Source: Opitutaceae bacterium (GTDB taxonomy: Bacteria > Verrucomicrobiota > Verrucomicrobiia > Opitutales > Opitutaceae). From it: a stretch of 64,000 bases of DNA. The first letter of the stretch is position 1. Each line of letters starts with the position of its first letter. The stretch lies in contig JAUSID010000168.1 in assembly GCA_030648295.1 (NCBI GenBank), positions 1 through 64,000 of the forward strand. Reading direction: 5' to 3'. The notes under the pieces are model-generated. The model searched no databases, was not told the origin of the DNA, and was given only the letters and a program-made list of their open reading frames with translations. The position numbers and the translations under genes are program-made. Below are positions 1 through 64,000 of the stretch, in pieces.

Positions 1-243
1 CGTCACGCCCTCTTCGAGTCGCAGCACGAAGGCCAGGGCGGTGTCGAATTCGTCCCAATAGACCACGTTCCGGCTCGACTGGACAACCTCGGCCAGCACG
101 TAGAAAACCGGAATCAGCGCGAAAGCGATCCAGGCGGCCCACACCAAGTTGCGTGGTTGCAGCCATTTGAATGCCGTCCCGCCAAGCGGATGGCGGGTCG
201 ACGAGGGGGGAAAACTCGAGGAGGGGGCGGCCGGGGCTAACAT
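1..243 (-). CDS. N-terminal part of a membrane protein, cut by the window edge
   Basis: On the minus strand a frame of 81 codons opens at the ATG ending at 243 and leaves the window without a stop, so only the N-terminus is seen; the ORF track omits it because it is open-ended. The first ~30 residues are rich in Ser and Pro, then comes one hydrophobic span (IAFALIPVFYVLAEV) followed by a WDEFD motif. A polar N-terminus, one span and then an acidic extracytoplasmic motif resembles the start of polytopic GT-C-type glycosyltransferases, but that is inference from a short piece and I do not recognise the family. It is divergent from the membrane protein gene that starts at 567. Confidence 0.55.
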   Translation of the reverse strand, partial: MLAPAAPSSSFPPSSTRHPLGGTAFKWLQPRNLVWAAWIAFALIPVFYVLAEVVQSSRNVVYWDEFDTALAFVLRLEEGVT

Positions 244-318
244 GGAGTTCGAAGCGACGCCTAGACGCGCGTCCAAATGCACGCCGGCCATGATGAGGGC
301 AGCACGGTGGCGGGCCTG

Positions 319-400
319 CCGGGGATATAAAATACTGGACGGATGGGCATGGACTGCTCGGGGCTTGCGCTGGTTTTTCCCGCCGGGGTTATAAAACGAC
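319..400. promoter_or_regulatory. Two direct copies of GCCGGGG(A/T)TATAAAA in a divergent intergenic region
   Basis: The intergenic stretch 244-566 lies between two divergent genes and holds no recognisable gene. It contains two near-identical AT-rich boxes, gccggggatataaaatac (319-336) and gccggggttataaaacga (383-400), 64 bases apart. Each includes a TATAAA-like hexamer and could be a -10 region for the plus-strand gene at 567 or part of an operator. No convincing -35 box is visible at the right distance, so the regulatory reading is tentative. The rest of the stretch (401-540) is GC-rich with several 'tttcgcgg' runs and shows nothing else. Confidence 0.25.
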
Positions 401-566
401 ATCGCCCGGCGGGTGGCAGGCAAGACGCAATTTCGCGGAATTGGTTCGCGGAAAATTGCGACCGGCATGCGGGCACGGATTTCCGTGGCGTTTCGCCCGA
501 TTTTTCGCGGCGTACGAAGTGTGATCGAAGCTTTTCAGTTCGCTCGTCGTGAGTAGACTGGCCGCC

Positions 567-1805
567 ATGAAGCGTTTCACCCCGCTCATCCTGATCGCCG
601 TGGTGGTTGTATTGGTCATCGCCCCGCTCGCCTGGGCCGCCAGCGCAACCGCCGCAAGGACCTCGTCCGCCAACCGTCATCCTGGTGCTCCCGTTGCAAC
701 TGCGGTTAGCACGATCACCGGCATCGCGATTTCACCCTTGCTCGGCACCGCCGGCTACGGCGCGTATCAGTGGTTTCAGGCCAAGGACGATGCCGCGCGG
801 GCGAAGCTGCCATGGTACGCGCAGGCCAAATTCTGGTTGCCGGCGCTGCTCATCGTCGGAATCTGTGCGGCAAAGGATTCGTTCGGGGCGACGGTACCAC
901 CGGGGTGGAAAAAGCCACTCGACGTGCTTGAAACGCTGGAGAACAAGCTCAGCGGATTGGTCGCAGCCGGCGCAGTGATTCCGTTCGCCATCGACACCAT
1001 GGCAAAGCTCCTGATCGAACACGACTCGGCGTCACTCGATGGCGGGTTCGCCACGACCGGACTGGCGACGATTCCGTTCGGCGCGATGGACCTCTCCTGG
1101 TTGATCAATCTGCTCACGGTGCCGTTTGGCGTCGCGATCTTCGTACTGGTGTGGCTCGCGTCGCATGCGATCAACGTCCTGATTCTGCTGAGCCCGTGGG
1201 GCGCGATCGATGCCGCGCTCAAGGTTGGCCGCACGGCCCTGCTCGGGTTGATTACCGCCGCCGCGACCACAGATCCGCGCTGGGGCGCGTTGTTCTCCAT
1301 CATCGTGATCATCGTTGCGTATTTCGTCGCCGGATGGGCGTTCCGGCTGACGATTTTCGGCTCGGTGTTCTGCTGGGATTTTCTCACCCGCCGCCGCCGC
1401 CGTTTTTCGCCGGCGCCCGATCGCAACCGGATGTTCGCCGGGGCGAATTTCACCGGTGTGCCCGTGCGCACCTATGGTCACCTCGTGCGACGGGCCGACG
1501 GCCAGCTCGAATTCGCCTACCAGCCCTGGCTTTTCCTGCCGGAGCGCGTCGCGGCCGTGCCGGTCGAGAACGCGTCGCTCGCCGTGGGTAAGGGACTCTT
1601 CTTCTCGAACGTGATCGCCGCGGATGGCCGCACGCTGTTCCTGCTGCCGCCGCGATACCGCGGGCACGAGGATGAGGTCATTCGCGCGTACGCGCTCGGC
1701 GGCGGCATCCGCGACGCGGGACTGCGAAAAGTCTGGGGCGCTCTCCGCGAAATGGTCGGCGGCCGCGCGACCAAGCCACCCGCCCCGCAGCTCGCCCCCG
1801 CGTAG
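567..1805 (+). CDS. Hypothetical integral membrane protein with signal sequence
   Basis: A 412-residue protein. The ATG at 567 is preferred over the GTG at 549 because it starts a clean signal peptide or signal anchor (MKRFTPLILIAVVVVLVIAP followed by LAWAAS). After it come hydrophobic segments near residues 45-60, 85-100, 130-150 and 175-205 and a pair near 225-275, so four to six membrane spans are likely. A basic stretch (TRRRRRFSP) near 285 starts a C-terminal cytoplasmic-like domain of about 125 residues with FTGVPVRTYGHLVRR and FLLPPRYRGHEDEV. I do not recognise the family or a catalytic motif. It is followed by the remnant of a sulfatase gene, so the old downstream neighbour has been lost. 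Confidence 0.7.
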   Translation: MKRFTPLILIAVVVVLVIAPLAWAASATAARTSSANRHPGAPVATAVSTITGIAISPLLGTAGYGAYQWFQAKDDAARAKLPWYAQAKFWLPALLIVGICAAKDSFGATVPPGWKKPLDVLETLENKLSGLVAAGAVIPFAIDTMAKLLIEHDSASLDGGFATTGLATIPFGAMDLSWLINLLTVPFGVAIFVLVWLASHAINVLILLSPWGAIDAALKVGRTALLGLITAAATTDPRWGALFSIIVIIVAYFVAGWAFRLTIFGSVFCWDFLTRRRRRFSPAPDRNRMFAGANFTGVPVRTYGHLVRRADGQLEFAYQPWLFLPERVAAVPVENASLAVGKGLFFSNVIAADGRTLFLLPPRYRGHEDEVIRAYALGGGIRDAGLRKVWGALREMVGGRATKPPAPQLAPA

Positions 1806-1881
1806 TCGAATCTTTCTCGTTCCTCTTTCTCTTAATCTTTCTCCCAGCCGCTGGAGAGCTGCGCGCGCGGCGGAGGAGAAT

Positions 1882-2076
1882 TGTACGAAGCCGCTGCTGA
1901 TTGATCTCACGCGGGACGTCGCCGAGAGCCACGACCTCAGCGCCGAGCGACCGGACAAGGTGAAGGAGCTGAAGGCACTCTACGACAAGTGGAACGCGGA
2001 GCAGGAGCCGCCGCGCTGGCTGCCGAGCGACAATCCGGAAAAGCAGGGCAAGGCGAAGGCGAAGAAAAAAGCGTAA
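1882..2076 (+). pseudogene. C-terminal remnant of a sulfatase
   Basis: The last 64 codons of the frame ending at 2076 read LIDLTRDVAESHDLS, then a KVKELKALYDKWNAE segment and a Lys/Ala-rich tail. This is the typical C-terminal end of type I sulfatases ('LYDL..D..E..NLA...P..V..L...Y..W'). Upstream the frame runs back out of frame through the 3' end of the preceding membrane protein gene and carries no sulfatase sequence, so the catalytic N-terminal ~400 residues are missing. A palindromic repeat of family A begins seven bases after the stop codon. The fragment is best read as a decaying gene, either deleted or rearranged at a repeat. The intact sulfatase at 4985 has a different C-terminus, so this is not a recent copy of it. 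Confidence 0.7.
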
Positions 2077-2082
2077 CGCTCA

Positions 2083-2179
2083 TCCTGGGAGCGCGGGCGT
2101 CCCGCCCGCAAAGGCGGTCGGCAAAGGCGCGTCCTGCCCGCAACAGCCCGGAGCGGGCGGGACGCCCGCGCTCCCAGGA
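2083..2179. repeat. Family A palindromic repeat, perfect 27-bp arms
   Basis: The arms tcctgggagcgcgggcgtcc.. (2083-2109) and ..ggacgcccgcgctcccagga (2153-2179) are perfect reverse complements over 27 bases, separated by 43 bases. It fills most of the gap between the sulfatase remnant and the propeller gene. Related copies are at 36775-36849 and, as a half element, at 6462-6488. A degenerate version lies inside the coding region near 10631-10664. Several track ORFs here (for example 1989-2648) are simply translations of the repeat. Confidence 0.9.
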
Positions 2180-2259
2180 CGAACCGCATCGCGTCGCCGC
2201 GCGCCGAAACATGGCCGCAGCTCGCGCCACGGGCTTGCCGCCTCGCCGACTTTCGCCTG

Positions 2260-3411
2260 ATGCTGCCGCCCATGCCCCTCCCGTCTCGTTACCCCCGGTC
2301 AACATTTCTCCAACTCGCCGCCACGGTGCTGGCGCTCGCCGCCGGCCGCAGCGATCTCGTCGCCGCATCGGGTTCGTCCGCCGAGCAACGTTACCTGTAT
2401 GTCGCCGTGCCCGGCATTCGCAATTATCTCGAGTACGGCGGGCACGGGGTTCTGGTGTTCGACATCGATCGCGGGCACGCATTCGTGCGGCGGATACCGG
2501 CGGCGGGGCTCTCGCCGGAAAAGAAACCGCTCAACGTGAAAGGCGTGGTCGCGAGCGCGGCCACCCGCCGGCTCTATGTTTCCACCACGCAGACACTCAC
2601 GGCGTTCGACCTGATGACCGACAAAATCGTATGGGAGAAGAGATATGAGGGCGGTTGCGATCGGATGGCGCTCTCGCCCGACGGGAAGACGATGTATCTG
2701 CCGTCGCTGGAGAAGGACCACTGGCACGTCGTCGATGCGATGAGCGGCGATGTCATCACCAAGGTCGTGCCGAAGTCGGGCGCGCACAACACGGTGTATG
2801 GGCTGGACGGTAAACATGCGTATCTCGCCGGCCTGAAGTCCCCGCTGTTGCGCGTGACGGACACAACCACGCACACGATTTCAAAGGAGGTCGGGCCGTT
2901 CAGCTCGGCAATCCGGCCCTTCACCGTGAACGGCCGCCAGACGCTCTGCTTTGTGAACGTGAACGGGCTGCTCGGTTTTGAAATTGGCGATCTCCGCACC
3001 GGCCAGAAGCTCCATCGCGTCGAGGTGCAGGGCTTCCAGCTCGGAGTGCCGAAGCGCCACGGCTGCCCCAGCCATGGCGTGGGCCTGACGCCCGACGAGA
3101 AGGAAGTTTGGGTGTGCGATGCGGCGAACCAGCGGCTGCACGTCTTCGACAACACGGTGATGCCGCCGCGGCAGGTGGCGAGCATCGCGGTGCGGGAACA
3201 GCCCGGCTGGATCACGTTCAGCCTGGATGGGAAGCTGGCGTATCCTTCAACCGGCGACATCATCGACGTGAAATCCCGCAAAATCATCGGCGGCCTCCAG
3301 GACGAGACCGGCGCGCAGGTGCACAGTGAAAAGGTGGTCGAAATCCATTTTCGCGGCGGTGTGCCCGTCAGCAACGGAGATCAGTTCGGGATTGGTCGCG
3401 TGATGAAGTAA
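2260..3411 (+). CDS. Secreted YncE-like beta-propeller protein
   Basis: A 383-residue protein with a signal peptide near residues 10-35 (STFLQLAATVLALAAG). The mature part has repeated blade signatures of the YVTN/YncE type: RRLYVSTTQTLTAFDL, MALSPDGKTMYLPSL, KHAYLAGL, VGLTPDEKEVWVCDA and ITFSLDGKLAYPSTG. These suggest a seven-bladed propeller acting outside the cytoplasm. Such proteins bind ligands or serve as redox or scaffold partners; no catalytic residues can be assigned from sequence. The start at 2260 could equally be the ATG at 2272. No operon partner is evident: repeats flank it on both sides (family A upstream, family B downstream). Confidence 0.75.
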   Translation: MLPPMPLPSRYPRSTFLQLAATVLALAAGRSDLVAASGSSAEQRYLYVAVPGIRNYLEYGGHGVLVFDIDRGHAFVRRIPAAGLSPEKKPLNVKGVVASAATRRLYVSTTQTLTAFDLMTDKIVWEKRYEGGCDRMALSPDGKTMYLPSLEKDHWHVVDAMSGDVITKVVPKSGAHNTVYGLDGKHAYLAGLKSPLLRVTDTTTHTISKEVGPFSSAIRPFTVNGRQTLCFVNVNGLLGFEIGDLRTGQKLHRVEVQGFQLGVPKRHGCPSHGVGLTPDEKEVWVCDAANQRLHVFDNTVMPPRQVASIAVREQPGWITFSLDGKLAYPSTGDIIDVKSRKIIGGLQDETGAQVHSEKVVEIHFRGGVPVSNGDQFGIGRVMK

Positions 3412-3431
3412 TCGCCAGGAGACGCCCGCGT

Positions 3432-3546
3432 GTAGCAGCCGAGGTCACGAGGCTGGTCGACCGGAAAACCGATCGCAATTTGCCAGCCTCCTTACGTCGG
3501 CTGCTACGAAGTACGTTCGCGTAGCGGCCGAGGTCACGAGACCGGG
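3432..3546. repeat. Family B inverted repeats (GTAGCAGCCGAGGTCACGAGGCTGG)
   Basis: The arm gtagcagccgaggtcacgag.. at 3432-3456 is followed about 26 bases later by its near reverse complement at 3483-3507, and then by a third half unit, gtagcggccgaggtcacgag, at 3521-3540. They lie in the 279-base gap between the propeller gene and the convergent aminotransferase gene. The same family forms two tandem hairpins at 16738-16905. The rest of the gap (3547-3690) shows nothing recognisable. Confidence 0.85.
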
Positions 3547-3690
3547 CCTGTTTCGCACCTCCGCGTGTGCCCTGCCTCAAATAGCCATTGAGAGACTGCG
3601 TGCCGAGCTACCAAATGACAGATTTCAAGATTCCCCGATCGCTTTGGTTGAGGCGTTGTGCCCCGCGCGCGGCCGCGGGAAAAATGTGGG

Positions 3691-4860
3691 CTAGCACGTG
3701 AGGGCTCGGAGTCCCGTCACGAGCCGGCCCATTCCCTCGCGCGCGGTGTCGCGCTGCAGCGCCCCGTAGGCGACGCGCAGGTGACAGCCGCGCTCCAGTC
3801 CAAACGCGTTGCCCGGGATCACCGCCACCCGGTGTTCGCGAATCAACCGCTCGGCCACCGCGAGCGACGGCACGCTGGTTCGCACCCGCAGCAGGAAATA
3901 AAACGCGCCCTGCGCCGGCGGCACCTCCATCACGCCGTCGGCGGATAGCGGCGCGAGTTCCGCCTGCACGACGCGCCTCACCTCGGTGATCGCGCCGAGT
4001 TTTTCCCGTACGAAATCGGCGCCGGCCGACAGCGCGCCGATGGCGGCATATTGCGAGATCACCGGCGGGCAAATGATCAGCGTGTCCTGAACCTTGCGCA
4101 TCGCCGGTTCGAGCGTCGCGGGGAACACGATCCAGCCAATCCGCCAGCTGGCGAACCCGTACGCCTTCGACATCGAGAAAAGCGAAATGGTGTGCGGTGC
4201 GCTCCCCGGCAACGATGCGGGGGAGAAATGCCTCGAGCCGTCGTACGTGAAATACTCATACGCCTCGTCGTGAAGGTGGAAAATTCCGCGCTCGGCGCAC
4301 AGTTCATTCACGGCCCGCAGCGATTCCATCGGGTATACGGCGCCAGTCGGGTTGTTGGGCGAAACCGTCACGATCGCCCGCGTTCGCGGCGTGATCGCCG
4401 CCCGTAGCGCGCCGACATCCAGCTGGTAATTCGAGTCCGTCGGCACCAGCACCGGCCGGCAGTTTGTCATCGTGACCGCCATCTCCTGGTTGAAGTAGTA
4501 CGGCGTGGGCAGGATGAACTCGTCGCCGGGATCGGCGATGGCGAGCACGGCGTTCATGAACGCCATGTTGCCGCCGGCGGTCACCATCAGCCGGTTGGTG
4601 TCGTCCAGCCGCAGCGCGTTTTCGCTGGTGAGTTTTTCGCCGATACGCGCCAGCAATTCCGGAATCCCGCCGACCGGCTGGTATTTGTGGTTGGCCGGTT
4701 CCGCCTGAAAACGTGCGATCTCACGGCTCACCTGCTCCGGCGGGCCATAACCGACCACTCCCTGCCCCAGCGAGATCGTGCCCGGACAGCTTCGTATCAG
4801 GTCGGCGATGATCGGAATGATGGGCGACTGGGTTGCGCGGAGCCGGAGCGATTCTTGCAT
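3691..4860 (-). CDS. PLP-dependent aminotransferase, class I/II
   Basis: A 389-residue fold-type I aminotransferase of the aspartate/aromatic aminotransferase family, cytosolic. Visible signatures are the N-terminal SPIIPIIADLIRSCPGTISLGQG segment, the substrate region SPNNPTGAVYP, the DEAYEYFTYDG motif with the PLP-pyridine-binding Asp, and SMSKAYGFASWRIGW containing the Schiff-base Lys. The length is normal for the family. I start at the ATG ending at 4860 because homologues begin near this point; the track start (4944) adds 28 residues lacking family similarity. The gene is divergent from the sulfatase at 4985 and converges on the propeller gene. The amino-donor specificity cannot be read from the sequence. 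Confidence 0.85.
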   Translation of the reverse strand: MQESLRLRATQSPIIPIIADLIRSCPGTISLGQGVVGYGPPEQVSREIARFQAEPANHKYQPVGGIPELLARIGEKLTSENALRLDDTNRLMVTAGGNMAFMNAVLAIADPGDEFILPTPYYFNQEMAVTMTNCRPVLVPTDSNYQLDVGALRAAITPRTRAIVTVSPNNPTGAVYPMESLRAVNELCAERGIFHLHDEAYEYFTYDGSRHFSPASLPGSAPHTISLFSMSKAYGFASWRIGWIVFPATLEPAMRKVQDTLIICPPVISQYAAIGALSAGADFVREKLGAITEVRRVVQAELAPLSADGVMEVPPAQGAFYFLLRVRTSVPSLAVAERLIREHRVAVIPGNAFGLERGCHLRVAYGALQRDTAREGMGRLVTGLRALTC

Positions 4861-4984
4861 GGGGCGATTCGCACGATGGCCGGCCGTCAGCAGTCCGTCA
4901 GCCCGAAACGATCCCGATTGAGTCCCTCCAATCCAGTAAACCACTCGTCACTCATGCCTTGATCCCCCGCCGCAAATCTCTCGG

Positions 4985-6418
4985 ATGTGGCCCATGCGCG
5001 CTTTGTCCACCCTGTTTCTTGCCGGCCTGGTTTGCGCCGCGCCGGCTTTTGCCCAGAACCCGAAACCCAACATCGTCTTCATCCTCGCCGACGACCTCGG
5101 GTACGGTGAGCTCGGCTGCTACGGCCAGAAGCTGATCCAGACACCGAACATCGATCGCATGGCGGCCGAGGGCATGCGGTTCACGCAATTCTACGCGGGC
5201 AGTACCGTTTGCGCGCCTTCACGCAGCGTGCTGATGACCGGCCAGCACTTGGGCCACACGCGGGTGCGCGGAAATGCCGGGGGCAATTATGCCTCACAAA
5301 CACTCGGCGCCAGCGACATCACCGTCGCACGCGTGCTCCAGCAATCCGGTTATGCGACGGCGCTCGTCGGCAAATGGGGCCTTGGCGAAGCGGGCTCCAC
5401 GGGCGACCCGCGGAAACACGGTTTCGATTATTTCTTCGGTTACCTCAATCAGACGCACGCGCACAATCACTTCCCGGATTTCCTCTGGCGCAACGGCGAG
5501 AAGGTGAGCCTGCCGAACGACATCGTGCGCGTCGGAACGGTCGAGGGCGCCGGCTATTCCGTCAAACGGGTGGCCTATGGCGATGACAAGTTCGGTGAGG
5601 AGGCGATCGCATTCATCGAACGCAGCAAGGACAAGCCGTTCTTTCTCTACCTGTCGCTCGTCACCCCGCACGCGAACAACGAGCGCGCCCGCGCCCTCGG
5701 CGAAGGCAACGAGGTGCCGGACCACGGGCCCTATGCCGGCAAGCCCTGGCACGACTCGTTAAAAAACCATGCCGCCATGGTGACGCGCATGGATCGCGAC
5801 GTCGGCAGCGTGCTCACGCAATTGAAGCGGCTGAACCTCGACGACCGGACCCTGGTGTTGTTCACGAGTGACAACGGACCGCACAAGGAGGGCGGTCCGA
5901 ACTACGACCCCGCGTTCTTCAACGTGAGCGGGCCGTTGACCGGATTGAAACGCAGCCTGACGGATGGAGGCATCCGCGTTCCGTTCATCGCCCGCTGGCC
6001 GGGTCGGATCAAGCCCGCCACGGAGTCGGCGCACGTGGGGTATTTCGGTGACATGATGGCGACATTCGTGGAACTCACGGGCGGAAAGCGGCCGCCGAAG
6101 CTCGACAGTATCAGCATTGTTCCGACGCTGCTTGGCCGCGGCACACAGCCGAAGCATCCGTATCTTTATTGGGAGTTCTACGAGCAGGGCGCCAGCCAGG
6201 CCGTGTTGATGGACGGCCGCTGGAAGGCGCTCCGGCTGAAAACGCTGACGGCTCCGATCCAGCTTTTCGATCTGGCCAATGACATCGGCGAGAAAACCAA
6301 CGTGGCGGCGAAAAACCCCAAACTCGTGGAGCGCGCGGTGGAGCTGATGAAGACGGTGCGGTTCGACAACGAGCACTGGAAGCTGGCCGCCTCACCGAAA
6401 TCAGCGGCGAAGAAATAG
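4985..6418 (+). CDS. Exported type I (formylglycine) sulfatase
   Basis: A 477-residue arylsulfatase-A-like enzyme with a signal peptide (MRALSTLFLAGLVCAAPAFA; the ATG at 4994 is an equally good start). ILADDLGYGELGCYG holds the metal-binding Asp pair. CAPSRSVLMTGQ matches the C-x-P-S-R formylglycine motif, with the modifiable Cys at about residue 76. Further conserved blocks are VGKWGLGE, FFLYLSLVTPH and TSDNGPHKEGG. It should hydrolyse sulfate esters of a sugar or aryl compound in the periplasm or at the cell surface and needs a formylglycine-generating enzyme or anSME, which is not in this window. No carbohydrate operon partner is adjacent; it is divergent from the aminotransferase. Confidence 0.92.
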   Translation: MWPMRALSTLFLAGLVCAAPAFAQNPKPNIVFILADDLGYGELGCYGQKLIQTPNIDRMAAEGMRFTQFYAGSTVCAPSRSVLMTGQHLGHTRVRGNAGGNYASQTLGASDITVARVLQQSGYATALVGKWGLGEAGSTGDPRKHGFDYFFGYLNQTHAHNHFPDFLWRNGEKVSLPNDIVRVGTVEGAGYSVKRVAYGDDKFGEEAIAFIERSKDKPFFLYLSLVTPHANNERARALGEGNEVPDHGPYAGKPWHDSLKNHAAMVTRMDRDVGSVLTQLKRLNLDDRTLVLFTSDNGPHKEGGPNYDPAFFNVSGPLTGLKRSLTDGGIRVPFIARWPGRIKPATESAHVGYFGDMMATFVELTGGKRPPKLDSISIVPTLLGRGTQPKHPYLYWEFYEQGASQAVLMDGRWKALRLKTLTAPIQLFDLANDIGEKTNVAAKNPKLVERAVELMKTVRFDNEHWKLAASPKSAAKK

Positions 6419-6461
6419 GAAGCCGCACGCGCCAGGATGCGCTGCCCTTTCGACGGGGTTG

Positions 6462-6488
6462 CCTGGGAGCGCGGGCCTCTGGCCCGCA
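6462..6488. repeat. Half of a family A repeat
   Basis: cctgggagcgcgggcctctg.. matches one arm of the family A palindrome with a few changes. The opposite arm is absent; instead a short unrelated palindrome (ggcttgccgaacgggcaagcc) follows at about 6510-6530. It sits in the gap between the convergent sulfatase and histidine kinase genes, where it might also act as a weak transcription stop. Confidence 0.6.
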
Positions 6489-6544
6489 ATGATCGAGTGG
6501 CTGCCGAGAGGCTTGCCGAACGGGCAAGCCGCTTCACCTCGGTA

Positions 6545-7645
6545 TTACACGCCGACGAACGGCAGCGTGAATGAAAACGTGGCCCCTTGGCCGCGTTCGC
6601 TCATGGCAGAGATATGGCCGCCATGATCCTCGACGATTTTCTTGCAAATGGTCAGCCCGAGCCCCGTGCCGTGCGACTTGCCGTGGGTCGTGAATGGCCG
6701 GAACAACGACTCGGCGATTTCCGGGGCGATGCCCTTGCCCGTGTCCCGGACGTCAACACGAAGGTGATCCGCCTCCCCGGTGAACCGCAGGAAGATTTTT
6801 CCGCCGCTCGGCATCTCGTCGATGGCGTTGTTCAGCAGATTGTAGAAAAGGCGGGAGAGCCGCTGCGGGTTGATTTTCACCTGCACGTTGAGCGGCTGAT
6901 TCTCGAGGATGAGCTTCACGCCGCGCTCGGCCAGCTCCGGCCGCGTCTCCTCGATCAGCGGATCCATGTAACGCGCGAAATCGAGCTCGCGGAGATTCGG
7001 CAACTGCCCGCTCGGCCGGGTGAACTCGATCAGTTCCTGGAGCATGTTGGTCATGCGCTCCACCTGCCGGGCAATCTTGTTCTGCGCCTTTTGCCGCAAC
7101 GGCGGCGACGTGTCGTCGCTGCACGCCGTTTCCGCGGCCAGCCCGATGATCGTGAGTGGATTTTTGAAGTCGTGTACAATCGTACCGGCAAAGCGCCCAA
7201 TTACCGCCAGCCGCTCGGCCTGGACGATCTCCTCGACATACTTGTCGTTCAGCGACCGGATGCGCGCGCTGAAATCGCGGATGATGTTGACCGCCAGCCC
7301 CGGCCGCCGCTCCAGGACCTCCAGCAGCTTGTCGCGATCGAGAAAATGCGTCCTCGTCTCCACCGCCGCGATCGCGCTCGCCGAGCGCGGCCCATCGTCG
7401 AGCACCGCCATCTCGCCAAAAACGTCACCCGGTCCGATCGTCGCCAGGATCCGCGATTCGTCGCGTCCGACTTTGGCGGAAATGTTTACCGAGCCCGACT
7501 CGACGATGTAGCATCCGTCGCCGGGGTCGCCGGCCGAGAAAATCACCTGGCCCGGCGCGAAAATCCGCAGGTGACCTTCCGGCTCGAGCGCCTGCAATTC
7601 CGCGCTGAGCACGCCTGCGAACCGGCTGAGGTTGGAAGCAGCCAT
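6545..7645 (-). CDS. Soluble sensor histidine kinase with N-terminal cyclic-nucleotide-binding domain
   Basis: A 366-residue protein with no membrane segment. Residues ~15-130 form a cNMP-binding/Crp-like sensor domain (FAPGQVIFSAGDPGDGCYIVESG, GDVFGEMAVLDDGPRSAS), which includes the PxxxFGE-type phosphate-binding cassette. A short helix leads to the HisKA-like H-box VHDFKNPLTII with the phospho-acceptor His. The ATPase has the N-box (LLNNAIDEMPSGG), the G1 box (VRDTGKGIAPE) and the G2 box (GTGLGLTICKKIVEDHGG). The ATG at 7645 is chosen because the upstream 21 residues of the track ORF overlap a TPR remnant on the other strand. No response regulator is adjacent, so it is an orphan kinase. The likely signal is a nucleotide or redox-type input to the cNMP domain. 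Confidence 0.88.
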   Translation of the reverse strand: MAASNLSRFAGVLSAELQALEPEGHLRIFAPGQVIFSAGDPGDGCYIVESGSVNISAKVGRDESRILATIGPGDVFGEMAVLDDGPRSASAIAAVETRTHFLDRDKLLEVLERRPGLAVNIIRDFSARIRSLNDKYVEEIVQAERLAVIGRFAGTIVHDFKNPLTIIGLAAETACSDDTSPPLRQKAQNKIARQVERMTNMLQELIEFTRPSGQLPNLRELDFARYMDPLIEETRPELAERGVKLILENQPLNVQVKINPQRLSRLFYNLLNNAIDEMPSGGKIFLRFTGEADHLRVDVRDTGKGIAPEIAESLFRPFTTHGKSHGTGLGLTICKKIVEDHGGHISAMSERGQGATFSFTLPFVGV

Positions 7646-7702
7646 TGGACGCCGGCAACGTAGTGGCCAGAGCGAACGCGTAAAGGGAGATGTGGGCCGC
7701 GT

Positions 7703-7858
7703 CATCACGTGCTGGCGCTATTCAATCTGGGCAACGTGTGCCTGCTCGAGGATCGCGCGACCGAGGCGATGCGATACTTCGAAACCGTAATCGCATTGCG
7801 GCCCGCTCTGACCGTCGCGCAGGATCGACTCGCGCGAGCGCGCAGCGGGACGCCGTGA
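7703..7858 (+). pseudogene. C-terminal remnant of a TPR protein
   Basis: On the plus strand the frame from about 7703 to the TGA at 7856-7858 encodes HVLALFNLGNVCLLEDRATE, then a YFETVIALRP segment and ARARSGTP. This is one tetratricopeptide repeat and the usual tail ('..NLG...L..G...EA..YFE..I.L.P') and aligns well with the C-terminus of the TMTC-like protein at 8816-11053. There is no start codon or upstream repeat in frame; the region before it belongs to the 5' end of the histidine kinase on the other strand. It is therefore a truncated leftover, absent from the ORF track. A family C repeat starts just after the stop. Confidence 0.65.
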
Positions 7859-7874
7859 TCGGGCAAATGTTTCC

Positions 7875-7918
7875 GTAGCGGAGCGCCGTGAGCGTTTCGC
7901 CAAATGGCATTCCGCTAC
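7875..7918. repeat. Family C repeat (GTAGCGGAGCGCCGTGAGCGTTTCGCC)
   Basis: gtagcggagcgccgtgagcg.. at 7875-7901 is followed by ggcattccgctac at 7906-7918, which pairs with its beginning. It belongs to the same family as the longer array at 14896-15054. It lies between the TPR remnant and the DUF5615 gene. Confidence 0.75.
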
Positions 7919-7935
7919 GTCCACAACGTAGTTGT

Positions 7936-8259
7936 TCAGGCGAAGTTGACGTTGTTGGACAAGCCTTGCTCTCCGGCGTTGGCCAGCAGCGCGAGCAGCC
8001 GGCCGGCTTCGGCTTGATGCGTTTTGCGGCGGAACAGCAGGATCAAACCGGGATGCCTTTCCGTGCCTTGCGCAAGCACGAGGAAGTCCGCGCGATTGCA
8101 CGTGATGAGGATCAGGCCGTGAGCACAGGCGTGCGCCCAGACCGCTGCGTCAGGGGTGTCCGGCGGCAACACTTCGCGCAGCTCGGTGACCTGGTATCCC
8201 CGGGCGCGCAGCACCCGCGCCACGTCGGTGGCCACGTCATGATCGCACAAAAACGTCAC
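7936..8259 (-). CDS. DUF5615 PIN-like protein, probable toxin partner
   Basis: A 107-residue protein starting MTFLCDHDVATDVARVLRARG. It has the acidic residue pair near the N-terminus (LCDHD), the central ILITCNRADF motif and the C-terminal GLILLFRR segment of DUF5615, a small PIN-like nuclease fold. These are commonly the toxin-like half of a pair with DUF433 proteins. The start is a GTG that overlaps the TGA of the DUF433 gene (GTGA), so the two are co-translated. The family is assigned by motif memory, and activity has been shown for few members. The partner gene supports the call. Confidence 0.75.
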   Translation of the reverse strand: MTFLCDHDVATDVARVLRARGYQVTELREVLPPDTPDAAVWAHACAHGLILITCNRADFLVLAQGTERHPGLILLFRRKTHQAEAGRLLALLANAGEQGLSNNVNFA

Positions 8260-8516
8260 TTTTCGTCGGGCGCGATCTGCTCCGCGACCAAAGCGTCAAT
8301 TTCACCGCGGTGATCTTCGTAGTAGGCCAGACACTCGTAAACCTGCGCGCGCGTCACACCGGAGAAGCTACGGCACACGTCATCCACGCTGGAGCCGAGG
8401 ACGATCAGGGCGACGACATCGTGCACGCCGATGCGCGTGCGCTCGATGATGGTGCGTCCCGAACGCACACCGGGCAGGTTGACGAGATAGCGATAACTGG
8501 TCGATGGCATGGGCAT
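8256..8516 (-). CDS. DUF433 family protein, probable antitoxin
   Basis: An 86-residue protein with the DUF433 pattern: YRYLVNLPGVRSGRTIIERT, then TRIGVHDVVALIVLGSSVDDV and the helix GVTRAQVYECLAYYEDHRGEID. DUF433 is a small winged-helix or antitoxin-like fold usually encoded immediately before a DUF5615 protein, exactly as here with a 4-base GTGA overlap. I start at the ATG ending at 8516 (MPMPSTS); the ATG ending at 8510 is also possible. The long track ORF upstream (to 8777) is translation of a family E repeat and unrecognised sequence. The pair probably forms a toxin-antitoxin-like module; autoregulation is inferred, not seen. Confidence 0.75.
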   Translation of the reverse strand: MPMPSTSYRYLVNLPGVRSGRTIIERTRIGVHDVVALIVLGSSVDDVCRSFSGVTRAQVYECLAYYEDHRGEIDALVAEQIAPDEK

Positions 8517-8714
8517 AAGATGAGCGCGGAAGGCGGTGCCGGCAACGTCGGTTTTATCCCGCGGGTGGAAGCGCCGGTGCGCCTCCTTCAAGTCGGCGAT
8601 GGTGAGCCACCGGTAACGCTCGGTCGTGGCGATCAACTTGGGCCCCAAAATTGCCCAAGTGAAACCGTGGTCACCGTCTGGTTGATCGTTTCCATGTTCC
8701 CCAAGACGCCCTCT

Positions 8715-8748
8715 CCATTCGCGTGAATTGGCGTCCATTCGCGGTTGA
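8715..8748. repeat. Family E repeat (CATTCGCGTGAATTGGCGTCCATTCGCGG)
   Basis: ccattcgcgtgaattggcgt.. at 8715-8748 is the reverse complement of copies at 11146-11178 and 14810-14847. The core is GCGAATGGACGCGAAT or a close variant. The surrounding stretch 8517-8815 has no other recognisable gene. Confidence 0.75.
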
Positions 8749-8815
8749 AAGGAATTGCTCCGGCGGAGCCGTCGCACGCTTTGGATGACTCTGCAGTGAC
8801 TTCCGGCGCGCGCCG

Positions 8816-11053
8816 TTACTTCGCGCCCATTCGTGCCCGCACCCGCTCGAGATTCTCGCGCACACTTGGAAACTTCGGTTGGAGCCGCAAGACCTCCTCG
8901 TAATGTCGCGCCGCGTCGGCGAGCCGGCCGAGTTCGAACAGCGCGCTGCCGAGATTGTGGTGCACCTCGGCGTAATCGGGCCGCACCCGCAGGGCTGCCT
9001 CGTAGTGTTCCACTGCGTCCTGTTGGCGGCCCGACGCCGCGAGCGCATTCGCGAGATTGTAGTGCGCCGCGGCGTATCCCGGTTTCGTTTTCACCGCCGC
9101 CTCATAGTGCGCGATGGCCTCGGGGGCCCGGCGCAGTTCCAGCAGTACGTTCGCGAGGTTGAAATGAGCCTCGGCCATCACGGGGTCGAGTCGCAGCGCC
9201 GCTGCATACGCGCCCACCGCTTCATCTTGAAGCCCGGCGGCCGCGAGCGCGTTGGCGAGATGATAGCGGGTCATCGGCACGTCCGGCGCCAGCTCCGCTG
9301 CTCTTTCGAGATGCCCCACCGCCTCGGAGAACCGCCCCTCGGCGAGATACGCGTTGCCGATGTTGGCATGCGCATCGGCATATTGCGGCTGAAGCCGCAA
9401 CGCCGACGACAGGTGCGCGATGGCATCGTGGCGCCGGCCCTGGCGCAGCAGCAACTCGGCGAAGTGCTCGTGGCCAATCGAGAAATCGGGCTTGAGCTCA
9501 AGCGTCTGTTCGTAGCTCGCGCTCGCGGCGGTGATGTTGCCCGCGCGTTCGTGAGCCCCGGCGAGCATGAAATGCGCCAGCGGGTTCTTCGGCCGCTTCG
9601 CCACCGTGTCGGTCCACAGCGCGATGTCGCTGCGGTAATCGCGGTTGCGCCCGACGGTGAGCAGCACGAATGCGAAAGCGATGACGCCGGCGACCCATCC
9701 GAATGAGCGCGTCCGCACCCCGCCGATTCCGATGCGCGCCGCAGCGACGACGATCATCACGATCACCGCCGCGAGCGGCAGATACATCCGGTGTTCGACG
9801 ATCATCTGCGTTGTTCCCGGCGCGAGGCTGGTTGGCGCGAGGATGCCGAAGAACCACGCGCCCAAAAAGCCGGCGGCGGAGCGCCGCCACAACGCGAGGA
9901 CCGTGGCGGCGAGCAACCCGAGGACGACCGCGACTTGCACCGCGATTTCGCTGAACTCCTCGATCCAGAAGCTCCCGTATTCAAAAACCAATGGGTGCGG
10001 CCAGACTGACAGCCAGAGATAATGCCCGATCGCATTGAACTGCGTCAGCCAGTAATCCCACCAGCGGATCCCCACCCCGAATCCGACCGAGCCACCGCGG
10101 TTGCCGCCGGTCTGGGCGATGAGCCACGCCAGCAGCAGCCACGTGCCCGCGAGCACAACATGGAAAAACCACCGGCGCCGCCACGCCTCGCGAAACGTCC
10201 CCGCGAAAAAAGTCCGGTCGAAGAGCAGCACCATCAACGGCGCCGTCACCATCACTTCCTTCGTCGCCATGCCGAGCAGGCAGACGATCACTGCGAACGA
10301 ATACCAGACGAACGCCGGGGCGGGTGGCAGTCGAGGTGACGAGGCGGGAAAATTCGGCTCACGATCCGGTGAATGCCGCCGTGTCTCCAATGGCTGATCA
10401 TTGTCCGCATCTGCCAGCATCGTCTCGCTGTCATCGGGCACGCTCACTTCGCGCCGCAACGCAACGTGGGACCCGCTGCGCTCGACCGCACGAATGAAGC
10501 CATAGAACGTCAGCAGGTAGAACAGCCCCACGAGCGACTCGGCCCGCTGGACGACATAAGTCACCGACTCCGTCTGCAGCGGGTGCACCGTCCACAAAGT
10601 CGCGACGGTGAGCGCGAGCAAAAGCGGATTGCTGGGAGCGCGACCGCCCCCGGTCGCAACCGCCGGCGTGCGCTCGAGCATGACTGCGTTCCAAGCCAGT
10701 GTTCGCCGCACGATTCCGAAAAGCGTCAACCCCGCCAGGACGTGAATCAGGAGATTGCCGATGTGGTAACCATGGACGGCCGTGCCGCCGGCGGCGTAAT
10801 TGAACGCGAGCGAAAGATTGAGGATCGGCCGGCCCTGGGCGGTGACGTTTGTTGCCGGGCCCGCCAGGACGTTCGTCAGCGGCCAAAGCTTCCGAATGGC
10901 CGGATTCGTCACGATCGACGATGCGTCATCGAAGACGAACGGGGCGTCGAAGGTATTATGATACGCGACGATGGCCGCCACGATGATCGCCGCGACACAC
11001 CACCATGTCCGGTAAAAAGTCGGGGCGGGCGGCTCGGGACGAGGGACGGACAT
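8816..11053 (-). CDS. TMTC-like polytopic membrane protein with C-terminal TPR array
   Basis: A 745-residue protein. Residues 1-470 form a polytopic membrane domain with the motifs of the DUF1736/TMTC and GT-C mannosyltransferase-like families: FVFDDASSIVTNPAI after the first span, GRPILNLSLAFNYAAGG, HIGNLLIHVLAGLTLFGIV and VHPLQTESVTYVVQRAE. Residues ~490-740 hold seven tetratricopeptide repeats (for example AHFNLANVLLELRRAPEAIA and AEVHHNLGSALFELGRLADA). In eukaryotes TMTC proteins transfer O-mannose; in bacteria the role is unproven, but protein glycosylation is plausible. Two polar loops (around residues 130-141 and 219-245) are encoded by dispersed repeat sequence, as described separately. 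The gene stands alone, with family E repeats on both sides. Confidence 0.82.
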   Translation of the reverse strand: MSVPRPEPPAPTFYRTWWCVAAIIVAAIVAYHNTFDAPFVFDDASSIVTNPAIRKLWPLTNVLAGPATNVTAQGRPILNLSLAFNYAAGGTAVHGYHIGNLLIHVLAGLTLFGIVRRTLAWNAVMLERTPAVATGGGRAPSNPLLLALTVATLWTVHPLQTESVTYVVQRAESLVGLFYLLTFYGFIRAVERSGSHVALRREVSVPDDSETMLADADNDQPLETRRHSPDREPNFPASSPRLPPAPAFVWYSFAVIVCLLGMATKEVMVTAPLMVLLFDRTFFAGTFREAWRRRWFFHVVLAGTWLLLAWLIAQTGGNRGGSVGFGVGIRWWDYWLTQFNAIGHYLWLSVWPHPLVFEYGSFWIEEFSEIAVQVAVVLGLLAATVLALWRRSAAGFLGAWFFGILAPTSLAPGTTQMIVEHRMYLPLAAVIVMIVVAAARIGIGGVRTRSFGWVAGVIAFAFVLLTVGRNRDYRSDIALWTDTVAKRPKNPLAHFMLAGAHERAGNITAASASYEQTLELKPDFSIGHEHFAELLLRQGRRHDAIAHLSSALRLQPQYADAHANIGNAYLAEGRFSEAVGHLERAAELAPDVPMTRYHLANALAAAGLQDEAVGAYAAALRLDPVMAEAHFNLANVLLELRRAPEAIAHYEAAVKTKPGYAAAHYNLANALAASGRQQDAVEHYEAALRVRPDYAEVHHNLGSALFELGRLADAARHYEEVLRLQPKFPSVRENLERVRARMGAK
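10319..10395. repeat. B- and F-like repeat sequence inside a coding region
   Basis: gtggcagtcgaggtgacgag.. resembles the arm of family B, and gccgccgtgtctccaatgg resembles the family F arm gcgccgcgtctccaatga. Both lie in frame within the TMTC-like gene and encode a polar loop (LETRRHSPDREPNFPASSPR) between membrane spans. Confidence 0.5.
10631..10664. repeat. A-like repeat sequence inside a coding region
   Basis: gctgggagcgcgaccgcccc.. has the layout of a family A arm (CTGGGAGCGCG followed by a short GC palindrome and GCAACC). It is in frame in the TMTC-like gene and encodes AVATGGGRAPSN, an insertion between two membrane spans. Confidence 0.5.
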
Positions 11054-11145
11054 GTCAGGTGGTGAAGCAGATCAGGAACGCGGCTTGGGGAGCAAGCCGC
11101 ACCACGTCGACGACATTTCGACGAAGCAATGTCAATACAGCGAGA

Positions 11146-11178
11146 AACCACCAATGGACGCGAATGAACGCAAATTCA
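11146..11178. repeat. Family E repeat
   Basis: aaaccaccaatggacgcgaa.. at 11146-11178 is the plus-orientation copy of family E, in the 192-base gap between the TMTC-like gene and the TIM-barrel gene. The rest of the gap contains nothing recognisable. Confidence 0.75.
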
Positions 11179-11245
11179 GGCAGCCAACAAAACCTGCGCA
11201 GACCTCCAGCTCGCGCCGGTTCAGCGTCCTGAGATGGGTTGAGAA

Positions 11246-13318
11246 TTACCGGACCGCCACGGTGCCGACGCCATGGATTGCCGGGTAGTCGGTACCCAGT
11301 TTCTGGATGCGAACGGTGACCGTCTCCGCATCACGCCGTGATGCCTTGCTTGGCAGTTCGCAGCGGAATTCGCCGCGCTCGTCGACGCGGGCGGTCCGGC
11401 TCACCCCGTCAATCGCAAGCCGAAATTCGCGGCCGGTTCCCGCGTCACCCTCAATTACGAGTTGCGCGCCCGCGCCCGCCGGCACGGCGAGAGACATCTC
11501 GATGAATCCGTTGGGAAACACGCGATTCCCGGCCAACCGGGCCGGCCGGCCGCCGATCAACCCCGAGTGGCTGGCATGCATATACCGGGCGACGCGGACG
11601 TCGTCCAAAAACCCACCACACACGACAAAGTCCGCGATACCGGGCCGGGCGCGCCAGCGAGCGCGTTCCCGATATTCCGCTTCAAATTCCGGAACCAGCA
11701 GTCGAAGGTGTTCGAGGATCGGCGCGATATACGCGCTCGCGATGCTGTCGTCCAAGGGCTCGGCGGCACCATACTCGTGGCCGCCGCCTGCGTTTTTCAC
11801 GCCCTCGCCCGGAGCCGGTGTCGTGGGCGCGGTGGGCGCAAGTTCGTGCCGCGCGCCTGCGATCGCGGCATCGAGCGACGGATGGTCCGCGCTCCCCTGC
11901 TCCATGTCTTCGAAATAGGCGCCCACAGTGAGGCACCAGTGGCGAATGGCCCGCGTGACGATCGGCGCGTCCCGCCATGCTGCTTCCGCCACCCGATACT
12001 CTGTCTCCGGCAATCGGTCGCGGAACTGGCGAATCGCACGCAGTCCTTCATCGGCGAGTGCCACCGCTCTTTCCTTTTCGCGCAGCAGAGCCTCGCGGGT
12101 TGGCGTCTTACGATCGCCAAGAATTCCCCACATGCCCTGATGATGCGCGAGAGTTTGGCCGGGCTGGAATAGCGACAGGATGCCGCACGCCTTAATCCAT
12201 CTCAGCTCCGGCTGAATCGGAAACGCGTGGAAAATCACATGGCCGTCGATGAAATGCGTCGCCTTCACCATCTCGAGCCCACGCTGCATGAGCGCGACCA
12301 TCTGATCCCGGCACTGCCGCCAGTATGCCGATGCCCACTCGGCCCACACCTCGTCGGCAGTGACGCCGGGTTCCAGGATTGCGCGGTCAAACGCCAGGAG
12401 ATTGATCGCCTGCGTCGACGTGAAGGTGGGATGGCCAATCCGATCGACGCGGATCACATGACGTGCGACTCCCTGCGCCCGCGCATAGGCGACCGACTCA
12501 ATCACACGGGCGGGATCCGGAGCCGGCAGGAACCCGGCGCCCAGGAACTCACCGATGGAATCATATTCGGCCGAAACCGCGCTGCTCCCCGTTTTTCGCA
12601 GATACGGATTGAATTGGAGGAATGGGCTGAAGTCATAGGGCGTGATCTTGGTTTCGATCTCGAACGGATATTCAGCCGGCACCTCCGCCGCACCCGCCAG
12701 GATGTCCTCGTAGTCCTGCGCGATGGAGCCGAAGCTGCGCAGGACGAAACGCTTTCCCCGGCGATGCAGCTCCGCCGCGAATGTCCCGACCACGTGCTTC
12801 ACGACCTCACGCGGCGGGTAGCGGCGCGGGTCCGAATTGTGGATGACCGAGTAATCCGACTCCGTGAGCGTCAGGACCAGCCCGTCCATCTCCGGAACGT
12901 TTTCGAAAAACTCCCGGATCTTCGCCTGCACCAGTCGCTGATAGGTCGCGCCGAGCAGATCGAACTCACCGTTTTCATCCAGGAGCCCGGGAATGTTTTC
13001 CACCACCCGTCGCGGCACCATTACCTCGCGGTGCCAGTAATACACCGGCCGGCCCGACGCATGCGCGAGCGACACGATCTCGCGCAGCAAGGTCACGTTC
13101 TGCTGGATCCGGGACGTGTCCAGCGCAGCGGAGGCCGCTGGATAGTCGCGAAACCAAATCGCGCCATCGAGTCCGCCAAGTGACGAGTGCACTTCGCCGC
13201 AGATTTCGAAACTGTCGACGTGGTAACGCCCGGCGTGCGCGATGACCTCGCGCATGTATCCAGGATCCGGCTTCACCGGATGCATGATCGACCACGTGAT
13301 TTCGGGGCGGGCTTTCAT
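11246..13318 (-). CDS. Unclassified TIM-barrel glycosidase-like protein
   Basis: A 690-residue protein without an obvious signal peptide. The start MKARPEITWSIMHP (ATG ending at 13318) is preferred: the extra 45 residues of the track ORF are encoded by a family D repeat and include LPRQARDPELAERVAHE, typical repeat translation. The middle part has beta-strand/loop patterns of a TIM barrel with acidic residues at strand ends (DSFEICGEVHSS, MDGLVLTLTESD, HVIRVDRIGHPTF) and an aromatic-rich segment WAEWASAYWRQ. The layout resembles GH67-type alpha-glucuronidases and DUF4838 proteins, but I cannot place it in a named GH family. A small beta-domain ends the protein. It is the last gene of the minus-strand locus after the (alpha/alpha)6 glycosidase, so a role in oligosaccharide breakdown is likely. 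Confidence 0.6.
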   Translation of the reverse strand: MKARPEITWSIMHPVKPDPGYMREVIAHAGRYHVDSFEICGEVHSSLGGLDGAIWFRDYPAASAALDTSRIQQNVTLLREIVSLAHASGRPVYYWHREVMVPRRVVENIPGLLDENGEFDLLGATYQRLVQAKIREFFENVPEMDGLVLTLTESDYSVIHNSDPRRYPPREVVKHVVGTFAAELHRRGKRFVLRSFGSIAQDYEDILAGAAEVPAEYPFEIETKITPYDFSPFLQFNPYLRKTGSSAVSAEYDSIGEFLGAGFLPAPDPARVIESVAYARAQGVARHVIRVDRIGHPTFTSTQAINLLAFDRAILEPGVTADEVWAEWASAYWRQCRDQMVALMQRGLEMVKATHFIDGHVIFHAFPIQPELRWIKACGILSLFQPGQTLAHHQGMWGILGDRKTPTREALLREKERAVALADEGLRAIRQFRDRLPETEYRVAEAAWRDAPIVTRAIRHWCLTVGAYFEDMEQGSADHPSLDAAIAGARHELAPTAPTTPAPGEGVKNAGGGHEYGAAEPLDDSIASAYIAPILEHLRLLVPEFEAEYRERARWRARPGIADFVVCGGFLDDVRVARYMHASHSGLIGGRPARLAGNRVFPNGFIEMSLAVPAGAGAQLVIEGDAGTGREFRLAIDGVSRTARVDERGEFRCELPSKASRRDAETVTVRIQKLGTDYPAIHGVGTVAVR

Positions 13319-13449
13319 CCCGAGTGGCACGGCCGTCCCGGCCGTGATGGAAAGTTCGAAATGCTTTTCATGGGCGACCCGTTCGGCAAGCTCAGGGTCC
13401 CGAGCCTGTCGAGGGAGACGCCCATGCCGCGGCAAGCACGGGCGTGGGT
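13319..13449. repeat. Family D repeat with a 46-bp block identical to one at 29.8 kb
   Basis: The entire gap between two glycosidase genes is repeat: gtggcacggccgtcccggcc, then a 46-base block (13378-13423, containing ggcaagctcagggtcccgag) that is a perfect reverse complement of 29786-29831, then gcaagcacgggcgtgg. It abuts both neighbouring coding regions: it starts at the start codon of the downstream gene and ends at the stop of the upstream one. Confidence 0.9.
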
Positions 13450-14772
13450 TCACGGCCGTGGAGTGGCGCCCGTTCGGCGCCAGAAATCGGCCATGGCGAA
13501 GAGCGGATTATGCCCGAGGTAATCCGTGCAGGGCTCATTCCGCGCGGTGGGCTTCCGCTTGAGCAACTTCTGCTCGCCGAGGAGCGGATGATAAAATTCC
13601 CAGATCGCACCGGTGCGTTCGAACTGCACCGCCGTCGCGTCCAGCGCCTTTTCCAGGAGCTGGTGCGCGGCGTCGGCACGCCCGTAACGCTCGCAGCCGC
13701 GCGCGGCCCAATACGTCATGCAGTTCCACGCCGGGCCGCGCCACATCCGCAGCTCGAACTTTGGATCCGAAACGCCGACGGTCGCGATCGGGTGCGGCGT
13801 GAAGAACTCCTTCGGGTTGAGCAGGTGTTCGTCGATCACGCGTTTCGCCTGCTCCGGCGTGGCGGCGCCGACGACGACCGGCCACATGCCTTCGAACGCC
13901 AGGTGGCGGCGCGCCGGTTCGCGCACGAGCCACTGATCATAAAAGAATCCCGTCTGGGGATCCCAGAGTTCCTCGCGGATGAATCGGCCGAGCGACGCCA
14001 CCTTGCGCTCCCATTCGCCCGCGGGTTCGCCGAGCTGCCGGCTCCAGCGCGTGGCGTGATCATATAACAGATACAGATGCGAACAGGCGTCGACCGCGGC
14101 CGCGGTGGCCGGCGGACGAAACGCGTAGCGGATGCCCTCGTCCATCCCGCTCTCCCAGGTGTCTTCCTTTTGATCCAAATAGTAAAAGCCGCCGCCCGGC
14201 ACCGACCGCTTCGCCTCGAACCATCCGATCTGCCGGCGCAGCGCGGCGAGGCACTCGCGCCGGAAAGCTTCATCGTGCGTGAGCTCGAGGTAGGCTTCCG
14301 CGGAAACGACCCAGATCGGAGGAAAGCCCTTGAAATTTTTCCAGCTCGCCTTGCCGGCATCGTTGAACAGCACGATGCCCGGGATCAGCCCGTCCGGCTG
14401 CTGCCCCGCGAGCTCGTTGCGGATCTGGTTCCGCACGTGCACCGGCCGCGCGCGCACCGTGTCGAGCCGCTCGTGGGTGAGATCGATGTGCCCAAAGACG
14501 CGACCGTCCTGATAGCCCGGACCGATGGTCTGGTACGGATATTTGAAGTGCGCCAACGCGGGCAGGATGCTACGGCCGTGCAGTTCGGCGAGGTTGAGCA
14601 GCATCGGCCGCCACGCGGGCTTCACCGGCAGCGCCGCCTCCTGCACCAAGGCGTCGCGCAGCGCGCCGCCTTCCTTCGTCGGGAATTCACCCGCCAATGA
14701 AACGCCGTCGATCGCGAGCGTCGCGATGAACAGAGAAGCCGTGCGTGGCAGATTATTAGGCGCGCCGAACAT
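13450..14772 (-). CDS. (alpha/alpha)6-barrel glycoside hydrolase, MGH1/GH63/trehalase-like
   Basis: A 440-residue protein with the signatures of the trehalase/GH63/mannosylglycerate-hydrolase-like superfamily: GKASWKNFKGFPPIWVVSAE, KEDTWESGMDEGIRY (the general-acid region with the conserved Asp), WRGPAWNCMTYWAARGCERYG and GAIWEFYHPLLGEQ (general-base region). It should invert alpha-glycosidic bonds of a small oligosaccharide. Whether it is exported is unclear; a weakly hydrophobic N-terminus (TASLFIATLAIDGVSLAG) could be a poor signal peptide. The ATG ending at 14772 is chosen over the one at 14805, which lies next to a family E repeat. The gene follows the PL10-like lyase in the minus-strand locus, with repeats between. 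Confidence 0.75.
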   Translation of the reverse strand: MFGAPNNLPRTASLFIATLAIDGVSLAGEFPTKEGGALRDALVQEAALPVKPAWRPMLLNLAELHGRSILPALAHFKYPYQTIGPGYQDGRVFGHIDLTHERLDTVRARPVHVRNQIRNELAGQQPDGLIPGIVLFNDAGKASWKNFKGFPPIWVVSAEAYLELTHDEAFRRECLAALRRQIGWFEAKRSVPGGGFYYLDQKEDTWESGMDEGIRYAFRPPATAAAVDACSHLYLLYDHATRWSRQLGEPAGEWERKVASLGRFIREELWDPQTGFFYDQWLVREPARRHLAFEGMWPVVVGAATPEQAKRVIDEHLLNPKEFFTPHPIATVGVSDPKFELRMWRGPAWNCMTYWAARGCERYGRADAAHQLLEKALDATAVQFERTGAIWEFYHPLLGEQKLLKRKPTARNEPCTDYLGHNPLFAMADFWRRTGATPRP

Positions 14773-14809
14773 GTTGGGGATGCCTCCGGGTCTGAGTTGG
14801 ATCAATCAA

Positions 14810-14847
14810 TTCAACCGCGAATGGACACGAATGCACGCGAATGAGAA
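14810..14847. repeat. Family E repeat
   Basis: ttcaaccgcgaatggacacg.. at 14810-14847 is a third copy of family E, directly upstream of the (alpha/alpha)6 glycosidase gene. The whole gene-free stretch 14773-15125 consists of this copy, the family C array and about 70 bases with no visible signal. Confidence 0.8.
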
Positions 14848-14895
14848 AGCGGTCGGCGAACCGTCGCGCTCGCGGACGGATTAGCCGTTCTCCGC

Positions 14896-15054
14896 GTAGC
14901 GGAACGCGTGAGCGTTTCGTCCGGAGGGAGTAACGAAATCCGCTCGGTTCTTCGGCGAAAGCCTCACGGCTTCCGCTACCCTCCGGATCGTCGTTCCCGT
15001 AGCGGAACGCGTGAGCGTTTCGCCGAACCACGACACGCTCACGCGTTCCGCTAC
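14896..15054. repeat. Family C repeat array (four arms)
   Basis: Four arms alternate in orientation: gtagcggaacgcgtgagcgt.. at 14896-14919, cggcgaaagcctcacggctt.. at 14953-14979, gtagcggaacgcgtgagcgt.. again at 14999-15024 and cacgctcacgcgttccgctac at 15034-15054. They can form two hairpins or one long one. The track ORF 14756-15097 on the minus strand is merely their translation. Confidence 0.88.
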
Positions 15055-15125
15055 CGGCAGGAGAAATTACCATCAAAGTGTCCATGATACGCTCCAACGC
15101 CGGGCGAGATTTCTCCCGCCGCAGC

Positions 15126-16715
15126 TCATTTCCCCGCGGCGATATAATCGCTCAGGATTTGGAAGTTGTAATTGAAGACATTGCTCGCGAGGTAGCGGAA
15201 ACCCTTCTGGAACTTCGGCTGGCCGACGAGCCGGTTGGCGCCGTCGTGCACCGTCACCCAGCGACCTTCGCCGTCGAGCTCCTTCAGGATCCGCCGCACC
15301 TCGGGCTCGAGCTCCGCGCGCGGCCGTGCCGCCGCCGGATCATCCACCCCAACCGTGAACATCTTGCCCTCGGGCGTGAATCGCTGCGTGACCCGGGCGG
15401 AGGGTCGCGGGCTCTGTTGCAGCGCCTCGAACTGCCGGCTCAGCTCATCGAGGTGCTGCGGCTGCTTCCAGCCATAGTGCGACGGCAGGTTCTTGTCACT
15501 GTAACTAAAGTCGTAATACCCGGGTGCGCTCGAGTTGCCGCTGACGCCGGGCTTGCGGGTCATGTAGAGCGCACGGTTCGTCTCCAGCTCGCGGAACCGC
15601 GGCATCCGCCCGTCGGGCAGCACGCAGGTCTTCAGGTAGGCGAGCGCACGCGGAATCGGCGCGAGATACTTTTTGTCGCCGGTGACGAGGTAGACCTTCA
15701 TCAGCGTCTCAATCGCGTCCTCCGACTCGAGACCGCAGATGGCCGGCGGCTCGAATTTCCGCGCCCAGGTGGGCTGCATCTCGAAATTATATTGCTGGCA
15801 CCACGCCGGCTGAGGGTCGGGCATCTGCGCGAGGATGAGAAAGTCGCCCAGTTTCGTCAGCGCCGCCCGGTAGCGCGCGTCACCGTAAGCGTCGATCACG
15901 GTCATCAGCGTGTCGGACACGGTGCCGGCGAGCCCGTCGTTCAACGTGTAATATCGGTAGTACGGCTCGTGCGGCCAGAGCCGCGGCCACTCCTTGGGGT
16001 AGCTTGCCTTGAGAATCGGATGCGGAGCGACCGGCTCCGCCCAGCCTTGCGGGAACGCCCCGATCGGAAACTGCGCCTTCAACAGCGAGCCGAGCGCATA
16101 CTCCGCCGCGCCGTGCACCACCGGGTCCTTGAACTGCAACGCGCGATCGAGCCGCGCCAGGAACTGGATCGAGGACTGCGTCTGGTTGTCGTCGAGCGAG
16201 GAATGATTGGGGCCATCCTTCCGGCCCCTGCCGTTGCGATAGCGGCCCGCGTGGGTTCCCCTCGGGTTGAAATCGATGCGCTGGCTCCAACCGCCCGACT
16301 CCAGCTGTCCGTGAATGAGCGCGCGTCCCGTCTCCTGAGCAGCCTCCAGGAAGAACCGGTCGCCGGTCGCGGCGAAGGCGTCGAGATACGCGCAGCCAAC
16401 GGCCGGCGTCCCCGGCGGCTCGGTGAAGATCTGATCGGGCGTCGCCTCACCCTCGCCCCAGCGCTGCTTCAGATCGGCGGAAACGTAATAGACATAGCCG
16501 CCGCGCGACGCTGCGTGCGTACGGAAAAACGTCGCCGCGCGTTTCAAGCCCGCGGCCGCTTCGGCGCGCAGCGCGGAGTCGGCCGGCGCGCCCCAACCGA
16601 TGTTCGCGGGCGATGCCGCAACTGCCGCAAACGCCATTGCGAATGATGCCATCAGGGAACGACGCGCGCGCGGCGGCGGCGGCGCGGCGGGTTGGGCAAA
16701 GGAGCAGGATTTCAT
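15126..16715 (-). CDS. Secreted PL10-type pectate (polyuronate) lyase-like protein
   Basis: A 529-residue protein with an Ala-rich signal sequence (RRSLMASFAMAFAAVAASPA). The mature part is a mostly helical toroid of the PL10 type. AWCQQYNFEMQPTWARKFEP followed by PAICGLESEDAI matches the hallmark PL10 block ('AWC.QHD..T..P..AR.YE.PS.SG.ES'), and SSLDDNQTQSSIQFLARL aligns with the 'DNGATTTQ' region that holds the Ca/substrate-binding Asp. It should cleave alpha-1,4-polyuronate by beta-elimination outside the cytoplasm, though the replaced residues in the DNGAT block leave the exact substrate open. It lies downstream of the two DUF4838 genes, separated from them by family B repeats, and upstream of the (alpha/alpha)6 glycosidase. 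Confidence 0.78.
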   Translation of the reverse strand: MKSCSFAQPAAPPPPRARRSLMASFAMAFAAVAASPANIGWGAPADSALRAEAAAGLKRAATFFRTHAASRGGYVYYVSADLKQRWGEGEATPDQIFTEPPGTPAVGCAYLDAFAATGDRFFLEAAQETGRALIHGQLESGGWSQRIDFNPRGTHAGRYRNGRGRKDGPNHSSLDDNQTQSSIQFLARLDRALQFKDPVVHGAAEYALGSLLKAQFPIGAFPQGWAEPVAPHPILKASYPKEWPRLWPHEPYYRYYTLNDGLAGTVSDTLMTVIDAYGDARYRAALTKLGDFLILAQMPDPQPAWCQQYNFEMQPTWARKFEPPAICGLESEDAIETLMKVYLVTGDKKYLAPIPRALAYLKTCVLPDGRMPRFRELETNRALYMTRKPGVSGNSSAPGYYDFSYSDKNLPSHYGWKQPQHLDELSRQFEALQQSPRPSARVTQRFTPEGKMFTVGVDDPAAARPRAELEPEVRRILKELDGEGRWVTVHDGANRLVGQPKFQKGFRYLASNVFNYNFQILSDYIAAGK

Positions 16716-16737
16716 AAGAGCTTGAAAAGAGTGTTGG

Positions 16738-16905
16738 GGGAGCAGCCGACGTCAGCAGGCTGGCGACCGTCGCTTGGAAAAATCCCAGCCTCGTTACCTC
16801 GGCTGCTACATTTTTCGTCTTCCGTAGCAGCCGACGTGAGGAGGCTGGCGTAACCCATTCGAAACCTTGTTCGGCCAGCCTCGTTACCTCGGCTGCTACG
16901 GGATC
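16738..16905. repeat. Family B repeats, two tandem hairpins
   Basis: Two consecutive units, each with a left arm agcagccgacgtcagcaggc or gtagcagccgacgtgaggag and a right arm cagcctcgttacctcggctg, occupy 16738-16809 and 16823-16899. They fill the gap between the PL10-like gene and the DUF4838 gene. The arms are the same sequence family as at 3432-3546. Confidence 0.9.
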
Positions 16906-16933
16906 CGGTCGAATTCGAACGCATGGATTCAAC

Positions 16934-18907
16934 TTAGGGCACACTCCGGTTGGACGGCCCCGCCGTTGTAGCCGGACGAACCGGCCCGGCTGGCGTTGCG
17001 GCTCCGGCCTCGAAACGCCAGCTCTTGTCCTCGACCCACGCGCAGTGATTGAAATTGCTGATCCACTCGCGCTCGTGCGCGCGCCGAAACGCAATCAGTC
17101 GCGCCAACGCCTCGCGGCCGCGTTCCGGGGTCGAGGTTGGATCGGAAAGCGTCAGCCCTCGCGAAACTTCCGCGCAGAGTCTCGCGTGCATCAAGCCGTT
17201 GCGCAGAAACCGGACGCGGGCCAGCGCTTCGGAATCGGCCCGCACCGCTGCTTCGGCCTTCGCGAGGGTCGCCTCCGCCGCAGCGAAGGAATCCGCCGGA
17301 TAAATGACGTGCGCCGCCAGCGCCCACGCCCGCCAGCGGGAGGTGTTGTCCTCGAACTGCCGGTTGATTTCCTCGCGCCGCTGCGCCGCATATCGCTCCC
17401 AATAATCGAAGTAGGCTTTGACGTGCGGTGCCGCGGCGCCGAATGCGCCAAAATATTCCGCGAGGAGCTCATCGGCGGCCGCCTGCGGTCGCGTGTGCAG
17501 CCGCATCAGCAGATAGAGGTTGGTTCCCTGTGTGGCCCAGTGACCGGTCAGCGCGTCGTAGTCGGTCGCCTCCATCCCGTGCCGCGCCTGATGCTGGAAC
17601 TCGTCCGCAAACTGGTGCGCGAAAACCAGCGGCATGGTGTAACCGTCGAGGCAGTAATTGCCGCGGGAAAACAGCCGCGCACCCGTTTCGTGCCACTGCG
17701 TCCACTGCTGCTTGAACCAGTCGTGCTCCCCGGCCGAACGCGGGAACCAGCCGGCGGAGGGATACGACCCGACGAGGAGGTGCGAATTGAGCATCGTGCC
17801 CGGACTCGGCGGGTGGAAGTAGTTGAAGTAGTTATACACGACCACGGTCGCTTCCGGATCGATCGCCTCGACCTGCCGTTGCACATCGAGCCAGTAGCGC
17901 ACGTAGCGATCGGTCACGAACCGCGAGCCCATCACCTTGGACTTCGGGGGGTAGAACTTGAGGAAGTCCGCGGGCGGCGGCCCGTCCCAGGCGCGGCAGT
18001 TGTCGCACTCGCACAGGCCCATGATCCCGTTCTCGATCGCATTGACGAACCGGTGCCCGCCGCCCGGATCCGCCGCGCGCCGCTCGCGCCAGAGCTCCAC
18101 GATCTTGCGCCGGAATTCCGGATTCGAGACGCACATCGAATAGTTCGCGCCGGGTTTCGGCGGTCCGCGCCTGCCATTCACGAGCTGAAACCATTCGGGG
18201 TGTTCTTCGCCGTATTTCTTCCACCAGTCGGTGAATGCATGGCCGTAGCTCAGCCGCACGTTCTTGCCCATCCGATGCCGTCGGAGGAAGACCGCCTGAT
18301 CATGGGCATATGCCGCCGCGGCCTCCGGCGTGAAACCGAGTTCCGCCCGCTCGCCCTTGAACGTCAGTCCGCCGCGAACGTTCCGTTGAAAAAACGCCGG
18401 CGAGAAAGTCGTATCCGCGTTTCGCGCCCGCACCGTGCGCGTTTTCGGGACAACCGTTCCCAGTTCACCCGGCCAGAGCCAGCGCACGCCCACGTCACGC
18501 TCGAGCCACTCGTAGACGCCAAACAAGGTCCCGCCAAATGTGCCCGGGTCCAACGGATCGCCCGCGGCATCGCCGCCCGCGATCGTAATCGCGGAATCCG
18601 TCATCCGCAGCACACTCGTTTCGGGCGCGAGTCGCGGCACATCGATGCCGGCGGCGCGCGCGGCGCGCGTGTCACCAATATAGATACAGCCGCCGCGCTC
18701 AGGCCGCCCCGCCGACTCGGACAGGATCGCCAGCCGTGCACCGGTGGCTTTCTCGACGTGATAAACGAGTTCCTCCGCCGCGTAGCGTGCAACCGCCGTC
18801 GGCTGATCCGCGATGACGACCACCACGGCCGCCCGGCTATCCTTCACCACGTCGACGTCGGCGCGCGCGGTGATGGCGAGGCATCCGAAGAGGGCGGGGC
18901 GCACCAC
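16934..18907 (-). CDS. DUF4838 protein (second tandem copy)
   Basis: A 657-residue paralogue of the next gene. An N-terminal GH20b-like domain (VARYAAEELVYHVEKATGAR, GTLFGVYEWLERDVGVRWLW) precedes the DUF4838 TIM-barrel-like domain (LSYGHAFTDWWKKYGEEHPE, MCVSNPEF, a CECDNC cysteine cluster, NYFNYFHPP). DUF4838 proteins are common in glycan-utilisation loci and are thought to be glycosidases; biochemical proof is thin. The track ORF (to 19063) begins in a family F repeat: its first ~35 residues are repeat translation. A GTG at 18907 or 18904 just before a short hydrophobic stretch (RPALFGCLAITARA) is a plausible real start, but this is uncertain. It lies downstream of its paralogue and probably belongs to the same transcript. 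Confidence 0.82.
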   Translation of the reverse strand: MVRPALFGCLAITARADVDVVKDSRAAVVVVIADQPTAVARYAAEELVYHVEKATGARLAILSESAGRPERGGCIYIGDTRAARAAGIDVPRLAPETSVLRMTDSAITIAGGDAAGDPLDPGTFGGTLFGVYEWLERDVGVRWLWPGELGTVVPKTRTVRARNADTTFSPAFFQRNVRGGLTFKGERAELGFTPEAAAAYAHDQAVFLRRHRMGKNVRLSYGHAFTDWWKKYGEEHPEWFQLVNGRRGPPKPGANYSMCVSNPEFRRKIVELWRERRAADPGGGHRFVNAIENGIMGLCECDNCRAWDGPPPADFLKFYPPKSKVMGSRFVTDRYVRYWLDVQRQVEAIDPEATVVVYNYFNYFHPPSPGTMLNSHLLVGSYPSAGWFPRSAGEHDWFKQQWTQWHETGARLFSRGNYCLDGYTMPLVFAHQFADEFQHQARHGMEATDYDALTGHWATQGTNLYLLMRLHTRPQAAADELLAEYFGAFGAAAPHVKAYFDYWERYAAQRREEINRQFEDNTSRWRAWALAAHVIYPADSFAAAEATLAKAEAAVRADSEALARVRFLRNGLMHARLCAEVSRGLTLSDPTSTPERGREALARLIAFRRAHEREWISNFNHCAWVEDKSWRFEAGAATPAGPVRPATTAGPSNRSVP

Positions 18908-18957
18908 CCGCGCGAGCTGACGTAGCGATCGAATCTTCGGCTCAGCAACCGTTGAAT

Positions 18958-19032
18958 GGAGCCGCGGCGCCCCCGCCGCGGCCACAAGCACACCGTTATG
19001 CGATCCGACGCGGCGAGGGCGCCGCGTCTCCA
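18958..19032. repeat. Family F repeat (GGAGCCGCGGCGCCCCCGCCGCGGCC)
   Basis: Arms ggagccgcggcgcccccgcc.. at 18958-18983 and gcggcgagggcgccgcgtct.. at 19010-19032 are imperfect reverse complements. They lie between the two DUF4838 genes and run into the open frame of the second one. Fragments of the same family occur near 10376-10392. Confidence 0.7.
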
Positions 19033-19082
19033 ATGAACGACCGGCGTACAAGCTCAACTGCATGCTGCTATGCGAATCCAGC

Positions 19083-21041
19083 TCACGGATAAAAATCCGC
19101 CGGTTGCTTGGTTTCGCTCGCGAGCTTCCAGCTCAAATCCTCGACCCACGCGTTGTGGCCCAGGTTCGCGAACCACTCGCGTTCGTGTTTGCGGCGGAAC
19201 GCCAGCAACTCGGCCAGTTTCCCCTTGCCGCGTTCAACGGTGGACTCCGGATCGGCCAGCGTGAGTTGCTGCGCCACCTCCGCACAGAGCTTCGCGTGGG
19301 CCAGCCCGGTCTGGAGAAACTCCACCCGCGCGGTCGCCTCGGGGTTGCCCCGCGCCGCGGCGGCGGCCTTCGCCAGCAGCGCCTCGCCCGGGCCGAAGGA
19401 CCCGGCCGGGAACACCCGATGCGGCGCCTTTGCCCATGTCCGCCAGCGGATCGCCACGCGATCGTAGAACACATCGTGGATCAGCTTCCGGTTGTCCATG
19501 GTGTAGCTTTCCCAGTAATCGAAATACGCCTTCACTTGCGACGCCGCGGGGCCGAATCCCGCATAGTAGTCCGCCAGCAACGCGCCCGGATTCGCCTGGG
19601 GGGTCACATGCAACCGCATGAGCAGGTAGAGACTCGGTCCCTGGATGGCCCACTGGCCGGTGAGTGAATCGAAATCGGTCGCGACCATCCCGTTCCTCAC
19701 CCCGTTCTGAAAATCGTCGGCAAACTGGTGCGCGAAGACGAACGGCATGCTGTAGGCGTCGAGGAAGTAGTTTGGCCGGAAAAAGAGGCGCGCCCCGGTT
19801 TTCCGCCAGTCCGCCCACTGCCGCTTGTACCACTCGTGCTCGTCGTCTTTCCGCGGATACCACCCCGCCGACGGGCAGAATCCGAGCAGGATGTTCTCGT
19901 TCAGCTTCACGCCCGAGGTCGGCGCCTGGAAATAGTTGAAGTACACATAACCCACGACCACGACGTTCGGGTTCTCCTTCGCCGCCAGCTGCTGGATCGC
20001 GAGGGCGAAGCGGGCGTAGCGATCAGAGACGAACCGCGTGCCGTAGACCTTGAAGTTCGGCGCGTAGTACTTCATCGCGTCCGGCGGCGTCGGGCCGTCC
20101 CACGCCTGGCACTTTTCGCATTCGCACTGGCCGACGATGTCGTTCTCGACCGCGTTGATGAAGCTCGGCCCCGACGTGCGCTTCGCCCCGCCCTTGTCCC
20201 GCCACAGCTTCACGATCTGCTGGTGCAGGCCGGGGTTCGAGACGCACATCGCGTAGCGCGCTCCCGGCTTCTCCGGCCCGCGCTTGCCCTTGTAGAGCTG
20301 AAACCAGTCCGAGTGCTCCTTGCCGTATTTTTCCCACCAGTCGGTAAACGCGTGGCCGTAGCTCATCTTCTCGCTGCGGCCCATCCGTTGCCGGCGCAGG
20401 AAGACGGTCTGCACCGCGGCGTATTCCTCCGCCGCCTTGGACGTGAATCCGAGGGCCGGATTTCCACTCGTGAATCCGAGCCCCGTCCGGACGTGCCGCT
20501 GGAACAGCTGTGGTGTCACGGTGAGGTCGATCGCGCGCAACGCGATCGTCCGCGTTTTCGGCACATGCGTGCCCAGTTCGCCCGGCCAGAGCCAGCGCAC
20601 ACCCAGCTCCCGCTCCAGCCATTCGTAAACGCCAAACAGCGTGCCGGCCGAGGTGTCACGGTCGAGCGGGTCGCGGTCCTCGTCCTTGCCGACGATGTAC
20701 AGCGCCTTCGCCGTCGCCCGAAGCTGGAATGTCTCGGCGGGCAGCGCTGAAATGTTGATCCCGGTATCGCGCGCCGCGTAGGTGTCGCCGAGGTAGATCG
20801 CCGTGTCGGGCGTCGAATCACACTCGCAAACGATCGGGAGCTTGGCCCCCGTCGCCTTCTCGACGTGATAGACCAGTTCCTCCGCCGCGTACTGAACGAC
20901 GCGAGTTGACTTCTCCGGCAGAACAATTGCCGCCGTGGGCCGGCCGTCCTGCACGATGAACGCGGAGCCGGTGGCGGCGACCGCAGTGGGAGAGAGCAGA
21001 GCCGACGCGAGCAGCGCGGCGCCAAGGAGACGGGCGCTCAC
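19083..21041 (-). CDS. DUF4838 protein (first tandem copy)
   Basis: A 652-residue exported protein. The start is the GTG ending at 21041: it overlaps the TGA of the receptor gene (GTGA) and begins a good signal peptide (ARLLGAALLASALLSPTAVA); the longer track ORF reads antiparallel shadow sequence. Domains: a GH20b-like N-terminal domain (YAAEELVYHVEKATGAKLPI), the linker GTLFGVYEWLERELGVRWLW, then DUF4838 with LSYGHAFTDWWEKYGKEHSD, ARYAMCVSNPG, the CECEKC cysteine motif and YVYFNYFQAP. The role is probably glycan binding or hydrolysis in the periplasm on what the receptor imports. Tight coupling to the TonB receptor is the strongest clue to function. The catalytic residues of the family are not securely known. 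Confidence 0.85.
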   Translation of the reverse strand: MSARLLGAALLASALLSPTAVAATGSAFIVQDGRPTAAIVLPEKSTRVVQYAAEELVYHVEKATGAKLPIVCECDSTPDTAIYLGDTYAARDTGINISALPAETFQLRATAKALYIVGKDEDRDPLDRDTSAGTLFGVYEWLERELGVRWLWPGELGTHVPKTRTIALRAIDLTVTPQLFQRHVRTGLGFTSGNPALGFTSKAAEEYAAVQTVFLRRQRMGRSEKMSYGHAFTDWWEKYGKEHSDWFQLYKGKRGPEKPGARYAMCVSNPGLHQQIVKLWRDKGGAKRTSGPSFINAVENDIVGQCECEKCQAWDGPTPPDAMKYYAPNFKVYGTRFVSDRYARFALAIQQLAAKENPNVVVVGYVYFNYFQAPTSGVKLNENILLGFCPSAGWYPRKDDEHEWYKRQWADWRKTGARLFFRPNYFLDAYSMPFVFAHQFADDFQNGVRNGMVATDFDSLTGQWAIQGPSLYLLMRLHVTPQANPGALLADYYAGFGPAASQVKAYFDYWESYTMDNRKLIHDVFYDRVAIRWRTWAKAPHRVFPAGSFGPGEALLAKAAAAARGNPEATARVEFLQTGLAHAKLCAEVAQQLTLADPESTVERGKGKLAELLAFRRKHEREWFANLGHNAWVEDLSWKLASETKQPADFYP

Positions 21042-24000
21042 AGGTCGAACGTGGCCGTGAGGATGAACTGACGCGGGTCGACGATCCGGTAGGCGTTTGG
21101 CGTGCCATCCGGGAACGCGCTCACTGGCTGCAGCCGGCCGCCTTCCTGGATGTTCCGGACATTCAGCTGCACGGTCATGCCCACCTTGTCCGACCAAATC
21201 TTTGTCCGATACGCCGCCAGGAGATCGAAGTAGAACCGGCCCTTGTCGTAAATCGGCCGGTTGCGATCCAGATTGGTGATGATTGCCGGCAGGCTCTGGA
21301 GCCCGTAGTAGCCGATGGAGCCCTTATCCTCCCAACGGACGGCGCCGCCGACATTGAAGTTGCGCAGAATCCGATGCTCGGTGATTCCGCGCAGACGAAA
21401 GTTCGTCGACACGTTGGCGCGATATTTACGCACCTGTGGCAGGCTCTTGCCCACGGTCTGCTGCGCAATCGCCAGCGGGCTGTTCACATTGCCCGGCAGA
21501 TATCTGTCCGGCGTCTGGACGCCGGCATAACTGGTGGTGTACCAGGGCTGGCCCGTCTCCTTGTCGATGAGACTCTGCCAGACCGGCATCCGCTCGTTCA
21601 AATAATCGAGCAAATCCTGCGCGATCGCGGCCTGGATGGTCTCGCTCTCGGTCACGTTGCCCTTGATCGTCCAGTAATTCGTCGGGTTGTAGTAGATCTC
21701 GATTTCCTTGCCTTTGCTGAGCGCGTCCTGGCCCTGCGAAATCGGCAATCCGCCAAAGTTCACGCTGGTCTGAAGCATCTCGAGCACCTGCGGATCCATC
21801 TGCATTTCGCGCGCCACGGCGGCATCGAGTGCGGCACCCGTGAGATTGGGCTGCGTCGCCTGCAGCCACTGCCGCGTGCGCACATCGAGGGCGAAGCTGC
21901 GCGAGTTGTTGCCGTCGAAGACGTCCATTTTCACGCTGCGGGTGGCCAGCGTCGACGAGGTGCCGCTGCGATCGTTCGTGGTCCGCGTGATGAACTGATT
22001 GGCGCGCAGCATGAGTTTGCCGTTGAAGAGATTCAGGCTGAATCCCCAGTCCTCGCCCCTGCCCTGCGGATTCGGCAGCAGCTTTCCGTGCAGGTTGATC
22101 GCCGGATTGGCCGGGATGAAGCTGTCGGACTTGTTCGCATGCCCGCTGAGCCACGGCGTAATCTTCAACACCGCACCCGCCGTCTTCGTCTCGCCTTCGT
22201 TGAACTTGTAGTCGCCCTCCGCCCACTGCTGGTCCCATTCGTAATTGTGCGACATCGCGTCCGGCATCAACTGCGCCGCGATGCCCGCCTTGGTGTAAAC
22301 GCGATCCTTGCGCAGGCCCAGCGTCGTCACCAACCGGTCTTTCAAAAGGTGGCTCTGCCAGACGATGCCCTGGGTCTTCTGGATCTTGAGCGAGTTTTGC
22401 GACCCCGCCGTGCCGTTGGCCGAGGCGGCGAGACCCAGCTGCGTCGGTTCGTTGTTGACCCTTCCCGCGGCAAAATTGCCCCACGTGTAGTTGTGGGTGC
22501 CCGCGACCGAGCCGGTAAAGGGCGCGTGATCCACATTGAACCCCTGGTTGTCGCCCACGAGGTAGAAGCGGTAACTGCGCGAGCCGGTGGGCGACGCTCC
22601 GTCCTGCGGCAGGGTGTCGCCGGGCAGCCGCGAACTGGTGGCGCGCGGCGTGCCCGCCGGCAGCCACGGATGGTCATCGAGCATCGCCAGCTGATAGTAG
22701 AACGCCCGGGACTGGTTGTGCTTATACTCACCGTATCCACTGAACTGGTGCAGCCCGAGCCAGCGCATCCAGCCGTTCTCCTGCCGGAGATCGAGCTTGT
22801 AGGCGAGTTGCGTGCGATAGGTGTCGTTCGTCAGCGGCCGGTCGATCACGTTCGTCTCCGTCATCCCAAAATAGGGTCTCAGGAAAAACGGGTTGGGCGA
22901 CCCGTCGAGCCGTCGCATGTTGGGATCGACGTAGAGGTACGTGGAGCCCGAGCTGCCGGTGGGATAGTCGCGGAACAGCTTGGGCGAGTCCTCGCGGAAC
23001 CAGCCCAGCTGCGCCGCCAGCAGCTGACGCGGCGTATTGAAGAAGAGATGATCAACCGTGACCAGGGAGGTGCCGGTGACCTCGTCGAAGTTGTTCATCG
23101 AGGCGGAATTGATCGTGGACCAATCGTAAAGCGACTTGCTGCTCACCGCGCCGTCGGACGTCCACAGCGGCTGCGTGCGGCGAAGCGTCTGCGGATTCAG
23201 GAGCATGTAATTGTTTCCCGTCTGGTTGTTGCTCGCCGTGGTCGTCAACAACGCGTCCTGCGTCGTTGTGCCGCGCGGCGCGGTCCAGTAGCTCACGCCA
23301 TTCGAGTCGATGTACAACAGCGAGGTGCCGCGGCCGGTGGTCTGGAACGCACTGTTGAACACCGCCGCGCCCGCGTTGATTTGCGGCACGCCGGCGCCGA
23401 GCGTCGACACGGGCTGACCATTGCGATTGACCGGCGAGCCGTTGATGTAGGCCGTGTTCGTCACCGGATCCCAGGTCGGCGCACCCACGGCCACCCACTG
23501 GCTGACGCCGTCGCGCGGCGTGATGCTGTTCGGCCGGCGGCCGTATTGATGGAAATACTGGTAGCTCGCGGAGATGCTGGTCGAGGGGAACGGCCGGTAT
23601 TTGACCATGCCATTGTAGCGCTCGGCCTTCACGCCTGACGGCTGCCGGTTGTATTCCGTCCTTTGGAAAACCTGGCTCAGCCGGATGGCGAGCTTGTCCT
23701 TCAGGAGGACGCGATTGGCGTCGAGGCTTTGGCGATACCCGGCCTCCCCATCGAGCCGGCCAAACAATTCCGCGCGGAGCTGAAGCTCCGTCCGGTTGCG
23801 ACTCAGGTTCGCTGAGGACGGCACGCTGTTGGCGGTGCCGGAGGCGTTGCCGAGCCCGAAAAGATTCGAGTTTGGGCCGCGGCTGATCTCGACCGCATCA
23901 GAGTTGATTGGATCCAGGGGCACCCGGCGGCTGGTTTCGAAGCCGCCGTAGGCGACATTGGCGCTCGTCAGCCCGCGGACACGATTCGCGGTGTTCGGGT

Positions 24001-24532
24001 TGTCCGCGAGATTGTCGCTCGGCTGGAAACTCTGGTTGAACGCGAAGTCGGTATAGTTGCCGGAGCCCTCGGTGCTCGCCTCGTACGCGAAGATGTCGTT
24101 GATATCGAGCATCGCGAAGTCCGCCATCTGCTCCTTCGTCACGACCGTGATCGACGACCCGAGGTCCTCGATCTTCGAGTTGATGCGCGTGCCCGACATC
24201 GTGTTGGCGCCATAGTAGCCGCGGTTGTCGTCGACGACTTCGAACGGCGACATGGTGACCAACTCACCGGAAGTTTCCGGGCGGACCGCGACCGCGGCCC
24301 TGGCATCGTCCGCCTGCTTGGCGGACAACTCTTCGGGGTCGAGCCGGCCATTGCCATTGCGATCGTATTTCGCGAGGTCACCCGGCGAGGGAGTGGCGGC
24401 CTGTACCCACGACGTCGCCGCCAGCGCGAGGGAAAGTGACCCACAGAGAATCGCCTCCCGGGTCCGGGACCGATGACGACGGCTCCGCTGCGGAGTGGAG
24501 GCGGTGGCTTGAATGTTGTTCTCGGGTTTCAT
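21038..24532 (-). CDS. TonB-dependent outer-membrane receptor with an N-terminal EF-hand
   Basis: A 1164-residue receptor. After a signal region (ILCGSLSLALAATSWVQA) comes a canonical EF-hand loop, DRNGNGRLDPEE (residues 57-68). The segment VTMSPFEVVDDNRGYYGANT contains the SPFEV stretch typical of Opitutaceae receptors and may serve as TonB box. The plug follows (TRINSKIEDLGSSITVVTKE, RVRGLTSANVAYGGFETSR, VEISRGPNSNLFGLGNASGT), then a barrel of about 900 residues ending in the C-terminal strand FILTATFDL. It imports an oligosaccharide across the outer membrane. It is preceded by a deoR gene on the same strand (38-base gap) and followed by DUF4838 genes with a 4-base overlap, so the three form one unit. 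Confidence 0.93.
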   Translation of the reverse strand: MKPENNIQATASTPQRSRRHRSRTREAILCGSLSLALAATSWVQAATPSPGDLAKYDRNGNGRLDPEELSAKQADDARAAVAVRPETSGELVTMSPFEVVDDNRGYYGANTMSGTRINSKIEDLGSSITVVTKEQMADFAMLDINDIFAYEASTEGSGNYTDFAFNQSFQPSDNLADNPNTANRVRGLTSANVAYGGFETSRRVPLDPINSDAVEISRGPNSNLFGLGNASGTANSVPSSANLSRNRTELQLRAELFGRLDGEAGYRQSLDANRVLLKDKLAIRLSQVFQRTEYNRQPSGVKAERYNGMVKYRPFPSTSISASYQYFHQYGRRPNSITPRDGVSQWVAVGAPTWDPVTNTAYINGSPVNRNGQPVSTLGAGVPQINAGAAVFNSAFQTTGRGTSLLYIDSNGVSYWTAPRGTTTQDALLTTTASNNQTGNNYMLLNPQTLRRTQPLWTSDGAVSSKSLYDWSTINSASMNNFDEVTGTSLVTVDHLFFNTPRQLLAAQLGWFREDSPKLFRDYPTGSSGSTYLYVDPNMRRLDGSPNPFFLRPYFGMTETNVIDRPLTNDTYRTQLAYKLDLRQENGWMRWLGLHQFSGYGEYKHNQSRAFYYQLAMLDDHPWLPAGTPRATSSRLPGDTLPQDGASPTGSRSYRFYLVGDNQGFNVDHAPFTGSVAGTHNYTWGNFAAGRVNNEPTQLGLAASANGTAGSQNSLKIQKTQGIVWQSHLLKDRLVTTLGLRKDRVYTKAGIAAQLMPDAMSHNYEWDQQWAEGDYKFNEGETKTAGAVLKITPWLSGHANKSDSFIPANPAINLHGKLLPNPQGRGEDWGFSLNLFNGKLMLRANQFITRTTNDRSGTSSTLATRSVKMDVFDGNNSRSFALDVRTRQWLQATQPNLTGAALDAAVAREMQMDPQVLEMLQTSVNFGGLPISQGQDALSKGKEIEIYYNPTNYWTIKGNVTESETIQAAIAQDLLDYLNERMPVWQSLIDKETGQPWYTTSYAGVQTPDRYLPGNVNSPLAIAQQTVGKSLPQVRKYRANVSTNFRLRGITEHRILRNFNVGGAVRWEDKGSIGYYGLQSLPAIITNLDRNRPIYDKGRFYFDLLAAYRTKIWSDKVGMTVQLNVRNIQEGGRLQPVSAFPDGTPNAYRIVDPRQFILTATFDL

Positions 24533-24570
24533 GGAAGTTTGGAGTTACAAGGCTTGGTCGTGAACGCGCG

Positions 24571-25359
24571 TCATCCCCCGAGGGGGAAAACGGTGAGAAT
24601 CTTCGGGCCGAGACGGCCGAATTGTTTCAACAGGCCGGCGGGCGCGCCGGCATCGGTGATGAAGATGTCGACGTCCGCGAGGGTGCCGGAGCGGGCCAGT
24701 TCCGTCCGGCCGATCTTGGTGTGATCGCAAAGGATGCAGGAGCGATTCGCGATCCGCCGCATCGTCCTGTCGACGCGCGCGAGCCGAAGGTCGGAATTGT
24801 AGATCGCGCCGTCGGTGCCGATCGCGTCGGCCCCCTGAAATGCGATGTCGGCGGAAAACATCTCCAGGCAGTGCTCCGTGACCGGCCCGGTCAGATCCGG
24901 GCTGCCTTCCCGGATGATCCCGCCCAGCAGGATCACCTCAACGTCGGTCGCGTGCTGAAGCTCGGAAGCGACCGCCAGGCTGGGAGTGATGACCGTGAGA
25001 TTCTCGCCGTCCTTCAGCAATGAGGCCAGCTCCAGCGTCGTCGTGCCATTGTCCAGGATCAACCGCTGCCCCGGGCGCACGAGTTTGCGCGCTTCGGCGG
25101 CGATGGCGCATTTCTCCGCGCGGTTCCGCTCGCGACGTTCGCGGTAATCGAACTCGAACATCATCCGCTCCGTCAGCACGGCGCCGCCATGCGTGCGCTG
25201 GATCTGCGACTTGCCTTCGAGCACATCGAGATCGCGCCGGATTGTCATCTCGCTTACCGCGAACTCGCGCGCGAGCTCGACAATTGAAACTCCCGGCTGC
25301 CCCGCAAATCGGTCCCGGATGACCGACTGCCGGACCGCAGAGGGGAGCTTTTTCACCAT
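24571..25359 (-). CDS. DeoR-family transcriptional regulator
   Basis: A 262-residue repressor-type regulator. The N-terminal winged helix (VSIVELAREFAVSEMTIRRD, then THGGAVLTER) matches the DeoR family. The C-terminal DeoRC sugar-phosphate sensor has LDNGTTTLELA (phosphate-binding loop), ILLGGIIREGSPDLTGP, GADAIGTDGAIYNSD and CDHTKIGRTELAR. Such proteins normally respond to a phosphorylated sugar and release their operators, and the adjacent FGGY kinase could make that effector. A 39-bp motif lies just upstream of this gene (25390-25428) and again in the divergent ceramidase/aminotransferase intergenic region, which suggests autoregulation and control of both arms of the locus. Confidence 0.93.
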   Translation of the reverse strand: MVKKLPSAVRQSVIRDRFAGQPGVSIVELAREFAVSEMTIRRDLDVLEGKSQIQRTHGGAVLTERMMFEFDYRERRERNRAEKCAIAAEARKLVRPGQRLILDNGTTTLELASLLKDGENLTVITPSLAVASELQHATDVEVILLGGIIREGSPDLTGPVTEHCLEMFSADIAFQGADAIGTDGAIYNSDLRLARVDRTMRRIANRSCILCDHTKIGRTELARSGTLADVDIFITDAGAPAGLLKQFGRLGPKILTVFPLGG

Positions 25360-25389
25360 GATTTGGCCGTTGTCCCCTTCGTGTTATGA

Positions 25390-25428
25390 AATGTCAAGTT
25401 GTTACCTATTCTCACGTGAACGAACATT
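25390..25428 (+). promoter_or_regulatory. Candidate DeoR operator, copy 1 (AATGTCAAG-N12-CTCAC-N8-ACATT)
   Basis: aATGTCAAG, twelve bases, CTCAC, eight bases and ACATT occur here on the plus strand, 30 bases before the deoR start. The same blocks with identical spacing occur at 28211-28249 on the minus strand. The outer pentamers AATGT and ACATT are reverse complements, and on the other strand the element begins aatgttcgttcac, resembling the ATGTTCG half-site of GlpR-type DeoR regulators. It also contains TTGACA on the minus strand, which may be the -35 box of deoR. The element sits in an AT-rich island in otherwise GC-rich DNA. Confidence 0.55.
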
Positions 25429-25455
25429 GCCGGCCGGGCGAACTGACAGCGCCGG

Positions 25456-26799
25456 TCACCGCCCCGGCGGCGGGCCAAAACGTTGATGAAGCCGGACCAT
25501 TGCCCGAGCGGCCGCGTCAATGGTCGGATGAACGCCCGCGGCCGCCGCGGCGAACACCGCCGCCCCGAGGCACGCGCGTTCCGGCGAGGTCGACGTGACG
25601 ATGGGCGTCCCCATGACGTCCGCGGTGAGCGCGAGCCACGCCGCGTTGCGCGCGCCGCCGCCCGTTGCCGCAATGGTACGCGGCAACTGGCCGCGTGAAA
25701 TCCGGGACACGAGTTCGCGCTGGGCGAACGCCATTCGCTCCAGCAATGACCGCACGGCAGCTCCCTGTTGACCGGCAGCGGTGGCGGAGTCTGGCGCGGC
25801 GGCGGCCGTAGACCCGGCGGGCACTGTCGCCGCCTCGGCGATCAACTGGTCAATTGTCCGGCCTGGCGCAAAACGCCGCTGGTATTCCTCCAGCGCGCCC
25901 GCCCCATTGGGATTGAACGCGAGCCGATAGAATCGCCGCCCATCGAAATGGGGACCGTGAAAACATCCTGCGAGGTGCTCCACGCGGTCCACGAGGCACG
26001 TGGCCGCGAGCACGGTCCCGATCGAGATGCTCACATCGGCGAAAACATCCAGTCCCGCACCGATCGCCGCCGCATGATGATCCAGCGCGCCAACGGCGAA
26101 TGGAATTCCAGCCGGCACGCCGAGCAGCCGCGCGGCCTCGCTGCGCGTCCGACCGCACGGAGTTCCCGGCGGCAACGGCCTCGCCAGTCGTCCCGCCTCG
26201 ATCCCAAACCCGGTGAGCGCTTCATCCCACCACCGGCGGTCGTGGAGGTGGTAAAGCCCCAAGAGCGCCGCCGTGCTGGCGTCGCCCACCCGCTCGCCCG
26301 TCAGCGCATGGGTGAAATAATCCGAAATGGTCAGGACGCACTGCGCGCGGGCCCACTGCTCGCGCTCGTGGATCCTCCACCAATGCCATTTTGTTACCGC
26401 GGATTCCGCCGCCACCGTATTGAATCCGACCGCACGCGAAAACGCCGCCGAATTGGAGAACGCCAGATGCTCCGGCGCCGGCGCGGCCCGGGTGTCCGTC
26501 CAGAGAATCAGCGGTGACAGCGGCAGGTCGCCACGATCCAGCAGGATAAACGTATTGGCCTGGGACGAATAAGACATCCCGGCGATGTCCCGCGGTTCCG
26601 CGCCCGCTCGCGTCAACGCCTCCGAAAACGCGCGCCGCAGCAAGGCCCAGAATGTTTCGGCCCCAAGTTCGCTGCGACCAGGCGCGGGCGCGGAGGCTTC
26701 GACCGCCACCCGCCCGAGCCCGCGCAACGTTCCGTTTTCCTCGAAGAGGCCGACCTTGAAATACGACGTGCCAAGATCGACGCCGAGCAACAAGCGCAT
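25456..26799 (-). CDS. FGGY-family carbohydrate kinase
   Basis: A 447-residue sugar kinase, cytosolic. MRLLLGVDLGTSYFKVGLFE is the N-terminal phosphate-1 motif; IPFAVGALDHHAAAIGAGLD and IAATGGGARNAAWLALTADV are the C-terminal adenosine and phosphate-2 motifs. The FGGY family phosphorylates pentoses, polyols, xylulose or rhamnulose, and the substrate cannot be read from the sequence. I start at the ATG ending at 26799 instead of 26916, because the motif begins immediately and the gene then starts 10 bases after the stop of the ceramidase-like gene, an operon spacing. Its product is a likely effector for the DeoR regulator downstream. Confidence 0.9.
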   Translation of the reverse strand: MRLLLGVDLGTSYFKVGLFEENGTLRGLGRVAVEASAPAPGRSELGAETFWALLRRAFSEALTRAGAEPRDIAGMSYSSQANTFILLDRGDLPLSPLILWTDTRAAPAPEHLAFSNSAAFSRAVGFNTVAAESAVTKWHWWRIHEREQWARAQCVLTISDYFTHALTGERVGDASTAALLGLYHLHDRRWWDEALTGFGIEAGRLARPLPPGTPCGRTRSEAARLLGVPAGIPFAVGALDHHAAAIGAGLDVFADVSISIGTVLAATCLVDRVEHLAGCFHGPHFDGRRFYRLAFNPNGAGALEEYQRRFAPGRTIDQLIAEAATVPAGSTAAAAPDSATAAGQQGAAVRSLLERMAFAQRELVSRISRGQLPRTIAATGGGARNAAWLALTADVMGTPIVTSTSPERACLGAAVFAAAAAGVHPTIDAAARAMVRLHQRFGPPPGR

Positions 26800-26809
26800 G
26801 GCGGGACAA

Positions 26810-28150
26810 TTAAGCGCCGCGTGCGAGCAGCGCGAGCGTCGCCTCGACGAAGCGGTTTCCATTTTCCGGCGCGAACACCGCATTGAGCGCCTCATATCGT
26901 CGCTGCGCCGCGGCATCGGGCGTGACGATGTAGCCCTGGAGTTCGCCGTTCGCCAGCGTGATCAGGTGGGTGCGCGGCGAGCGTGCCTTGAGCGCGAGAG
27001 CATACTCCACGAAAAACTCGCCGGGCCAGCCGACGAACGTCCACGGCCCGATCCGAATCGCCTGGATCTCCGCGGGCGTTCGCGCCGCCAGCGCCGCTTT
27101 CAACCGGCCGTCGGCGGCGGCGCGCGCTAGCTCCGCGGTCTCCTCGGCCCCGAAAACATCACACTCGGCGGTGCGCACGGCGGGCGCAGCCGCACCTTCC
27201 GCCTTGAGCTCCCTGAAGCGCGCGCGCGCCCCGGCGAGCACGCGTTCGGCATCGCCGGGGCCGGGGAACGCGCGCGGCTCGAGTTCGACCCAGCCCTGCC
27301 GCGCGTCCACGCGCGCCTCCGTCGTGAACGAAATCGTCGCGATCGCCGACGCGATCGAGCGGCCGAGGTTTTCCCCGAGCCGTTGCGCCTCCGCCAGCGT
27401 GTTGCCGCGCGTGAAATGCCGCGGGCTCTGGTTTCCCGAAGCGCCGTTGTGATAGAGGATCGGGCAGCCGGCCGGCAGCGCGCCGCGCCGGAGGAAGCTG
27501 CGGGTGAAATGCGGAAAGTCGCCGCTGATCACGGTCGAGTCTTCATGCAGCACCGTCGGATGCATCGCATACACGACCATGCAGCCGAGCGGCTGCCGCG
27601 TCTTCACGCTGCGCGCGACGAGCACGGGAACCTCCGGATCGGCCGGGCCGCGCGGATCATGCCGGTTGGAACCGACGCCTTCCGCACGCGCAACCGCCAG
27701 TCCCACCTCCGCCGGTTCCGCCGCGGTGACCGCGCGGCTCGCCGTCTGCACGATGAGGTCGAGCAGCCGGGCGGCGTATTCGAAATCCGGTTTCGGCACG
27801 ACGGGATCGGCGGCGTTGCCGATCTGGTCCACCAGGACCGGGCCGGAGTGCGTGTGCGTGGCGCTCAGCAGAATGGCGTCCTCACGCACTCCCGTCTTCA
27901 CGGCGATTCGCCGCCGCGCTTCGAGCACCAGCTCGCGCGGCACGAATATCAGATCGTGGGCGAGGAAAAGCGCGGACGCCTCGCCGTCGCTGACGAACAG
28001 CGCCGTGCACTCGAGCGGATCGTGGACGCCCGTGCTGTTGCGCGGCACGTGCGGGTAGCCGAAGAGGAAAACCGATCCCGCCGGTGTGATGTCGGCGGTG
28101 GCTGCGCCCGCAACGAGCCCGGCGCGCGCGGAATCATGGGAGGAACTCAT
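26810..28150 (-). CDS. Neutral/alkaline ceramidase-like N-terminal-domain protein
   Basis: A 446-residue protein resembling the catalytic N-terminal domain of neutral/alkaline non-lysosomal ceramidases. It shows the start GAATADITPAGSVFLFGYP, ILLSATHTHSGP (zinc ligands in THTH), VVYAMHPTVLHEDSTVISGDFPHF and YHNGASGNQSP (the Asn/Gly-Ser-rich nucleophile loop, here ASGNQSP). No signal peptide is seen, and the immunoglobulin-like C-terminal domain of true ceramidases is absent. In bacteria of this group such stand-alone domains occur in sugar loci, and an amide hydrolase role is a reasonable inference. It is the first gene of the minus-strand unit, with the kinase starting 10 bases after its stop. 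Confidence 0.8.
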   Translation of the reverse strand: MSSSHDSARAGLVAGAATADITPAGSVFLFGYPHVPRNSTGVHDPLECTALFVSDGEASALFLAHDLIFVPRELVLEARRRIAVKTGVREDAILLSATHTHSGPVLVDQIGNAADPVVPKPDFEYAARLLDLIVQTASRAVTAAEPAEVGLAVARAEGVGSNRHDPRGPADPEVPVLVARSVKTRQPLGCMVVYAMHPTVLHEDSTVISGDFPHFTRSFLRRGALPAGCPILYHNGASGNQSPRHFTRGNTLAEAQRLGENLGRSIASAIATISFTTEARVDARQGWVELEPRAFPGPGDAERVLAGARARFRELKAEGAAAPAVRTAECDVFGAEETAELARAAADGRLKAALAARTPAEIQAIRIGPWTFVGWPGEFFVEYALALKARSPRTHLITLANGELQGYIVTPDAAAQRRYEALNAVFAPENGNRFVEATLALLARGA

Positions 28151-28210
28151 CCGGAACGCCGCCGAAAGGACGGCAGCGGCCGACGCTCGGCAGCCCCCGC
28201 CTCGGACGCA

Positions 28211-28249
28211 AATGTTATTTTTTGTGAGAGTGTGTGGTTTCTTGACATT
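28211..28249 (-). promoter_or_regulatory. Candidate DeoR operator, copy 2
   Basis: Read on the minus strand: aATGTCAAG, twelve bases, CTCAC, eight bases, ACATT, the same blocks and spacing as upstream of deoR. It lies in the 196-base divergent region between the ceramidase-like gene (start 28150) and the class III aminotransferase gene (start 28347), in a rare AT-rich stretch. On the plus strand it ends in cTTGACAt, a perfect -35 hexamer for the aminotransferase operon, although no good -10 follows at 17 bases (aaactg). Confidence 0.55.
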
Positions 28250-28346
28250 GGGTCACACGTTTTGAAACTGCGCGGGTCGTGATCATTCCTTCTTCGCGGC
28301 CCAATTTCATCGTCGCCCACCGGCGCGGTGCCGATCGCAACCTCGC

Positions 28347-29744
28347 ATGTCGCTGATCCCCCCCCCCAACGTCGACGCGTTTTCCACGCTCGAATGGGGC
28401 CGCGTCGATCTCTCCCGCGTGCCCCACGTGCCGGTGCCGCCGCCCGGCCCGCTTTCGCGCGACCAGCACGCGCGCTGCACGCGCTACTTCAAGGGACTGA
28501 GCACCCAGGTGAAGCTGTTTCCCGTCGCCTTCGAGTCCGGCGCCGGCTGTGTCTTGCGCGACGTCGACGGCAACGAATACATCGATTTCTCCTCCGGGAT
28601 TTACGTGACCACCCTCGGCCATTGTCACCCGAAGATCAGCGAGGCGATTGCCCGGTCGGCGTCGCAGTTGATGAACGCACACGACTTCACCACGCCGATC
28701 AAGACGCGGCTGATGGAGAAACTCGCGGAGGTGCTGCCGGGCGACCTGACGGGATACCAGCTCTACGACTCCGGCACGACCGCGGTCGAAGCTGGCCTTC
28801 GCGTGCTTCGCGCCGCGACCGGAAAGCACGAGACCGTGAGTTGCTTCAACGACTATCACGGCAAGACCTACGGCGCGGTGTCGCTCGGCCACATCCGCTC
28901 GCACGTTTACGGCGCGGTGCGTGGCCCCGGCTCGCACATGGTGCCGCGGCCCGACCCGTATCGGCCGATGTGGACGAAGCCCGACGGGTCGATCGACACC
29001 GATCAGTACCTCAGCTTCTACGGCCAGTATCTCGACAAAGGCACGGTTGGCAGCGTCGCCGGTTTCGTGCTCGAGCCGATTCAGGGCTGGGGCGGCTCGG
29101 TCATGCCGCCGGACGATTTCTTCCCGAAGTTGCGTCGCTTCTGCGATGCGCGAAAAATCCTCCTCATGGCCGACGAGGTGCTCACGGGCTGGGGCCGCAC
29201 CGGCAAATGGCTGTGCCTCGAGCACTGGGGCGTCGTTCCCGACGTGGTCACGATCGGCAAGGGCTTCGGTAATGGGTTTCCGGTGACGTGCGTCGCGGTG
29301 CGGGAGCCGTTCAAGGAGAGTTTCGAGTCGATTTCCGCCTCCAGCAGCTACGGCGGCAATCCGATGGCCTGCGCCGCCGCACTCGCCGCCACGGAGGTCA
29401 TCGAGGACGAAGGATTGCTGGCCCATGCCGAGACGCTGGGCGAGATCGCGTTGCGCCGGATGCAGAAGATTCGCGACGCCCACAAGATCGTGGGCGACGT
29501 TCGCGCCAAGGGCTGCCTCATGGGCATAGAACTGGTCAAGGATCGCACCACGAAGGAACCGTTCGATCATGCCGGCACGCTCGTGTACCAGAAAGCCTTC
29601 CGGAAGGGCCTCGCCTGGATTCCCGCCGGCCACATCCTGCGGATGAGCCCGCCGATCGTGATGGATGAGGATACGCTGCTGAAGGGACTCGACCTCATCG
29701 AGGAAGCGATTGGCGAAACCGCGCGCGAGCTCGGCTACAGCTGA
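28347..29744 (+). CDS. Class III PLP-dependent aminotransferase
   Basis: A 465-residue cytosolic enzyme of the omega-aminotransferase/GABA aminotransferase group. Seen are YIDFSSGIYVTTLGHCHPKI, YDSGTTAVEAGLRVLRAATG (PLP phosphate loop), LLMADEVLTGWGRTGKW (PLP-binding Asp) and VTIGKGFGNGFPVT with the Schiff-base Lys. The length is normal. It should move the amino group of an amine, amino acid or amino sugar to a keto acid. As first gene of the plus-strand arm of the locus, before a NagB-like protein and an amidohydrolase, it points to a nitrogen-containing sugar or its amide as substrate. The candidate operator lies 98 bases upstream of the start. Confidence 0.92.
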   Translation: MSLIPPPNVDAFSTLEWGRVDLSRVPHVPVPPPGPLSRDQHARCTRYFKGLSTQVKLFPVAFESGAGCVLRDVDGNEYIDFSSGIYVTTLGHCHPKISEAIARSASQLMNAHDFTTPIKTRLMEKLAEVLPGDLTGYQLYDSGTTAVEAGLRVLRAATGKHETVSCFNDYHGKTYGAVSLGHIRSHVYGAVRGPGSHMVPRPDPYRPMWTKPDGSIDTDQYLSFYGQYLDKGTVGSVAGFVLEPIQGWGGSVMPPDDFFPKLRRFCDARKILLMADEVLTGWGRTGKWLCLEHWGVVPDVVTIGKGFGNGFPVTCVAVREPFKESFESISASSSYGGNPMACAAALAATEVIEDEGLLAHAETLGEIALRRMQKIRDAHKIVGDVRAKGCLMGIELVKDRTTKEPFDHAGTLVYQKAFRKGLAWIPAGHILRMSPPIVMDEDTLLKGLDLIEEAIGETARELGYS

Positions 29745-29778
29745 TGGATTCGATGCGCACCTGGAGGCTGGATCGAAC

Positions 29779-29978
29779 GTGGCACGGGCGTCTCCCTCGA
29801 CAGGCTCGGGACCCTGAGCTTGCCGAACGGGCCGCCCGTGTTGTTGCGTGGCACGGGCGTCTCGCCCGTGTTTTGGCGGCGCTCCGCGCCGCCCATGGGC
29901 GAGACGCCCATGTCACCTCAATCCCACGGGCGAGACGCCCGTGCCACCACTGATCATGGGCGGAACGCCCGTGCCACC
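29779..29978. repeat. Family D repeat cluster (GTGGCACGGGCGTCTCGCCCGTG)
   Basis: Several arms in both orientations (cgtggcacgggcgtctcgcc, cgggcgagacgcccgtgcca, gggcggaacgcccgtgccac) fill the 248-base gap between the aminotransferase and NagB-like genes. The block 29786-29831 is identical over 46 bases, inverted, to 13378-13423. The cluster ends about 15 bases before the NagB-like start codon. Confidence 0.9.
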
Positions 29979-29992
29979 TTCAGGATCGCATC

Positions 29993-30940
29993 ATGAAAAA
30001 ACAGCCCGCCCGGTTCACGTATGCGCCCGCGGAATTCATCCCGTTCCGCGATCGGACGGTGATTGAACGCATCCGGAAGATCAAAAAGGAAGACATCACG
30101 AAGCACTGGAATCCGGCGTTCAAGATCACCGTCATCCCGGATGCCGACGTGGAATTTCTCTGGATGACGGAGATGTTCTCGCGGATCAAAACCGCGATGG
30201 AAGCCGGCCAGCCGCTCGTGATGATCATGCCGAACCCGTGGCCGAACTACCGGCGGCTCGCGTTCCTGATTAACAAGTTTCGCGTGAACTGCCGGCGGCT
30301 GTACACGTTCAATATGGACGAGTACGCGAACGAGAAGGGCGAGATTGCGCCCGAGACCTGGGAGTTCGGGTTCATGCACGCGTTCAAGAAATACTTCTGG
30401 TCGCAGATCGATCCGAAGCTGCGGCCGCCGGAAAAAAACATCCAGGGGCCGACCGACCGGAACATCAGGGACTACGGCCGGATGATCGCGGACCGCGGCG
30501 GCGCCGACGTGTGTTACAGCGGCCCGGGCTGGGCCGGCCACCTCGCCTTCATCGATCCCAACGCGCCAGAGTTCGCGGCCGCCACGCTCGAGGAGTGGAA
30601 GCAAATGGGTCCGCGCGTGTGCACGCTGCACCCGCTGACCATCGCGCAAAATTCGCTCCACGGCAGCTTCGGCATGAGCGGAGATCTCGCCGCCGTCCCG
30701 CCCAAGGCGGCGACGATCGGTCCCGCCGAGGTGATCGCGACGAAGCATCGCCTCGACATTCACGCGATCACGATCGACGGCTCCTTTGCGTCCTGGCAGC
30801 GGTTCACGACCCGTCTCGCCCTGCACGGGCCGGTCACGCCGCTCGTGCCGCAATCGATCCTTCAGACGCTCCGTACCGACGTCTGGGTTTCGGAATCCAT
30901 CGCCGAGAACATCGAACCGCGCTGGGACAAGGGCTATTGA
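29993..30940 (+). CDS. NagB-like (glucosamine-6-phosphate deaminase family) protein
   Basis: A 315-residue protein of the NagB/RpiA-like sugar isomerase fold. LYTFNMDEYANEKG corresponds to the NagB 'NMDEYVG' block with the catalytic Asp (Asp72 of E. coli NagB). GGADVCYSGPGWAGHLAFID corresponds to 'GGVGNDGHIAFNEP': the active-site His is kept, but the preceding Asp (Asp141 in E. coli) is Ala and the following Glu (148) is Asp. The C-terminal TIGPAEV replaces TVGVGT. It is about 50 residues longer than E. coli NagB. The substitutions suggest a related but different isomerase or deaminase reaction. It follows the aminotransferase, and its stop overlaps the amidohydrolase start. Confidence 0.85.
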   Translation: MKKQPARFTYAPAEFIPFRDRTVIERIRKIKKEDITKHWNPAFKITVIPDADVEFLWMTEMFSRIKTAMEAGQPLVMIMPNPWPNYRRLAFLINKFRVNCRRLYTFNMDEYANEKGEIAPETWEFGFMHAFKKYFWSQIDPKLRPPEKNIQGPTDRNIRDYGRMIADRGGADVCYSGPGWAGHLAFIDPNAPEFAAATLEEWKQMGPRVCTLHPLTIAQNSLHGSFGMSGDLAAVPPKAATIGPAEVIATKHRLDIHAITIDGSFASWQRFTTRLALHGPVTPLVPQSILQTLRTDVWVSESIAENIEPRWDKGY

Positions 30941-31935
30941 GCGACGCCCCGCGATCCGCCGTGCTCATCGACGTTCACAATCATCTCGGCGCGGACCTCT
31001 TCTTCTATCTCAACGGTTTCTATCCCTATGCGCAGGATTTGCCGGCGCTGGTGACCGAGGGTCGCCGGCACGGGATCGATCGCTGGGTGGTGTTCCCGAT
31101 GGTGGCGAATGCGTGGTTCGATCCCGCGGCGATGCGACGCGGCCAGCTTGTCCCCGGCGGACCCGAAAAGGTGCCCTACGCCTTCGAGAATGAGCGGATG
31201 CTCCGCGAAATCTACGAACAGTTTCCGGACTTCGGCCGGTTGACGCTGCCGTTCGTCATGTTCGACCCGATGCGCGAACCGGCGGCGCAGGTCGAGCGGC
31301 TCCGCGAACTGTACTGCGAGTTCCCGTTCCATGGGCTGAAACTCCAGGCGACGATGATCCAGTCCGACGCCGGTGCGCTGCTCGGCGCCGGCCGCTGCCT
31401 GCTCGAACTCGCCGCGGAACTGGATCTGCCGCTCCTGATCCACTCGAGCGTGGCGGCCAACGATCCCTGGTCCGCAGCCGGCCTGCTGCTGCGCATCGCG
31501 ACGTCGGCGCCGCACCTGCGCTTCTGCCTCGCCCACAGCTGCCGGTTCGATCGCGAATACCTCGATCGCGTGGCGGAGCTGCCAAACACCTGGTTCGATT
31601 GCTCCGCGCACCGGATCCACTGCGAGGGCGCGGTGCGCGGGATGCCGTTCATCGCCGCGCCGGCCCGGCGCTTCGCCGCCGATTATCGCGACCCGACCGC
31701 GGTGCTCCGCGCGCTCGCCGCGACGTATCCAGAAAAACTGATCTGGGGATCGGACACCCCGTTCCAGAGTTTCGTCGCGAAGGAGCCCGAGGGGCTCGTT
31801 TCGCTCCGCAGCACCTACGCGGAGGAGATTGGCTGTCTCCGCGCGCTGCCGCCGCCGGTGCAGGCCGCCATCGCGCACGACAACACCCTCGCCTTTCTGC
31901 GGCTAAAAGATCCCGCGATCCTGTCGCGCGACTGA
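30937..31935 (+). CDS. Amidohydrolase family 2 (TIM-barrel metal-dependent hydrolase)
   Basis: A 332-residue protein of the amidohydrolase_2 group. DVHNHLG at the N-terminus supplies the first metal ligands; LPLLIHSS, FCLAHSCRFD and LIWGSDTPFQ are the further His and Asp ligand blocks. It should act on an amide, lactone or decarboxylation substrate in the cytosol. I use the TTG at 30937, which overlaps the TGA of the NagB-like gene (TTGA) after an AAGGG; the GTG at 30961 (VLIDVHNHLG) is equally possible. The much longer track ORF (from 30511) overlaps the NagB-like gene in another frame and is not real. It sits 60 bases before the transporter gene. Confidence 0.85.
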   Translation: MSDAPRSAVLIDVHNHLGADLFFYLNGFYPYAQDLPALVTEGRRHGIDRWVVFPMVANAWFDPAAMRRGQLVPGGPEKVPYAFENERMLREIYEQFPDFGRLTLPFVMFDPMREPAAQVERLRELYCEFPFHGLKLQATMIQSDAGALLGAGRCLLELAAELDLPLLIHSSVAANDPWSAAGLLLRIATSAPHLRFCLAHSCRFDREYLDRVAELPNTWFDCSAHRIHCEGAVRGMPFIAAPARRFAADYRDPTAVLRALAATYPEKLIWGSDTPFQSFVAKEPEGLVSLRSTYAEEIGCLRALPPPVQAAIAHDNTLAFLRLKDPAILSRD

Positions 31936-31995
31936 CACGGTCACTTCGTCCATCCGGCCGCGCCTGCAACCCACCAATCCCAGCACCCCCGGCCG

Positions 31996-34026
31996 ATGCC
32001 CAGCCTTCATCCTCTCGATTACGTCATCCTCGCGGCCTACTTCGTTGTCCTGATTGTCCTCGGCAAGGTTTCGGCCAAGCACGCGAAGACCGGCGAAGGT
32101 TTTTTCCTCGCCGGCCGCAAGCTCGGCAAGCTCTACCAGTTCTTCCTCAACTTCGGAAACTCCGTCGCCGCCGCCGACACCGTCAGCACGTCGAGCCTCG
32201 TCTACCAGCACGGCGTCTCCGGCGTGTGGGTCGGGTTCCAGATGATTTTCCTGAACCCGTATTACTGGTTCATGTTTCCGTGGTATCGGCGCGTGCGACT
32301 GACGACGATGGCCGATATCTTCCAGGATCGGCTCGGCAGCCGCCCGCTCGCGCTTTTCTATGCCAGTTTCCAGATCGTCATGGCGGTGGCGGTCTCCATG
32401 GCCTTCGGCAACCTGGTCTCGTACAAAATCTCCGCCGCCCTGGTGACGAAACCCGAGGCCACGTGGACCCAGGGCGAAGCGCAGTCCGTCAGCGGTTATC
32501 GCGAACTCACCCGCCTCGAGAACACGAGGCGCGAGCGGCCGTTGTCGGAACCGGAACAGGGCACGCTCGGCTCCCTGCGCGAGCGGCACACGCGCGGCGA
32601 GTTGAACAACTACGTCACCGCCCTCGAACCGTGGTCCTTCTACATCGTCTACACCCTCGCGGTCGGAATCTACATCGTGCTGGGCGGCATGACTGCAACC
32701 GCGCTCAACGAGTCTTTTCAAGGTGTGTTGATCCTCGTGTTCTCGGTCATCCTGATCCCGGCGGGACTGGCTGCGATTGGCGGCTGGCACCAGCTCGGTG
32801 CGACACTGCCCGACGCGAAACTCAATCTGTTCGGCGCGACCGGCGTGTCGGACTTCACCGGCTGGACGATCGCCGCCGTGTTCTTCGCCACGATTCTCCA
32901 GGCGCACGCGATGCCGCACAACATGAGCATCGCCAGCTCGGCCCGAAACGAATTCGCCGCGCGGTTCGGTGCGGTGGCCGGCACTTTCGGCAAGCGGATC
33001 GTCACGATCATGTGGGCGTTCTGCGGGCTGATCGCGATCGTGATGTTCTCCGGCCCGAACACGCTCGCCGATCCCGACACGGTCTGGGGCACGATGTCCC
33101 GGCAGCTGCTCGGGCCGGGGATGCTCGGCTTGATGCTCGCCGGCGTGCTCGCGGCCAACATGTCGACCGTCGCGGCGCAGGCCATGGCGGTGTCGGCGCT
33201 CTTCGCGCGCAACGTCTACGCGAGCTTCCGCCGCGATGCGACCGATGAAGACGTAGTGCGCGCCGGCCGCCGCACGCTTGTCGTCGTCCTCATCCTCGGC
33301 GTGCTCGTCGCGACCAAGCTTTCCGATGTCTACACCGTCCTCCAGTTCGCGATGACAATCAACGTGCCCTTCGGCGCGTCGATTCTGCTGATGTTCACCT
33401 GGCGCCGCCTCACCGCGCCCGCGGTGTGGACCGCCGTGATCGGCTCCGCCCTGCTCAACATCGTGTTTCCGCTCGTCGCCCAGAATATCCCGGCCCTGCG
33501 CGATCATCCCGCGCTGACGGTGCGCGCGACAGACGCGAACGGACGGCCGCTCGCAGTTTATTTCGAGTCGGTCATCCGCTCCGACTCCAGCAACCCGAAC
33601 AGCCCGCTCCAGGGCCGCGGCCGGCTGCATACCGAATTGCTCGTGCTGCGCGCGGTCGGGGTCGACGTCGCGGGCTTTTCGCCCGGCGGCCGTCTCGCCG
33701 GCCGGTTCCTCGTCGATGCGCTCGTGCCGCTCGTCCTTCTCTTTGGCGTCAGCCTGGTGACACGTGCGCCCGATCGCCGGCTCGTCGAGCAGTTCTACGG
33801 CAAAATGAAAACGCCGGTGGCACCGACGCCCGAACAGGATGTAATCGCAGTGGAGGAAACGCGACGCGACCCCGGCCGTTTCGATCATCAGAAGCTCCGC
33901 CCGAAATCATCGTGGGAGTTCACGCGATGGGACGCCACCGACACGATTGGTTTCGCGGTCAGCTGCCTCGTGACTCTCGTGATCATCGGTGCCTTTCTCG
34001 GTCTGCTGCAACTGGTCCGGATTTGA
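31996..34026 (+). CDS. Solute:sodium symporter (SSS family) with two extra soluble segments
   Basis: A 676-residue inner-membrane transporter of the SLC5/SSS fold. FFLAGRKLGKLYQFFLNFGN with VAAADTVSTSSLVYQ is the Na/substrate site of TM1-2. Further membrane spans continue to IGFAVSCLVTLVIIGAFLGL. Two regions are unusual: a charged segment of about 60 residues (151-209) between early spans, and a segment of ~70 residues (about 500-570) between late spans that contains YFESVIRSDSSNPNSPLQGR. Typical SSS members have ~500-550 residues. It is probably the importer for the monosaccharide released by the locus. It lies in the plus-strand operon after the amidohydrolase and before a large secreted protein. 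Confidence 0.88.
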   Translation: MPSLHPLDYVILAAYFVVLIVLGKVSAKHAKTGEGFFLAGRKLGKLYQFFLNFGNSVAAADTVSTSSLVYQHGVSGVWVGFQMIFLNPYYWFMFPWYRRVRLTTMADIFQDRLGSRPLALFYASFQIVMAVAVSMAFGNLVSYKISAALVTKPEATWTQGEAQSVSGYRELTRLENTRRERPLSEPEQGTLGSLRERHTRGELNNYVTALEPWSFYIVYTLAVGIYIVLGGMTATALNESFQGVLILVFSVILIPAGLAAIGGWHQLGATLPDAKLNLFGATGVSDFTGWTIAAVFFATILQAHAMPHNMSIASSARNEFAARFGAVAGTFGKRIVTIMWAFCGLIAIVMFSGPNTLADPDTVWGTMSRQLLGPGMLGLMLAGVLAANMSTVAAQAMAVSALFARNVYASFRRDATDEDVVRAGRRTLVVVLILGVLVATKLSDVYTVLQFAMTINVPFGASILLMFTWRRLTAPAVWTAVIGSALLNIVFPLVAQNIPALRDHPALTVRATDANGRPLAVYFESVIRSDSSNPNSPLQGRGRLHTELLVLRAVGVDVAGFSPGGRLAGRFLVDALVPLVLLFGVSLVTRAPDRRLVEQFYGKMKTPVAPTPEQDVIAVEETRRDPGRFDHQKLRPKSSWEFTRWDATDTIGFAVSCLVTLVIIGAFLGLLQLVRI

Positions 34027-34153
34027 GCGCGACGAGTTGAGCTCCTGGGCATCGCGCGGGCGCGCTTGATGGGAGGCTCACGTCCGGTTGAAATGCGGCG
34101 TTTCAGCGCCGGATCGTAATGTCCCTTCTCCACTGAACGTCTATCCTCCCATC

Positions 34154-36727
34154 GTGCGCACCAGCCTCGCCCTCGTTTCCTTTTTCGTCGTCGGCATTTC
34201 TGCCGTTTTCGCCGCATCGACCGCACCGCAGACAGCACCCGCGACGCGTGCGCCAGAGCTGACGATTCTCGGCCCGAATTATCCCCGCGCGTTTTTCTTT
34301 CGCGCCACCGAGGGACAGGCGGCGAACCTGGCGACCAGCTATGAATCCTGGGACGCGGATTTCAGCCGGCTGATGGGGATCATCGGCAAGGCGCTCGACG
34401 AGGAAGTGCTCGGCCGGGAGGCGCGCAACCCGGAGTTTTTCACCCGGTTCAAGCGCGCCCATCCCGAACAGGTGGTGCTGCTTCATTTCAACGGCAACGC
34501 CCGCGACCCGATCTACCACACCGAAAAATATTTCCCGGGCCACTGGATTCACCGTCAGGCCACGATGATCCTCGCCGATGTGCCGGCCCAGAGTGGCGAG
34601 ACCACAATCAAGGTGCGGGACGCGTCCGACTTTCAGGTGAACACGGGCCGCTACAAAAACGCGAACGACGACATCGCGCTTTTCGGTGTCACCCGCGACG
34701 GCCACCACGATTGGAATTATTGCGAGCAGGTGCAGCTGGTCGCCGTGGATCGGCCGGCCGGGACGATTCGCGTTCGTCGCGGCTGCTACGGCACCCGGCC
34801 GCTCGCGTTTAAGGTCGGAGCGGCGCGCGCCGCCGCCCACCAGGCGGAGGGCCCCTGGGGAAGGACGAATCACCTGATGTGGTACTACAACTTCGCCACG
34901 CACTGCCCGCGTGACGCGGAGGGGAAAACCGCGGCGGACCGGCTCGCCGACGACCTCGCCAGCTGGTTCGGTCCGGGTGGGAAACTCGCTGCCTTCGACG
35001 GACTCGAGTTCGACGTCATGCATCACGAGACTCGCGGCGACACCGATGGCGACGGTGAGCCCGACCACGGCGTGATCGACGCCATCAATCGTTACGGTAT
35101 CGGCATGATCGAGTTTGCGCGGCAGCTGCGCACGCGGCTCGGCCCCGCCCGGATCATCCAGGGCGACGGCGCGCTCGGCCCGGGCGGACGGCGTTCGCAA
35201 CGCGCTTTCGGAATCCTCAACGGCATCGAGAGCGAGGGATTTCCCAACCTCCAGGACTGGGCGTTCGACGATTGGTCGGGCGGGCTCAACCGGCACGCGT
35301 TCTGGACCGCGAACGCGCACCCACCGGCCTTCAGCTACATCAACCACAAATGGAACCAGTCGGTTCCGGGCAAACCGGGGGAACACCAGAATCCGGAAGT
35401 GCCTTTCTCCCGCCACCGGCTTTCGTTCGCCGCCGCGCAGTTCACGGACGCCGCCATCTGCTACTCCTTCGCCCCCGCGCGAGATCGCGCCGGCCAGTTT
35501 GGAATCTGGGACGAACTTCGCGGCGGCACGCTACAACGTCCCGGCTGGCTCGGCCGCCCGGAGGGTCCGGCCCTCCACGTCGCCACGACCGCGCCAGATT
35601 TGCTGGCCGGGACGGACTGGGCGCGCCGCATCGGCGGTCCAGTGACGACGCGATCAACCGTCGCCGGCGTGCGGATACAGCCGACCGATTCAACGGCGGC
35701 GCGACTCGGCTTCACGCTCCGCGATCTACCCACGAATGGTCGCGACCTCGTGGTGCAGCTGACCGCGCAGGCGGAAACGCGGGCGGGTTATCCGCGTGAG
35801 ATGGCGCGTTTCCTCGAGTGCGAGTTGGGCGGCGGCGTGCTCAATCTGATCAGGGGCACGCCCGATCAGGTCGGCATCGGGCGGCGCGGCAAACCCGAGA
35901 CGCCACTTCGGCCGGAGACCGGCGCGCGCTTGCAGCCGCAGCCCCGTACGAGCATCGGCGGCCGCACGCTGCCCGCGTATTCGATTCATCCCCCGTACCT
36001 CGACGGCAAAGGTTACGTGTTCTGGACTCGCGACGTCGATGTGCCCGCCGCGGCGGAGCTGCGGTTCTCCATCGGCATGAGTGACCGCGCGCCCGGCCGT
36101 TCCGATGGCGTCTGGTTCAAGGTGCTCGCCGCCGAACTTACCGGCGGACGCGTCGGCCCATTCACCCCGCTGTTCGAACGCAGCACGCAGGCACACGCGT
36201 GGATGCCCTGCACCGTGCCGCTCGAGCGTTTCGCCGGCAAACGCGTGCGCTTGAAGTTCGTCGCCGACTGCGGACCGAAGGACAACGCCACCACGGACCA
36301 GGGCTTCTGGGGCGACGTGAAGATCGTCCGCGCGGGACTTCGGGACACGGACGTAACCTCGCCGGCCCACTCGATGTCGTGGGTGAACGACCGGACGTTC
36401 ACGTCCACGTTTTATTTTCACGACGTGCGCTCGCCGACGGTGGACCTGACCTTCTCGCTCGACGGCGCCGAGTCGGTGACAATCGCCGCGGTCAATGGGT
36501 ACGCCCGGCCCGACACGATGTATCGGGTATTCGAGCACGGCTTGGTGCTCGCGAATCCGTCGCGGCAGTCGGTCACATTCGACCCCGCGACGCTGACACC
36601 CGGCCGGCAATACCAGCGGCTGCAAGGAGTCCCAACGCAGGATCCGCGCACCAACAACGGCGAGCCGGTGACCGGGCCGATCACCCTCGGCGAGCGCGAC
36701 GCGGTGTTTTTGTTGCGAGTGAAGTGA
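34154..36727 (+). CDS. Large secreted protein of unknown class, TIM-barrel-like with C-terminal beta domains
   Basis: An 857-residue protein. The GTG at 34154 starts a clear signal peptide (VRTSLALVSFFVVGISAVFA); the 22 extra residues of the track ORF are polar. The N-terminal half has putative glycosidase-like strand motifs: FFRATEGQAANLATSYESWD, VLLHFNGNARDP, FDGLEFDVMHHETRGD (acidic residues plus a Ca-site-like DTDGDGEPDH) and RIIQGDGALGPGGRR. The C-terminal half is beta-rich with GKGYVFWTRDVDVPAAAELR and VDLTFSLDGAESVTIA, resembling carbohydrate-binding modules. I do not recognise a named family; a TIM-barrel glycoside hydrolase is the best guess. Its position at the end of the plus-strand arm ties it to the same glycan. 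Confidence 0.65.
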   Translation: MRTSLALVSFFVVGISAVFAASTAPQTAPATRAPELTILGPNYPRAFFFRATEGQAANLATSYESWDADFSRLMGIIGKALDEEVLGREARNPEFFTRFKRAHPEQVVLLHFNGNARDPIYHTEKYFPGHWIHRQATMILADVPAQSGETTIKVRDASDFQVNTGRYKNANDDIALFGVTRDGHHDWNYCEQVQLVAVDRPAGTIRVRRGCYGTRPLAFKVGAARAAAHQAEGPWGRTNHLMWYYNFATHCPRDAEGKTAADRLADDLASWFGPGGKLAAFDGLEFDVMHHETRGDTDGDGEPDHGVIDAINRYGIGMIEFARQLRTRLGPARIIQGDGALGPGGRRSQRAFGILNGIESEGFPNLQDWAFDDWSGGLNRHAFWTANAHPPAFSYINHKWNQSVPGKPGEHQNPEVPFSRHRLSFAAAQFTDAAICYSFAPARDRAGQFGIWDELRGGTLQRPGWLGRPEGPALHVATTAPDLLAGTDWARRIGGPVTTRSTVAGVRIQPTDSTAARLGFTLRDLPTNGRDLVVQLTAQAETRAGYPREMARFLECELGGGVLNLIRGTPDQVGIGRRGKPETPLRPETGARLQPQPRTSIGGRTLPAYSIHPPYLDGKGYVFWTRDVDVPAAAELRFSIGMSDRAPGRSDGVWFKVLAAELTGGRVGPFTPLFERSTQAHAWMPCTVPLERFAGKRVRLKFVADCGPKDNATTDQGFWGDVKIVRAGLRDTDVTSPAHSMSWVNDRTFTSTFYFHDVRSPTVDLTFSLDGAESVTIAAVNGYARPDTMYRVFEHGLVLANPSRQSVTFDPATLTPGRQYQRLQGVPTQDPRTNNGEPVTGPITLGERDAVFLLRVK

Positions 36728-36774
36728 CGGCCGGGCCTTTGTGGCCAGCCGGGCTAGCGAGGCTGGCCTTTCCT

Positions 36775-36849
36775 CCCTGGGAGCGCGGGCGTCTCGCCCG
36801 CAACCGGGCAAATCCGAAACGATGCGGGCAGGATGCCCGCGCTCCCAGG
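36775..36849. repeat. Family A palindromic repeat
   Basis: Arms ccctgggagcgcgggcgtct.. (36775-36801) and ..aggatgcccgcgctcccaggg (36823-36849) are reverse complements with about three mismatches. A B-like stretch (gtggccagccgggctagcga) precedes it at 36741-36760. It lies between two convergent genes, where it may also limit read-through. Confidence 0.85.
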
Positions 36850-36861
36850 GGAGATCGATCA

Positions 36862-38370
36862 TCACGGCTGCCGCGGGATCCGGTTGAGCGTGTAGTACGC
36901 GTCCGGATGCGCGAGCGGCGCACCCGAGGCGGAACGCACACCATCGGCGCGAAGTTCGTGGACGTACAGCTCCCGCAAACCTTCGACCTGGAGGCGGACG
37001 TGAAGTCCGTCGCTGCTCACCGTCGCAGATGTGATTGCAAGCGGTCGCACGTCGATCTCCGGACTTCCATACGCACTGGAGTACAAGAAAGTGTAGCTCT
37101 TGATCGAATACGATTCAGTCCGTCCGGCACTCTCCGCGTCGACGGGAGAAGTGAACACGAGTTCAAATCCGCCGGGCAGGGCGCGCATTTCACGCAGCGC
37201 GAAGGGTGTCAGGCCAGTCCAGCGCACGCGTTGCAGCCCATAGGAGTGCAGCCCGAGCGACGACCACCCGCGGCTCGTCATACCAACGAAGAGGCTGCCG
37301 TCGTCCCCAAAGAGCACGCGTACCACGCCGGAGGCGAAGCCGGAGAGAAAAGGAAACGCCGCGCCCTGGTATTGGCCGTCGACCTGCTCGAGAAACACGC
37401 GGCTCACCTTCGCATCGGTGAATTCGCCGACGAACAACTGTCCGTCAAACGGTCCGAACTTTCCCGCCTGGTCGCACACCGCGATGTCCGTTCCGCTGCG
37501 GCCCATCTTGTTATAGGGCAGCCAGACCGCCGGCGGTGCCATTTCCGGCACGGCGCGAACCGCGTCAGGGTAGGGAACCTTGTTCGGTACCGGCGCCGAA
37601 AGCTTCACCGGCGAGTCGGGCCTCCGCTGGGGCCCGAGGCCTTCCGGGTTCAGATAAAACGCGCCCCGGCGCAGGTGGTAAATCGGCGTCGCGGGTATCC
37701 ACGTTCCCTGTTGATCCACACAAAACATGTCGCCGGTCGCATTCGCGCCCAATCCGCACGGTGAGCGCATTCCCGCCGCCATCGGCTTGAATGCGGCGTC
37801 CGCGCCAATAATCCCGGCCCAGCCGCGCCACGGGGCGTCATTGTCCGACCGCTCGCCCAGATCGAGATTGAGCGCCACCCACAGATTCCCCGCGCCATCG
37901 CGCTTCGGCCCGTACGTGTAACCATGATACGCGCCGGAGACATTCCAGCCGCGGCAGGCGGTGAGATACTCGTCGGCCACGCCGTCGCCATTCGTGTCCC
38001 GCAGCCGGGTGATTTCGGTACGCTGCGCGACCAGCAGGCCGTCACCATCGCGCATCACGCCCAGCGGCTCATGCAGCCCCGAGGCAAAAAGCTTGTAGGT
38101 CGGCGGCGAGGTGGCCCCGCGCTGCAAACCGTCGATCAACCAGACCTCACCCTTGCGGATCGCGACGGCGAGCTTGCCGTCCGCGGTAAAGTCCATGCCG
38201 CCGACTTCGAGGACAATTCCGTCGCCTGGTTTCCAGTTCGCACTCCGCGATGAAGTCGGCGAGCTCGCCGCCAGGATCGTTTGGATCTCGTACGCCTCGG
38301 TTGCAGTGGCCGCTGCGCCAGTAGCGGTCAGGAGGGTGAGCGAGCCGAGCAGCAAGTAAATTCGTTTCAT
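36862..38370 (-). CDS. Periplasmic sorbosone-dehydrogenase-like beta-propeller protein
   Basis: A 502-residue exported protein (signal IYLLLGSLTLLTATGAAATA). The propeller shows VGGMDFTADGKLAVAIRKGE, LHEPLGVMRDGDGLLVAQRT, ITRLRDTNGDGVADEYLTAC and RSPCGLGANATGDMFCVDQQ, the pattern of the 'membrane-bound dehydrogenase' proteins common in Planctomycetes and Verrucomicrobia, related to soluble glucose/sorbosone dehydrogenases. A C-terminal beta domain (ITSATVSSDGLHVRLQVEGL) follows. The ATG ending at 38370 overlaps the TGA of the cytochrome gene (ATGA) and is preferred to the GTG two codons earlier. Electron transfer to the co-encoded cytochrome is inferred; PQQ binding cannot be shown by eye. 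Confidence 0.78.
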   Translation of the reverse strand: MKRIYLLLGSLTLLTATGAAATATEAYEIQTILAASSPTSSRSANWKPGDGIVLEVGGMDFTADGKLAVAIRKGEVWLIDGLQRGATSPPTYKLFASGLHEPLGVMRDGDGLLVAQRTEITRLRDTNGDGVADEYLTACRGWNVSGAYHGYTYGPKRDGAGNLWVALNLDLGERSDNDAPWRGWAGIIGADAAFKPMAAGMRSPCGLGANATGDMFCVDQQGTWIPATPIYHLRRGAFYLNPEGLGPQRRPDSPVKLSAPVPNKVPYPDAVRAVPEMAPPAVWLPYNKMGRSGTDIAVCDQAGKFGPFDGQLFVGEFTDAKVSRVFLEQVDGQYQGAAFPFLSGFASGVVRVLFGDDGSLFVGMTSRGWSSLGLHSYGLQRVRWTGLTPFALREMRALPGGFELVFTSPVDAESAGRTESYSIKSYTFLYSSAYGSPEIDVRPLAITSATVSSDGLHVRLQVEGLRELYVHELRADGVRSASGAPLAHPDAYYTLNRIPRQP

Positions 38371-40451
38371 TGCCACGTGTAGACGAAGCTCAGTTTGCCC
38401 CCCTCACTCCCCTCCTCCTCCTTCGCGCCCACGCCCTCCGGGTGCGCAACGGCGATCGATCGCAACCGCTCCACGTTCCAACGTACGGAACGACGCAGCC
38501 CGCCCGGCACCGGTTCGAACCGTTCCTCCACCGGCACCCCATTGACGGTGAAAAGAAATATCGGCACACCGGTGGCGTCGAGTCGGTAGCCGGAGAAACT
38601 CCGCAGCCCCGGCGGCGCAGCGGGCGCCGGCCATTTCAGCGCGTCGCCCAGCGGTTTCTCGAATGGCGCGAAGCGGCTGAACCACGTTCCATACGCGTCG
38701 AAGAACCGCCCCTTCCAGACCAGCGCGGGCCGCGCCTCGCTCGCATCGTAGGCAAGATGCACGCCGGCGGGGAACCCAACGAGAATCGCATGCGTGCCGA
38801 CATCCTGGAGGAACGTGCGGAGCACGATCGGCCGTTCGGTTGGCACCAGCTCAAACTCCCGTGTCGTCATGGAGGGAAACCCCTCCGGCACGCCGCGGCC
38901 TTCGCGCGCAAACGCCACGATCGAGGCAATCTGGCGATCGGTGTCGCCACCCAGCACCTCGCGATTCGCCGCCTTTCCGTCCGGCCAGAACGACGGCATC
39001 AATGTGCCAGGCCGGTACGCGGCTGGATTCACCAGGTAATCGCGCAGCCAGCGCGGCTGGAGCCGCTGCGCCAGATTTGAAATATCCATGCCCTGAATAC
39101 CCAGCGAAGCCCGGTCGGCCCAGCGATGACACGTGATGCAGCTCACGCCACCGTGCGTGCCGAGCAGCTTGCGGCCCGCTTCGACATCGCCAGCGGGCAT
39201 GGGCCATTCCGGCCCGGCATCCACTCGTGCGAGCAGCGCCGGCAGCTCGGCTACGGCCCCGCCGTAAACCGGCATCCGCGTGTTCAGGTAGGGCCGCACG
39301 CGCACTGCACCCTTCACCGCCTGCTCGAGCCACTTGGGCTGGAGCTTGCGGCCGACGCCGGTCAAGGGCGGCAGATAACGTCCCGTGTCGCCGAGATTGG
39401 GATCGCCCGAAATGTAATCCCTGTGCGCCGCGTCCGGCCCGCCGTTGCCGTCGCGCTCGTGACACGCCGTGCAGTTCAATGCCTGCATGGTCAGTGCGAC
39501 CCTGTGCTCCGCCGGAAGCGTTTCGTCCCGCCGGGCGAGGAACGACTGGAGCGCACGCCGCTGGCTGACGTTGAAGACATAATTGGGCACCCCGGCGGCC
39601 GGCACTTCGGCCAGGCAACCGCCGGCGGGGTCACGTATCGGCGTGACTTGGACGCGCTCCGCCGCCGGCAGATCATGGCACCCGGCACACCACAGCGCGC
39701 CGACCACGTCACGACCACGCGCCGCTTTTTCGCGATTCGGCACAAACGGGTCGAGCTTCGGCGCCTGCTCGCCGTCACTGCCCGGCAGGCCCAACAGGTA
39801 GCTCGCGATATCAATCGCATCCTGTTCCTCCATTTCGATCCGTGGCATTCGTCCATCCGGCCGCGTCTTGAGCGGGTCGCGGATAAAATCGCCGAGAGAA
39901 CTCAGCACATATTTTTCCTCCAGCGACGGAAACACGACCGTGCCGGAAGCGAGCCCGGCGGCAGGCGGCCGGCCTCCGGCAGGGACATAATCGTCCCGCG
40001 GGGCATGACACGCGACGCAACCGATCGTGTGAAACAGAAGTTTTCCGCTCTCGCTGTTCATGTGGCGGATCAACCTGGCGCGCCCCGTGGACTTGGGCGC
40101 CAGCGTTCCCAGGTAATGCACCACGGCCCCGGCATCGGCCGCATCACGGCCCGCGAACAAGCCGGGCATCGATGTTCCGGATCGGTGTTGATCGGGGCTG
40201 GCGATGAAAGCACGCAACCAGTCCGCTTTTTGCCGCGTCGTGACGGTGGTCAGATCGGGCCCGCGACGCGCCGGCAGACCCGTGTCGCCGCCGTGGCAGT
40301 TGGCGCATCCCAGTTCATTATAGAGCAGCCTGCCTCCGGCAACGCCGGCCTCGCCAGCATGGAACCGCTGATGTCCAATGACCACCGGCTCACCGGCCGC
40401 GACGGAGGCGCAGGCCAGCGCGAGCGCGAGGTGGTAAACCGTCCTGCTCAT
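38367..40451 (-). CDS. Exported pentahaem c-type cytochrome
   Basis: A 694-residue exported protein (signal SRTVYHLALALACASVAAG; the ATG ending at 40451 overlaps the previous TGA). Five CxxCH haem c motifs are visible in order: CANCH, CVACH, CAGCH, CTACH and CITCH, each in a cytochrome-c-like subdomain, with downstream Met candidates such as GTSMPGLF, GRMPRIEM, TRMPVYGG and GTLMPSFW. The final ~200 residues without haem motifs (AFEREL-like FPSMTTREFELVP onward) are beta-rich. It would accept electrons from the co-encoded propeller dehydrogenase and pass them to the respiratory chain. It is flanked on both sides by 4-base ATGA overlaps, so it is tightly co-translated. Confidence 0.9.
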   Translation of the reverse strand: MSRTVYHLALALACASVAAGEPVVIGHQRFHAGEAGVAGGRLLYNELGCANCHGGDTGLPARRGPDLTTVTTRQKADWLRAFIASPDQHRSGTSMPGLFAGRDAADAGAVVHYLGTLAPKSTGRARLIRHMNSESGKLLFHTIGCVACHAPRDDYVPAGGRPPAAGLASGTVVFPSLEEKYVLSSLGDFIRDPLKTRPDGRMPRIEMEEQDAIDIASYLLGLPGSDGEQAPKLDPFVPNREKAARGRDVVGALWCAGCHDLPAAERVQVTPIRDPAGGCLAEVPAAGVPNYVFNVSQRRALQSFLARRDETLPAEHRVALTMQALNCTACHERDGNGGPDAAHRDYISGDPNLGDTGRYLPPLTGVGRKLQPKWLEQAVKGAVRVRPYLNTRMPVYGGAVAELPALLARVDAGPEWPMPAGDVEAGRKLLGTHGGVSCITCHRWADRASLGIQGMDISNLAQRLQPRWLRDYLVNPAAYRPGTLMPSFWPDGKAANREVLGGDTDRQIASIVAFAREGRGVPEGFPSMTTREFELVPTERPIVLRTFLQDVGTHAILVGFPAGVHLAYDASEARPALVWKGRFFDAYGTWFSRFAPFEKPLGDALKWPAPAAPPGLRSFSGYRLDATGVPIFLFTVNGVPVEERFEPVPGGLRRSVRWNVERLRSIAVAHPEGVGAKEEEGSEGGKLSFVYTWQ

Positions 40452-41371
40452 CCCGCCACGGCCTCGCGGCACCTTTCCACGTAATCGCGGGAGCGATTGA
40501 TCGCCGCGGTGATTTCCGCGACCGTCGGGAGAATCGGCACGCCGCGCGGCGTCGGGTGCATGAAGATTTCCACGTAGCCGGCGTAGTGGATGTCGCGCAG
40601 CGCCTTCACGATCTCACGGTAGTCCAGCCCGCCACCGAAACCGGGGAGTTGCTGCAGTTCAATTTCCTTCGTCGTCTTTTTACGGATACCTTCGGAATGC
40701 TCTTGGAAATACATGAACGGGATCTGGCTTGCACCCAGGTCACGAATGAGCGCCGGGATTTGATCGGTCCACGCGTGCAGATGATGGGGCGCAAACGCGA
40801 TGCCGAGCCGCGGCGAGCGGTTGAACTCCGCGAAATAACGCAGCGCGTCCGGGTGATAGAGCAGATGCTTGTCGTGGTTCTCCAGCGCGATGGTGATACC
40901 GTTTTCCTCCGCGCGCTCGGCGTGGGGTTTCATCATCTCGAGAAACTCGCGCACCGCCGTCTTCGCGGCCGCGCCGCTGGGTTCCGACGGTCCCCGGCTG
41001 CCCGTGACGATGATTCCGCCGCCGAACTTTTTCATCCACTCCATCTCCTCGCGCAGTCCGCCCGGACCGAGCGGATACCGCGTGCTCACCCCGAGCTTTA
41101 CCCGGTGCCGCTGAAGCAGGGCGGCAAACGCGCCGTCACCCATTTCCGCGATCTGCTCGCGCTGGTTGCCATGCACGCGGCACCAGATGTCGATCGCTTC
41201 GCAACCCGTCTTCGCGACCTCGGGCAGGATGACGTCGAGCGGCATCTCGCCGTAAATCGCGGACGAGAGAATGTAGCGGAGGTGAAACGCATCGCCGCGT
41301 GCCGCCCGGCAAAGAACGGGCGCCGCGGCGGCGACCGCCAGCGAACGAAGAAAATGTCGGCGGGGAATCAT
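40448..41371 (-). CDS. Tat-exported sugar phosphate isomerase/epimerase-fold protein
   Basis: A 307-residue protein of the xylose-isomerase-like TIM-barrel superfamily (AP endonuclease 2 Pfam fold). The N-terminus MIPRRHFLRSLAVAAAAPVL has a twin-Arg type signal (RRHFLRSL), so it is probably exported. Barrel motifs include ITIALENHDKHLLYHPDALR (metal-binding Glu, His), RLGIAFAPHHLHAW and YAGYVEIFMHP (C-terminal Glu). Periplasmic members of this fold include lyases and isomerases acting on 3-keto-glycosides, which would fit an oxidising system next door; that link is inference. It lies between the TonB receptor (48-base gap) and the cytochrome (ATGA overlap). Confidence 0.82.
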   Translation of the reverse strand: MIPRRHFLRSLAVAAAAPVLCRAARGDAFHLRYILSSAIYGEMPLDVILPEVAKTGCEAIDIWCRVHGNQREQIAEMGDGAFAALLQRHRVKLGVSTRYPLGPGGLREEMEWMKKFGGGIIVTGSRGPSEPSGAAAKTAVREFLEMMKPHAERAEENGITIALENHDKHLLYHPDALRYFAEFNRSPRLGIAFAPHHLHAWTDQIPALIRDLGASQIPFMYFQEHSEGIRKKTTKEIELQQLPGFGGGLDYREIVKALRDIHYAGYVEIFMHPTPRGVPILPTVAEITAAINRSRDYVERCREAVAG

Positions 41372-41419
41372 GCTGAGGGGCGGAGGTGAGGTTTGCTCGT
41401 CGCGCGCGCGGGCGCGACC

Positions 41420-44400
41420 TCAGAATCGGCCGGTGATCCCAAAGTTCACGAATGCGCCGTTGTCGAAGTCGGCATTGGGGCGGCTCCGATCGAAGTAGTA
41501 CCATCTCTGGTGAGCGTTGAACATGTTTTGAAAGTCGCAGTAGATCTCGAGCTTGGGCGAGAAGACGTAGCTGAGGTTCAGATTGGCCGCCGTGCGTTCG
41601 AATTTGTAGCGCAAACGCGAGCGATCGGTGGAATAGCCGACGAGATACGCGCCGGTGTGATTCACGAGCAGCCGCGAGCGAAACTTCCGCCAGGGGAAGC
41701 TCACGCCCGCATTGGCTGTGGTCGGCACGAAGTTGGGCACGAGGTTCGTCGTCCGCGGGCCGGTGGACCCGTAATCACCTTCGGTCGTGAGCCGCGTGTA
41801 GTTCGCGAAGAAACTCGAGCGCCGCAGCACGCCGGGCAGGAACGTGAGCTGCTGCTGATAGCTCAGCTCGATCCCCTGAATCCGCGCCCGGCCGGCGTTG
41901 CGATCCGTGCGGAGGCTGTAGCCGCCATAACTGCCGCCGAAGCCGTTGTCCGGTCCATCGGGCACCGTCTCCCCGCCGAGGGACACGATGAAGTCCTCGA
42001 GGTCCTTCCGAAATACGCCGACCGAAAGCGCACCGACCGATTCGAAATAGTACTCGAGGGTGAAATCGATGTTCTCGGCGAACTGCGGCTTCAGGGCGGG
42101 ATTGCCGACGGTCAGCGTCTGGGTCTGGTCGTTCACGTCCTCGCGCGGCACGAGGTTGGCGAACGGTGGCCGGCCGATGCTGTTCGACCAGTTGGCGCGC
42201 GCGAGCAGCGTGCGGGAAAAATTATAGGTCAGGTACGCGCCGGGAAACGTCTGGCTGTATCGGCCTTCAATCCGCCGCGGATGATCGTAATCCGTTCGCG
42301 CCCGCTGCACCGGATCCGGAATTGCCGCTGCGGTCGCGAGCGTGCGGGCCCGTACGAACCCCTCGCCCGCCACCTGCGTTTCCTCGAAACGCACTCCGGC
42401 GACCGCTCGCAGCTGCCGCCAGCGCGTTCCGCCCATCACATAGGCCGACGACACATCCTCCGTCACGCGCCGTGTGCCGAGAAACGTTCGCGATTCGTCG
42501 TAATATTTATCGGAGAACCAGTGCGACGGGTTGTTTTTCACATGCTCGGCGACATAGCCGACGTGAGTGTATGGGATCGGACCGTTGCGCTGGCTCTCGG
42601 TCGTCTGCACATCCTTGAATTGGAAAATGCTGAGATCGGCGTCATCGCGACCGGTGGCGGGATTGACACCGAGGACTCCGTCCGGCCCCGCGTAGCGCCA
42701 GCGGCGGTCGCCACCGACCTCCTCGGCGATCTGCCGGCGGAACCGGCCGCCGGTCTTGACGTAGTTCGTGCCTCGCGCGTCGAAGCGGTACTTCGCGTTC
42801 AGGGACACACTCTCGAGAATGCAATTACGCTCGTTGTTCCGCTTGTTCAGTTCGCTGTTGGTGTAGTTCTTCAGATCGAAGATGCTCGGGCCGGCCGTCT
42901 GCGTGAAGATCGGCCGCGCCTGGTCGGCGGTCTTGTCGAACGTCCAGCCCACGCCCGTGAGCCAGGTGCGGAAAAAGCCACCGGATCCGATCTTCGGGAG
43001 ATAATGGCCGTCGTTCTGCCGGACCAGGCTCTCCGAATAGGCGGCATCGTAATCCAGCGTGAATTTCGAGTACGTGTGCTCGGCGCCGGCATGGAGCTGC
43101 CGCTGCGAATCCTCGAAGCGATTGCCGTCGGTCTGGAGCTCGAACGTCGAGGCGGGTACGGGGCGCACGTGCGTCACGTCGTTGGTGAAACCGGGTACGA
43201 TGGCATTGTTGCCGATGGGCTGCCCCGCCGCATTCAGGGTCGCGATGTTGCGGGACGTGAAGGCGCGCGTCCGCAGGTATTCGAATGAGCGCTCGTGCGC
43301 GTCGTTGTAGATGCCGTTGAGAAAAACGCGAAAGTTTGGGTTGAACCGATAATCGATCTTCAACGTCGCGCTCTTGTTCATCCGGTTGTTGTAGATATCG
43401 GCCGAGCGGTAATCCCATACATACGCGGGGCTCGTCGTGGTGAACGCGTAGTCCTGCGTCATCTGGATGGCCGTCACGGCGTTCTCGCTGTAGAACAGCC
43501 CGAAGGTGACGCCGAGATTGCGGTCGCCGCCGAACGCGTCGAACACCTCCTGATAGCTGAACGACGTCATCGGGTGAATCGAGTGATGTCGCGTCGCCGG
43601 GTTGTGATCGTAGAACGGAGGCGCCCACTTCGCACCAAAGCGGTAAATCATCCGCCGCTTTTCCTTCATGCTGAGCGGCGAGCGAGTCTTCATGTTGATG
43701 TTTCCGCCGAGCGAATCGGCATCGATGTCGGGCGTCGCCGCCTTCGTCACCTCAATCGTGTCGAAGAACGCGCCGGGGATGCTGTTCGTCCGGAAGTTCC
43801 GGTTCATGCCGCCGGAACTCGCCATCTTGTTGCCGTCGACGGTGACCGAATTGAGCGTGTGATTGGTCCCGCGCACCATCACCTCGCCCACGACGCCCTC
43901 GCCGTTCAGCGCCCCGGCGATGCCCGGCAGACGGATGAGCAATTCGCCCGCCTCGCTGTTGGACAGGTTGCCATAGGCATCGAGCGCGACGACGCTCTTG
44001 ACGCTGTCGGCGTTGCGTTGCGCGGTCAGCGCCGCGGCGCTGCCTTCGCGCTCACCCACCACGCTGAATTTATCGAGCCGGTAGACATCGGACCCGAGAT
44101 CGAACGTGACCTTAACCTGCGCGCCAGGCGCCACGGAGATCAGCCGCTCCTCGCGGTTCAGCCCGATGTAGCTGACGACAATTGCGTGCTCGCCGGCGGG
44201 AAGATCGTCGAGGGAGAAGCGGCCGAGGTTGTCGGTGAGCGTGCGGCGCCCAAGGGCGGGAAGCTCGACCATCGCGCCCTCCAGCAGCGCACGGGTTGCA
44301 CCATTGCTCACTTGGCCGGTAATCCGACTGGTGCCGGACTCGGCGGAAACGGCACGCTGCGCGTGGACCGGCAGTACGTGCAAGCCGGCCGCGAAGATCG

Positions 44401-44446
44401 CCAGCGCAACGAGTGGGAAACTCGCAGGAGAAGGGCAGGGTTTCAT
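41420..44446 (-). CDS. TonB-dependent outer-membrane receptor with carboxypeptidase-regulatory-like domain
   Basis: A 1008-residue receptor. Signal: FPLVALAIFAAGLHVLPVHA. Residues ~38-115 form a CarboxypepD_reg-like beta domain (ITGQVSNGATRALLEGAMVE, TDNLGRFSLDDLPAGEHAIV). LDKFSVVGEREG may be the TonB box. The plug has SVVALDAYGNLSNSEAGELL, GEVMVRGTNHTLNSVTVDGN and FFDTIEVTKAATPDIDADSL (the TIGR01782-like 'PD..AD..GG.IN..TRS' motif). The barrel ends in FVNFGITGRF. It supplies the substrate for the downstream Tat-isomerase/cytochrome/propeller operon on the same strand, 48 bases away. Confidence 0.94.
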   Translation of the reverse strand: MKPCPSPASFPLVALAIFAAGLHVLPVHAQRAVSAESGTSRITGQVSNGATRALLEGAMVELPALGRRTLTDNLGRFSLDDLPAGEHAIVVSYIGLNREERLISVAPGAQVKVTFDLGSDVYRLDKFSVVGEREGSAAALTAQRNADSVKSVVALDAYGNLSNSEAGELLIRLPGIAGALNGEGVVGEVMVRGTNHTLNSVTVDGNKMASSGGMNRNFRTNSIPGAFFDTIEVTKAATPDIDADSLGGNINMKTRSPLSMKEKRRMIYRFGAKWAPPFYDHNPATRHHSIHPMTSFSYQEVFDAFGGDRNLGVTFGLFYSENAVTAIQMTQDYAFTTTSPAYVWDYRSADIYNNRMNKSATLKIDYRFNPNFRVFLNGIYNDAHERSFEYLRTRAFTSRNIATLNAAGQPIGNNAIVPGFTNDVTHVRPVPASTFELQTDGNRFEDSQRQLHAGAEHTYSKFTLDYDAAYSESLVRQNDGHYLPKIGSGGFFRTWLTGVGWTFDKTADQARPIFTQTAGPSIFDLKNYTNSELNKRNNERNCILESVSLNAKYRFDARGTNYVKTGGRFRRQIAEEVGGDRRWRYAGPDGVLGVNPATGRDDADLSIFQFKDVQTTESQRNGPIPYTHVGYVAEHVKNNPSHWFSDKYYDESRTFLGTRRVTEDVSSAYVMGGTRWRQLRAVAGVRFEETQVAGEGFVRARTLATAAAIPDPVQRARTDYDHPRRIEGRYSQTFPGAYLTYNFSRTLLARANWSNSIGRPPFANLVPREDVNDQTQTLTVGNPALKPQFAENIDFTLEYYFESVGALSVGVFRKDLEDFIVSLGGETVPDGPDNGFGGSYGGYSLRTDRNAGRARIQGIELSYQQQLTFLPGVLRRSSFFANYTRLTTEGDYGSTGPRTTNLVPNFVPTTANAGVSFPWRKFRSRLLVNHTGAYLVGYSTDRSRLRYKFERTAANLNLSYVFSPKLEIYCDFQNMFNAHQRWYYFDRSRPNADFDNGAFVNFGITGRF

Positions 44447-44640
44447 TGGGTGGGGTTGAAAGCAGCTTCAGACCGTCGGGGCGGGCATGGTCAAAAACGG
44501 AGCGAAACCGGCGTGTGACGAGCGAGGTTTGCTCGGAACACACGGTGCGCCGTCACGGCGTTATCGGGGCTCTGGGATCGATTGTCTGCCGGGATGAGAG
44601 GGGTAGCCCGCGGGCGGATCAATGCCCGGGTTGGAAAGCG

Positions 44641-45264
44641 TCACGATGTCGCAGCGGCGACGACGTTTCCGCTGACGACGTTGGCCGCGGCCGGTTTCCT
44701 CGACCGTTCGCGTTCGTCCTTCAACAGCCTGATCCAAGCGCCGAGGTATTTCCCATTATCGTGAAAGGTGCGGCCGCTGACCAAGTTCCCGTCGATCACG
44801 CAGGGCTCATTGACGTAGACGCCGCCGCACACTTCGAGGTCGAACTTGCATTTGGCGACGGTGGCCATGCGGCGGCCCTTGACGCAGCCGGCGCGCGCCG
44901 GGATTTCCACGCCGTGGCACACGCTGGCCACGGGCTTGTTGTGCTCGAAAAACCAGCGGGTCGCGCGGAGCAGGTGTTCGTCTTCGCGGATGTATTCGGG
45001 CGCACGGCCGCCGCTGAAAAAAATTCCGGCGTATTCCGCGGGTTTGATTTCCGCGAACGTGATGGCCGCATCTATGGTGTAGCCCTCCCACTCCTTGGTG
45101 ATGGTCCAGCCGGGTTTCACCTCGTGCATGACCATCTGGTATTTTCGTTTCTCCGGCGCAGCGACCACGGGTTCGAACCCGTCCTCCTGCAACCGGTAGT
45201 AGGGATAAAGCGTGTCGAGCGTTTCGGCGGCGTCTCCAATGATGATGAGCACCTGGTTGAGCAT
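44641..45264 (-). CDS. DJ-1/PfpI family protein
   Basis: A 207-residue cytosolic protein of the class I glutamine amidotransferase-like DJ-1/PfpI superfamily. QVLIIIGDAAETLDTLYPYY opens the fold; PVASVCHGVEIPARAG has the nucleophile-elbow Cys followed by His; GIFFSGGRAPEYIRED carries the acidic loop. Members act as chaperones, glyoxalases or amidases, and the specific role is not readable. The C-terminal tail (KPAAANVVSGNVVAAATS) is Ala/Val-rich and atypical. It is divergent from the AraC-type gene at 45343, sharing a short intergenic region that may be controlled by that regulator. Confidence 0.88.
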   Translation of the reverse strand: MLNQVLIIIGDAAETLDTLYPYYRLQEDGFEPVVAAPEKRKYQMVMHEVKPGWTITKEWEGYTIDAAITFAEIKPAEYAGIFFSGGRAPEYIREDEHLLRATRWFFEHNKPVASVCHGVEIPARAGCVKGRRMATVAKCKFDLEVCGGVYVNEPCVIDGNLVSGRTFHDNGKYLGAWIRLLKDERERSRKPAAANVVSGNVVAAATS

Positions 45265-45342
45265 CGCAGTCCAGTCTAGCCATGAGGCGCCGGCATGGTC
45301 TATGGAGGATCAGCCCGTATTTGTATCGATTCGTCCTGCCCG

Positions 45343-46173
45343 ATGACCCGCAACCGCGATTACCGAGACCCTTTCACTGGCGTGGGCGTGCGCCTTTCGG
45401 GTGATTCCGCCGCCGCCACGGATTTTCTCATTCATGAGGCCGGCTGCCTGCGTTATCGCGACTGGAATCACTGCGGGATCGTCAGCCCGTATTGGCGGTT
45501 GCACCATAACTTCACGACCGGGAACAGCGTGGTGTGCGACCGAAGCGTGTTTCCATTACGCCCAGACGTGGCCGTGCTGACCCCCGCCGGCGTGCGGATT
45601 GACACCTGTGGACCGCGCGTGCTGCTGCACACGTGGATTCATTTCACTCCCACGCGCGGGTATCGGCTTCCCCAACGGGCGCCATTCTCGGTGCGCCTGC
45701 CGCCGCCGCTGCGGGCGCTACTACGGGAATTGGCGGCCGCCTTTCGATCGCGGCGGCCTCGCTCCCATGCGGGCCGCCTGCATCACCTCGGGCAGGCGCT
45801 GCTGCACGGCGTCTTTGCCGGTCTCGACCCGGGAATGTATCGGAGCGTGCCGGCCGACCTGGGGGCGCTGCTGGCGCGCATGGAGAAACATCCGGAGGAG
45901 GATCTGACCGTGTTGGGGCTGGCGCGCATGGCGGGCAGGAGCCGCTCGCGCTTTGCCGCCTGGTTCAAAGCCGCGGTGGACGAGACGCCGGCGCACTACG
46001 TGCAGAGGCTTCGTATTCGTCTGGCGGCTACGCGACTTGGATTCGGCGAGGAGAGCGTGGAGGAGGTCGCCGCGGCGACCGGTTTCGCCAACCGGCACCA
46101 TTTCACGCGCGTGTTCTCGGCGATGACGGGCATCGGTCCGGGTGCGTATCGAAAGCGGCACAAACAGCCATGA
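45343..46173 (+). CDS. AraC-family transcriptional regulator
   Basis: A 276-residue regulator. The N-terminal half is a cupin-like sensor (YWRLHHNFTTGNSVVCDRSV, LLHTWIHFTP). The C-terminal half has the double helix-turn-helix of AraC/XylS: LTVLGLARMAGRSRSRFAAW for the first HTH, then YVQRLRIRLAATRLGFGEES and EVAAATGFANRHHFTRVFSA with the C-terminal signature. The ATG at 45343 is used; the ATG at 45295 is also in frame. AraC proteins in such loci usually activate sugar genes on binding a mono- or disaccharide. It is divergent from the PfpI-like gene and close to the second receptor operon; the targets are not shown. Confidence 0.9.
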   Translation: MTRNRDYRDPFTGVGVRLSGDSAAATDFLIHEAGCLRYRDWNHCGIVSPYWRLHHNFTTGNSVVCDRSVFPLRPDVAVLTPAGVRIDTCGPRVLLHTWIHFTPTRGYRLPQRAPFSVRLPPPLRALLRELAAAFRSRRPRSHAGRLHHLGQALLHGVFAGLDPGMYRSVPADLGALLARMEKHPEEDLTVLGLARMAGRSRSRFAAWFKAAVDETPAHYVQRLRIRLAATRLGFGEESVEEVAAATGFANRHHFTRVFSAMTGIGPGAYRKRHKQP

Positions 46174-46195
46174 GCCAGCCCGCGGCGGCCGCGAA

Positions 46196-47392
46196 TCAGC
46201 CGATTGCGCCCTCTTGCTTCAACGTCGCCAGTGCCGCGTCGTCGTAACCCAATTCGCGCAGGATCTCCACCGTATGCTCGCCGAGCTCCGGAGCGAACCG
46301 CCGCGGAATCGGTGGTGTCCCATGCAGCCGGACCGGCGTGCCGGGCAGCCGAAGTTTGCCGGCCTGGTAATGCTCCATGTCGATCACCATGCCATTGGCA
46401 GCGAGCTGCGCATCGTTGATCGCGTCCTCGAGCGTGTTGACCTTCGCGCAGAAAACCCCCTTCGGCTCCAACTCCGCCAGCCACGCCGCGGTCGTTTTTT
46501 CGCGAAACCGCGCCGCGAGCAGCCCGTTGAGCTCCCGGCCGTTCTCCCGCTGCAACGCATGCGTGGCGAACTTTGCCAGCTGCGAGAGATCGCCCAACCC
46601 GATGGCCACACCGATATCCCGCACCGCGTTGTCCGAAAACACCGGCGAAATTTCGATGTAGCCGTCCTCGGTCGCGAACGACTTGTCGACGATCGACTCG
46701 TTCGCGGTGACGCCGGAAACCTCGGTTACGCGGGACGCGTTCATCGCCGCCGGCCCTTCCCACGAGTGCGCGTGAAATGCGACGCTCAGGAGATCGGTCG
46801 TGACCCGCTGACCGCGGCCGGTCCGCTCGCGCGCGAGCAGCGCCATCAGGATTCCCTGCATCAACATGAGCCCGGCGGGGTAGTCCGCCGAAATGCCAGC
46901 GGGAAACGGCGGCTTCGCTGGATCCGGTTGCGTGAACCAACCGGCTTCGGCGCGCGCCATCAAATCGTGACCACCCCGTCCGCGCTCGACCGACGGGCCA
47001 TGATCACCCCAGCCACCGGACGACGCGTAGATGAGCCGCGGGTGTTCGGCCGCGAGGTCGTCGTAGCCGAGTCCAAGCTTTTCCATTACGCCGTTGCGGA
47101 AATTATGCACCACCACGTCGGCGGTGACGATCAGCGCGCGAATCGCGTCCTTGCCCGCCTGACTCTTCACGTTGATCGCAAAGCTGCGCTTGTTCCGATT
47201 GAGCCCGGCAAACGGGAGGCTCACGCCGTTCACGAAAGGCCCCCAGCGGCGGCTCCAGTCGCCCACATCGGGCCGTTCGATCTTGATCACGTCGGCCCCA
47301 TAATCGGCCAGAAGCTGGGTCCCGACCGGACCTTGGTAAACGTGGCTGAAATCGACAACGCGAATGCCGGAAAGGGCGGACGGGGTACTCAT
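46196..47392 (-). CDS. Class III (CaiB/BaiF) CoA-transferase
   Basis: A 398-residue cytosolic enzyme of the formyl-CoA transferase/CaiB/BaiF family. The N-terminal GIRVVDFSHVYQGPVGTQLL and the DVIKIERPDVGDWSRRWGP blocks, ADVVVHNFRNGVMEKLGLGY and the RGGHDLMARAEAGWF segment (which holds the catalytic Asp region) are characteristic. It transfers CoA between carboxylic acids. It converges on the AraC gene (22-base gap) and is divergent from an enoyl-CoA hydratase gene, so both may serve the same acid breakdown pathway. The substrate is not evident. It has no link by sequence to the sugar loci around it. Confidence 0.92.
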   Translation of the reverse strand: MSTPSALSGIRVVDFSHVYQGPVGTQLLADYGADVIKIERPDVGDWSRRWGPFVNGVSLPFAGLNRNKRSFAINVKSQAGKDAIRALIVTADVVVHNFRNGVMEKLGLGYDDLAAEHPRLIYASSGGWGDHGPSVERGRGGHDLMARAEAGWFTQPDPAKPPFPAGISADYPAGLMLMQGILMALLARERTGRGQRVTTDLLSVAFHAHSWEGPAAMNASRVTEVSGVTANESIVDKSFATEDGYIEISPVFSDNAVRDIGVAIGLGDLSQLAKFATHALQRENGRELNGLLAARFREKTTAAWLAELEPKGVFCAKVNTLEDAINDAQLAANGMVIDMEHYQAGKLRLPGTPVRLHGTPPIPRRFAPELGEHTVEILRELGYDDAALATLKQEGAIG

Positions 47393-47494
47393 GGGCGCGT
47401 GCCAAGGCCGCGACTGACGGGTTGATTGTCAACCAAAAGTCCCTTGTCTCACGCGGCATCGCCTCGACAGCGTCCCACCCTGCCCGAACACCGC

Positions 47495-48283
47495 ATGTCC
47501 ACCCGCCTCGACACGACCCATGCCGCCTCGGTTTGCACCGTAACGTTGCATCCTCCGGAGGGAAAACCGCCAACGCTTGATCACGCGTTGATGGGCGAGT
47601 TCGAGCGGGCGCTGGATGAAATCTCCGCGCGCACCGATCTTTCGGTCGTCATTTTGCAGAGTGCATCGCCAAAATTTTTCTGCGCCGGCGCGAACCTCAA
47701 GGTGATGGAGACGATCGATCGACAGACCGTCGTCCCGTGGGTGGAGCGCGGACACCGGCTGATGAATCGGATCGAGTCGCTGCCGATGCCCACCGTGGCC
47801 CGCGTGGAAGGATATGCCCTCGGCGGCGGACTGGAGCTGGCCATGGCCTGCGATGTCATCTTCGCCTCGGACAACGCCCGTTTCGGCCAGTCGGAAACGA
47901 AGCTGGGATTCGTCACCGGTTGGGGCGGCAGCTATCGGCTGACGCGACGGGTCGGACTGGCGCGGGCGAAGGAGCTCGTTTTCAGCGGGCGGATTATTGA
48001 AGCGATGGAGGCGGTTCGAATGGGGGTCGCCGAATGGCACGGCAGCGCGGCCGAGCTCGAGCGACGCGTCACGGAATTCGCGAGTGCCGTCGTGGGCAAC
48101 GGTCGTGTCGCGGTCCGGGAAATGAAATCGCTCCTCGAAGGCTGCACGCGCACGTCGCTCGAGGAAAACGCCGCGCTGGAAGCGGCGGCTTCCCAGCGGT
48201 GCCTGATCGAAGGTGACGCGGCGGAGCGGCTGCGGAATTTCCTGCACAAGCGATCCTCCGGCGGGCCCACGGCGCAGAAATGA
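47495..48283 (+). CDS. Enoyl-CoA hydratase/isomerase family protein
   Basis: A 262-residue crotonase-fold protein. KFFCAGANLKVME forms the first oxyanion-hole strand, EGYALGGGLELAMACDVIFA the second with the CoA-binding helix. FGQSETKLGFVTGWGGSYRL contains the region of the catalytic Glu of hydratases (here the ETKLG block). The ATG at 47495 is preferred to the TTG at 47426, which adds 23 polar residues. It probably hydrates or isomerises an acyl-CoA, and the divergent CoA-transferase gene could supply the CoA ester. Its length is typical for single-domain members. Confidence 0.9.
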   Translation: MSTRLDTTHAASVCTVTLHPPEGKPPTLDHALMGEFERALDEISARTDLSVVILQSASPKFFCAGANLKVMETIDRQTVVPWVERGHRLMNRIESLPMPTVARVEGYALGGGLELAMACDVIFASDNARFGQSETKLGFVTGWGGSYRLTRRVGLARAKELVFSGRIIEAMEAVRMGVAEWHGSAAELERRVTEFASAVVGNGRVAVREMKSLLEGCTRTSLEENAALEAAASQRCLIEGDAAERLRNFLHKRSSGGPTAQK

Positions 48284-48326
48284 ATTTTCGCGCCGGCGCG
48301 TCAGCGTTTGCCGGCGTGCGCGCGGT

Positions 48327-49829
48327 TCAATTTGGATCCGCGGCGGGCTCCGGATTACGCGTTCCGATCGCCGAAACCACAGCCGGGCGCGCTCCAAACC
48401 CCAGGCTCACGATGTATCCGATGGTCACGCACACCACGATCCCGACGAGCGAGTAAAGGTAAACGTGCACGCGGGTGTGGCCTTGGAGCCAGTAGAGCGC
48501 GACGGCGCTGGTCAGCGCCCCGGTCATCGCTCCCGCGAGGTTCGCGCGCCGGGTGAAGATCCCGAGGATGAACAGACCGCCGAGGCCACTGCCGGTCAGG
48601 CCCACAATCCGCTGGAACATGTCGAACGCCGACTCCACCCGCATCGTAGCGAGCAGGCACGCGAGGCTGACCGCCACCACGCCCATGCCCGCGGTAATCC
48701 AGCGCGCCAGTCGCAGCCACTGCTGATCGGGCCGGGCCGAGCCGAGCCGCTGGAGGAAATCCGTGACGATCACGGTCGACGTGCTGCTCAAGCTGGTGGA
48801 GATCGCCGATTGCGCCGCCGCGAAGATCCCCGCCATCACCAGCCCGGCCACGCCGGCCGGCAGCTCGTGCGCGATGAAAAACGGCAGGATGGCATCGGGA
48901 CGCGGCAGCCCCTCGAGATTCTGCGGATGAAACCGGTAATACACGAACATCGCCGTCCCCACCCCGAGGAAAATAAACGTGTTGGCCATCGCGACGCCGG
49001 CATTGGTCCACATCGCACGGCGGGCCGCCGGCAAATCCGTGGTGGTCTGGTAGCGCTGGATGATGCTCTGGTCCGAGATGTAGGGCACGATCGTCGTGAA
49101 CATGCTTCCGACCAGGACGACCCATAACGCCGTCGTCGTGTAATCTCCCGACCAGTTCACGAGATGAAACTTGTCGTTTTCCCAGGCCGTGCGGAAGAAC
49201 GTCACCACCCCGCCGTCCAGCCGCACCACGATCAGTACGAAGCTGAGCAGCGCGGCCCCGAGCAGAAAAATCGTCTGCGCGAAGTCCGTCCAGATTACGC
49301 CCTCGATGCCGCCCAACGCCGAGTAGATCGCGCTGAGGACGCCGATCAGCAGGATGCAAACGATGATGTTGAGGTCCGTCACGGCCGAGAGCGCGAGCGC
49401 CGGCAGATAGATCACGAGCGCCATCCGGCCGATTTGAAAAATCACAAACGCCGTCGCGCCGTAGAGCCGCGCGCCCAACCCGAAACGCAGCTCGAGGTAT
49501 TCATAGGCGGACGCGGACTTCAGCCGGTTGAAGACCGGGAGCAGCACGTAAACGACGAGTGGCGCGAGCAGGAGGATCGGCAGGTTGACCCAGAAGACGA
49601 CCCAGTTCTCGGAAAACGCCTTGGCCGGGATCGACATGTACGAGATCGAACTGACGTTGGCCACGCTGATACCCATCACCAGCCAGGGCACGCGACGGCC
49701 GGCGGTGAAATAGTCCACCGTGCTCTTGTTGCGCCGCGTGAACCACACTCCCATCACCAGCGTGGCGACGAGGTACGCGGCAAGGGTGACGTAGTTCAGA
49801 ACCCCGAATTCGATCTTGGTGGTTTCCAT
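48327..49829 (-). CDS. Solute:sodium symporter (SSS family)
   Basis: A 500-residue inner-membrane transporter of normal SSS length. STVDYFTAGRRVPWLVMGIS and VANVSSISYMSIPAKAFSEN mark TM1-2; about thirteen spans follow, with SDQSIIQRYQTTTDLPAARR in a cytoplasmic loop and AAQSAISTSLSSTSTVIVTD in TM8, where SSS members bind Na+. It probably imports a monosaccharide, sialic-acid-like or organic acid substrate. It lies upstream (5') of the third TonB receptor on neither strand in common transcription order: its stop faces the enoyl-CoA hydratase stop and its start faces the receptor stop, so it may be the tail of the receptor operon. Confidence 0.9.
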   Translation of the reverse strand: METTKIEFGVLNYVTLAAYLVATLVMGVWFTRRNKSTVDYFTAGRRVPWLVMGISVANVSSISYMSIPAKAFSENWVVFWVNLPILLLAPLVVYVLLPVFNRLKSASAYEYLELRFGLGARLYGATAFVIFQIGRMALVIYLPALALSAVTDLNIIVCILLIGVLSAIYSALGGIEGVIWTDFAQTIFLLGAALLSFVLIVVRLDGGVVTFFRTAWENDKFHLVNWSGDYTTTALWVVLVGSMFTTIVPYISDQSIIQRYQTTTDLPAARRAMWTNAGVAMANTFIFLGVGTAMFVYYRFHPQNLEGLPRPDAILPFFIAHELPAGVAGLVMAGIFAAAQSAISTSLSSTSTVIVTDFLQRLGSARPDQQWLRLARWITAGMGVVAVSLACLLATMRVESAFDMFQRIVGLTGSGLGGLFILGIFTRRANLAGAMTGALTSAVALYWLQGHTRVHVYLYSLVGIVVCVTIGYIVSLGFGARPAVVSAIGTRNPEPAADPN

Positions 49830-49847
49830 GAATCCGATGCTTAGCGA

Positions 49848-49865
49848 GCCGCCTTATACGGCGGC
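49848..49865. other. Short hairpin GCCGCC-TTATAC-GGCGGC in an intergenic region
   Basis: A perfect 6-bp inverted repeat with a 6-base AT-rich loop lies between the third receptor gene (stop 49976) and the SSS gene (start 49829). There is no T-run after it, so it is not a normal terminator. On the minus strand the loop gives gtataa, a possible -10 box for the transporter gene, and the symmetry could mark an operator. Confidence 0.25.
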
Positions 49866-49975
49866 GCGCAGAGATGGAATATAGCGTTCATGGTTCCCGT
49901 GTTTTTAAACCACAGGCGGCCCGGCCCTCAGCCCGGGCGCTGCCGGCGCGTTCGCGCACTTCAGCGGGTGAAAAA

Positions 49976-52900
49976 TCAGAACGTCCCGCGAACGCCGAGC
50001 GTGAAGTCGGTCCCATACACATCGATCCCCGTGGTCTTCGCGTATTCCGGCGTTTTCGAGCCGAACCGATAGCTGATCTCGGGCGTATCCGTGAGATTGT
50101 TCGCCGTGCCGTAAAACGACAGCCGCTTGGTGAACCGGTACTCGACCTCGGCGCTGACCACGGTGCGGGAGCTCGACCAGTTTCGCGGCACCGTCGGATC
50201 GTCCCCGGGCGCCTCCTGCATCCGGCCCGGCCGGTTGTGCCAGTTCAACCGCGCCGAATATTTCGGCCGGGCGAAGCTCACGCCCCAGTTGTAGATGCGC
50301 GGCGAGTAACGCGAAAAATCGGCGGCATTGGTGCCGGACAGGTTCAGGGCGGTCATGTTGGCGAACACCTGGAGGCTCTCGCCCCAGCGGCCCAGGAAGA
50401 ACAGCGACTGCTTGTAGCTGAGCTCGAGCCCGCGGATCCGGGCATTGCCCACGTTTTCCTTCGTCGAGATGTCGTAACCGGCGAACTCGCCCGGGACGGC
50501 CTCGGGAATCTGGTACTGTTCGAGCCGTTCCGGCGTCACCGGCACGCGGATACCGCCAAAGAAGTTCTTAATCTGCTTCTCAAACACGCCAATCGTGCCG
50601 ACACCCCACTTCGGGTGGTACGACTCCAGCGAGATATCCACGCCGTCCGAGGTCCAGGGCATGAGTCCCGAATTCACGACCGTGATGATCCGGCGATCCG
50701 GCGCGACCGCGGGATCGGGAATCGTGAGCCCCGGGATGATCTCGCGCAAATCGGGCCGTCCGAGCGTCCGCGCATAGGCGGCCCGCACGAGGAAGTTTTC
50801 CGTGATGGTGTAGGTCGCGTTGAGGCTGGGGTAATAATCCTGATACGTTTTCTTCGCGTGGGCGCCGCGATAGACGTAGCGCAACTTCGTCCGCTCGAGT
50901 CCATCCGTCGTGATCGGGATGAGCCCTCCCGTCGCGTTCCGGATATAGTTTCCGTTGGCGTCGCGCAGGAAGGTGCCCGCGATGTTGTCGAGCGGTCCGT
51001 CGCCTTCGTCGAGCGTATGCTCGAACCGCACGCCGGTCACCACCCACAGCTTGTTCTCGAACGCCCGCCAGTCGGCCCGGAGATAGGCCGCGCTGATCGA
51101 TTCCTTGAGGCGCTTGGAGGGACGCACGCTGCCCGAGTACGAGTTCGCCTCGTTGAGGACGAAATACTCGGGATGCTCGCGCATGATATCGTAGATCTTG
51201 GCCAGGCTCACCCACTGCACCTGGTGACCGGGAAAGTAATTCTGCGCTGTCGCCGAATAAACCGGATCGACCACATTGTAGTTGCTCGCCTGGCGAACGG
51301 CCGCCGTCGTGCCCGGACGGAAATCCCACCGGCTGAATTGTTCGCGGTAATCGCGCTCCTGGCTCGCATATTGGACGCCGGTCATCAGCCGGAGACCGTA
51401 TCCGAACTCCCGGGACAATTTCGCCTTGAACCCGAGCTTGCCGTCCGAGCTGTCCGAGGGCCGGCTCACCACGCGGCTGAGCGAGTAAAGGCCTCCGTCG
51501 AAGACGTCGACCGGAACACCGGCGGCGTTCGTCGCGGTGAGGGTATGAGGCAGCGGCGACTTCGGCACCGCCGCATAAAGCCCTTCGCCGCGAAGGACGA
51601 GCCCCGAGAGTTCCAAGTCCACGCGGTTGAAGAAACCCTGATCGATGTCGCGGCGCGCGTTGCGGCTCCGCGAGACGGAGCCATCCGCCTCCAGCTTCCA
51701 GGCCCCGCGCTCGAGGTAATAACCGTAATTCACCTGCACGGTCTTGCTGTTGCTCTGGGCGGTCGCCGGGTTGCCCATCTCCGCCAGGCCGTTGGCCACC
51801 GGTGATCCTTGCACGAGATTCGCGCCCCCGGTTGTGCCGCTGCCGAACTCGATGTTGAGCCGGTTGCGGCTGATGTACGAAACGTTGTCGACGTAGAGGG
51901 CCGATACACGCATGCGGTGGCCGTCGCTGATCCGCCACTGGCTGCCAAACGCGATGTCGGTCGCGCGATAGAGCTGCTCCTGCGCGCCGATCTCCGCGCC
52001 CGCGAGGACATACGTCGAGTCGTTCCAGCGCGTCGAGGCCCCGCGATACTGATAGTTGCGCGTGGCGCTGCCGCCGGAAACGGTGAACGCGAACGCCTTG
52101 TTGACCGGCCGCTCGTAAGCGAACCGCAGGCCGGCTTGCAGCGGCCGGGCCGAAAGCTCCGGCCGGCTGCCGGTCCGCTTGTCGAGCTCGGTCGTTCCGA
52201 AACTCCGGCTGTTGAAGGTGGTGAACACGCGCGCGGTCAACTGCGGCTGTCGGCGTTCAAAGGCATTGCGGCTGATCACGTTGACGGATCCGCCCATCGC
52301 GTTCGCCGGCAGGTCGGGCGTCGGCACCTTGGTGACTTCAATGCGGCTGATGTTGTTGAGGCGCAGCGCCTCCAGCCCGACGGCGCGCGTCGGATTGCCG
52401 TCCGAGCCCATCGCCGGGCTGGCAACATCACTGCCGTCAACGGTCACGAGCGTCGATGCGCCGGGCAAACCGCGAATCGAGATCCCCACGCCGACGTTCG
52501 CCGAGTAATCGGCGGACACGCCCGGGATGAACTTCACGAACTCGGCGATGTTGCCCTCGCCGATGTCGCCAAACTCGTCCGCCGTAACCACATTCTTGAT
52601 ATTCGGCGCGTACCGTTGCTCGTTCAGCGCCACCGCCTGCGCACTCAGCCGCCGTTCCTCCACCGAAAACGCATCGAGCATGGCGACATCACCCGGCTTC
52701 ACGCTCGCGGTGCGCGCATCGAGCTCGAAATCGCGCTGGACGGTGCCGGCGGCTGGTACCGCGACGCGCGCGGTCTGTGTTCCGAGGCCGGTGTATTGGG
52801 CGACGAGCTCCACTTCGCCGGGTGGAACCTGGAGCCGGTATTCGCCGCTCTCATCCGTGAAGGCCTCGATGTTCGTGCCCTTCACCGTCACGCGGGCGGT

Positions 52901-53050
52901 ATTCAAATTTCTGCCGCTGGACGCATTGAAGACGCGGCCACGCACTTCACCGGTGGCGGCAACCTGGGCCTGGGACCAATTCGCAGCGGCAAATATCGCC
53001 ACGCACATTACAAGCATCCGCCGCAGCGCGGCCGGGAGGGGTTGGATCAT
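49976..53050 (-). CDS. TonB-dependent outer-membrane receptor with carboxypeptidase-regulatory-like domain
   Basis: A 1024-residue receptor. The ATG ending at 53050 (MIQPLPAALRRMLVMCVAIF) starts the signal peptide; the 61 extra track residues are non-coding. An N-terminal CarboxypepD_reg-like domain (GRVFNASSGRNLNTARVTVK, TDESGEYRLQVPPGEVELVA) is followed by MLDAFSVEERRLSAQAVALN, then the plug with FVKFIPGVSADYSANVGVGI, TLVTVDGSDVASPAMGSDGN and VTKVPTPDLPANAMGGSVNV (the TIGR01782-type motif). The barrel ends in TDFTLGVRGTF. It lies downstream of the propeller hydrolase on the same strand across a 228-base gap, so it may have its own promoter, and upstream of the second SSS transporter, giving a complete uptake route. 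Confidence 0.94.
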   Translation of the reverse strand: MIQPLPAALRRMLVMCVAIFAAANWSQAQVAATGEVRGRVFNASSGRNLNTARVTVKGTNIEAFTDESGEYRLQVPPGEVELVAQYTGLGTQTARVAVPAAGTVQRDFELDARTASVKPGDVAMLDAFSVEERRLSAQAVALNEQRYAPNIKNVVTADEFGDIGEGNIAEFVKFIPGVSADYSANVGVGISIRGLPGASTLVTVDGSDVASPAMGSDGNPTRAVGLEALRLNNISRIEVTKVPTPDLPANAMGGSVNVISRNAFERRQPQLTARVFTTFNSRSFGTTELDKRTGSRPELSARPLQAGLRFAYERPVNKAFAFTVSGGSATRNYQYRGASTRWNDSTYVLAGAEIGAQEQLYRATDIAFGSQWRISDGHRMRVSALYVDNVSYISRNRLNIEFGSGTTGGANLVQGSPVANGLAEMGNPATAQSNSKTVQVNYGYYLERGAWKLEADGSVSRSRNARRDIDQGFFNRVDLELSGLVLRGEGLYAAVPKSPLPHTLTATNAAGVPVDVFDGGLYSLSRVVSRPSDSSDGKLGFKAKLSREFGYGLRLMTGVQYASQERDYREQFSRWDFRPGTTAAVRQASNYNVVDPVYSATAQNYFPGHQVQWVSLAKIYDIMREHPEYFVLNEANSYSGSVRPSKRLKESISAAYLRADWRAFENKLWVVTGVRFEHTLDEGDGPLDNIAGTFLRDANGNYIRNATGGLIPITTDGLERTKLRYVYRGAHAKKTYQDYYPSLNATYTITENFLVRAAYARTLGRPDLREIIPGLTIPDPAVAPDRRIITVVNSGLMPWTSDGVDISLESYHPKWGVGTIGVFEKQIKNFFGGIRVPVTPERLEQYQIPEAVPGEFAGYDISTKENVGNARIRGLELSYKQSLFFLGRWGESLQVFANMTALNLSGTNAADFSRYSPRIYNWGVSFARPKYSARLNWHNRPGRMQEAPGDDPTVPRNWSSSRTVVSAEVEYRFTKRLSFYGTANNLTDTPEISYRFGSKTPEYAKTTGIDVYGTDFTLGVRGTF

Positions 53051-53278
53051 GGTGGTGGGGCCGGAAACGGCGCTTGTGGCGTGTACCGTCGCAGGCGGGG
53101 CTGGACCAAGAAGGCGTCGGAACACGCGCGAATCGTCAAGCCCCGGATGATGCCGGACGATTTTTTTGCGGCGCGACGCGTTCATCGACGCCAAAAAACC
53201 CTTGGCCCGAATGTTGAAACGAACGTCGTACAAACACGAACCGTAGCTACGAGCGTAAGCGCATGGACCGTTCGCACG

Positions 53279-54490
53279 TTACGCCCAGATCGACGGCGTC
53301 GTCGCATACAGGATCGCCTGCTTCGGCTTGCCATGAGACTGCTTGCCGTTGTGCGAACGGTTCACGCCGGTATAAAAAAGATGCCACAGCCCATCGTGGT
53401 GAACGAGACGGCTGTTCGCATAAATCCCGTAGGAATCCACCTCCGACGGTAGTCCTCTCGGCAACCAGGCCTGCCGCAGCGGTCTCTGCCACTCGGTGCC
53501 ATCCGGCGAAAAACACCACTCCAGATCCATCGTCTGCGCTTCGCACCGGTAATGACCAAGCATGCCGACGCAGCCCTGCGGCGTGCGCGTGACGGACAAA
53601 TAATAGAACTGCTGATCCACCGGATCCTGGGCATCGCGCTGGATGATCCGCGCGCGCGTTTCGAAATTCAGCCCGTCCGCCGACGTGTACCGATCAATCA
53701 CGCGGAGCAGCCCCGGGGCATTATCGTGCGCGATGTACGCCGGATCTCCGCGCGGTACCGGCACGAGCCCGACAGAATAGAGCTCAAACGTCCCGTCCGC
53801 CTGCTGATAAATGTTGCTCGCGTCGTTCGAAATCAGCCGGGCCACCGCCAGCGGTTCTTCCACGGGGCGTGCCTTGCTCTTCTGCTTCCGCAGCATGACG
53901 CCGTCCGGCGAGGCCACGCCTTGCGCCGCGCGATCGTTGGGATGGTAGAGCACCGGACGAAGTGGATCGACGACGCGGTAACGCCGGCCATCGTCACTGT
54001 CAGCCGCCAGGTAGCGCAGGATTTCCGGACCATGTGCCCAAAAATAAATCCGGTGCGTCCCGTTGCGCAGCGGAACGTGCACAACCTGCTTCGGCCGCCA
54101 GCCATCGGGAAGGTTGCCCAGCCCGAACGGCGCATCCGGCGCATCACCCGCGGAGCACTGCGCCACAAATTTTCTCATCGGTCCGCCGGGTACCCCCTCG
54201 GCAAACGCGATGCCGCGGCTTTGCGAACCGGTGGCCGTATACCAAATCCGCCAGCGGCCGCCCGGCAGCGGCTCGGCCGGCGACGTGAAACTTTGGATAC
54301 CCGTGCCCTCCCCGTCCTCCGTCGCCTCGAGGACAACCCCGTGTTTCCGCCAGGCCGCCGGCGCACATGGTCTCGGCTGCCCCACGCTCATTGTTCGGTT
54401 TGGCTGCACGCAGCCTGGCGTCGCGCAAAACGCGCCCGCCGCGGCGCCCAGCGTGGTACGGAGAAAAGTGCGGCGATCAGTCTTGTTCAT
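53279..54490 (-). CDS. Tat-exported five-bladed-propeller glycosidase-like protein
   Basis: A 403-residue protein. The N-terminus MNKTDRRTFLRTTLGAAAGA carries a twin-Arg signal (DRRTFLR); the ATG ending at 54490 overlaps the TGA of the oxidoreductase (ATGA). The mature part shows GH32/GH43-superfamily-like blades: WRIWYTATGSQSRGIAFAEG, RIYFWAHGPEILRYLAADSD, DPAYIAHDNAPGLLRVIDRY and CFSPDGTEWQRPLRQAW, plus a 'SxDGxxW'-type signature. No complete catalytic Asp/Asp/Glu triad can be assigned with certainty. It is co-translated with a Gfo/Idh/MocA enzyme, so it belongs to a sugar-processing unit. It is a distant relative of the propeller proteins at 56.6-64 kb. Confidence 0.7.
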   Translation of the reverse strand: MNKTDRRTFLRTTLGAAAGAFCATPGCVQPNRTMSVGQPRPCAPAAWRKHGVVLEATEDGEGTGIQSFTSPAEPLPGGRWRIWYTATGSQSRGIAFAEGVPGGPMRKFVAQCSAGDAPDAPFGLGNLPDGWRPKQVVHVPLRNGTHRIYFWAHGPEILRYLAADSDDGRRYRVVDPLRPVLYHPNDRAAQGVASPDGVMLRKQKSKARPVEEPLAVARLISNDASNIYQQADGTFELYSVGLVPVPRGDPAYIAHDNAPGLLRVIDRYTSADGLNFETRARIIQRDAQDPVDQQFYYLSVTRTPQGCVGMLGHYRCEAQTMDLEWCFSPDGTEWQRPLRQAWLPRGLPSEVDSYGIYANSRLVHHDGLWHLFYTGVNRSHNGKQSHGKPKQAILYATTPSIWA

Positions 54491-55494
54491 GCGAGTGGCA
54501 GGGGCGGCAGCGCCACCCACGCACGCGTTCGCCAGGAGGCCAGCGCGGCGTCGATGATCTGCATCGAAACAATCGCCTCGTCCGGCGGACTCTCCGGCGG
54601 CCGGCGCCCCGCGACCGCGTCGAGGAAGGCCGTGTGTTCCGCCGCGTACATCGGGTCGCGCTCGACCGGGAATTCCTCCACCGACTCCGACGCGGAGGCG
54701 CGACGGCCGAGCCGCAGCCGGCCGGTGTTGAAATCGAAGAGCGCCCAGCCCTCATCTCCCACGATTTCGTACTCGTGGCGTTCCGGCATCTGCACGTAAT
54801 TGAGGTGAATCGTGGCGAGCAGCGACCGGCGATAATCGCAATTCAACGCGATGAAATTCGGTCGCGACGAAAGTTCCAGCCGGCCGCCCTGGCCGCCCGA
54901 GGCGAAGACGCCGTTCGGGGCGTCACCGAGGAACCAATACAGCAGATCCGGCTGGTGGGTGTAATCCATCAGCAGGGCACCCTCCAGCCGGCTTTGGTGC
55001 CGCGACCGCGAATTCACCAGCGTGATGTACGAGCCGACGCGGCAATGGAAATGGACGAGTTCGCCCAGGCTTCCGGCCGCCACCAGCTCGCGCAGCCGCC
55101 GGAGCCCCGGATTGAAGTGCAGCTGGAAACCAAACGTGAGCACGCGACCGGACGTCGCCGCCGCCCGCCGCATTCGCGCCGCACTCGCCAGCGTGTCAGC
55201 CATCGGCTTTTCGCAGAAAACGTGCGCGCCCGCCTCCAATGCCGCGATCGTTTGCGCGGCGTGCGCGGCGTGCGGCGTCGCGATCAACACGAGCTCGGGC
55301 GCGGTCCCCAGCATCTGCGCGAAGGAACCGTGGATTTTCGCCGGCGGACCGAGATCGGCTTGCGCCGCGGCGATGGCGGCAGGCTCCGCCTCGCACCACT
55401 CGACAATGAGGTCGTCGCGGCGCGCCAGGAGTCGCGCATGCCGCCGGCCGATCGAACCCAGGCCGACGACGACGATGCGAGGCTTCACCGCCAT
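54487..55494 (-). CDS. Gfo/Idh/MocA family NAD(P)-dependent oxidoreductase
   Basis: A 335-residue cytosolic enzyme. IVVVGLGSIGRRHARLLARR is the Rossmann nucleotide motif. AGAHVFCEKPMADTLASAAR contains the family EKP motif with the catalytic Lys. GALLMDYTHQPDLLYWFLGD has the D(Y)THQxD active-site His segment. It should oxidise or reduce a sugar, inositol or their derivatives, including 3-keto forms. The start (ATG ending at 55494) lies within the end of the SDR gene (10-base overlap), and its own stop overlaps the next gene by four bases, so the three genes are translated together. The track start at 55635 is inside the SDR gene. Confidence 0.92.
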   Translation of the reverse strand: MAVKPRIVVVGLGSIGRRHARLLARRDDLIVEWCEAEPAAIAAAQADLGPPAKIHGSFAQMLGTAPELVLIATPHAAHAAQTIAALEAGAHVFCEKPMADTLASAARMRRAAATSGRVLTFGFQLHFNPGLRRLRELVAAGSLGELVHFHCRVGSYITLVNSRSRHQSRLEGALLMDYTHQPDLLYWFLGDAPNGVFASGGQGGRLELSSRPNFIALNCDYRRSLLATIHLNYVQMPERHEYEIVGDEGWALFDFNTGRLRLGRRASASESVEEFPVERDPMYAAEHTAFLDAVAGRRPPESPPDEAIVSMQIIDAALASWRTRAWVALPPLPLA

Positions 55495-56291
55495 ATCGAG
55501 AAGCCACCGTCGACCACCAGATTCTGCCCGGTCACATAGTCGGACGCCGGTGCCGCCAGGAAAAGCACCGCGCCCTTGAGATCGACGCCGTCGCGGCCCA
55601 TCCGTCCGAGCGGTGTGCGCTCGCCGTAATCGCACACGAAACCTTCCGGCAGATTTCCGCGCGCGAATCCGCCGGGGGAAATCGCATTCACGTGCACGCC
55701 GAGCGGGGACAACAACCCCGCGAGATCGCGCGTCAGCCCAATGACACCCGCCTTGGCCGCCGCATAGTCGATCGGCTGCCCCTTCATGTCGTTCTTCTCG
55801 TAGATGCGGCGATCGCGGCCGACCAGCCCCGCGACCGACGCAATGTTGATAATCTTCCCGCTGCCCTGCTTCGCCATGATTCGGCCGACCTCCTGGCAGC
55901 AGTGGAGCACTCCGAGCAAATTGCTCTGCACCATATCGACGACATCGGCCGGGTCGCGTTGGAAGAGCAGCGCCGGCGTCTGACCTGATCCGCCGCCCGC
56001 ATTGTTGACCAGAATATCAATCCGGCCCTTCCACGTCATGGCCGCGGCGACAGCGGCCGCGACGCGGCTGTGCTCCCGTTGATCCAGTTCGATCGCAAGC
56101 GTCTCTCCGTGGTGTTTCTCCCGGAGGGACTCCGCCGCCTTCTGCGCGCTCGCGAGTGTGCGCGAGGTGACGATCACGGCCGCGCCCGCCTCCGCCAGCG
56201 CATCCGCCATGTCGTAGCCAAGATTGCGCGCGCCGCCGGTGACCAATGCAATTTTACCGTCGAGCCGAAACAGCGCAGGGAGACTGTGCAT
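55485..56291 (-). CDS. Short-chain dehydrogenase/reductase (SDR)
   Basis: A 268-residue cytosolic SDR of classical type. KIALVTGGARNLGYDMADAL is the TGxxxGxG-type NAD(P) motif (here GGARNLG); ILVNNAGGG is the NNAG motif; IINIASVAGLV supplies the Ser; YAAAKAG is the YxxxK catalytic pair. The C-terminal LAAPASDYVTGQNLVVDGGF is typical of the FabG-like branch. It would oxidise a sugar acid or polyol; gluconate 5-dehydrogenase-like proteins look similar. It is the first gene of the SDR/oxidoreductase/propeller unit, preceded by a 357-base gene-free stretch. Confidence 0.93.
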   Translation of the reverse strand: MHSLPALFRLDGKIALVTGGARNLGYDMADALAEAGAAVIVTSRTLASAQKAAESLREKHHGETLAIELDQREHSRVAAAVAAAMTWKGRIDILVNNAGGGSGQTPALLFQRDPADVVDMVQSNLLGVLHCCQEVGRIMAKQGSGKIINIASVAGLVGRDRRIYEKNDMKGQPIDYAAAKAGVIGLTRDLAGLLSPLGVHVNAISPGGFARGNLPEGFVCDYGERTPLGRMGRDGVDLKGAVLFLAAPASDYVTGQNLVVDGGFSIWR

Positions 56292-56373
56292 CGCCTTTCA
56301 GCTGTCCGCGCGTCCGCGCGCCGACAACCAAAAACCGCGAGCTCGATCACGCCAAGTAGAAAAGCGCCGTCTT

Positions 56374-56450
56374 TGTAGGAACCTGCTCGCAGGCGATTTC
56401 ACTGCGGAGAAAGGACAACGGTTCGAATCGCGTGCCAGCACGCTCCTACA
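56374..56450. repeat. Family G repeat (TGTAGGAACCTGCTCGCAGGCGATTTC)
   Basis: tgtaggaacctgctcgcagg.. at 56374-56400 and gaatcgcgtgccagcacgct.. at 56425-56450 form an imperfect inverted pair. They occupy the gene-free region 56292-56648 between divergent genes. The remainder of that region shows no recognisable gene; promoters for both neighbours must lie there but I could not pick them out. Confidence 0.7.
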
Positions 56451-56648
56451 TCAATGCCAGTTGGGCTCATCGTGACGCCGACGCAGAATTAGATCCAATT
56501 CAGACCGGAGGCCGCGCTCGCGACGATTTCGTGATTTGCCCTTGCCAGCCGACCCGCCCGCCGGGCCTCATCGGCTGCCGTCGGTTTCACCCACTCCATG
56601 GCGCTTCCCTTTTTTGTTTCCCGGCGTTGCGTGTTGCCTCCGAACTCC

Positions 56649-58184
56649 ATGAGGCGGCACCGCAACGCTCGAATCATTGCCGGTCTTCTCGTCGGTTTGC
56701 CCGCGTTACCGCTCCTCGCCGCTACCGCACCGGGGGCCCTACGCGTGCCTCGCGGGATGCCCCAGCTGTTCGTCGACGACGCGCTGATCGAATCGCAGTC
56801 CGACTTGAAACGGATGCTGCACCAGCCGATCAAGGACAACGGCGGCAATGCGCCGCTGATTGTTCCGGCCAAAGGAAAAGATCTCCAGGCGTATGGCTCG
56901 ATTGTATACGATCCGCGGATCGGGAAATACGTGATGTTCGTCCGCGAACACATCGGCGGCGGCGGATTCTTTCTCGCGACCTCCTCCGATGGCCTGCGCT
57001 GGGATCAAACCGATCGCGCCCGCCTCGTCCCCGTCAGCTTCGCACCCGATGTCGAACCTGATCCGGGGTTCGGCGCGCGCCGCGGTCTGGATCTCTTCTC
57101 GTGCCACTACAACGCGAAGGATGCGGAGTATCCGTATCAGGGCTGGCTGTTTTACGCGAATTACGGGTTGGACAAGGAAGGGACCTACTTCGTCCGCTCG
57201 CGCGATGGCCGCCAGTGGGAACGCGGCCGGCAGATCGTCAGCTCGTACGCCGGCAAGGGCGACACCAGCAGCCACACCATCCAGCAGGATGGCAAGACGG
57301 TGAATGGACCGGGCGACGTGACGATTTTCTCCTACGATCCGCTGGAGGATCGCTACCTCGGCATCTTCAAGTTCTATCGCGAGACCGGTCGCGACCGCGG
57401 CGCCAACGGCTACCGTTCGCGCGCCTACCTGTTCCTCGACCGACTCGACGCCCCCGTCGATGCCCGGCGAATTCAACGGATCGCACTCCTGCCGGCTGGC
57501 GCGCAGGCGAACGGCGACACGCCGTATGACGAGTACTACGCCTCGACCGCGTGGCGATACGGCTCCCACTGGCTCGGCGGACTGAAGATTTATCATGCGC
57601 GTGCCGATTACCCGTATTCGGCTGCCGGATGCGCGTTCCTGAAATTCGCGGCGAGCCGCGATGGGCTCAATTGGGCGAAGGTGCCGTTCGACAATGATGC
57701 CGGGGTGTCGGAAGTCTTTTTGGGGAACGGCCCCGAGGGCGGCAACCGGGCGCAGAATGACGGCGGCTACATCTGCGAATTCAGCCAGGGCCCGCTTCGG
57801 ATCGGCGACGAGTTGATTTACTATTACAGCGCGACCTCGTTCGGCAAAAGGTCGTCCCCCGAAACCAGAATTACCGGCGGCGGCATCTTCCGCGCGCGGC
57901 TCCGCGTGGATGGATTCGTGTCCGTCGACTGGGGCACTCTCACCACGCGACCGCTGGCGTTCGCGGGCGATCAGTTGCGCGTCAACAGCACCGGGCAACT
58001 CACGGTCGACGTTCTCGACGCGGCCGGAAAAACCCTTGGCCGCGCCGAGGTGTCGGGCGACTCGATCGGTCACGCCGCCTCCTTCGACGGCAAATCGCTG
58101 CGCGACGTGGCCGGCCCGTCCCCGGTGCGGCTGCGTTTCATCGTGCCGCCGGAAAGCCGGCTCTACTCCTTCACCGCGAACTGA
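56649..58184 (+). CDS. Secreted propeller protein with C-terminal beta module, copy 1
   Basis: A 511-residue exported protein. The ATG at 56649 (MRRHRNARIIAGLLVGLPAL) gives a clean signal peptide. PRGMPQLFVDDALIESQSDL starts the mature part, followed by propeller-type blades (AYGSIVYDPRIGKYVMFVRE, FFLATSSDGLRWDQTD, TYFVRSRDGRQWERG, FLKFAASRDGLNWAKVPF). The C-terminal ~110 residues form a small beta module (TTRPLAFAGDQLRVNSTGQL, VDVLDAAGKTLGRAE, VRLRFIVPPESRLYSFTAN) shared with the next gene and the partial gene at the window end. The 'SxDGxxW' blades occur in GH32/GH43-like and sialidase-like folds; a specific enzyme class cannot be assigned. It is followed by its paralogue after 26 bases. 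Confidence 0.7.
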   Translation: MRRHRNARIIAGLLVGLPALPLLAATAPGALRVPRGMPQLFVDDALIESQSDLKRMLHQPIKDNGGNAPLIVPAKGKDLQAYGSIVYDPRIGKYVMFVREHIGGGGFFLATSSDGLRWDQTDRARLVPVSFAPDVEPDPGFGARRGLDLFSCHYNAKDAEYPYQGWLFYANYGLDKEGTYFVRSRDGRQWERGRQIVSSYAGKGDTSSHTIQQDGKTVNGPGDVTIFSYDPLEDRYLGIFKFYRETGRDRGANGYRSRAYLFLDRLDAPVDARRIQRIALLPAGAQANGDTPYDEYYASTAWRYGSHWLGGLKIYHARADYPYSAAGCAFLKFAASRDGLNWAKVPFDNDAGVSEVFLGNGPEGGNRAQNDGGYICEFSQGPLRIGDELIYYYSATSFGKRSSPETRITGGGIFRARLRVDGFVSVDWGTLTTRPLAFAGDQLRVNSTGQLTVDVLDAAGKTLGRAEVSGDSIGHAASFDGKSLRDVAGPSPVRLRFIVPPESRLYSFTAN

Positions 58185-58210
58185 CGTTCTCCCCGGGTAT
58201 CCATCTTATC

Positions 58211-59806
58211 ATGCCGTTATCCAACCCCCGCTCGCTCGTACCCGCGCTCCACCTCACCCTGCTCATCGTTGCCGCCAGCCCGTTGATTGGCCAGGAGCCC
58301 CTGGTCGTCGGCAATCGCCGGCAGCTGCTGCTCGATGAGACGCTCGTCCAGCTGCGAAAGGGAGTTGATTTCGTCGTGCACTCGCCGCGCAAAACGGGCG
58401 ACATCATTCTCGCGTCCGAGCCGGGGTTGTCGCTCGGCGGCTATCACTCCGTGCTGTTCGACGCCGGCCGCTATCACCTCTGGTACAGCGTCGAGGGATG
58501 TGTCCTCTACGCCCGGTCGACCGATGGCATTCACTGGGAGAAACCGAACCTGAACCTCGGCGGGACGGCGCGCGCAGATGGCTTGGTCAACCCGCCCAAC
58601 CTCGTGATCGGCCGTGGGGTCGGCGGCGTGAAAGGCGGCACGCACGGACTGATGGTGTTCGTCGATCCGAAGTCGGGCCCGGACGAACGATTCAAACTCG
58701 TCTTCAACCCGCACGAGTTCGAAAGCCAGCTCCAGATTTTTTCCTCGCCGGATGGCATCCATTGGAAGCACGCGCACCGCAACGTGGTCACGTTTGATCC
58801 AGAGGTGAAACCCAATCACCTCGATTCACAGAACGTGATTTTCTGGGATGAACGAGTCCAAAAGTATGTCGCTTACTTCCGGAAAAATGTCCGCGACCCT
58901 GGCCCGGGTGGCGCGAAAATCCCGCGCACCCGCGCGGTGGCGCGCGCGGAGTCCGCCGACCTGCGCTTCTTCGCCAAGGCGGACGAAACCACCGTCGTGC
59001 TCAGGGCCGACCCCGACAATGTCGTGAAACCCGCTGCGGCGAAGGAGGGCTGGACGCTGCTGGATGTCTACACCAGCGGCGCCATCAAATACCCCTGGGG
59101 CGATGCCTACCTCGCCTTCCCCACCGAGTACTACCACTACGGCGCGCAGGTGGCGGAGTTCCGCCCTGATTCGCCGGTCAACGCGGGCGCGGTCGACACG
59201 CGGTTCGCCAGCAGTCGCGACGGGATCGCGTGGCAACGCTACGACCAGCGCGCATTCGTCGGCGTCGGCATGAAGGGCGAGTTCGACTCGAAACGAATCT
59301 ACATGGTCTACGGCATCGTGCCGGCCAACAACGACCGCGAGCTTTTCATGTACTACATGGGAACGAGCGAGACGCACGGCTGGGATCGCGACGATCGCAA
59401 CAACCGGCTCCTCATGTCCGCGGATCTGGCACCGATCGGCCCCAGTGTGATCAGCCGCGTGGTACTGCGGCGCGACGGGTTTGTCTCCGCCCGAGCGGGA
59501 TTCAAGGGCGGCGAGTTCACCACTCCCGTGCTGCGGTTCTCCGGTGACCAGTTGCTTCTCAATGTGAACACCGGGGCGGCGGGTGAACTGCGCGTTGAAG
59601 CCCTGGATCCCTCCGGCAAACCGTATCCAAACTTTGCGCTCACGGACTGCGACCTCGTCCACACGGCGAACGAGATCAACCGGATCGTGAAGTGGAAGGG
59701 CAATACGTCGTTGAGCGCACTCGCCGGCAAGCCGGTCCGGCTGCGCTTCGTCCTTCGCGATACCGATGTCTACGCCTTCCAATTCGCCGAGCGGGGCGGG
59801 ATCTGA
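58211..59806 (+). CDS. Secreted propeller protein with C-terminal beta module, copy 2
   Basis: A 531-residue paralogue of the preceding gene with signal peptide (LVPALHLTLLIVAASPLIGQ). Blades: RRQLLLDETLVQLRKGVDFV, YHLWYSVEGCVLYARSTDGI, QIFSSPDGIHWKHAHRNVVT, FASSRDGIAWQRYDQRAF and LFMYYMGTSETHGW. The C-terminal module (TTPVLRFSGDQLLLNVNTGA, LRVEALDPSGKPYP, VRLRFVLRDTDVYAFQFAE) matches that of copy 1. Lengths and the order of blades agree, so the pair arose by duplication. The two genes are likely co-transcribed. The function is probably binding or cleaving a glycan with the GH84-like protein that converges on this gene. Confidence 0.7.
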   Translation: MPLSNPRSLVPALHLTLLIVAASPLIGQEPLVVGNRRQLLLDETLVQLRKGVDFVVHSPRKTGDIILASEPGLSLGGYHSVLFDAGRYHLWYSVEGCVLYARSTDGIHWEKPNLNLGGTARADGLVNPPNLVIGRGVGGVKGGTHGLMVFVDPKSGPDERFKLVFNPHEFESQLQIFSSPDGIHWKHAHRNVVTFDPEVKPNHLDSQNVIFWDERVQKYVAYFRKNVRDPGPGGAKIPRTRAVARAESADLRFFAKADETTVVLRADPDNVVKPAAAKEGWTLLDVYTSGAIKYPWGDAYLAFPTEYYHYGAQVAEFRPDSPVNAGAVDTRFASSRDGIAWQRYDQRAFVGVGMKGEFDSKRIYMVYGIVPANNDRELFMYYMGTSETHGWDRDDRNNRLLMSADLAPIGPSVISRVVLRRDGFVSARAGFKGGEFTTPVLRFSGDQLLLNVNTGAAGELRVEALDPSGKPYPNFALTDCDLVHTANEINRIVKWKGNTSLSALAGKPVRLRFVLRDTDVYAFQFAERGGI

Positions 59807-59835
59807 GCCGCCGCTCAATCAGGACGAGCGGAACC

Positions 59836-62400
59836 TCACTCCGGCAGCTCCATCAGCCGGAGCGGGCTCACGTAGGTGATGGTGTAGTTGTTGAGCGACA
59901 GCCGCCGGTCCTCGACGCGGAGCCGCAGGTCGAGCGCGCCGACGCCATCGGGGATTTTGGGCAGCCGGATCATGAACCAGTCGCCCCGCTCCGGGATCTG
60001 GCCGAGGTCGTGTTCCCACAACACTTGATCGCCCCAAATCAGCTGGATGAATCGGTAACCAGCCCATCGATACGGCACCATCGTGTTGGAAAAAAGATCC
60101 TTGTTGGTGCTGCTGATGCCCAGCAGCAGCCCGAGCCGGTCCCGCCGACCCGAGACGGGCACGCTCGCGGGCAGCTCGGCATATTCGCCGATCTCCCCGG
60201 GCACCTTGCGGGAGGCCGCGAAGACGGCGGCCTCGATCCCCTCGTGCCGGTACAATCCCGCGATCCAGTCACCCGCGAACTGCGGCTGCGCGCGCGGCAG
60301 GGTCGTCGCGAGCAGCCGGTTGCTGGTCTGCCAGCGGCCGATCCCCCACTCCAGCGGCGGCGCAGCGAAACTCGCGACCATCGTCTTCGTCGGCACGATC
60401 CGGTTGTAGTCGACGATCCGTTCCGCGAGCTGTTTTTCGCGAGCCGCCGTCAATGCCTTCCATCCGTCGAGGTCGAGTGCTGCGCGACGCCGCCACCAAG
60501 TCACATATTTTTCCGTCTGCGCGAGCGACGGCAGCGCCTTCGCGATCCGTTCCAGCTCGCGAGTGACGCGAGCGCGGGCGTCCGTCGCGACGCGCGCACT
60601 CGTTTCCGTGTCATTGGCATACAGGGCCGCGAGAATCCGCCGCTGCGTTTCCGGCCACCACTCCTCGGGAAAATCGAGTTCCGCCGCCGAGCGATGAGTC
60701 GCGAGCTCGCGCCGCATCGGTTCAAGGTAGGCCGGCTTCAAATCCGCTGCGTCGATCACCGTGTCCCGCTCGGCTCCGACCGCGACGCGATCGAGCAGCG
60801 TGCTCAGGTTTGCCGCGAGCTGGCGCGCCGCCGTCCGGTCCGCTGGCCGGCGCAGCCGCGGCGGACTGGCGGGCACCTCCTCGCTGTCCTTGTGCGGATG
60901 CCGGTGGAACGCGAAAAGCTCCTGGAGCTTGTCATCGAACTCCGCCGCGGCCGTCGCCTGGCCCTCGCCAAACACCAGTCCATAGATCCGGCGCCGCAGC
61001 GCGTTCCAGTCATGTTGCCGCGGATTCCACGCCCACCAATTGATCACCGGCACGACGTAATGACGGCCGAGGCTGTTCCCTCCCCAGGGCATCGCGGCTT
61101 CGAGGCACTCGCCGCCCACCGCGAGCTGCGCGTAATCCGGTGCGCTCCAGCCGAGCGACAGCGGCGGCAGCCCGGTGTAGCCCTGCGGCGTGAACAGCCG
61201 CGGCCAGTTGTGCCACCACGAGGGTCGCACCTTCAGTCCCGCGGCCTGCGCCTCGGCCTGCCCCTCCACCGAGGGCACTGCCGTCCAGAACCACAACGCG
61301 GTTTTCATTCCGGGGAGGGCGAGCAGCTTCCGGTTGAACTCCGTGTTGATTTTTGGATACGAGCCTTTCGGCGGCGTAATCGCGATCAGGTGGCCCCCGA
61401 TTTCCCGCGCGCGGCCGAGGTCGAGGACCTGCTGCGTCAGACCGACCGGATCCTCGCCGGGCCCCTTGTCGTCGAACGACAGCCACAACCCATCGGCGCC
61501 GAGCCCGAGCAGCTCGCGAAACGTCGCCATCACCTTCGGGTAGTCCTTCGCCGGCACGCCGCAATTCACCGTGGCGTACACCACGAGCCCGCGGCGATGC
61601 GCCTGCCGCACGGCCTCGCCGATCTCCGCCGAATCCAGTTTCTCACCGGGCTCGAACGCGTAGATGCCGCTGCGCAGGTCGATGAAGTTGACCCGTGACA
61701 TCGCATAGATGTCCAACTCCTGCGGCCGCAGGTAGTGCTTCACCATCGTCTGGGGCCGGCCGCGCCACGGAATAACCGGCCGGTCGCGCACCGTGGCCGG
61801 GAGGAGCGAGAGCCGGTCGCCGCTTCGGCGCAGCATCTGCGCGAGCGTATCCTGCCCGTACATCGCGCCGCGGGCGTTGCTGCCGCCGACGATCACGTGT
61901 GTTCGATCCGCGGATACAATGGTCTCGATCACATATCCGTCCGGCCCCGGCGAGGTGGCGCCCAACTCGATTCGCCGCTCGGTGCAGAGCCGGTCGAGGA
62001 GCTGGCACGTCGACCGCTGTCCGATCACCACGACGGTGCGATGGCCGATTTGTTCCCCGCCTTCGCGCACGACGGGCCAGTCTTGCTTGAACCGCTTCGT
62101 CACGAATTCCCGCAACAAGCGCGCGCCCTCCTGCTCCGGCTCGGCCGCATTCCGGCCAATCACGATCGCAACGGAACCCGGCGGCAACGGAATCTCCGTT
62201 TCCGCCCACCGCACTTCGCGCGGTGGAGGTACGAGTATCGGCGGAGACTCCGCGCGTACGATCGACGCGAGAATACCGGCCAGCCCCGCGGCCATCCAAC
62301 CGGCGCCTCGCCGCCAGCCCACTCGGCTATGACGAACGATGCGGGGATGGAGAACGTGATTCGGTGCGGCGAGGAAGAGCAGCCAGGTCAATGAATTCAT
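59836..62400 (-). CDS. GH84-like (hexosaminidase-type) secreted glycoside hydrolase
   Basis: An 854-residue protein. The N-terminus has a hydrophobic signal (MAAGLAGILASIVRA); alternative starts are the GTG at 62322 and the ATG at 62295. Residues ~50-205 form a GH20b-like domain (REVRWAETEIPLPPGSVAIV, VIVGGSNARGAMYGQDTLAQ). The TIM-barrel domain (~210-500) starts IPWRGRPQTMVKHYL and contains GADGLWLSFDDKGPGEDPVG; the adjacent Asp pair in FDDKG is placed like the catalytic DD of GH84 beta-N-acetylglucosaminidases. KGSYPKINTEFNRKLLALPG, WWHNWPRLF and WWAWNPRQHDWN fit this fold. A long helical and beta C-terminal part follows. Hydrolysis of a 2-acetamido sugar is the best guess. It is followed by convergent copy 2 and preceded by the truncated copy 3. 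Confidence 0.72.
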   Translation of the reverse strand: MNSLTWLLFLAAPNHVLHPRIVRHSRVGWRRGAGWMAAGLAGILASIVRAESPPILVPPPREVRWAETEIPLPPGSVAIVIGRNAAEPEQEGARLLREFVTKRFKQDWPVVREGGEQIGHRTVVVIGQRSTCQLLDRLCTERRIELGATSPGPDGYVIETIVSADRTHVIVGGSNARGAMYGQDTLAQMLRRSGDRLSLLPATVRDRPVIPWRGRPQTMVKHYLRPQELDIYAMSRVNFIDLRSGIYAFEPGEKLDSAEIGEAVRQAHRRGLVVYATVNCGVPAKDYPKVMATFRELLGLGADGLWLSFDDKGPGEDPVGLTQQVLDLGRAREIGGHLIAITPPKGSYPKINTEFNRKLLALPGMKTALWFWTAVPSVEGQAEAQAAGLKVRPSWWHNWPRLFTPQGYTGLPPLSLGWSAPDYAQLAVGGECLEAAMPWGGNSLGRHYVVPVINWWAWNPRQHDWNALRRRIYGLVFGEGQATAAAEFDDKLQELFAFHRHPHKDSEEVPASPPRLRRPADRTAARQLAANLSTLLDRVAVGAERDTVIDAADLKPAYLEPMRRELATHRSAAELDFPEEWWPETQRRILAALYANDTETSARVATDARARVTRELERIAKALPSLAQTEKYVTWWRRRAALDLDGWKALTAAREKQLAERIVDYNRIVPTKTMVASFAAPPLEWGIGRWQTSNRLLATTLPRAQPQFAGDWIAGLYRHEGIEAAVFAASRKVPGEIGEYAELPASVPVSGRRDRLGLLLGISSTNKDLFSNTMVPYRWAGYRFIQLIWGDQVLWEHDLGQIPERGDWFMIRLPKIPDGVGALDLRLRVEDRRLSLNNYTITYVSPLRLMELPE

Positions 62401-62446
62401 TCAGGCAAATCGGGTTTCAGCGCCGCGAGCGCACCGTGGTACACGT

Positions 62447-64000
62447 TCACTTCTTCGGTGTCGGAGCCGCCGCGGCCTCGGTCGCAAAAAATGCTTCGGC
62501 GCCCTGCGCGGCCACGGCCTTAATCTCCGCGGGTGCGAGCGCACGTCCCAGCACGACGATATCGTCGAGGTTGCCGTTGAACTGCTCGTCGCTGCCGAGA
62601 TCGGCGTCCTCACCCACCAGGAGATCGCGCGCCAGCCTGATCGGCGCGCCCCCCGGCAGCCAGCCCTCGCCCACCGGCTCGCCATCAAAATAAAACCGCA
62701 CGTGCCCCTCGTCGTACGTAACGGCGAGGTGGTGGTATTTTTCCGACTGCACCGTGATCGGATCCGAAAGCAGCGGGATGCCGTGTGCGATCAGCCGGAG
62801 ACCGGACAGCACCCGCCCGCTCGGATCGTAATCGAACACCAGTTCGGATCCGTTCACCGGCCGGTTGCCGTTATACGCACTGAACAACCGGGCATGCTTC
62901 CGCTCCGTGCTCCGCGCCATCAGCGCCAGCGTGAATGTCCGGCCCAGCTCCGCCGTTCCGGAAATCTGCAGCGTGTTCAGCGGCCGCCAGGGCGAGGCGA
63001 CCGCAACCGACTGACGTCCGCGCCCCGCGTTCTTCTCCTCGCGATCGATCTTGCTCGTGCCGAGGAACCGCAACTCATGGCGCGGCGCCGACGCGATCGC
63101 ATTGGGGACGACCTTGCCGTTTGCCTTTTCAAACGTGAACAGCGCCGCGAGCTTCGCGGGCGCAGGTTGCTCCGCCACCCGAACGGCATCGCCCGCATGA
63201 AAGGAATACAGCGACGCGTTCTTCAGCCAGAACCGCAGCTTCAGCGGCCCGGCCTGCGCCGGCAGTTCGTCATGTTCCTGCCATGACACGACCTGGTCGA
63301 TGCCGTCGCCGCGCGGTTCGTTGAACTCGCGCCGGCGGTATCCGGGCAGCACCCGGTCGTTGGCATCGAGAACCTCGACCTGCACCAGTCCCTTCGCCGC
63401 CTCGCAGTTGAGGCGAAGTATTCCCGTCAGCCCAAGCAGCGGCTTCGTGACGACCGAACCGGGGTTGTCGTCGCCATCGAGCGAGGCGAAACCGTCCGCG
63501 CGCAGCGTCCCCATCCCGACCGCCGAATGAAACGGCAGGTAATCATGCAGGCCGTCGTATCCGGAATAGTATACGCGCAGCTCGTCGCCCACGCGCAGGA
63601 GCGAGGAACCGACATCGAGCATGCCGTGATCCCAGCTCCGCTTCGGGCCCGTTTCCAGGATCGGGGGCCGGTCACCATCCTGCCGCCGCCAGTGCACTCC
63701 GTCCCGGCTCGTCACCAGCTCGATGAAAATCGGCCCGTGGAAATAGCCCTCGTCGTCCTCCGCCCGGTAAATCGAGAGCAGCCCGATATACATGTTCTGA
63801 TACGGGAAAACGGAGCAGCGGTAGAAGTGCGTGCGCTGGATCGAGCCCGGCGGAGCCCAGCGATCGTCGAAATCGTCCGGCGCCATCACCAGCCGGAGCG
63901 CCGGCCAGGATTCGAAACGCGTCTCCTCGCTGAAACCGATCCCGCGCCGGCGCAGTCCGTTCACCCCCACATTCACCTTGGCGTATCCACGATAGCGATT
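62447..64000 (-). CDS. Propeller protein with C-terminal beta module and LamG-like domain, 5' end outside window
   Basis: The frame is open from 64000 to the stop at 62447; the track start (GTG at 63976) is only the first start-like codon inside the window, so the N-terminus, including any signal peptide, is missing. SVFPYQNMYIGLLSIYRAED, FIELVTSRDGVHWRRQD and LRVGDELRVYYSGYDGLHDY are the propeller part. The beta module VTKPLLGLTGILRLNCEAAK, VEVLDANDRVLPGYR and LRFWLKNASLYSFH equals that of the two paralogues. The last ~220 residues form a LamG/concanavalin-type jelly roll (GELVFDYDP-like SELVFDYDPSG, KYHHLAVTYDEGHVRFYFDG, NGNLDDIVVLGRALAPAEIK). It probably binds and acts on a polysaccharide; family not recognised. 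Confidence 0.72.
   Translation of the reverse strand, partial: NRYRGYAKVNVGVNGLRRRGIGFSEETRFESWPALRLVMAPDDFDDRWAPPGSIQRTHFYRCSVFPYQNMYIGLLSIYRAEDDEGYFHGPIFIELVTSRDGVHWRRQDGDRPPILETGPKRSWDHGMLDVGSSLLRVGDELRVYYSGYDGLHDYLPFHSAVGMGTLRADGFASLDGDDNPGSVVTKPLLGLTGILRLNCEAAKGLVQVEVLDANDRVLPGYRRREFNEPRGDGIDQVVSWQEHDELPAQAGPLKLRFWLKNASLYSFHAGDAVRVAEQPAPAKLAALFTFEKANGKVVPNAIASAPRHELRFLGTSKIDREEKNAGRGRQSVAVASPWRPLNTLQISGTAELGRTFTLALMARSTERKHARLFSAYNGNRPVNGSELVFDYDPSGRVLSGLRLIAHGIPLLSDPITVQSEKYHHLAVTYDEGHVRFYFDGEPVGEGWLPGGAPIRLARDLLVGEDADLGSDEQFNGNLDDIVVLGRALAPAEIKAVAAQGAEAFFATEAAAAPTPKK

Follow-up and report, generated by a model that had tools for sequence, protein, structure and literature searches.

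We found that a spaced motif occurring twice in a 64,000-nucleotide stretch of an Opitutaceae genome (the window, as the whole stretch analysed is called here) belongs to a 49-bp, two-fold symmetric element. On sequence comparison its two copies are, with a probability of roughly 0.9, operators of the DeoR-family repressor encoded beside the first of them. We favour this reading because of the symmetry of the element, its conservation, its uniqueness in the genome, and its co-occurrence and joint movement with deoR and the target promoters. The result is a predicted, precise operator for a regulator from a phylum in which few transcription factors have been studied. One regulon would then comprise a ceramidase-like enzyme, a kinase, an aminotransferase, a NagB-like enzyme and transport genes, a grouping that narrows the possible substrates to amino-sugar-like compounds. 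The conserved motif also offers a means of locating the same pathway in other Verrucomicrobiota and planctomycetes.

The repeated element and its architecture

A pattern scan of the whole window located AATGTCAAG-N12-CTCAC-N8-ACATT with no mismatches at 25390-25428 (plus strand) and 28211-28249 (minus strand). Allowing up to three mismatches revealed no further copy in the window, and the pattern did not occur in 100 dinucleotide shuffles. The two copies have 26 of 39 bases in common and a G+C content of ~38%, compared to 65% across the window. The first-pass annotation had reported the motif twice with identical spacing, in AT-rich islands and without copies in the other intergenic regions it had read, and its count of 26 common positions was exact on recounting. 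Its view of the extent and core of the motif had to be revised.

In an ungapped alignment of 18 sites (the two from the window and 16 orthologous ones) conservation spanned positions 1 to 48 of the element, with essentially unconserved flanks. The element is AT-rich and follows the scheme AATGTTA-N5-TGTTC ... TTGACATT-N3-TAACAT, with AATGTTA...TGTTC(G) as the left half and TTGACATT...TAACAT as the right half. Four half-sites were identified at element positions 1-6, 11-16, 34-39 and 44-49. They form 10-bp direct repeats within each pair, and the two pairs mirror each other around position 25. The symmetry correlation of 0.66 was reached by none of 5000 column shuffles and by eight of 5000 random column complementations. 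The 39-bp unit described earlier corresponds to the first three half-sites only; the fourth, at the far end, had been missed (TAACAC / TCACAC in the window, consensus TAACAT). CTCAC (GTGAG on the opposite strand), previously taken as the core, is the form that the inner left half-site takes locally; of its bases, only the G and T at element positions 14-15 are invariant. The proposal of inverted-repeat ends with ATGTTCG half-sites was thus right in spirit and too short in extent, the element being 49 bp with four half-sites.

Inverted repeats at leader-like positions might instead form a terminator, an attenuator or a riboswitch in RNA. We find this hardly credible, as there was no Rfam match, the site lies upstream of the presumed transcription start, and the arms are interrupted and A/T-rich, in contrast to the G+C-rich stem of a terminator. 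A direct-repeat period of 10 bp inside each arm is typical of protein-DNA recognition, and by this period both half-sites of a pair would lie on one face of the helix.

The deoR product matched PF08220 (47.8 bits) and PF00455 (153.4 bits), both above the gathering threshold, and has the DeoR-type N-terminal helix-turn-helix and C-terminal DeoRC sensor domain that characterize the family. The stop of the kinase gene (25456) and the start of deoR (25359) are 97 bp apart, and copy 1 lies between them; it would therefore serve deoR and the genes after it, not the kinase. The features of the locus are collected in Table 1.

Table 1. Genes and predicted regulatory features of the deoR locus, in window coordinates.
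Feature	Position	Strand	Evidence or remark
DeoR/GlpR-type repressor (deoR), 262 aa, proposed binder	24571..25359	-	Pfam HTH_DeoR 1.2e-12, DeoRC 6.5e-45
TonB-dependent receptor, 38 bp behind deoR	21038..24532	-	same order in L031, L050
Two DUF4838 proteins	16934..21197	-	same order in L031, L050
FGGY-family carbohydrate kinase	25456..26799	-	Pfam
Short protein, N-terminal part of neutral ceramidase (cer)	26810..28150	-	10 bp before kinase
Class III aminotransferase (amt)	28347..29744	+	87 bp behind operator copy 2
NagB-like (glucosamine-6-phosphate deaminase-like) protein	29993..30940	+	TIGR00502 1.3e-11, below cut-off
Amidohydro_2 protein	31093..31935	+	true start may be further upstream
Sodium:solute symporter family transporter	31996..34026	+	Pfam
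Predicted operator copy 1 (49 bp), upstream of deoR	25380..25428	-	AATGTTCGTTCACGTGAGAATAGGTAACAACTTGACATTTCATAACACG; relatives-only model, E=1.0e-6 (rough), own genome
Copy 1 half-sites	25423-25428, 25413-25418, 25390-25395, 25380-25385	-	pattern scan and alignment
Predicted operator copy 2 (49 bp), ceramidase-like/aminotransferase divergent gap	28211..28259	+	AATGTTATTTTTTGTGAGAGTGTGTGGTTTCTTGACATTGGGTCACACG; relatives-only model, E=5.3e-5 (rough), own genome
Copy 2 half-sites	28211-28216, 28221-28226, 28244-28249, 28254-28259	+	pattern scan and alignment
TTGACA in copy 1, inner right half-site, probable -35 hexamer for deoR	25392..25397	-	promoter role inferred
TTGACA in copy 2, inner right half-site, probable -35 hexamer towards aminotransferase	28242..28247	+	promoter role inferred

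Distribution of the element in the genome and among relatives

In the 9.1-Mb genome the pattern had only the two known sites at zero mismatches. With up to three mismatches it gave 200 matches, against 62 for a reversed control pattern, which was too loose for a genome search, and a model of the 49-bp element was used instead. This sequence-only profile was made from 15 sites of relatives, with the window's two excluded. Applied to the own genome, it returned exactly two matches at E<=10, both of them the reported sites. Many genome-wide copies, or a lack of conservation, had been named beforehand as results that would speak against a DeoR regulon. Neither was seen, as there were two sites only in 9.1 Mb, and among the close relatives that were checked, those retaining the locus have the element and those without the locus do not.

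Among 25 relatives, the eight genomes with a deoR orthologue (70-83% identical; seven from the same genus and one from another genus of the family) all matched the profile at E<=8.5e-8, a result that is in-sample, these sites having belonged to the training set. None of the 17 relatives without the orthologue had a match better than E 0.4. Most of the relatives come from one genus or family, and the sites are therefore not fully independent. Further orthologues in the same identity range were found in MAGs labelled Opitutus, Lacunisphaera, Pedosphaera and other Verrucomicrobia, as well as one in a planctomycete (53% identical).

The usual gene order in relatives is deoR-aminotransferase divergent from ceramidase-kinase, with a single element between them. 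In the window, in genome G022 and in the MAG L050, deoR lies beside the TonB/DUF4838 genes and two elements are present, of which the first precedes deoR and the second occupies the amt/cer gap. In G032, from another genus, the cer-kinase operon lies ~14 kb from deoR. In all four rearranged genomes every separated promoter region retains its own element, and the elements stay with the moved promoters of deoR alone, of amt/cer alone and, in another genus, of cer-kinase alone. Outside the training set, G022 had a site in its amt/cer gap (L031:10165), G032 had one immediately ahead of cer-kinase (L082:7811; genes 5087-7759), and deoR was preceded by one in two more genera (L083, 5.4e-8; L084, 2e-10). 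These are placed where the operator hypothesis predicts. The DeoR regulon of kinase, ceramidase-like and aminotransferase genes that had been put forward from the window was thereby supported, the sites following deoR, cer-kinase and amt through the rearrangements.

G022 also carries a second, paralogous deoR (82% identical to that of the window) beside a TonB receptor, with its own element at L032:8252-8298. A weaker operator match (E=5e-4), likewise outside the training set, was seen in G022 at L080:7689-7736 (C22:621688), ~25 kb from deoR. It lies between two divergent genes without a Pfam match and overlaps the called start of the minus-strand gene; these genes are a possible extra member of the regulon.

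In other Verrucomicrobiota families and one planctomycete, half of the element is present upstream of deoR. Where a distant deoR (44-57% identical) is next to amt, the left half-site pair is kept upstream of it in L085, L086, L087, L089 and L056 (the planctomycete), with a score reached in <=0.3% of shuffles. In L091 a partial element precedes the aminotransferase gene and deoR itself lacks a site, and L088 keeps amt, but its upstream score was no better than that of shuffles. No half-site was found in L090, L092 and L093, where deoR is without amt in the fetched flank. The recognition helix SEMTIRRDL (VSEMTIRRDL; SGMT/SDMT variants) is kept in the site-bearing orthologues and differs in distant paralogues (SVST, SIST, SLST). 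L090 has the SEMT helix and lacks the element.

In the 17 site-free relatives deoR and amt were lost jointly, and therefore co-occurrence alone does not single out DeoR as the binder. The element could accordingly belong to a different regulator, encoded elsewhere and controlling deoR and its neighbours as well, but we consider this improbable. The paralogous deoR of G022 has the element without amt, which indicates that it goes with deoR itself. Half-site and DeoR recognition helix are conserved together as far as other families, and direct repeats with a 10-11 bp period are the published pattern for DeoR-family operators (PMC3870299). A global regulator would also need more copies in the own genome than were found. 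We infer that DeoR is the binder of the element.

Possible promoter overlap and proposed regulation

TTGACA was present in all 18 sites, shifted by 1 bp in one of them. In the orthologues, the distance from it to the start codon of deoR is ~35-39 bases. The inner right half-site therefore probably doubles as a -35 hexamer, and the deoR message may be nearly leaderless. A search for a sigma-70 -10 behind TTGACA gave no convincing hexamer (2-4 of 6 matches), which makes this a weak promoter assignment. The constant TTGACA and the near-constant distance to the deoR start would also fit a block conserved as a promoter only, consisting of TTGACA and AT-rich surroundings with no operator. Such a promoter would, however, recur in the genome, whereas just two copies exist, and it would have a proper -10. 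In addition, the whole element is two-fold symmetric, and AATGTT and the inner GT, which lie far upstream of TTGACA, are among its most conserved bases. Conservation as a promoter only is thus very unlikely, and the reading as DeoR operators is retained below.

In L085, L086 and L087 the half-site pair upstream of deoR is found directly behind TTGACA, at the position of the promoter spacer. This differs from the Opitutaceae arrangement and suggests that the operator shifted relative to the promoter during evolution.

The two copies are predicted to mediate autoregulation of deoR and control of both divergent operons, cer-kinase and aminotransferase. With its two face-to-face half-site pairs, the element would fit binding of the repressor as a dimer of dimers. 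Once bound, the repressor would lie over the -35 region of the deoR promoter at copy 1 and, at copy 2, over that of the promoter directed at the aminotransferase operon; copy 2 is also 60 bp from the start of the ceramidase-like gene, which leads the divergent operon with the kinase. If the protein behaves like other members of its family, a phosphorylated sugar-like intermediate, probably the product of the FGGY kinase, would bind the DeoRC domain, upon which the repressor would be released from the operator. DeoR would presumably act by repression and not by activation.

The TonB-dependent receptor is probably cotranscribed with deoR, with the DUF4838 genes probably on the same transcript, and all of these genes behind deoR are probably under DeoR control. 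Control of nagB and the transporter is presumed from their position behind amt on the same strand, across a 248-bp amt-nagB gap filled with repeats. The assignment of downstream genes to transcripts shared with deoR, amt or cer is likewise presumptive. The amt-nagB gap (29744-29993) is full of palindromic, REP-like repeats (GTGGCACGGGCGTCTCGCCCGTG...), a family with 67 genome matches at <=1 mismatch and none for the reversed control.

The operons of relatives also hold a Gfo/Idh oxidoreductase, a NagA-like amidohydrolase, a symporter and a NanM-like kelch protein, and an amino-sugar-like substrate is therefore likely. One such operon (L035:11548-17602) includes the Gfo/Idh oxidoreductase, the NagA-like amidohydrolase and the NanM-like kelch protein, which the window does not have here; this gene content hints at variants of one amino-sugar pathway. 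We give even odds to an undescribed regulon for amino-sugar or amino-polyol catabolism that occurs in Verrucomicrobiota and in at least one planctomycete, has as its core a class III aminotransferase, a NagB-like protein, a ceramidase-like protein and an FGGY kinase, and is governed by a mirrored operator of four half-sites. Searches of the accessible literature on this locus or regulon found no paper.

Comparison with known DeoR-family systems

The half-site ATGTTCG presumably resembles the half-site of GlpR. Assignment of the repressor as GlpR was rejected, with 117 bits against a cut-off of 331 (NCBIfam PRK10906) and no glycerol or glp genes in the window locus. The N-acetylgalactosamine repressor AgaR was among the best-scoring NCBIfam models, and NagA-like and NagB-like genes occur in the relatives' operons. 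The AgaR score of 169 bits is under the equivalog cut-off of 260, and this identity was rejected as well; the gene content differs, no PTS or tagatose genes being seen in the window locus.

For E. coli GlpR, a DeoR-family repressor, release is triggered by a phosphorylated compound that an FGGY-type kinase forms, similar to what is proposed here, and its glpFK control region also has several operators, one overlapping a promoter hexamer (PMC4117983). DeoR-family members bind DNA as tetramers or larger assemblies (PMC10991401). The predicted operators of DeoR-family RhaR consist of two imperfect direct repeats with a 10-11 bp period near regulator and target promoters, and the 10-bp half-sites in two mirrored pairs correspond to this pattern (PMC3870299). 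Like RhaR, the system described here would be a local sugar-catabolic regulon that includes a kinase and has the regulator gene adjacent or within (PMC3870299). The predicted operator and local regulon are undescribed but conventional, with an architecture that fits a known DeoR-family kind. In comparison to RhaR, the half-site sequence and the gene content differ, and two direct-repeat pairs face each other within one 49-bp element (PMC3870299).

Follow-up and report, generated by a model that had tools for sequence, protein, structure and literature searches.

Introduction

The breakdown of 3-keto-glycosides is already known as a theme; it combines oxidation and reduction with a step of elimination or hydrolysis. 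In Caulobacter, glycosides are oxidized in the periplasm by the lactose 3-dehydrogenase LacABC, and the keto product is broken by PF06439 (DUF1080) proteins, which include a 3'-ketolactose hydrolase (PMC9007349). In the Agrobacterium GlycDH-AtOGE-AtHYD-Gfo pathway and with the gut enzymes CGE and PuCGE, oxidation is followed by the action of a TIM barrel of the sugar isomerase type on the keto-glycoside (PMC10628242). The characterized TIM-barrel 3-keto-glycoside eliminases need Mn2+. AtOGE binds the metal at β5 through His132 and uses His134, two residues further along, as its catalytic base; the corresponding residues of PuCGE are a Glu and His143 (PMC10628242). The trehalose utilization proteins ThuA and ThuB act through 3-keto derivatives (PMC7404187).

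We analyzed a 64,000-nucleotide stretch of DNA from an Opitutaceae bacterium, referred to as the window. An operon in it encodes a protein of the xylose isomerase fold (ISO), a c-type cytochrome (CYT) and a propeller protein (PROP). The locus is a real, conserved variant of the keto-glycoside oxidation theme, and the mechanism that we propose for it is plausible. Similar to the Caulobacter system, a glycoside would be oxidized in the periplasm before the keto product is broken. In place of LacABC, a propeller and its pentahaem cytochrome are the predicted oxidase, and the window operon contains ISO and a DJ-1/PfpI-family protein (PfpI) instead of PF06439. Compared to the Agrobacterium pathway and CGE, ISO is Tat-exported and lacks the Asp/His/Glu metal ligands, and the predicted oxidase is unrelated to the flavoenzyme GlycDH. 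Unlike ThuA/ThuB, oxidation here would be respiratory and periplasmic. Full-text searches of mostly open literature returned no description of the operon. Neither the predicted PROP/CYT oxidase pair nor a TIM-barrel partner devoid of the metal site was found there.

Gene organization and conservation

An earlier note on this DNA had described four genes, for a TonB-dependent receptor, ISO, CYT and PROP. All four open reading frames are located on the minus strand (Table 1), and Pfam and NCBIfam searches agree with their assignments. As the note had observed, three of the genes are joined by ATGA: the ISO/CYT and CYT/PROP junctions both have this overlap, whereas a gap of 48 nt separates the TonB receptor gene from ISO. 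The proposed location outside the cytosol is also borne out, with an RRxFL Tat-type signal on ISO and Sec-like signal peptides, recognized by eye, on CYT and PROP. Scanning for promoters and terminators gave no signal above that of shuffled sequences.

Table 1. Coordinates of the operon, its surroundings and features in related loci. Positions are those of the window unless a locus is named.
Feature	Position	Strand	Evidence or remark
SSF symporter	31996..34026		Adjoins the gene of the 879-aa protein
879-aa protein	34088..36727	plus	Possible signal peptide; no Pfam/NCBIfam match; downstream, convergent
PROP, exported six-bladed propeller (502 aa from ATG)	36862..38370	minus	DUF7133/TIGR02604-type
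ATGA overlap CYT/PROP	38370..38367		
CYT, exported pentahaem c-type cytochrome (694 aa from ATG)	38367..40451	minus	PF00034, five CxxCH
ATGA overlap ISO/CYT	40451..40448		
ISO, Tat-exported xylose-isomerase-fold protein (307 aa)	40448..41371	minus	PF01261 (AP_endonuc_2)
TonB-dependent receptor with CarboxypepD_reg-like domain (1008 aa)	41420..44446	minus	TIGR01782, 372 bits
PfpI, DJ-1/PfpI family (207 aa)	44641..45264	minus	PF01965, 104.6 bits
AraC-family regulator, divergent (292 aa)	45295..46173	plus	HTH_18/HTH_AraC
CoA-transferase family III	46196..47392	minus	Beyond the regulator
Enoyl-CoA hydratase	47426..48283	plus	Beyond the regulator
SSF symporter	49829..48327	minus	Upstream of the operon
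Second TonB receptor	52891..49976	minus	Upstream of the operon
Gfo/Idh oxidoreductase	55494..54487	minus	Upstream of the operon
SDR	56291..55485	minus	Upstream of the operon
CYT relative fused to PF06439	L113, 4238-7630		122 bits
CYT relative fused to PF06439	L157, 2949-6560		116 bits
PROP relative fused to PF06439	L118, 7724-9934		106 bits
PROP paralog fused to ThuA	L147, 5759-8152		137 bits
PROP paralog fused to ThuA	L148, 5827-8265		145 bits
Bacteroidetes-labelled MAG with ISO	L044, 1-9938		Two PfpI copies

A scan for ISO in 84,980 species, each represented by one genome, found 62 loci, nearly all of them labelled as Verrucomicrobiota. The gene arrays of the relatives were obtained with tblastn and a gene caller based on codon usage. 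ISO, CYT and PROP occur together in 43 loci, and several other loci end at contig ends. Conservation of the gene order across Verrucomicrobiota, which the earlier note had put forward as a check, is found for these three genes. In 47 loci, PfpI adjoins ISO on the same strand. Most junctions are coupled by ATGA: the spacing is -4 in 24/45 cases for ISO-CYT and in 27/37 for CYT-PROP. Pairwise distances among ISO, CYT and PROP are correlated at 0.95-0.97, a level reached by none of 500 permutations, whereas the correlations of PfpI with the three are 0.59-0.67. This suggests that ISO, CYT and PROP evolve as a unit, to which PfpI is more loosely attached.

Variations in this arrangement were observed. 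L107 and L128-L130, which are more distant, have the order ISO-PfpI-CYT-PROP. The genomes of L034, L035, L051 and L060 have an ISO without adjoining CYT and PROP, and a five-haem CYT-PROP pair on another contig. In the marine Opitutales loci L031, L033 and L038, genes that are sulfatase-like by sequence flank the operon, which hints at polysaccharide-derived substrates.

Judged by gene order, the conserved unit across Verrucomicrobiota is PfpI-ISO-CYT-PROP with a divergent regulator of the AraC/XylR type, and the carriers of the exported set are Verrucomicrobiota of soil and water. The isolate Chthoniobacter flavus Ellin428 (locus L036) is one of them. The earlier outline of the module was right for ISO-CYT-PROP. 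It missed PfpI and the regulator, and it included the TonB receptor, which is optional. The receptor was rejected as part of the conserved unit, being an insertion in a few Opitutaceae loci. Only the window, L014 and L024/L105 have its gene inserted between PfpI and ISO. A different TonB receptor occupies this place in L012, and TonB receptors are found near the operon but elsewhere in L015, L018, L019 and L023.

Several other genes surround the operon (Table 1). The SSF symporter, second TonB receptor, Gfo/Idh and SDR genes upstream of it are on the same strand and could belong to the same sugar pathway. In about nine Opitutaceae-type loci (L009, L010, L014, L015, L017, L024, L069, L105 and the window), the operon is linked, on either side, with the CoA-transferase and enoyl-CoA hydratase genes.

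The active site of ISO

ISO matches PF01261 with 66 bits, compared to a cut-off of 31.1. A simple pattern detects the RR motif of a Tat signal in 64 of the 70 loci; the others mostly have variants such as RRRKI and RRRNV or are truncated. The AF2 model of ISO has a pLDDT of 90.5 and is matched by D-tagatose and D-allulose 3-epimerases at a TM of about 0.65.

The metal ligands were mapped with phmmer against a solved epimerase and with an hhalign profile against four other isomerases of the same genome (98% probability). The canonical tetrad Glu-Asp-His-Glu maps to E164, A194, Y221 and F270 in ISO, with the conserved Gly that precedes strand 8 as the reference for placing F270. All 70 loci have A194 and F270, and 68 have Y221. 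By this mapping, three of the four canonical metal ligands are lost. ISO was therefore rejected as an ordinary sugar-phosphate isomerase, as it is exported and has lost these ligands. The known eliminases of this fold depend on such a metal site, so the analogy with them does not carry over to ISO directly.

Other residues are strictly conserved. His67, His150, His166, His197, His272, Lys235 and Glu238 are invariant and Arg276 is nearly so. Most of the invariant residues are located at the C-terminal ends of the barrel strands, as defined in the AF2 model, suggesting that ISO has what looks like a rebuilt active site and is not a dead enzyme. ISO reads E164-N165-H166, and H166 is invariant in 70/70 loci. 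As in AtOGE and CGE, this His is two residues after the β5 ligand position. By analogy, His166 would correspond to the catalytic base of the eliminases, which is a lead and not proof. A His at this position is not unique to ISO, as it is also found in one of the four other isomerases of the window genome. In L106, a different, non-orthologous Tat-exported AP_endonuc_2 protein fills the place of ISO, and by eye it keeps a His at the base position (KAH).

PROP and its cytochrome partner

The AF2 model of PROP has a pLDDT of 78.5. In Foldseek it matches 2ism, 3a9g, 3das and 6jt5 with E values of 1e-9 to 1e-7, and 6h7t is also in the match list. The fold is closest to those of PQQ aldose/glucose dehydrogenases and AA12 pyranose dehydrogenases, with which PROP also has the six-bladed propeller and the cytochrome partner in common. 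When PROP is aligned with PF07995 proteins, His149 falls at their catalytic His and Arg202 at the Arg of their RNP motif. This alignment is weak (hhalign probability 39%) and came only with a widened profile; hhalign against a single GSDH sequence gave nothing useful. Ser203 replaces the Asn of the RNP motif in the PQQ site. Compared to the PQQ sugar dehydrogenases, the window PROP has no PF07995 match up to an E value of 0.001, and its cofactor is predicted. A phmmer search of PROP against the PDB sequences found no match. The paralog in L142 attains the PF07995 threshold, with 25.1 bits.

The closest solved structures are C1-oxidizing aldose/glucose dehydrogenases and AA12 enzymes. They point to the main rival of a keto-sugar pathway, in which oxidation by PROP would be at C1 of a free aldose or osone and give a lactone or aldonate, CYT would be the acceptor, ISO would be an exported epimerase or isomerase, and no glycosidic bond would be cleaved. 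The epimerases of the xylose isomerase fold use the metal site that ISO has lost, which argues against this role. We consider C1 oxidation rather unlikely.

Host synthesis of PQQ is not strictly required for its use, as PQQ can be scavenged. PqqE was absent from all 16 PROP-bearing genomes that were searched directly, including the window genome. The same search found PqqE in 6/376 genomes of the phylum, all in one family, showing that it works there; the 35 genomes with PROP matches include none of these six. This suggests that PROP, if it uses PQQ, depends on scavenged or imported PQQ, or that it has another cofactor. The earlier note had named PROP a sorbosone-dehydrogenase-like propeller. 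The resemblance to PQQ sugar dehydrogenases holds, but PROP resembles lactonases too, and the missing PqqE weighs against the assignment.

SMP30-type and other lactonase structures are indeed among the best Foldseek matches of PROP, and the L142 paralog has a PF08450 match below the cut-off. Together with the absence of PqqE from the 16 genomes, these matches would fit a lactonase of the SMP30/gluconolactonase type, or a binding propeller, with CYT serving another dehydrogenase. The gene neighborhood and the domain fusions argue otherwise. A cytochrome gene adjoins PROP in nearly all loci examined, and some PROP paralogs have a fused domain of cupredoxin (L112, L116, L117 and L143) or of cytochrome c (L144 and L145). 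These fusions fit with electron transfer, and we regard a lactonase or binding propeller as improbable.

The window CYT contains exactly five CxxCH motifs, and so do 54 of the 55 relatives counted. The family of its C-terminal domain was not recognized, and phmmer found no match among the PDB sequences. The fifth haem domain (437-514) scores as SoxX (TIGR04485, 70.9 bits compared to a cut-off of 61), which raised the question of a module that handles sulfur compounds. The match covers one domain of a five-haem protein, and SoxA was not found in the window genome, in a search in which no control genome matched. The sugar-type regulator of the relatives and the keto-sugar fusions described below also oppose a role in sulfur metabolism. 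We consider thiosulfate oxidation, or any other handling of sulfur compounds, extremely improbable and set this reading aside.

Links to keto-sugar enzymes

Relatives of both CYT and PROP are fused to domains of enzymes that act on keto-sugars (Table 1). PF06439, the 3-keto-disaccharide hydrolase family shared with the Caulobacter system, is fused to CYT relatives in L113 and L157 and to a PROP relative in L118. L157 and L032 belong to one Pirellula-labelled genome. In L147 and L148, PROP paralogs carry a fused ThuA domain. In addition, a Gfo/Idh gene directly follows PROP in L109 and L127, and a Tat Gfo/Idh gene precedes PfpI-ISO in L032. ThuB, too, is an enzyme of the Gfo/Idh type. Proteins with DUF1080 or AP_endonuc_2 abound in these genomes; the window genome, with 39 PF06439 and 57 AP_endonuc_2 matches, is rich in enzymes of the keto-sugar kind. 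Adjacency alone is therefore weak, and we place the weight on the fusions.

The independent PF06439 and ThuA fusions point to 3-keto-sugars and, together with the Gfo/Idh adjacency, favour the keto-sugar idea over plain C1 oxidation. The earlier note had proposed oxidation of glycosides to keto-sugars followed by cleavage. Its oxidation part agrees with the exported propeller and multihaem cytochrome pair and with the fusions; its analogy to eliminases does not apply directly to an ISO without the metal site.

PfpI and the regulator

The translated window PfpI contains the motifs SVCHG and GGRAPE, with the Cys-His and Glu residues, as read by eye. It has no signal peptide and, as judged from its sequence, is cytosolic in the window organism, whereas ISO is periplasmic. 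Among the relatives, a Sec-like signal is found on PfpI of L042, L043, L045, L048, L049, L052, L055 and L064, and a Tat-like signal on that of L032 and L044, suggesting that the compartment of PfpI is not fixed.

Two observations on PfpI favour C1 oxidation. DJ-1/PfpI proteins act on α-oxoaldehydes. In L044, PfpI-ISO is located near an HpcH-type aldolase, RraA and a mandelate-racemase-like protein, all three recognized by eye, which are typical of sugar-acid breakdown. L044 also contains a second isomerase relative near PfpI-ISO, with an Ala in the Asp position. The presence of these genes in a Bacteroidetes-labelled MAG possibly reflects horizontal transfer linked to sugar-acid breakdown.

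In most relatives, the place of the regulator is taken by a XylR-like protein with a LacI-type sugar-sensor domain and an AraC HTH (Peripla_BP_3 and HTH_18; a PBP1_XylR match in L033 is below the threshold). The window regulator is an AraC protein without a recognized sensor domain.

Proposed mechanism

We propose, with moderate confidence, that the operon serves as an oxidative keto-sugar module of the periplasm, in which PROP and CYT act before ISO and PfpI. The gene set, its conservation, the export signals, the haem count, the loss of canonical ligands and the fusions are read from sequence. The dehydrogenase activity, its cofactor, the C3 position, the lyase or isomerase step of ISO and the role of PfpI are what we infer.

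In the proposed keto-sugar module, PROP would be a quinoprotein-type dehydrogenase of the periplasm with a glycoside or sugar as its substrate. The oxidized position is probably a secondary hydroxyl, with C3 the most likely. Electrons would pass from PROP through the pentahaem CYT to the respiratory chain. The Tat-exported ISO would then act on the keto-sugar with its rebuilt, non-canonical active site, most likely by deprotonation next to the ketone with His166 as the base. The reaction could be a β-elimination of the aglycone, or an isomerization or hydration of the keto-sugar. PfpI may process a reactive carbonyl product, in the cytosol here and, in some relatives, outside the cytosol. The TonB receptor may supply the substrate in some Opitutaceae, and the AraC/XylR-type regulator is predicted to control the operon in response to sugar.

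A more specific version is that 3-keto-glycosides made by PROP and CYT in the periplasm are broken by a metal-independent, or re-metalled, ISO. PROP with CYT would then represent a new class of oxidase and ISO a new eliminase, a possibility that we put forward tentatively.

Implications

If the keto-sugar reading is true, these bacteria would have a respiratory alternative to ordinary sugar hydrolysis. The conserved PROP/CYT pair, with its fusions to 3-keto-sugar enzymes in relatives, offers a hypothesis for dozens of unexplained DUF1080 and isomerase-fold genes in the window genome, namely that respiratory oxidation precedes glycosidic cleavage. If PROP uses PQQ, the bacteria would rely on other organisms to make it. 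ISO represents a TIM-barrel family that keeps the active-site face and has lost metal ligands in every member examined, and it poses a clear biochemical question.
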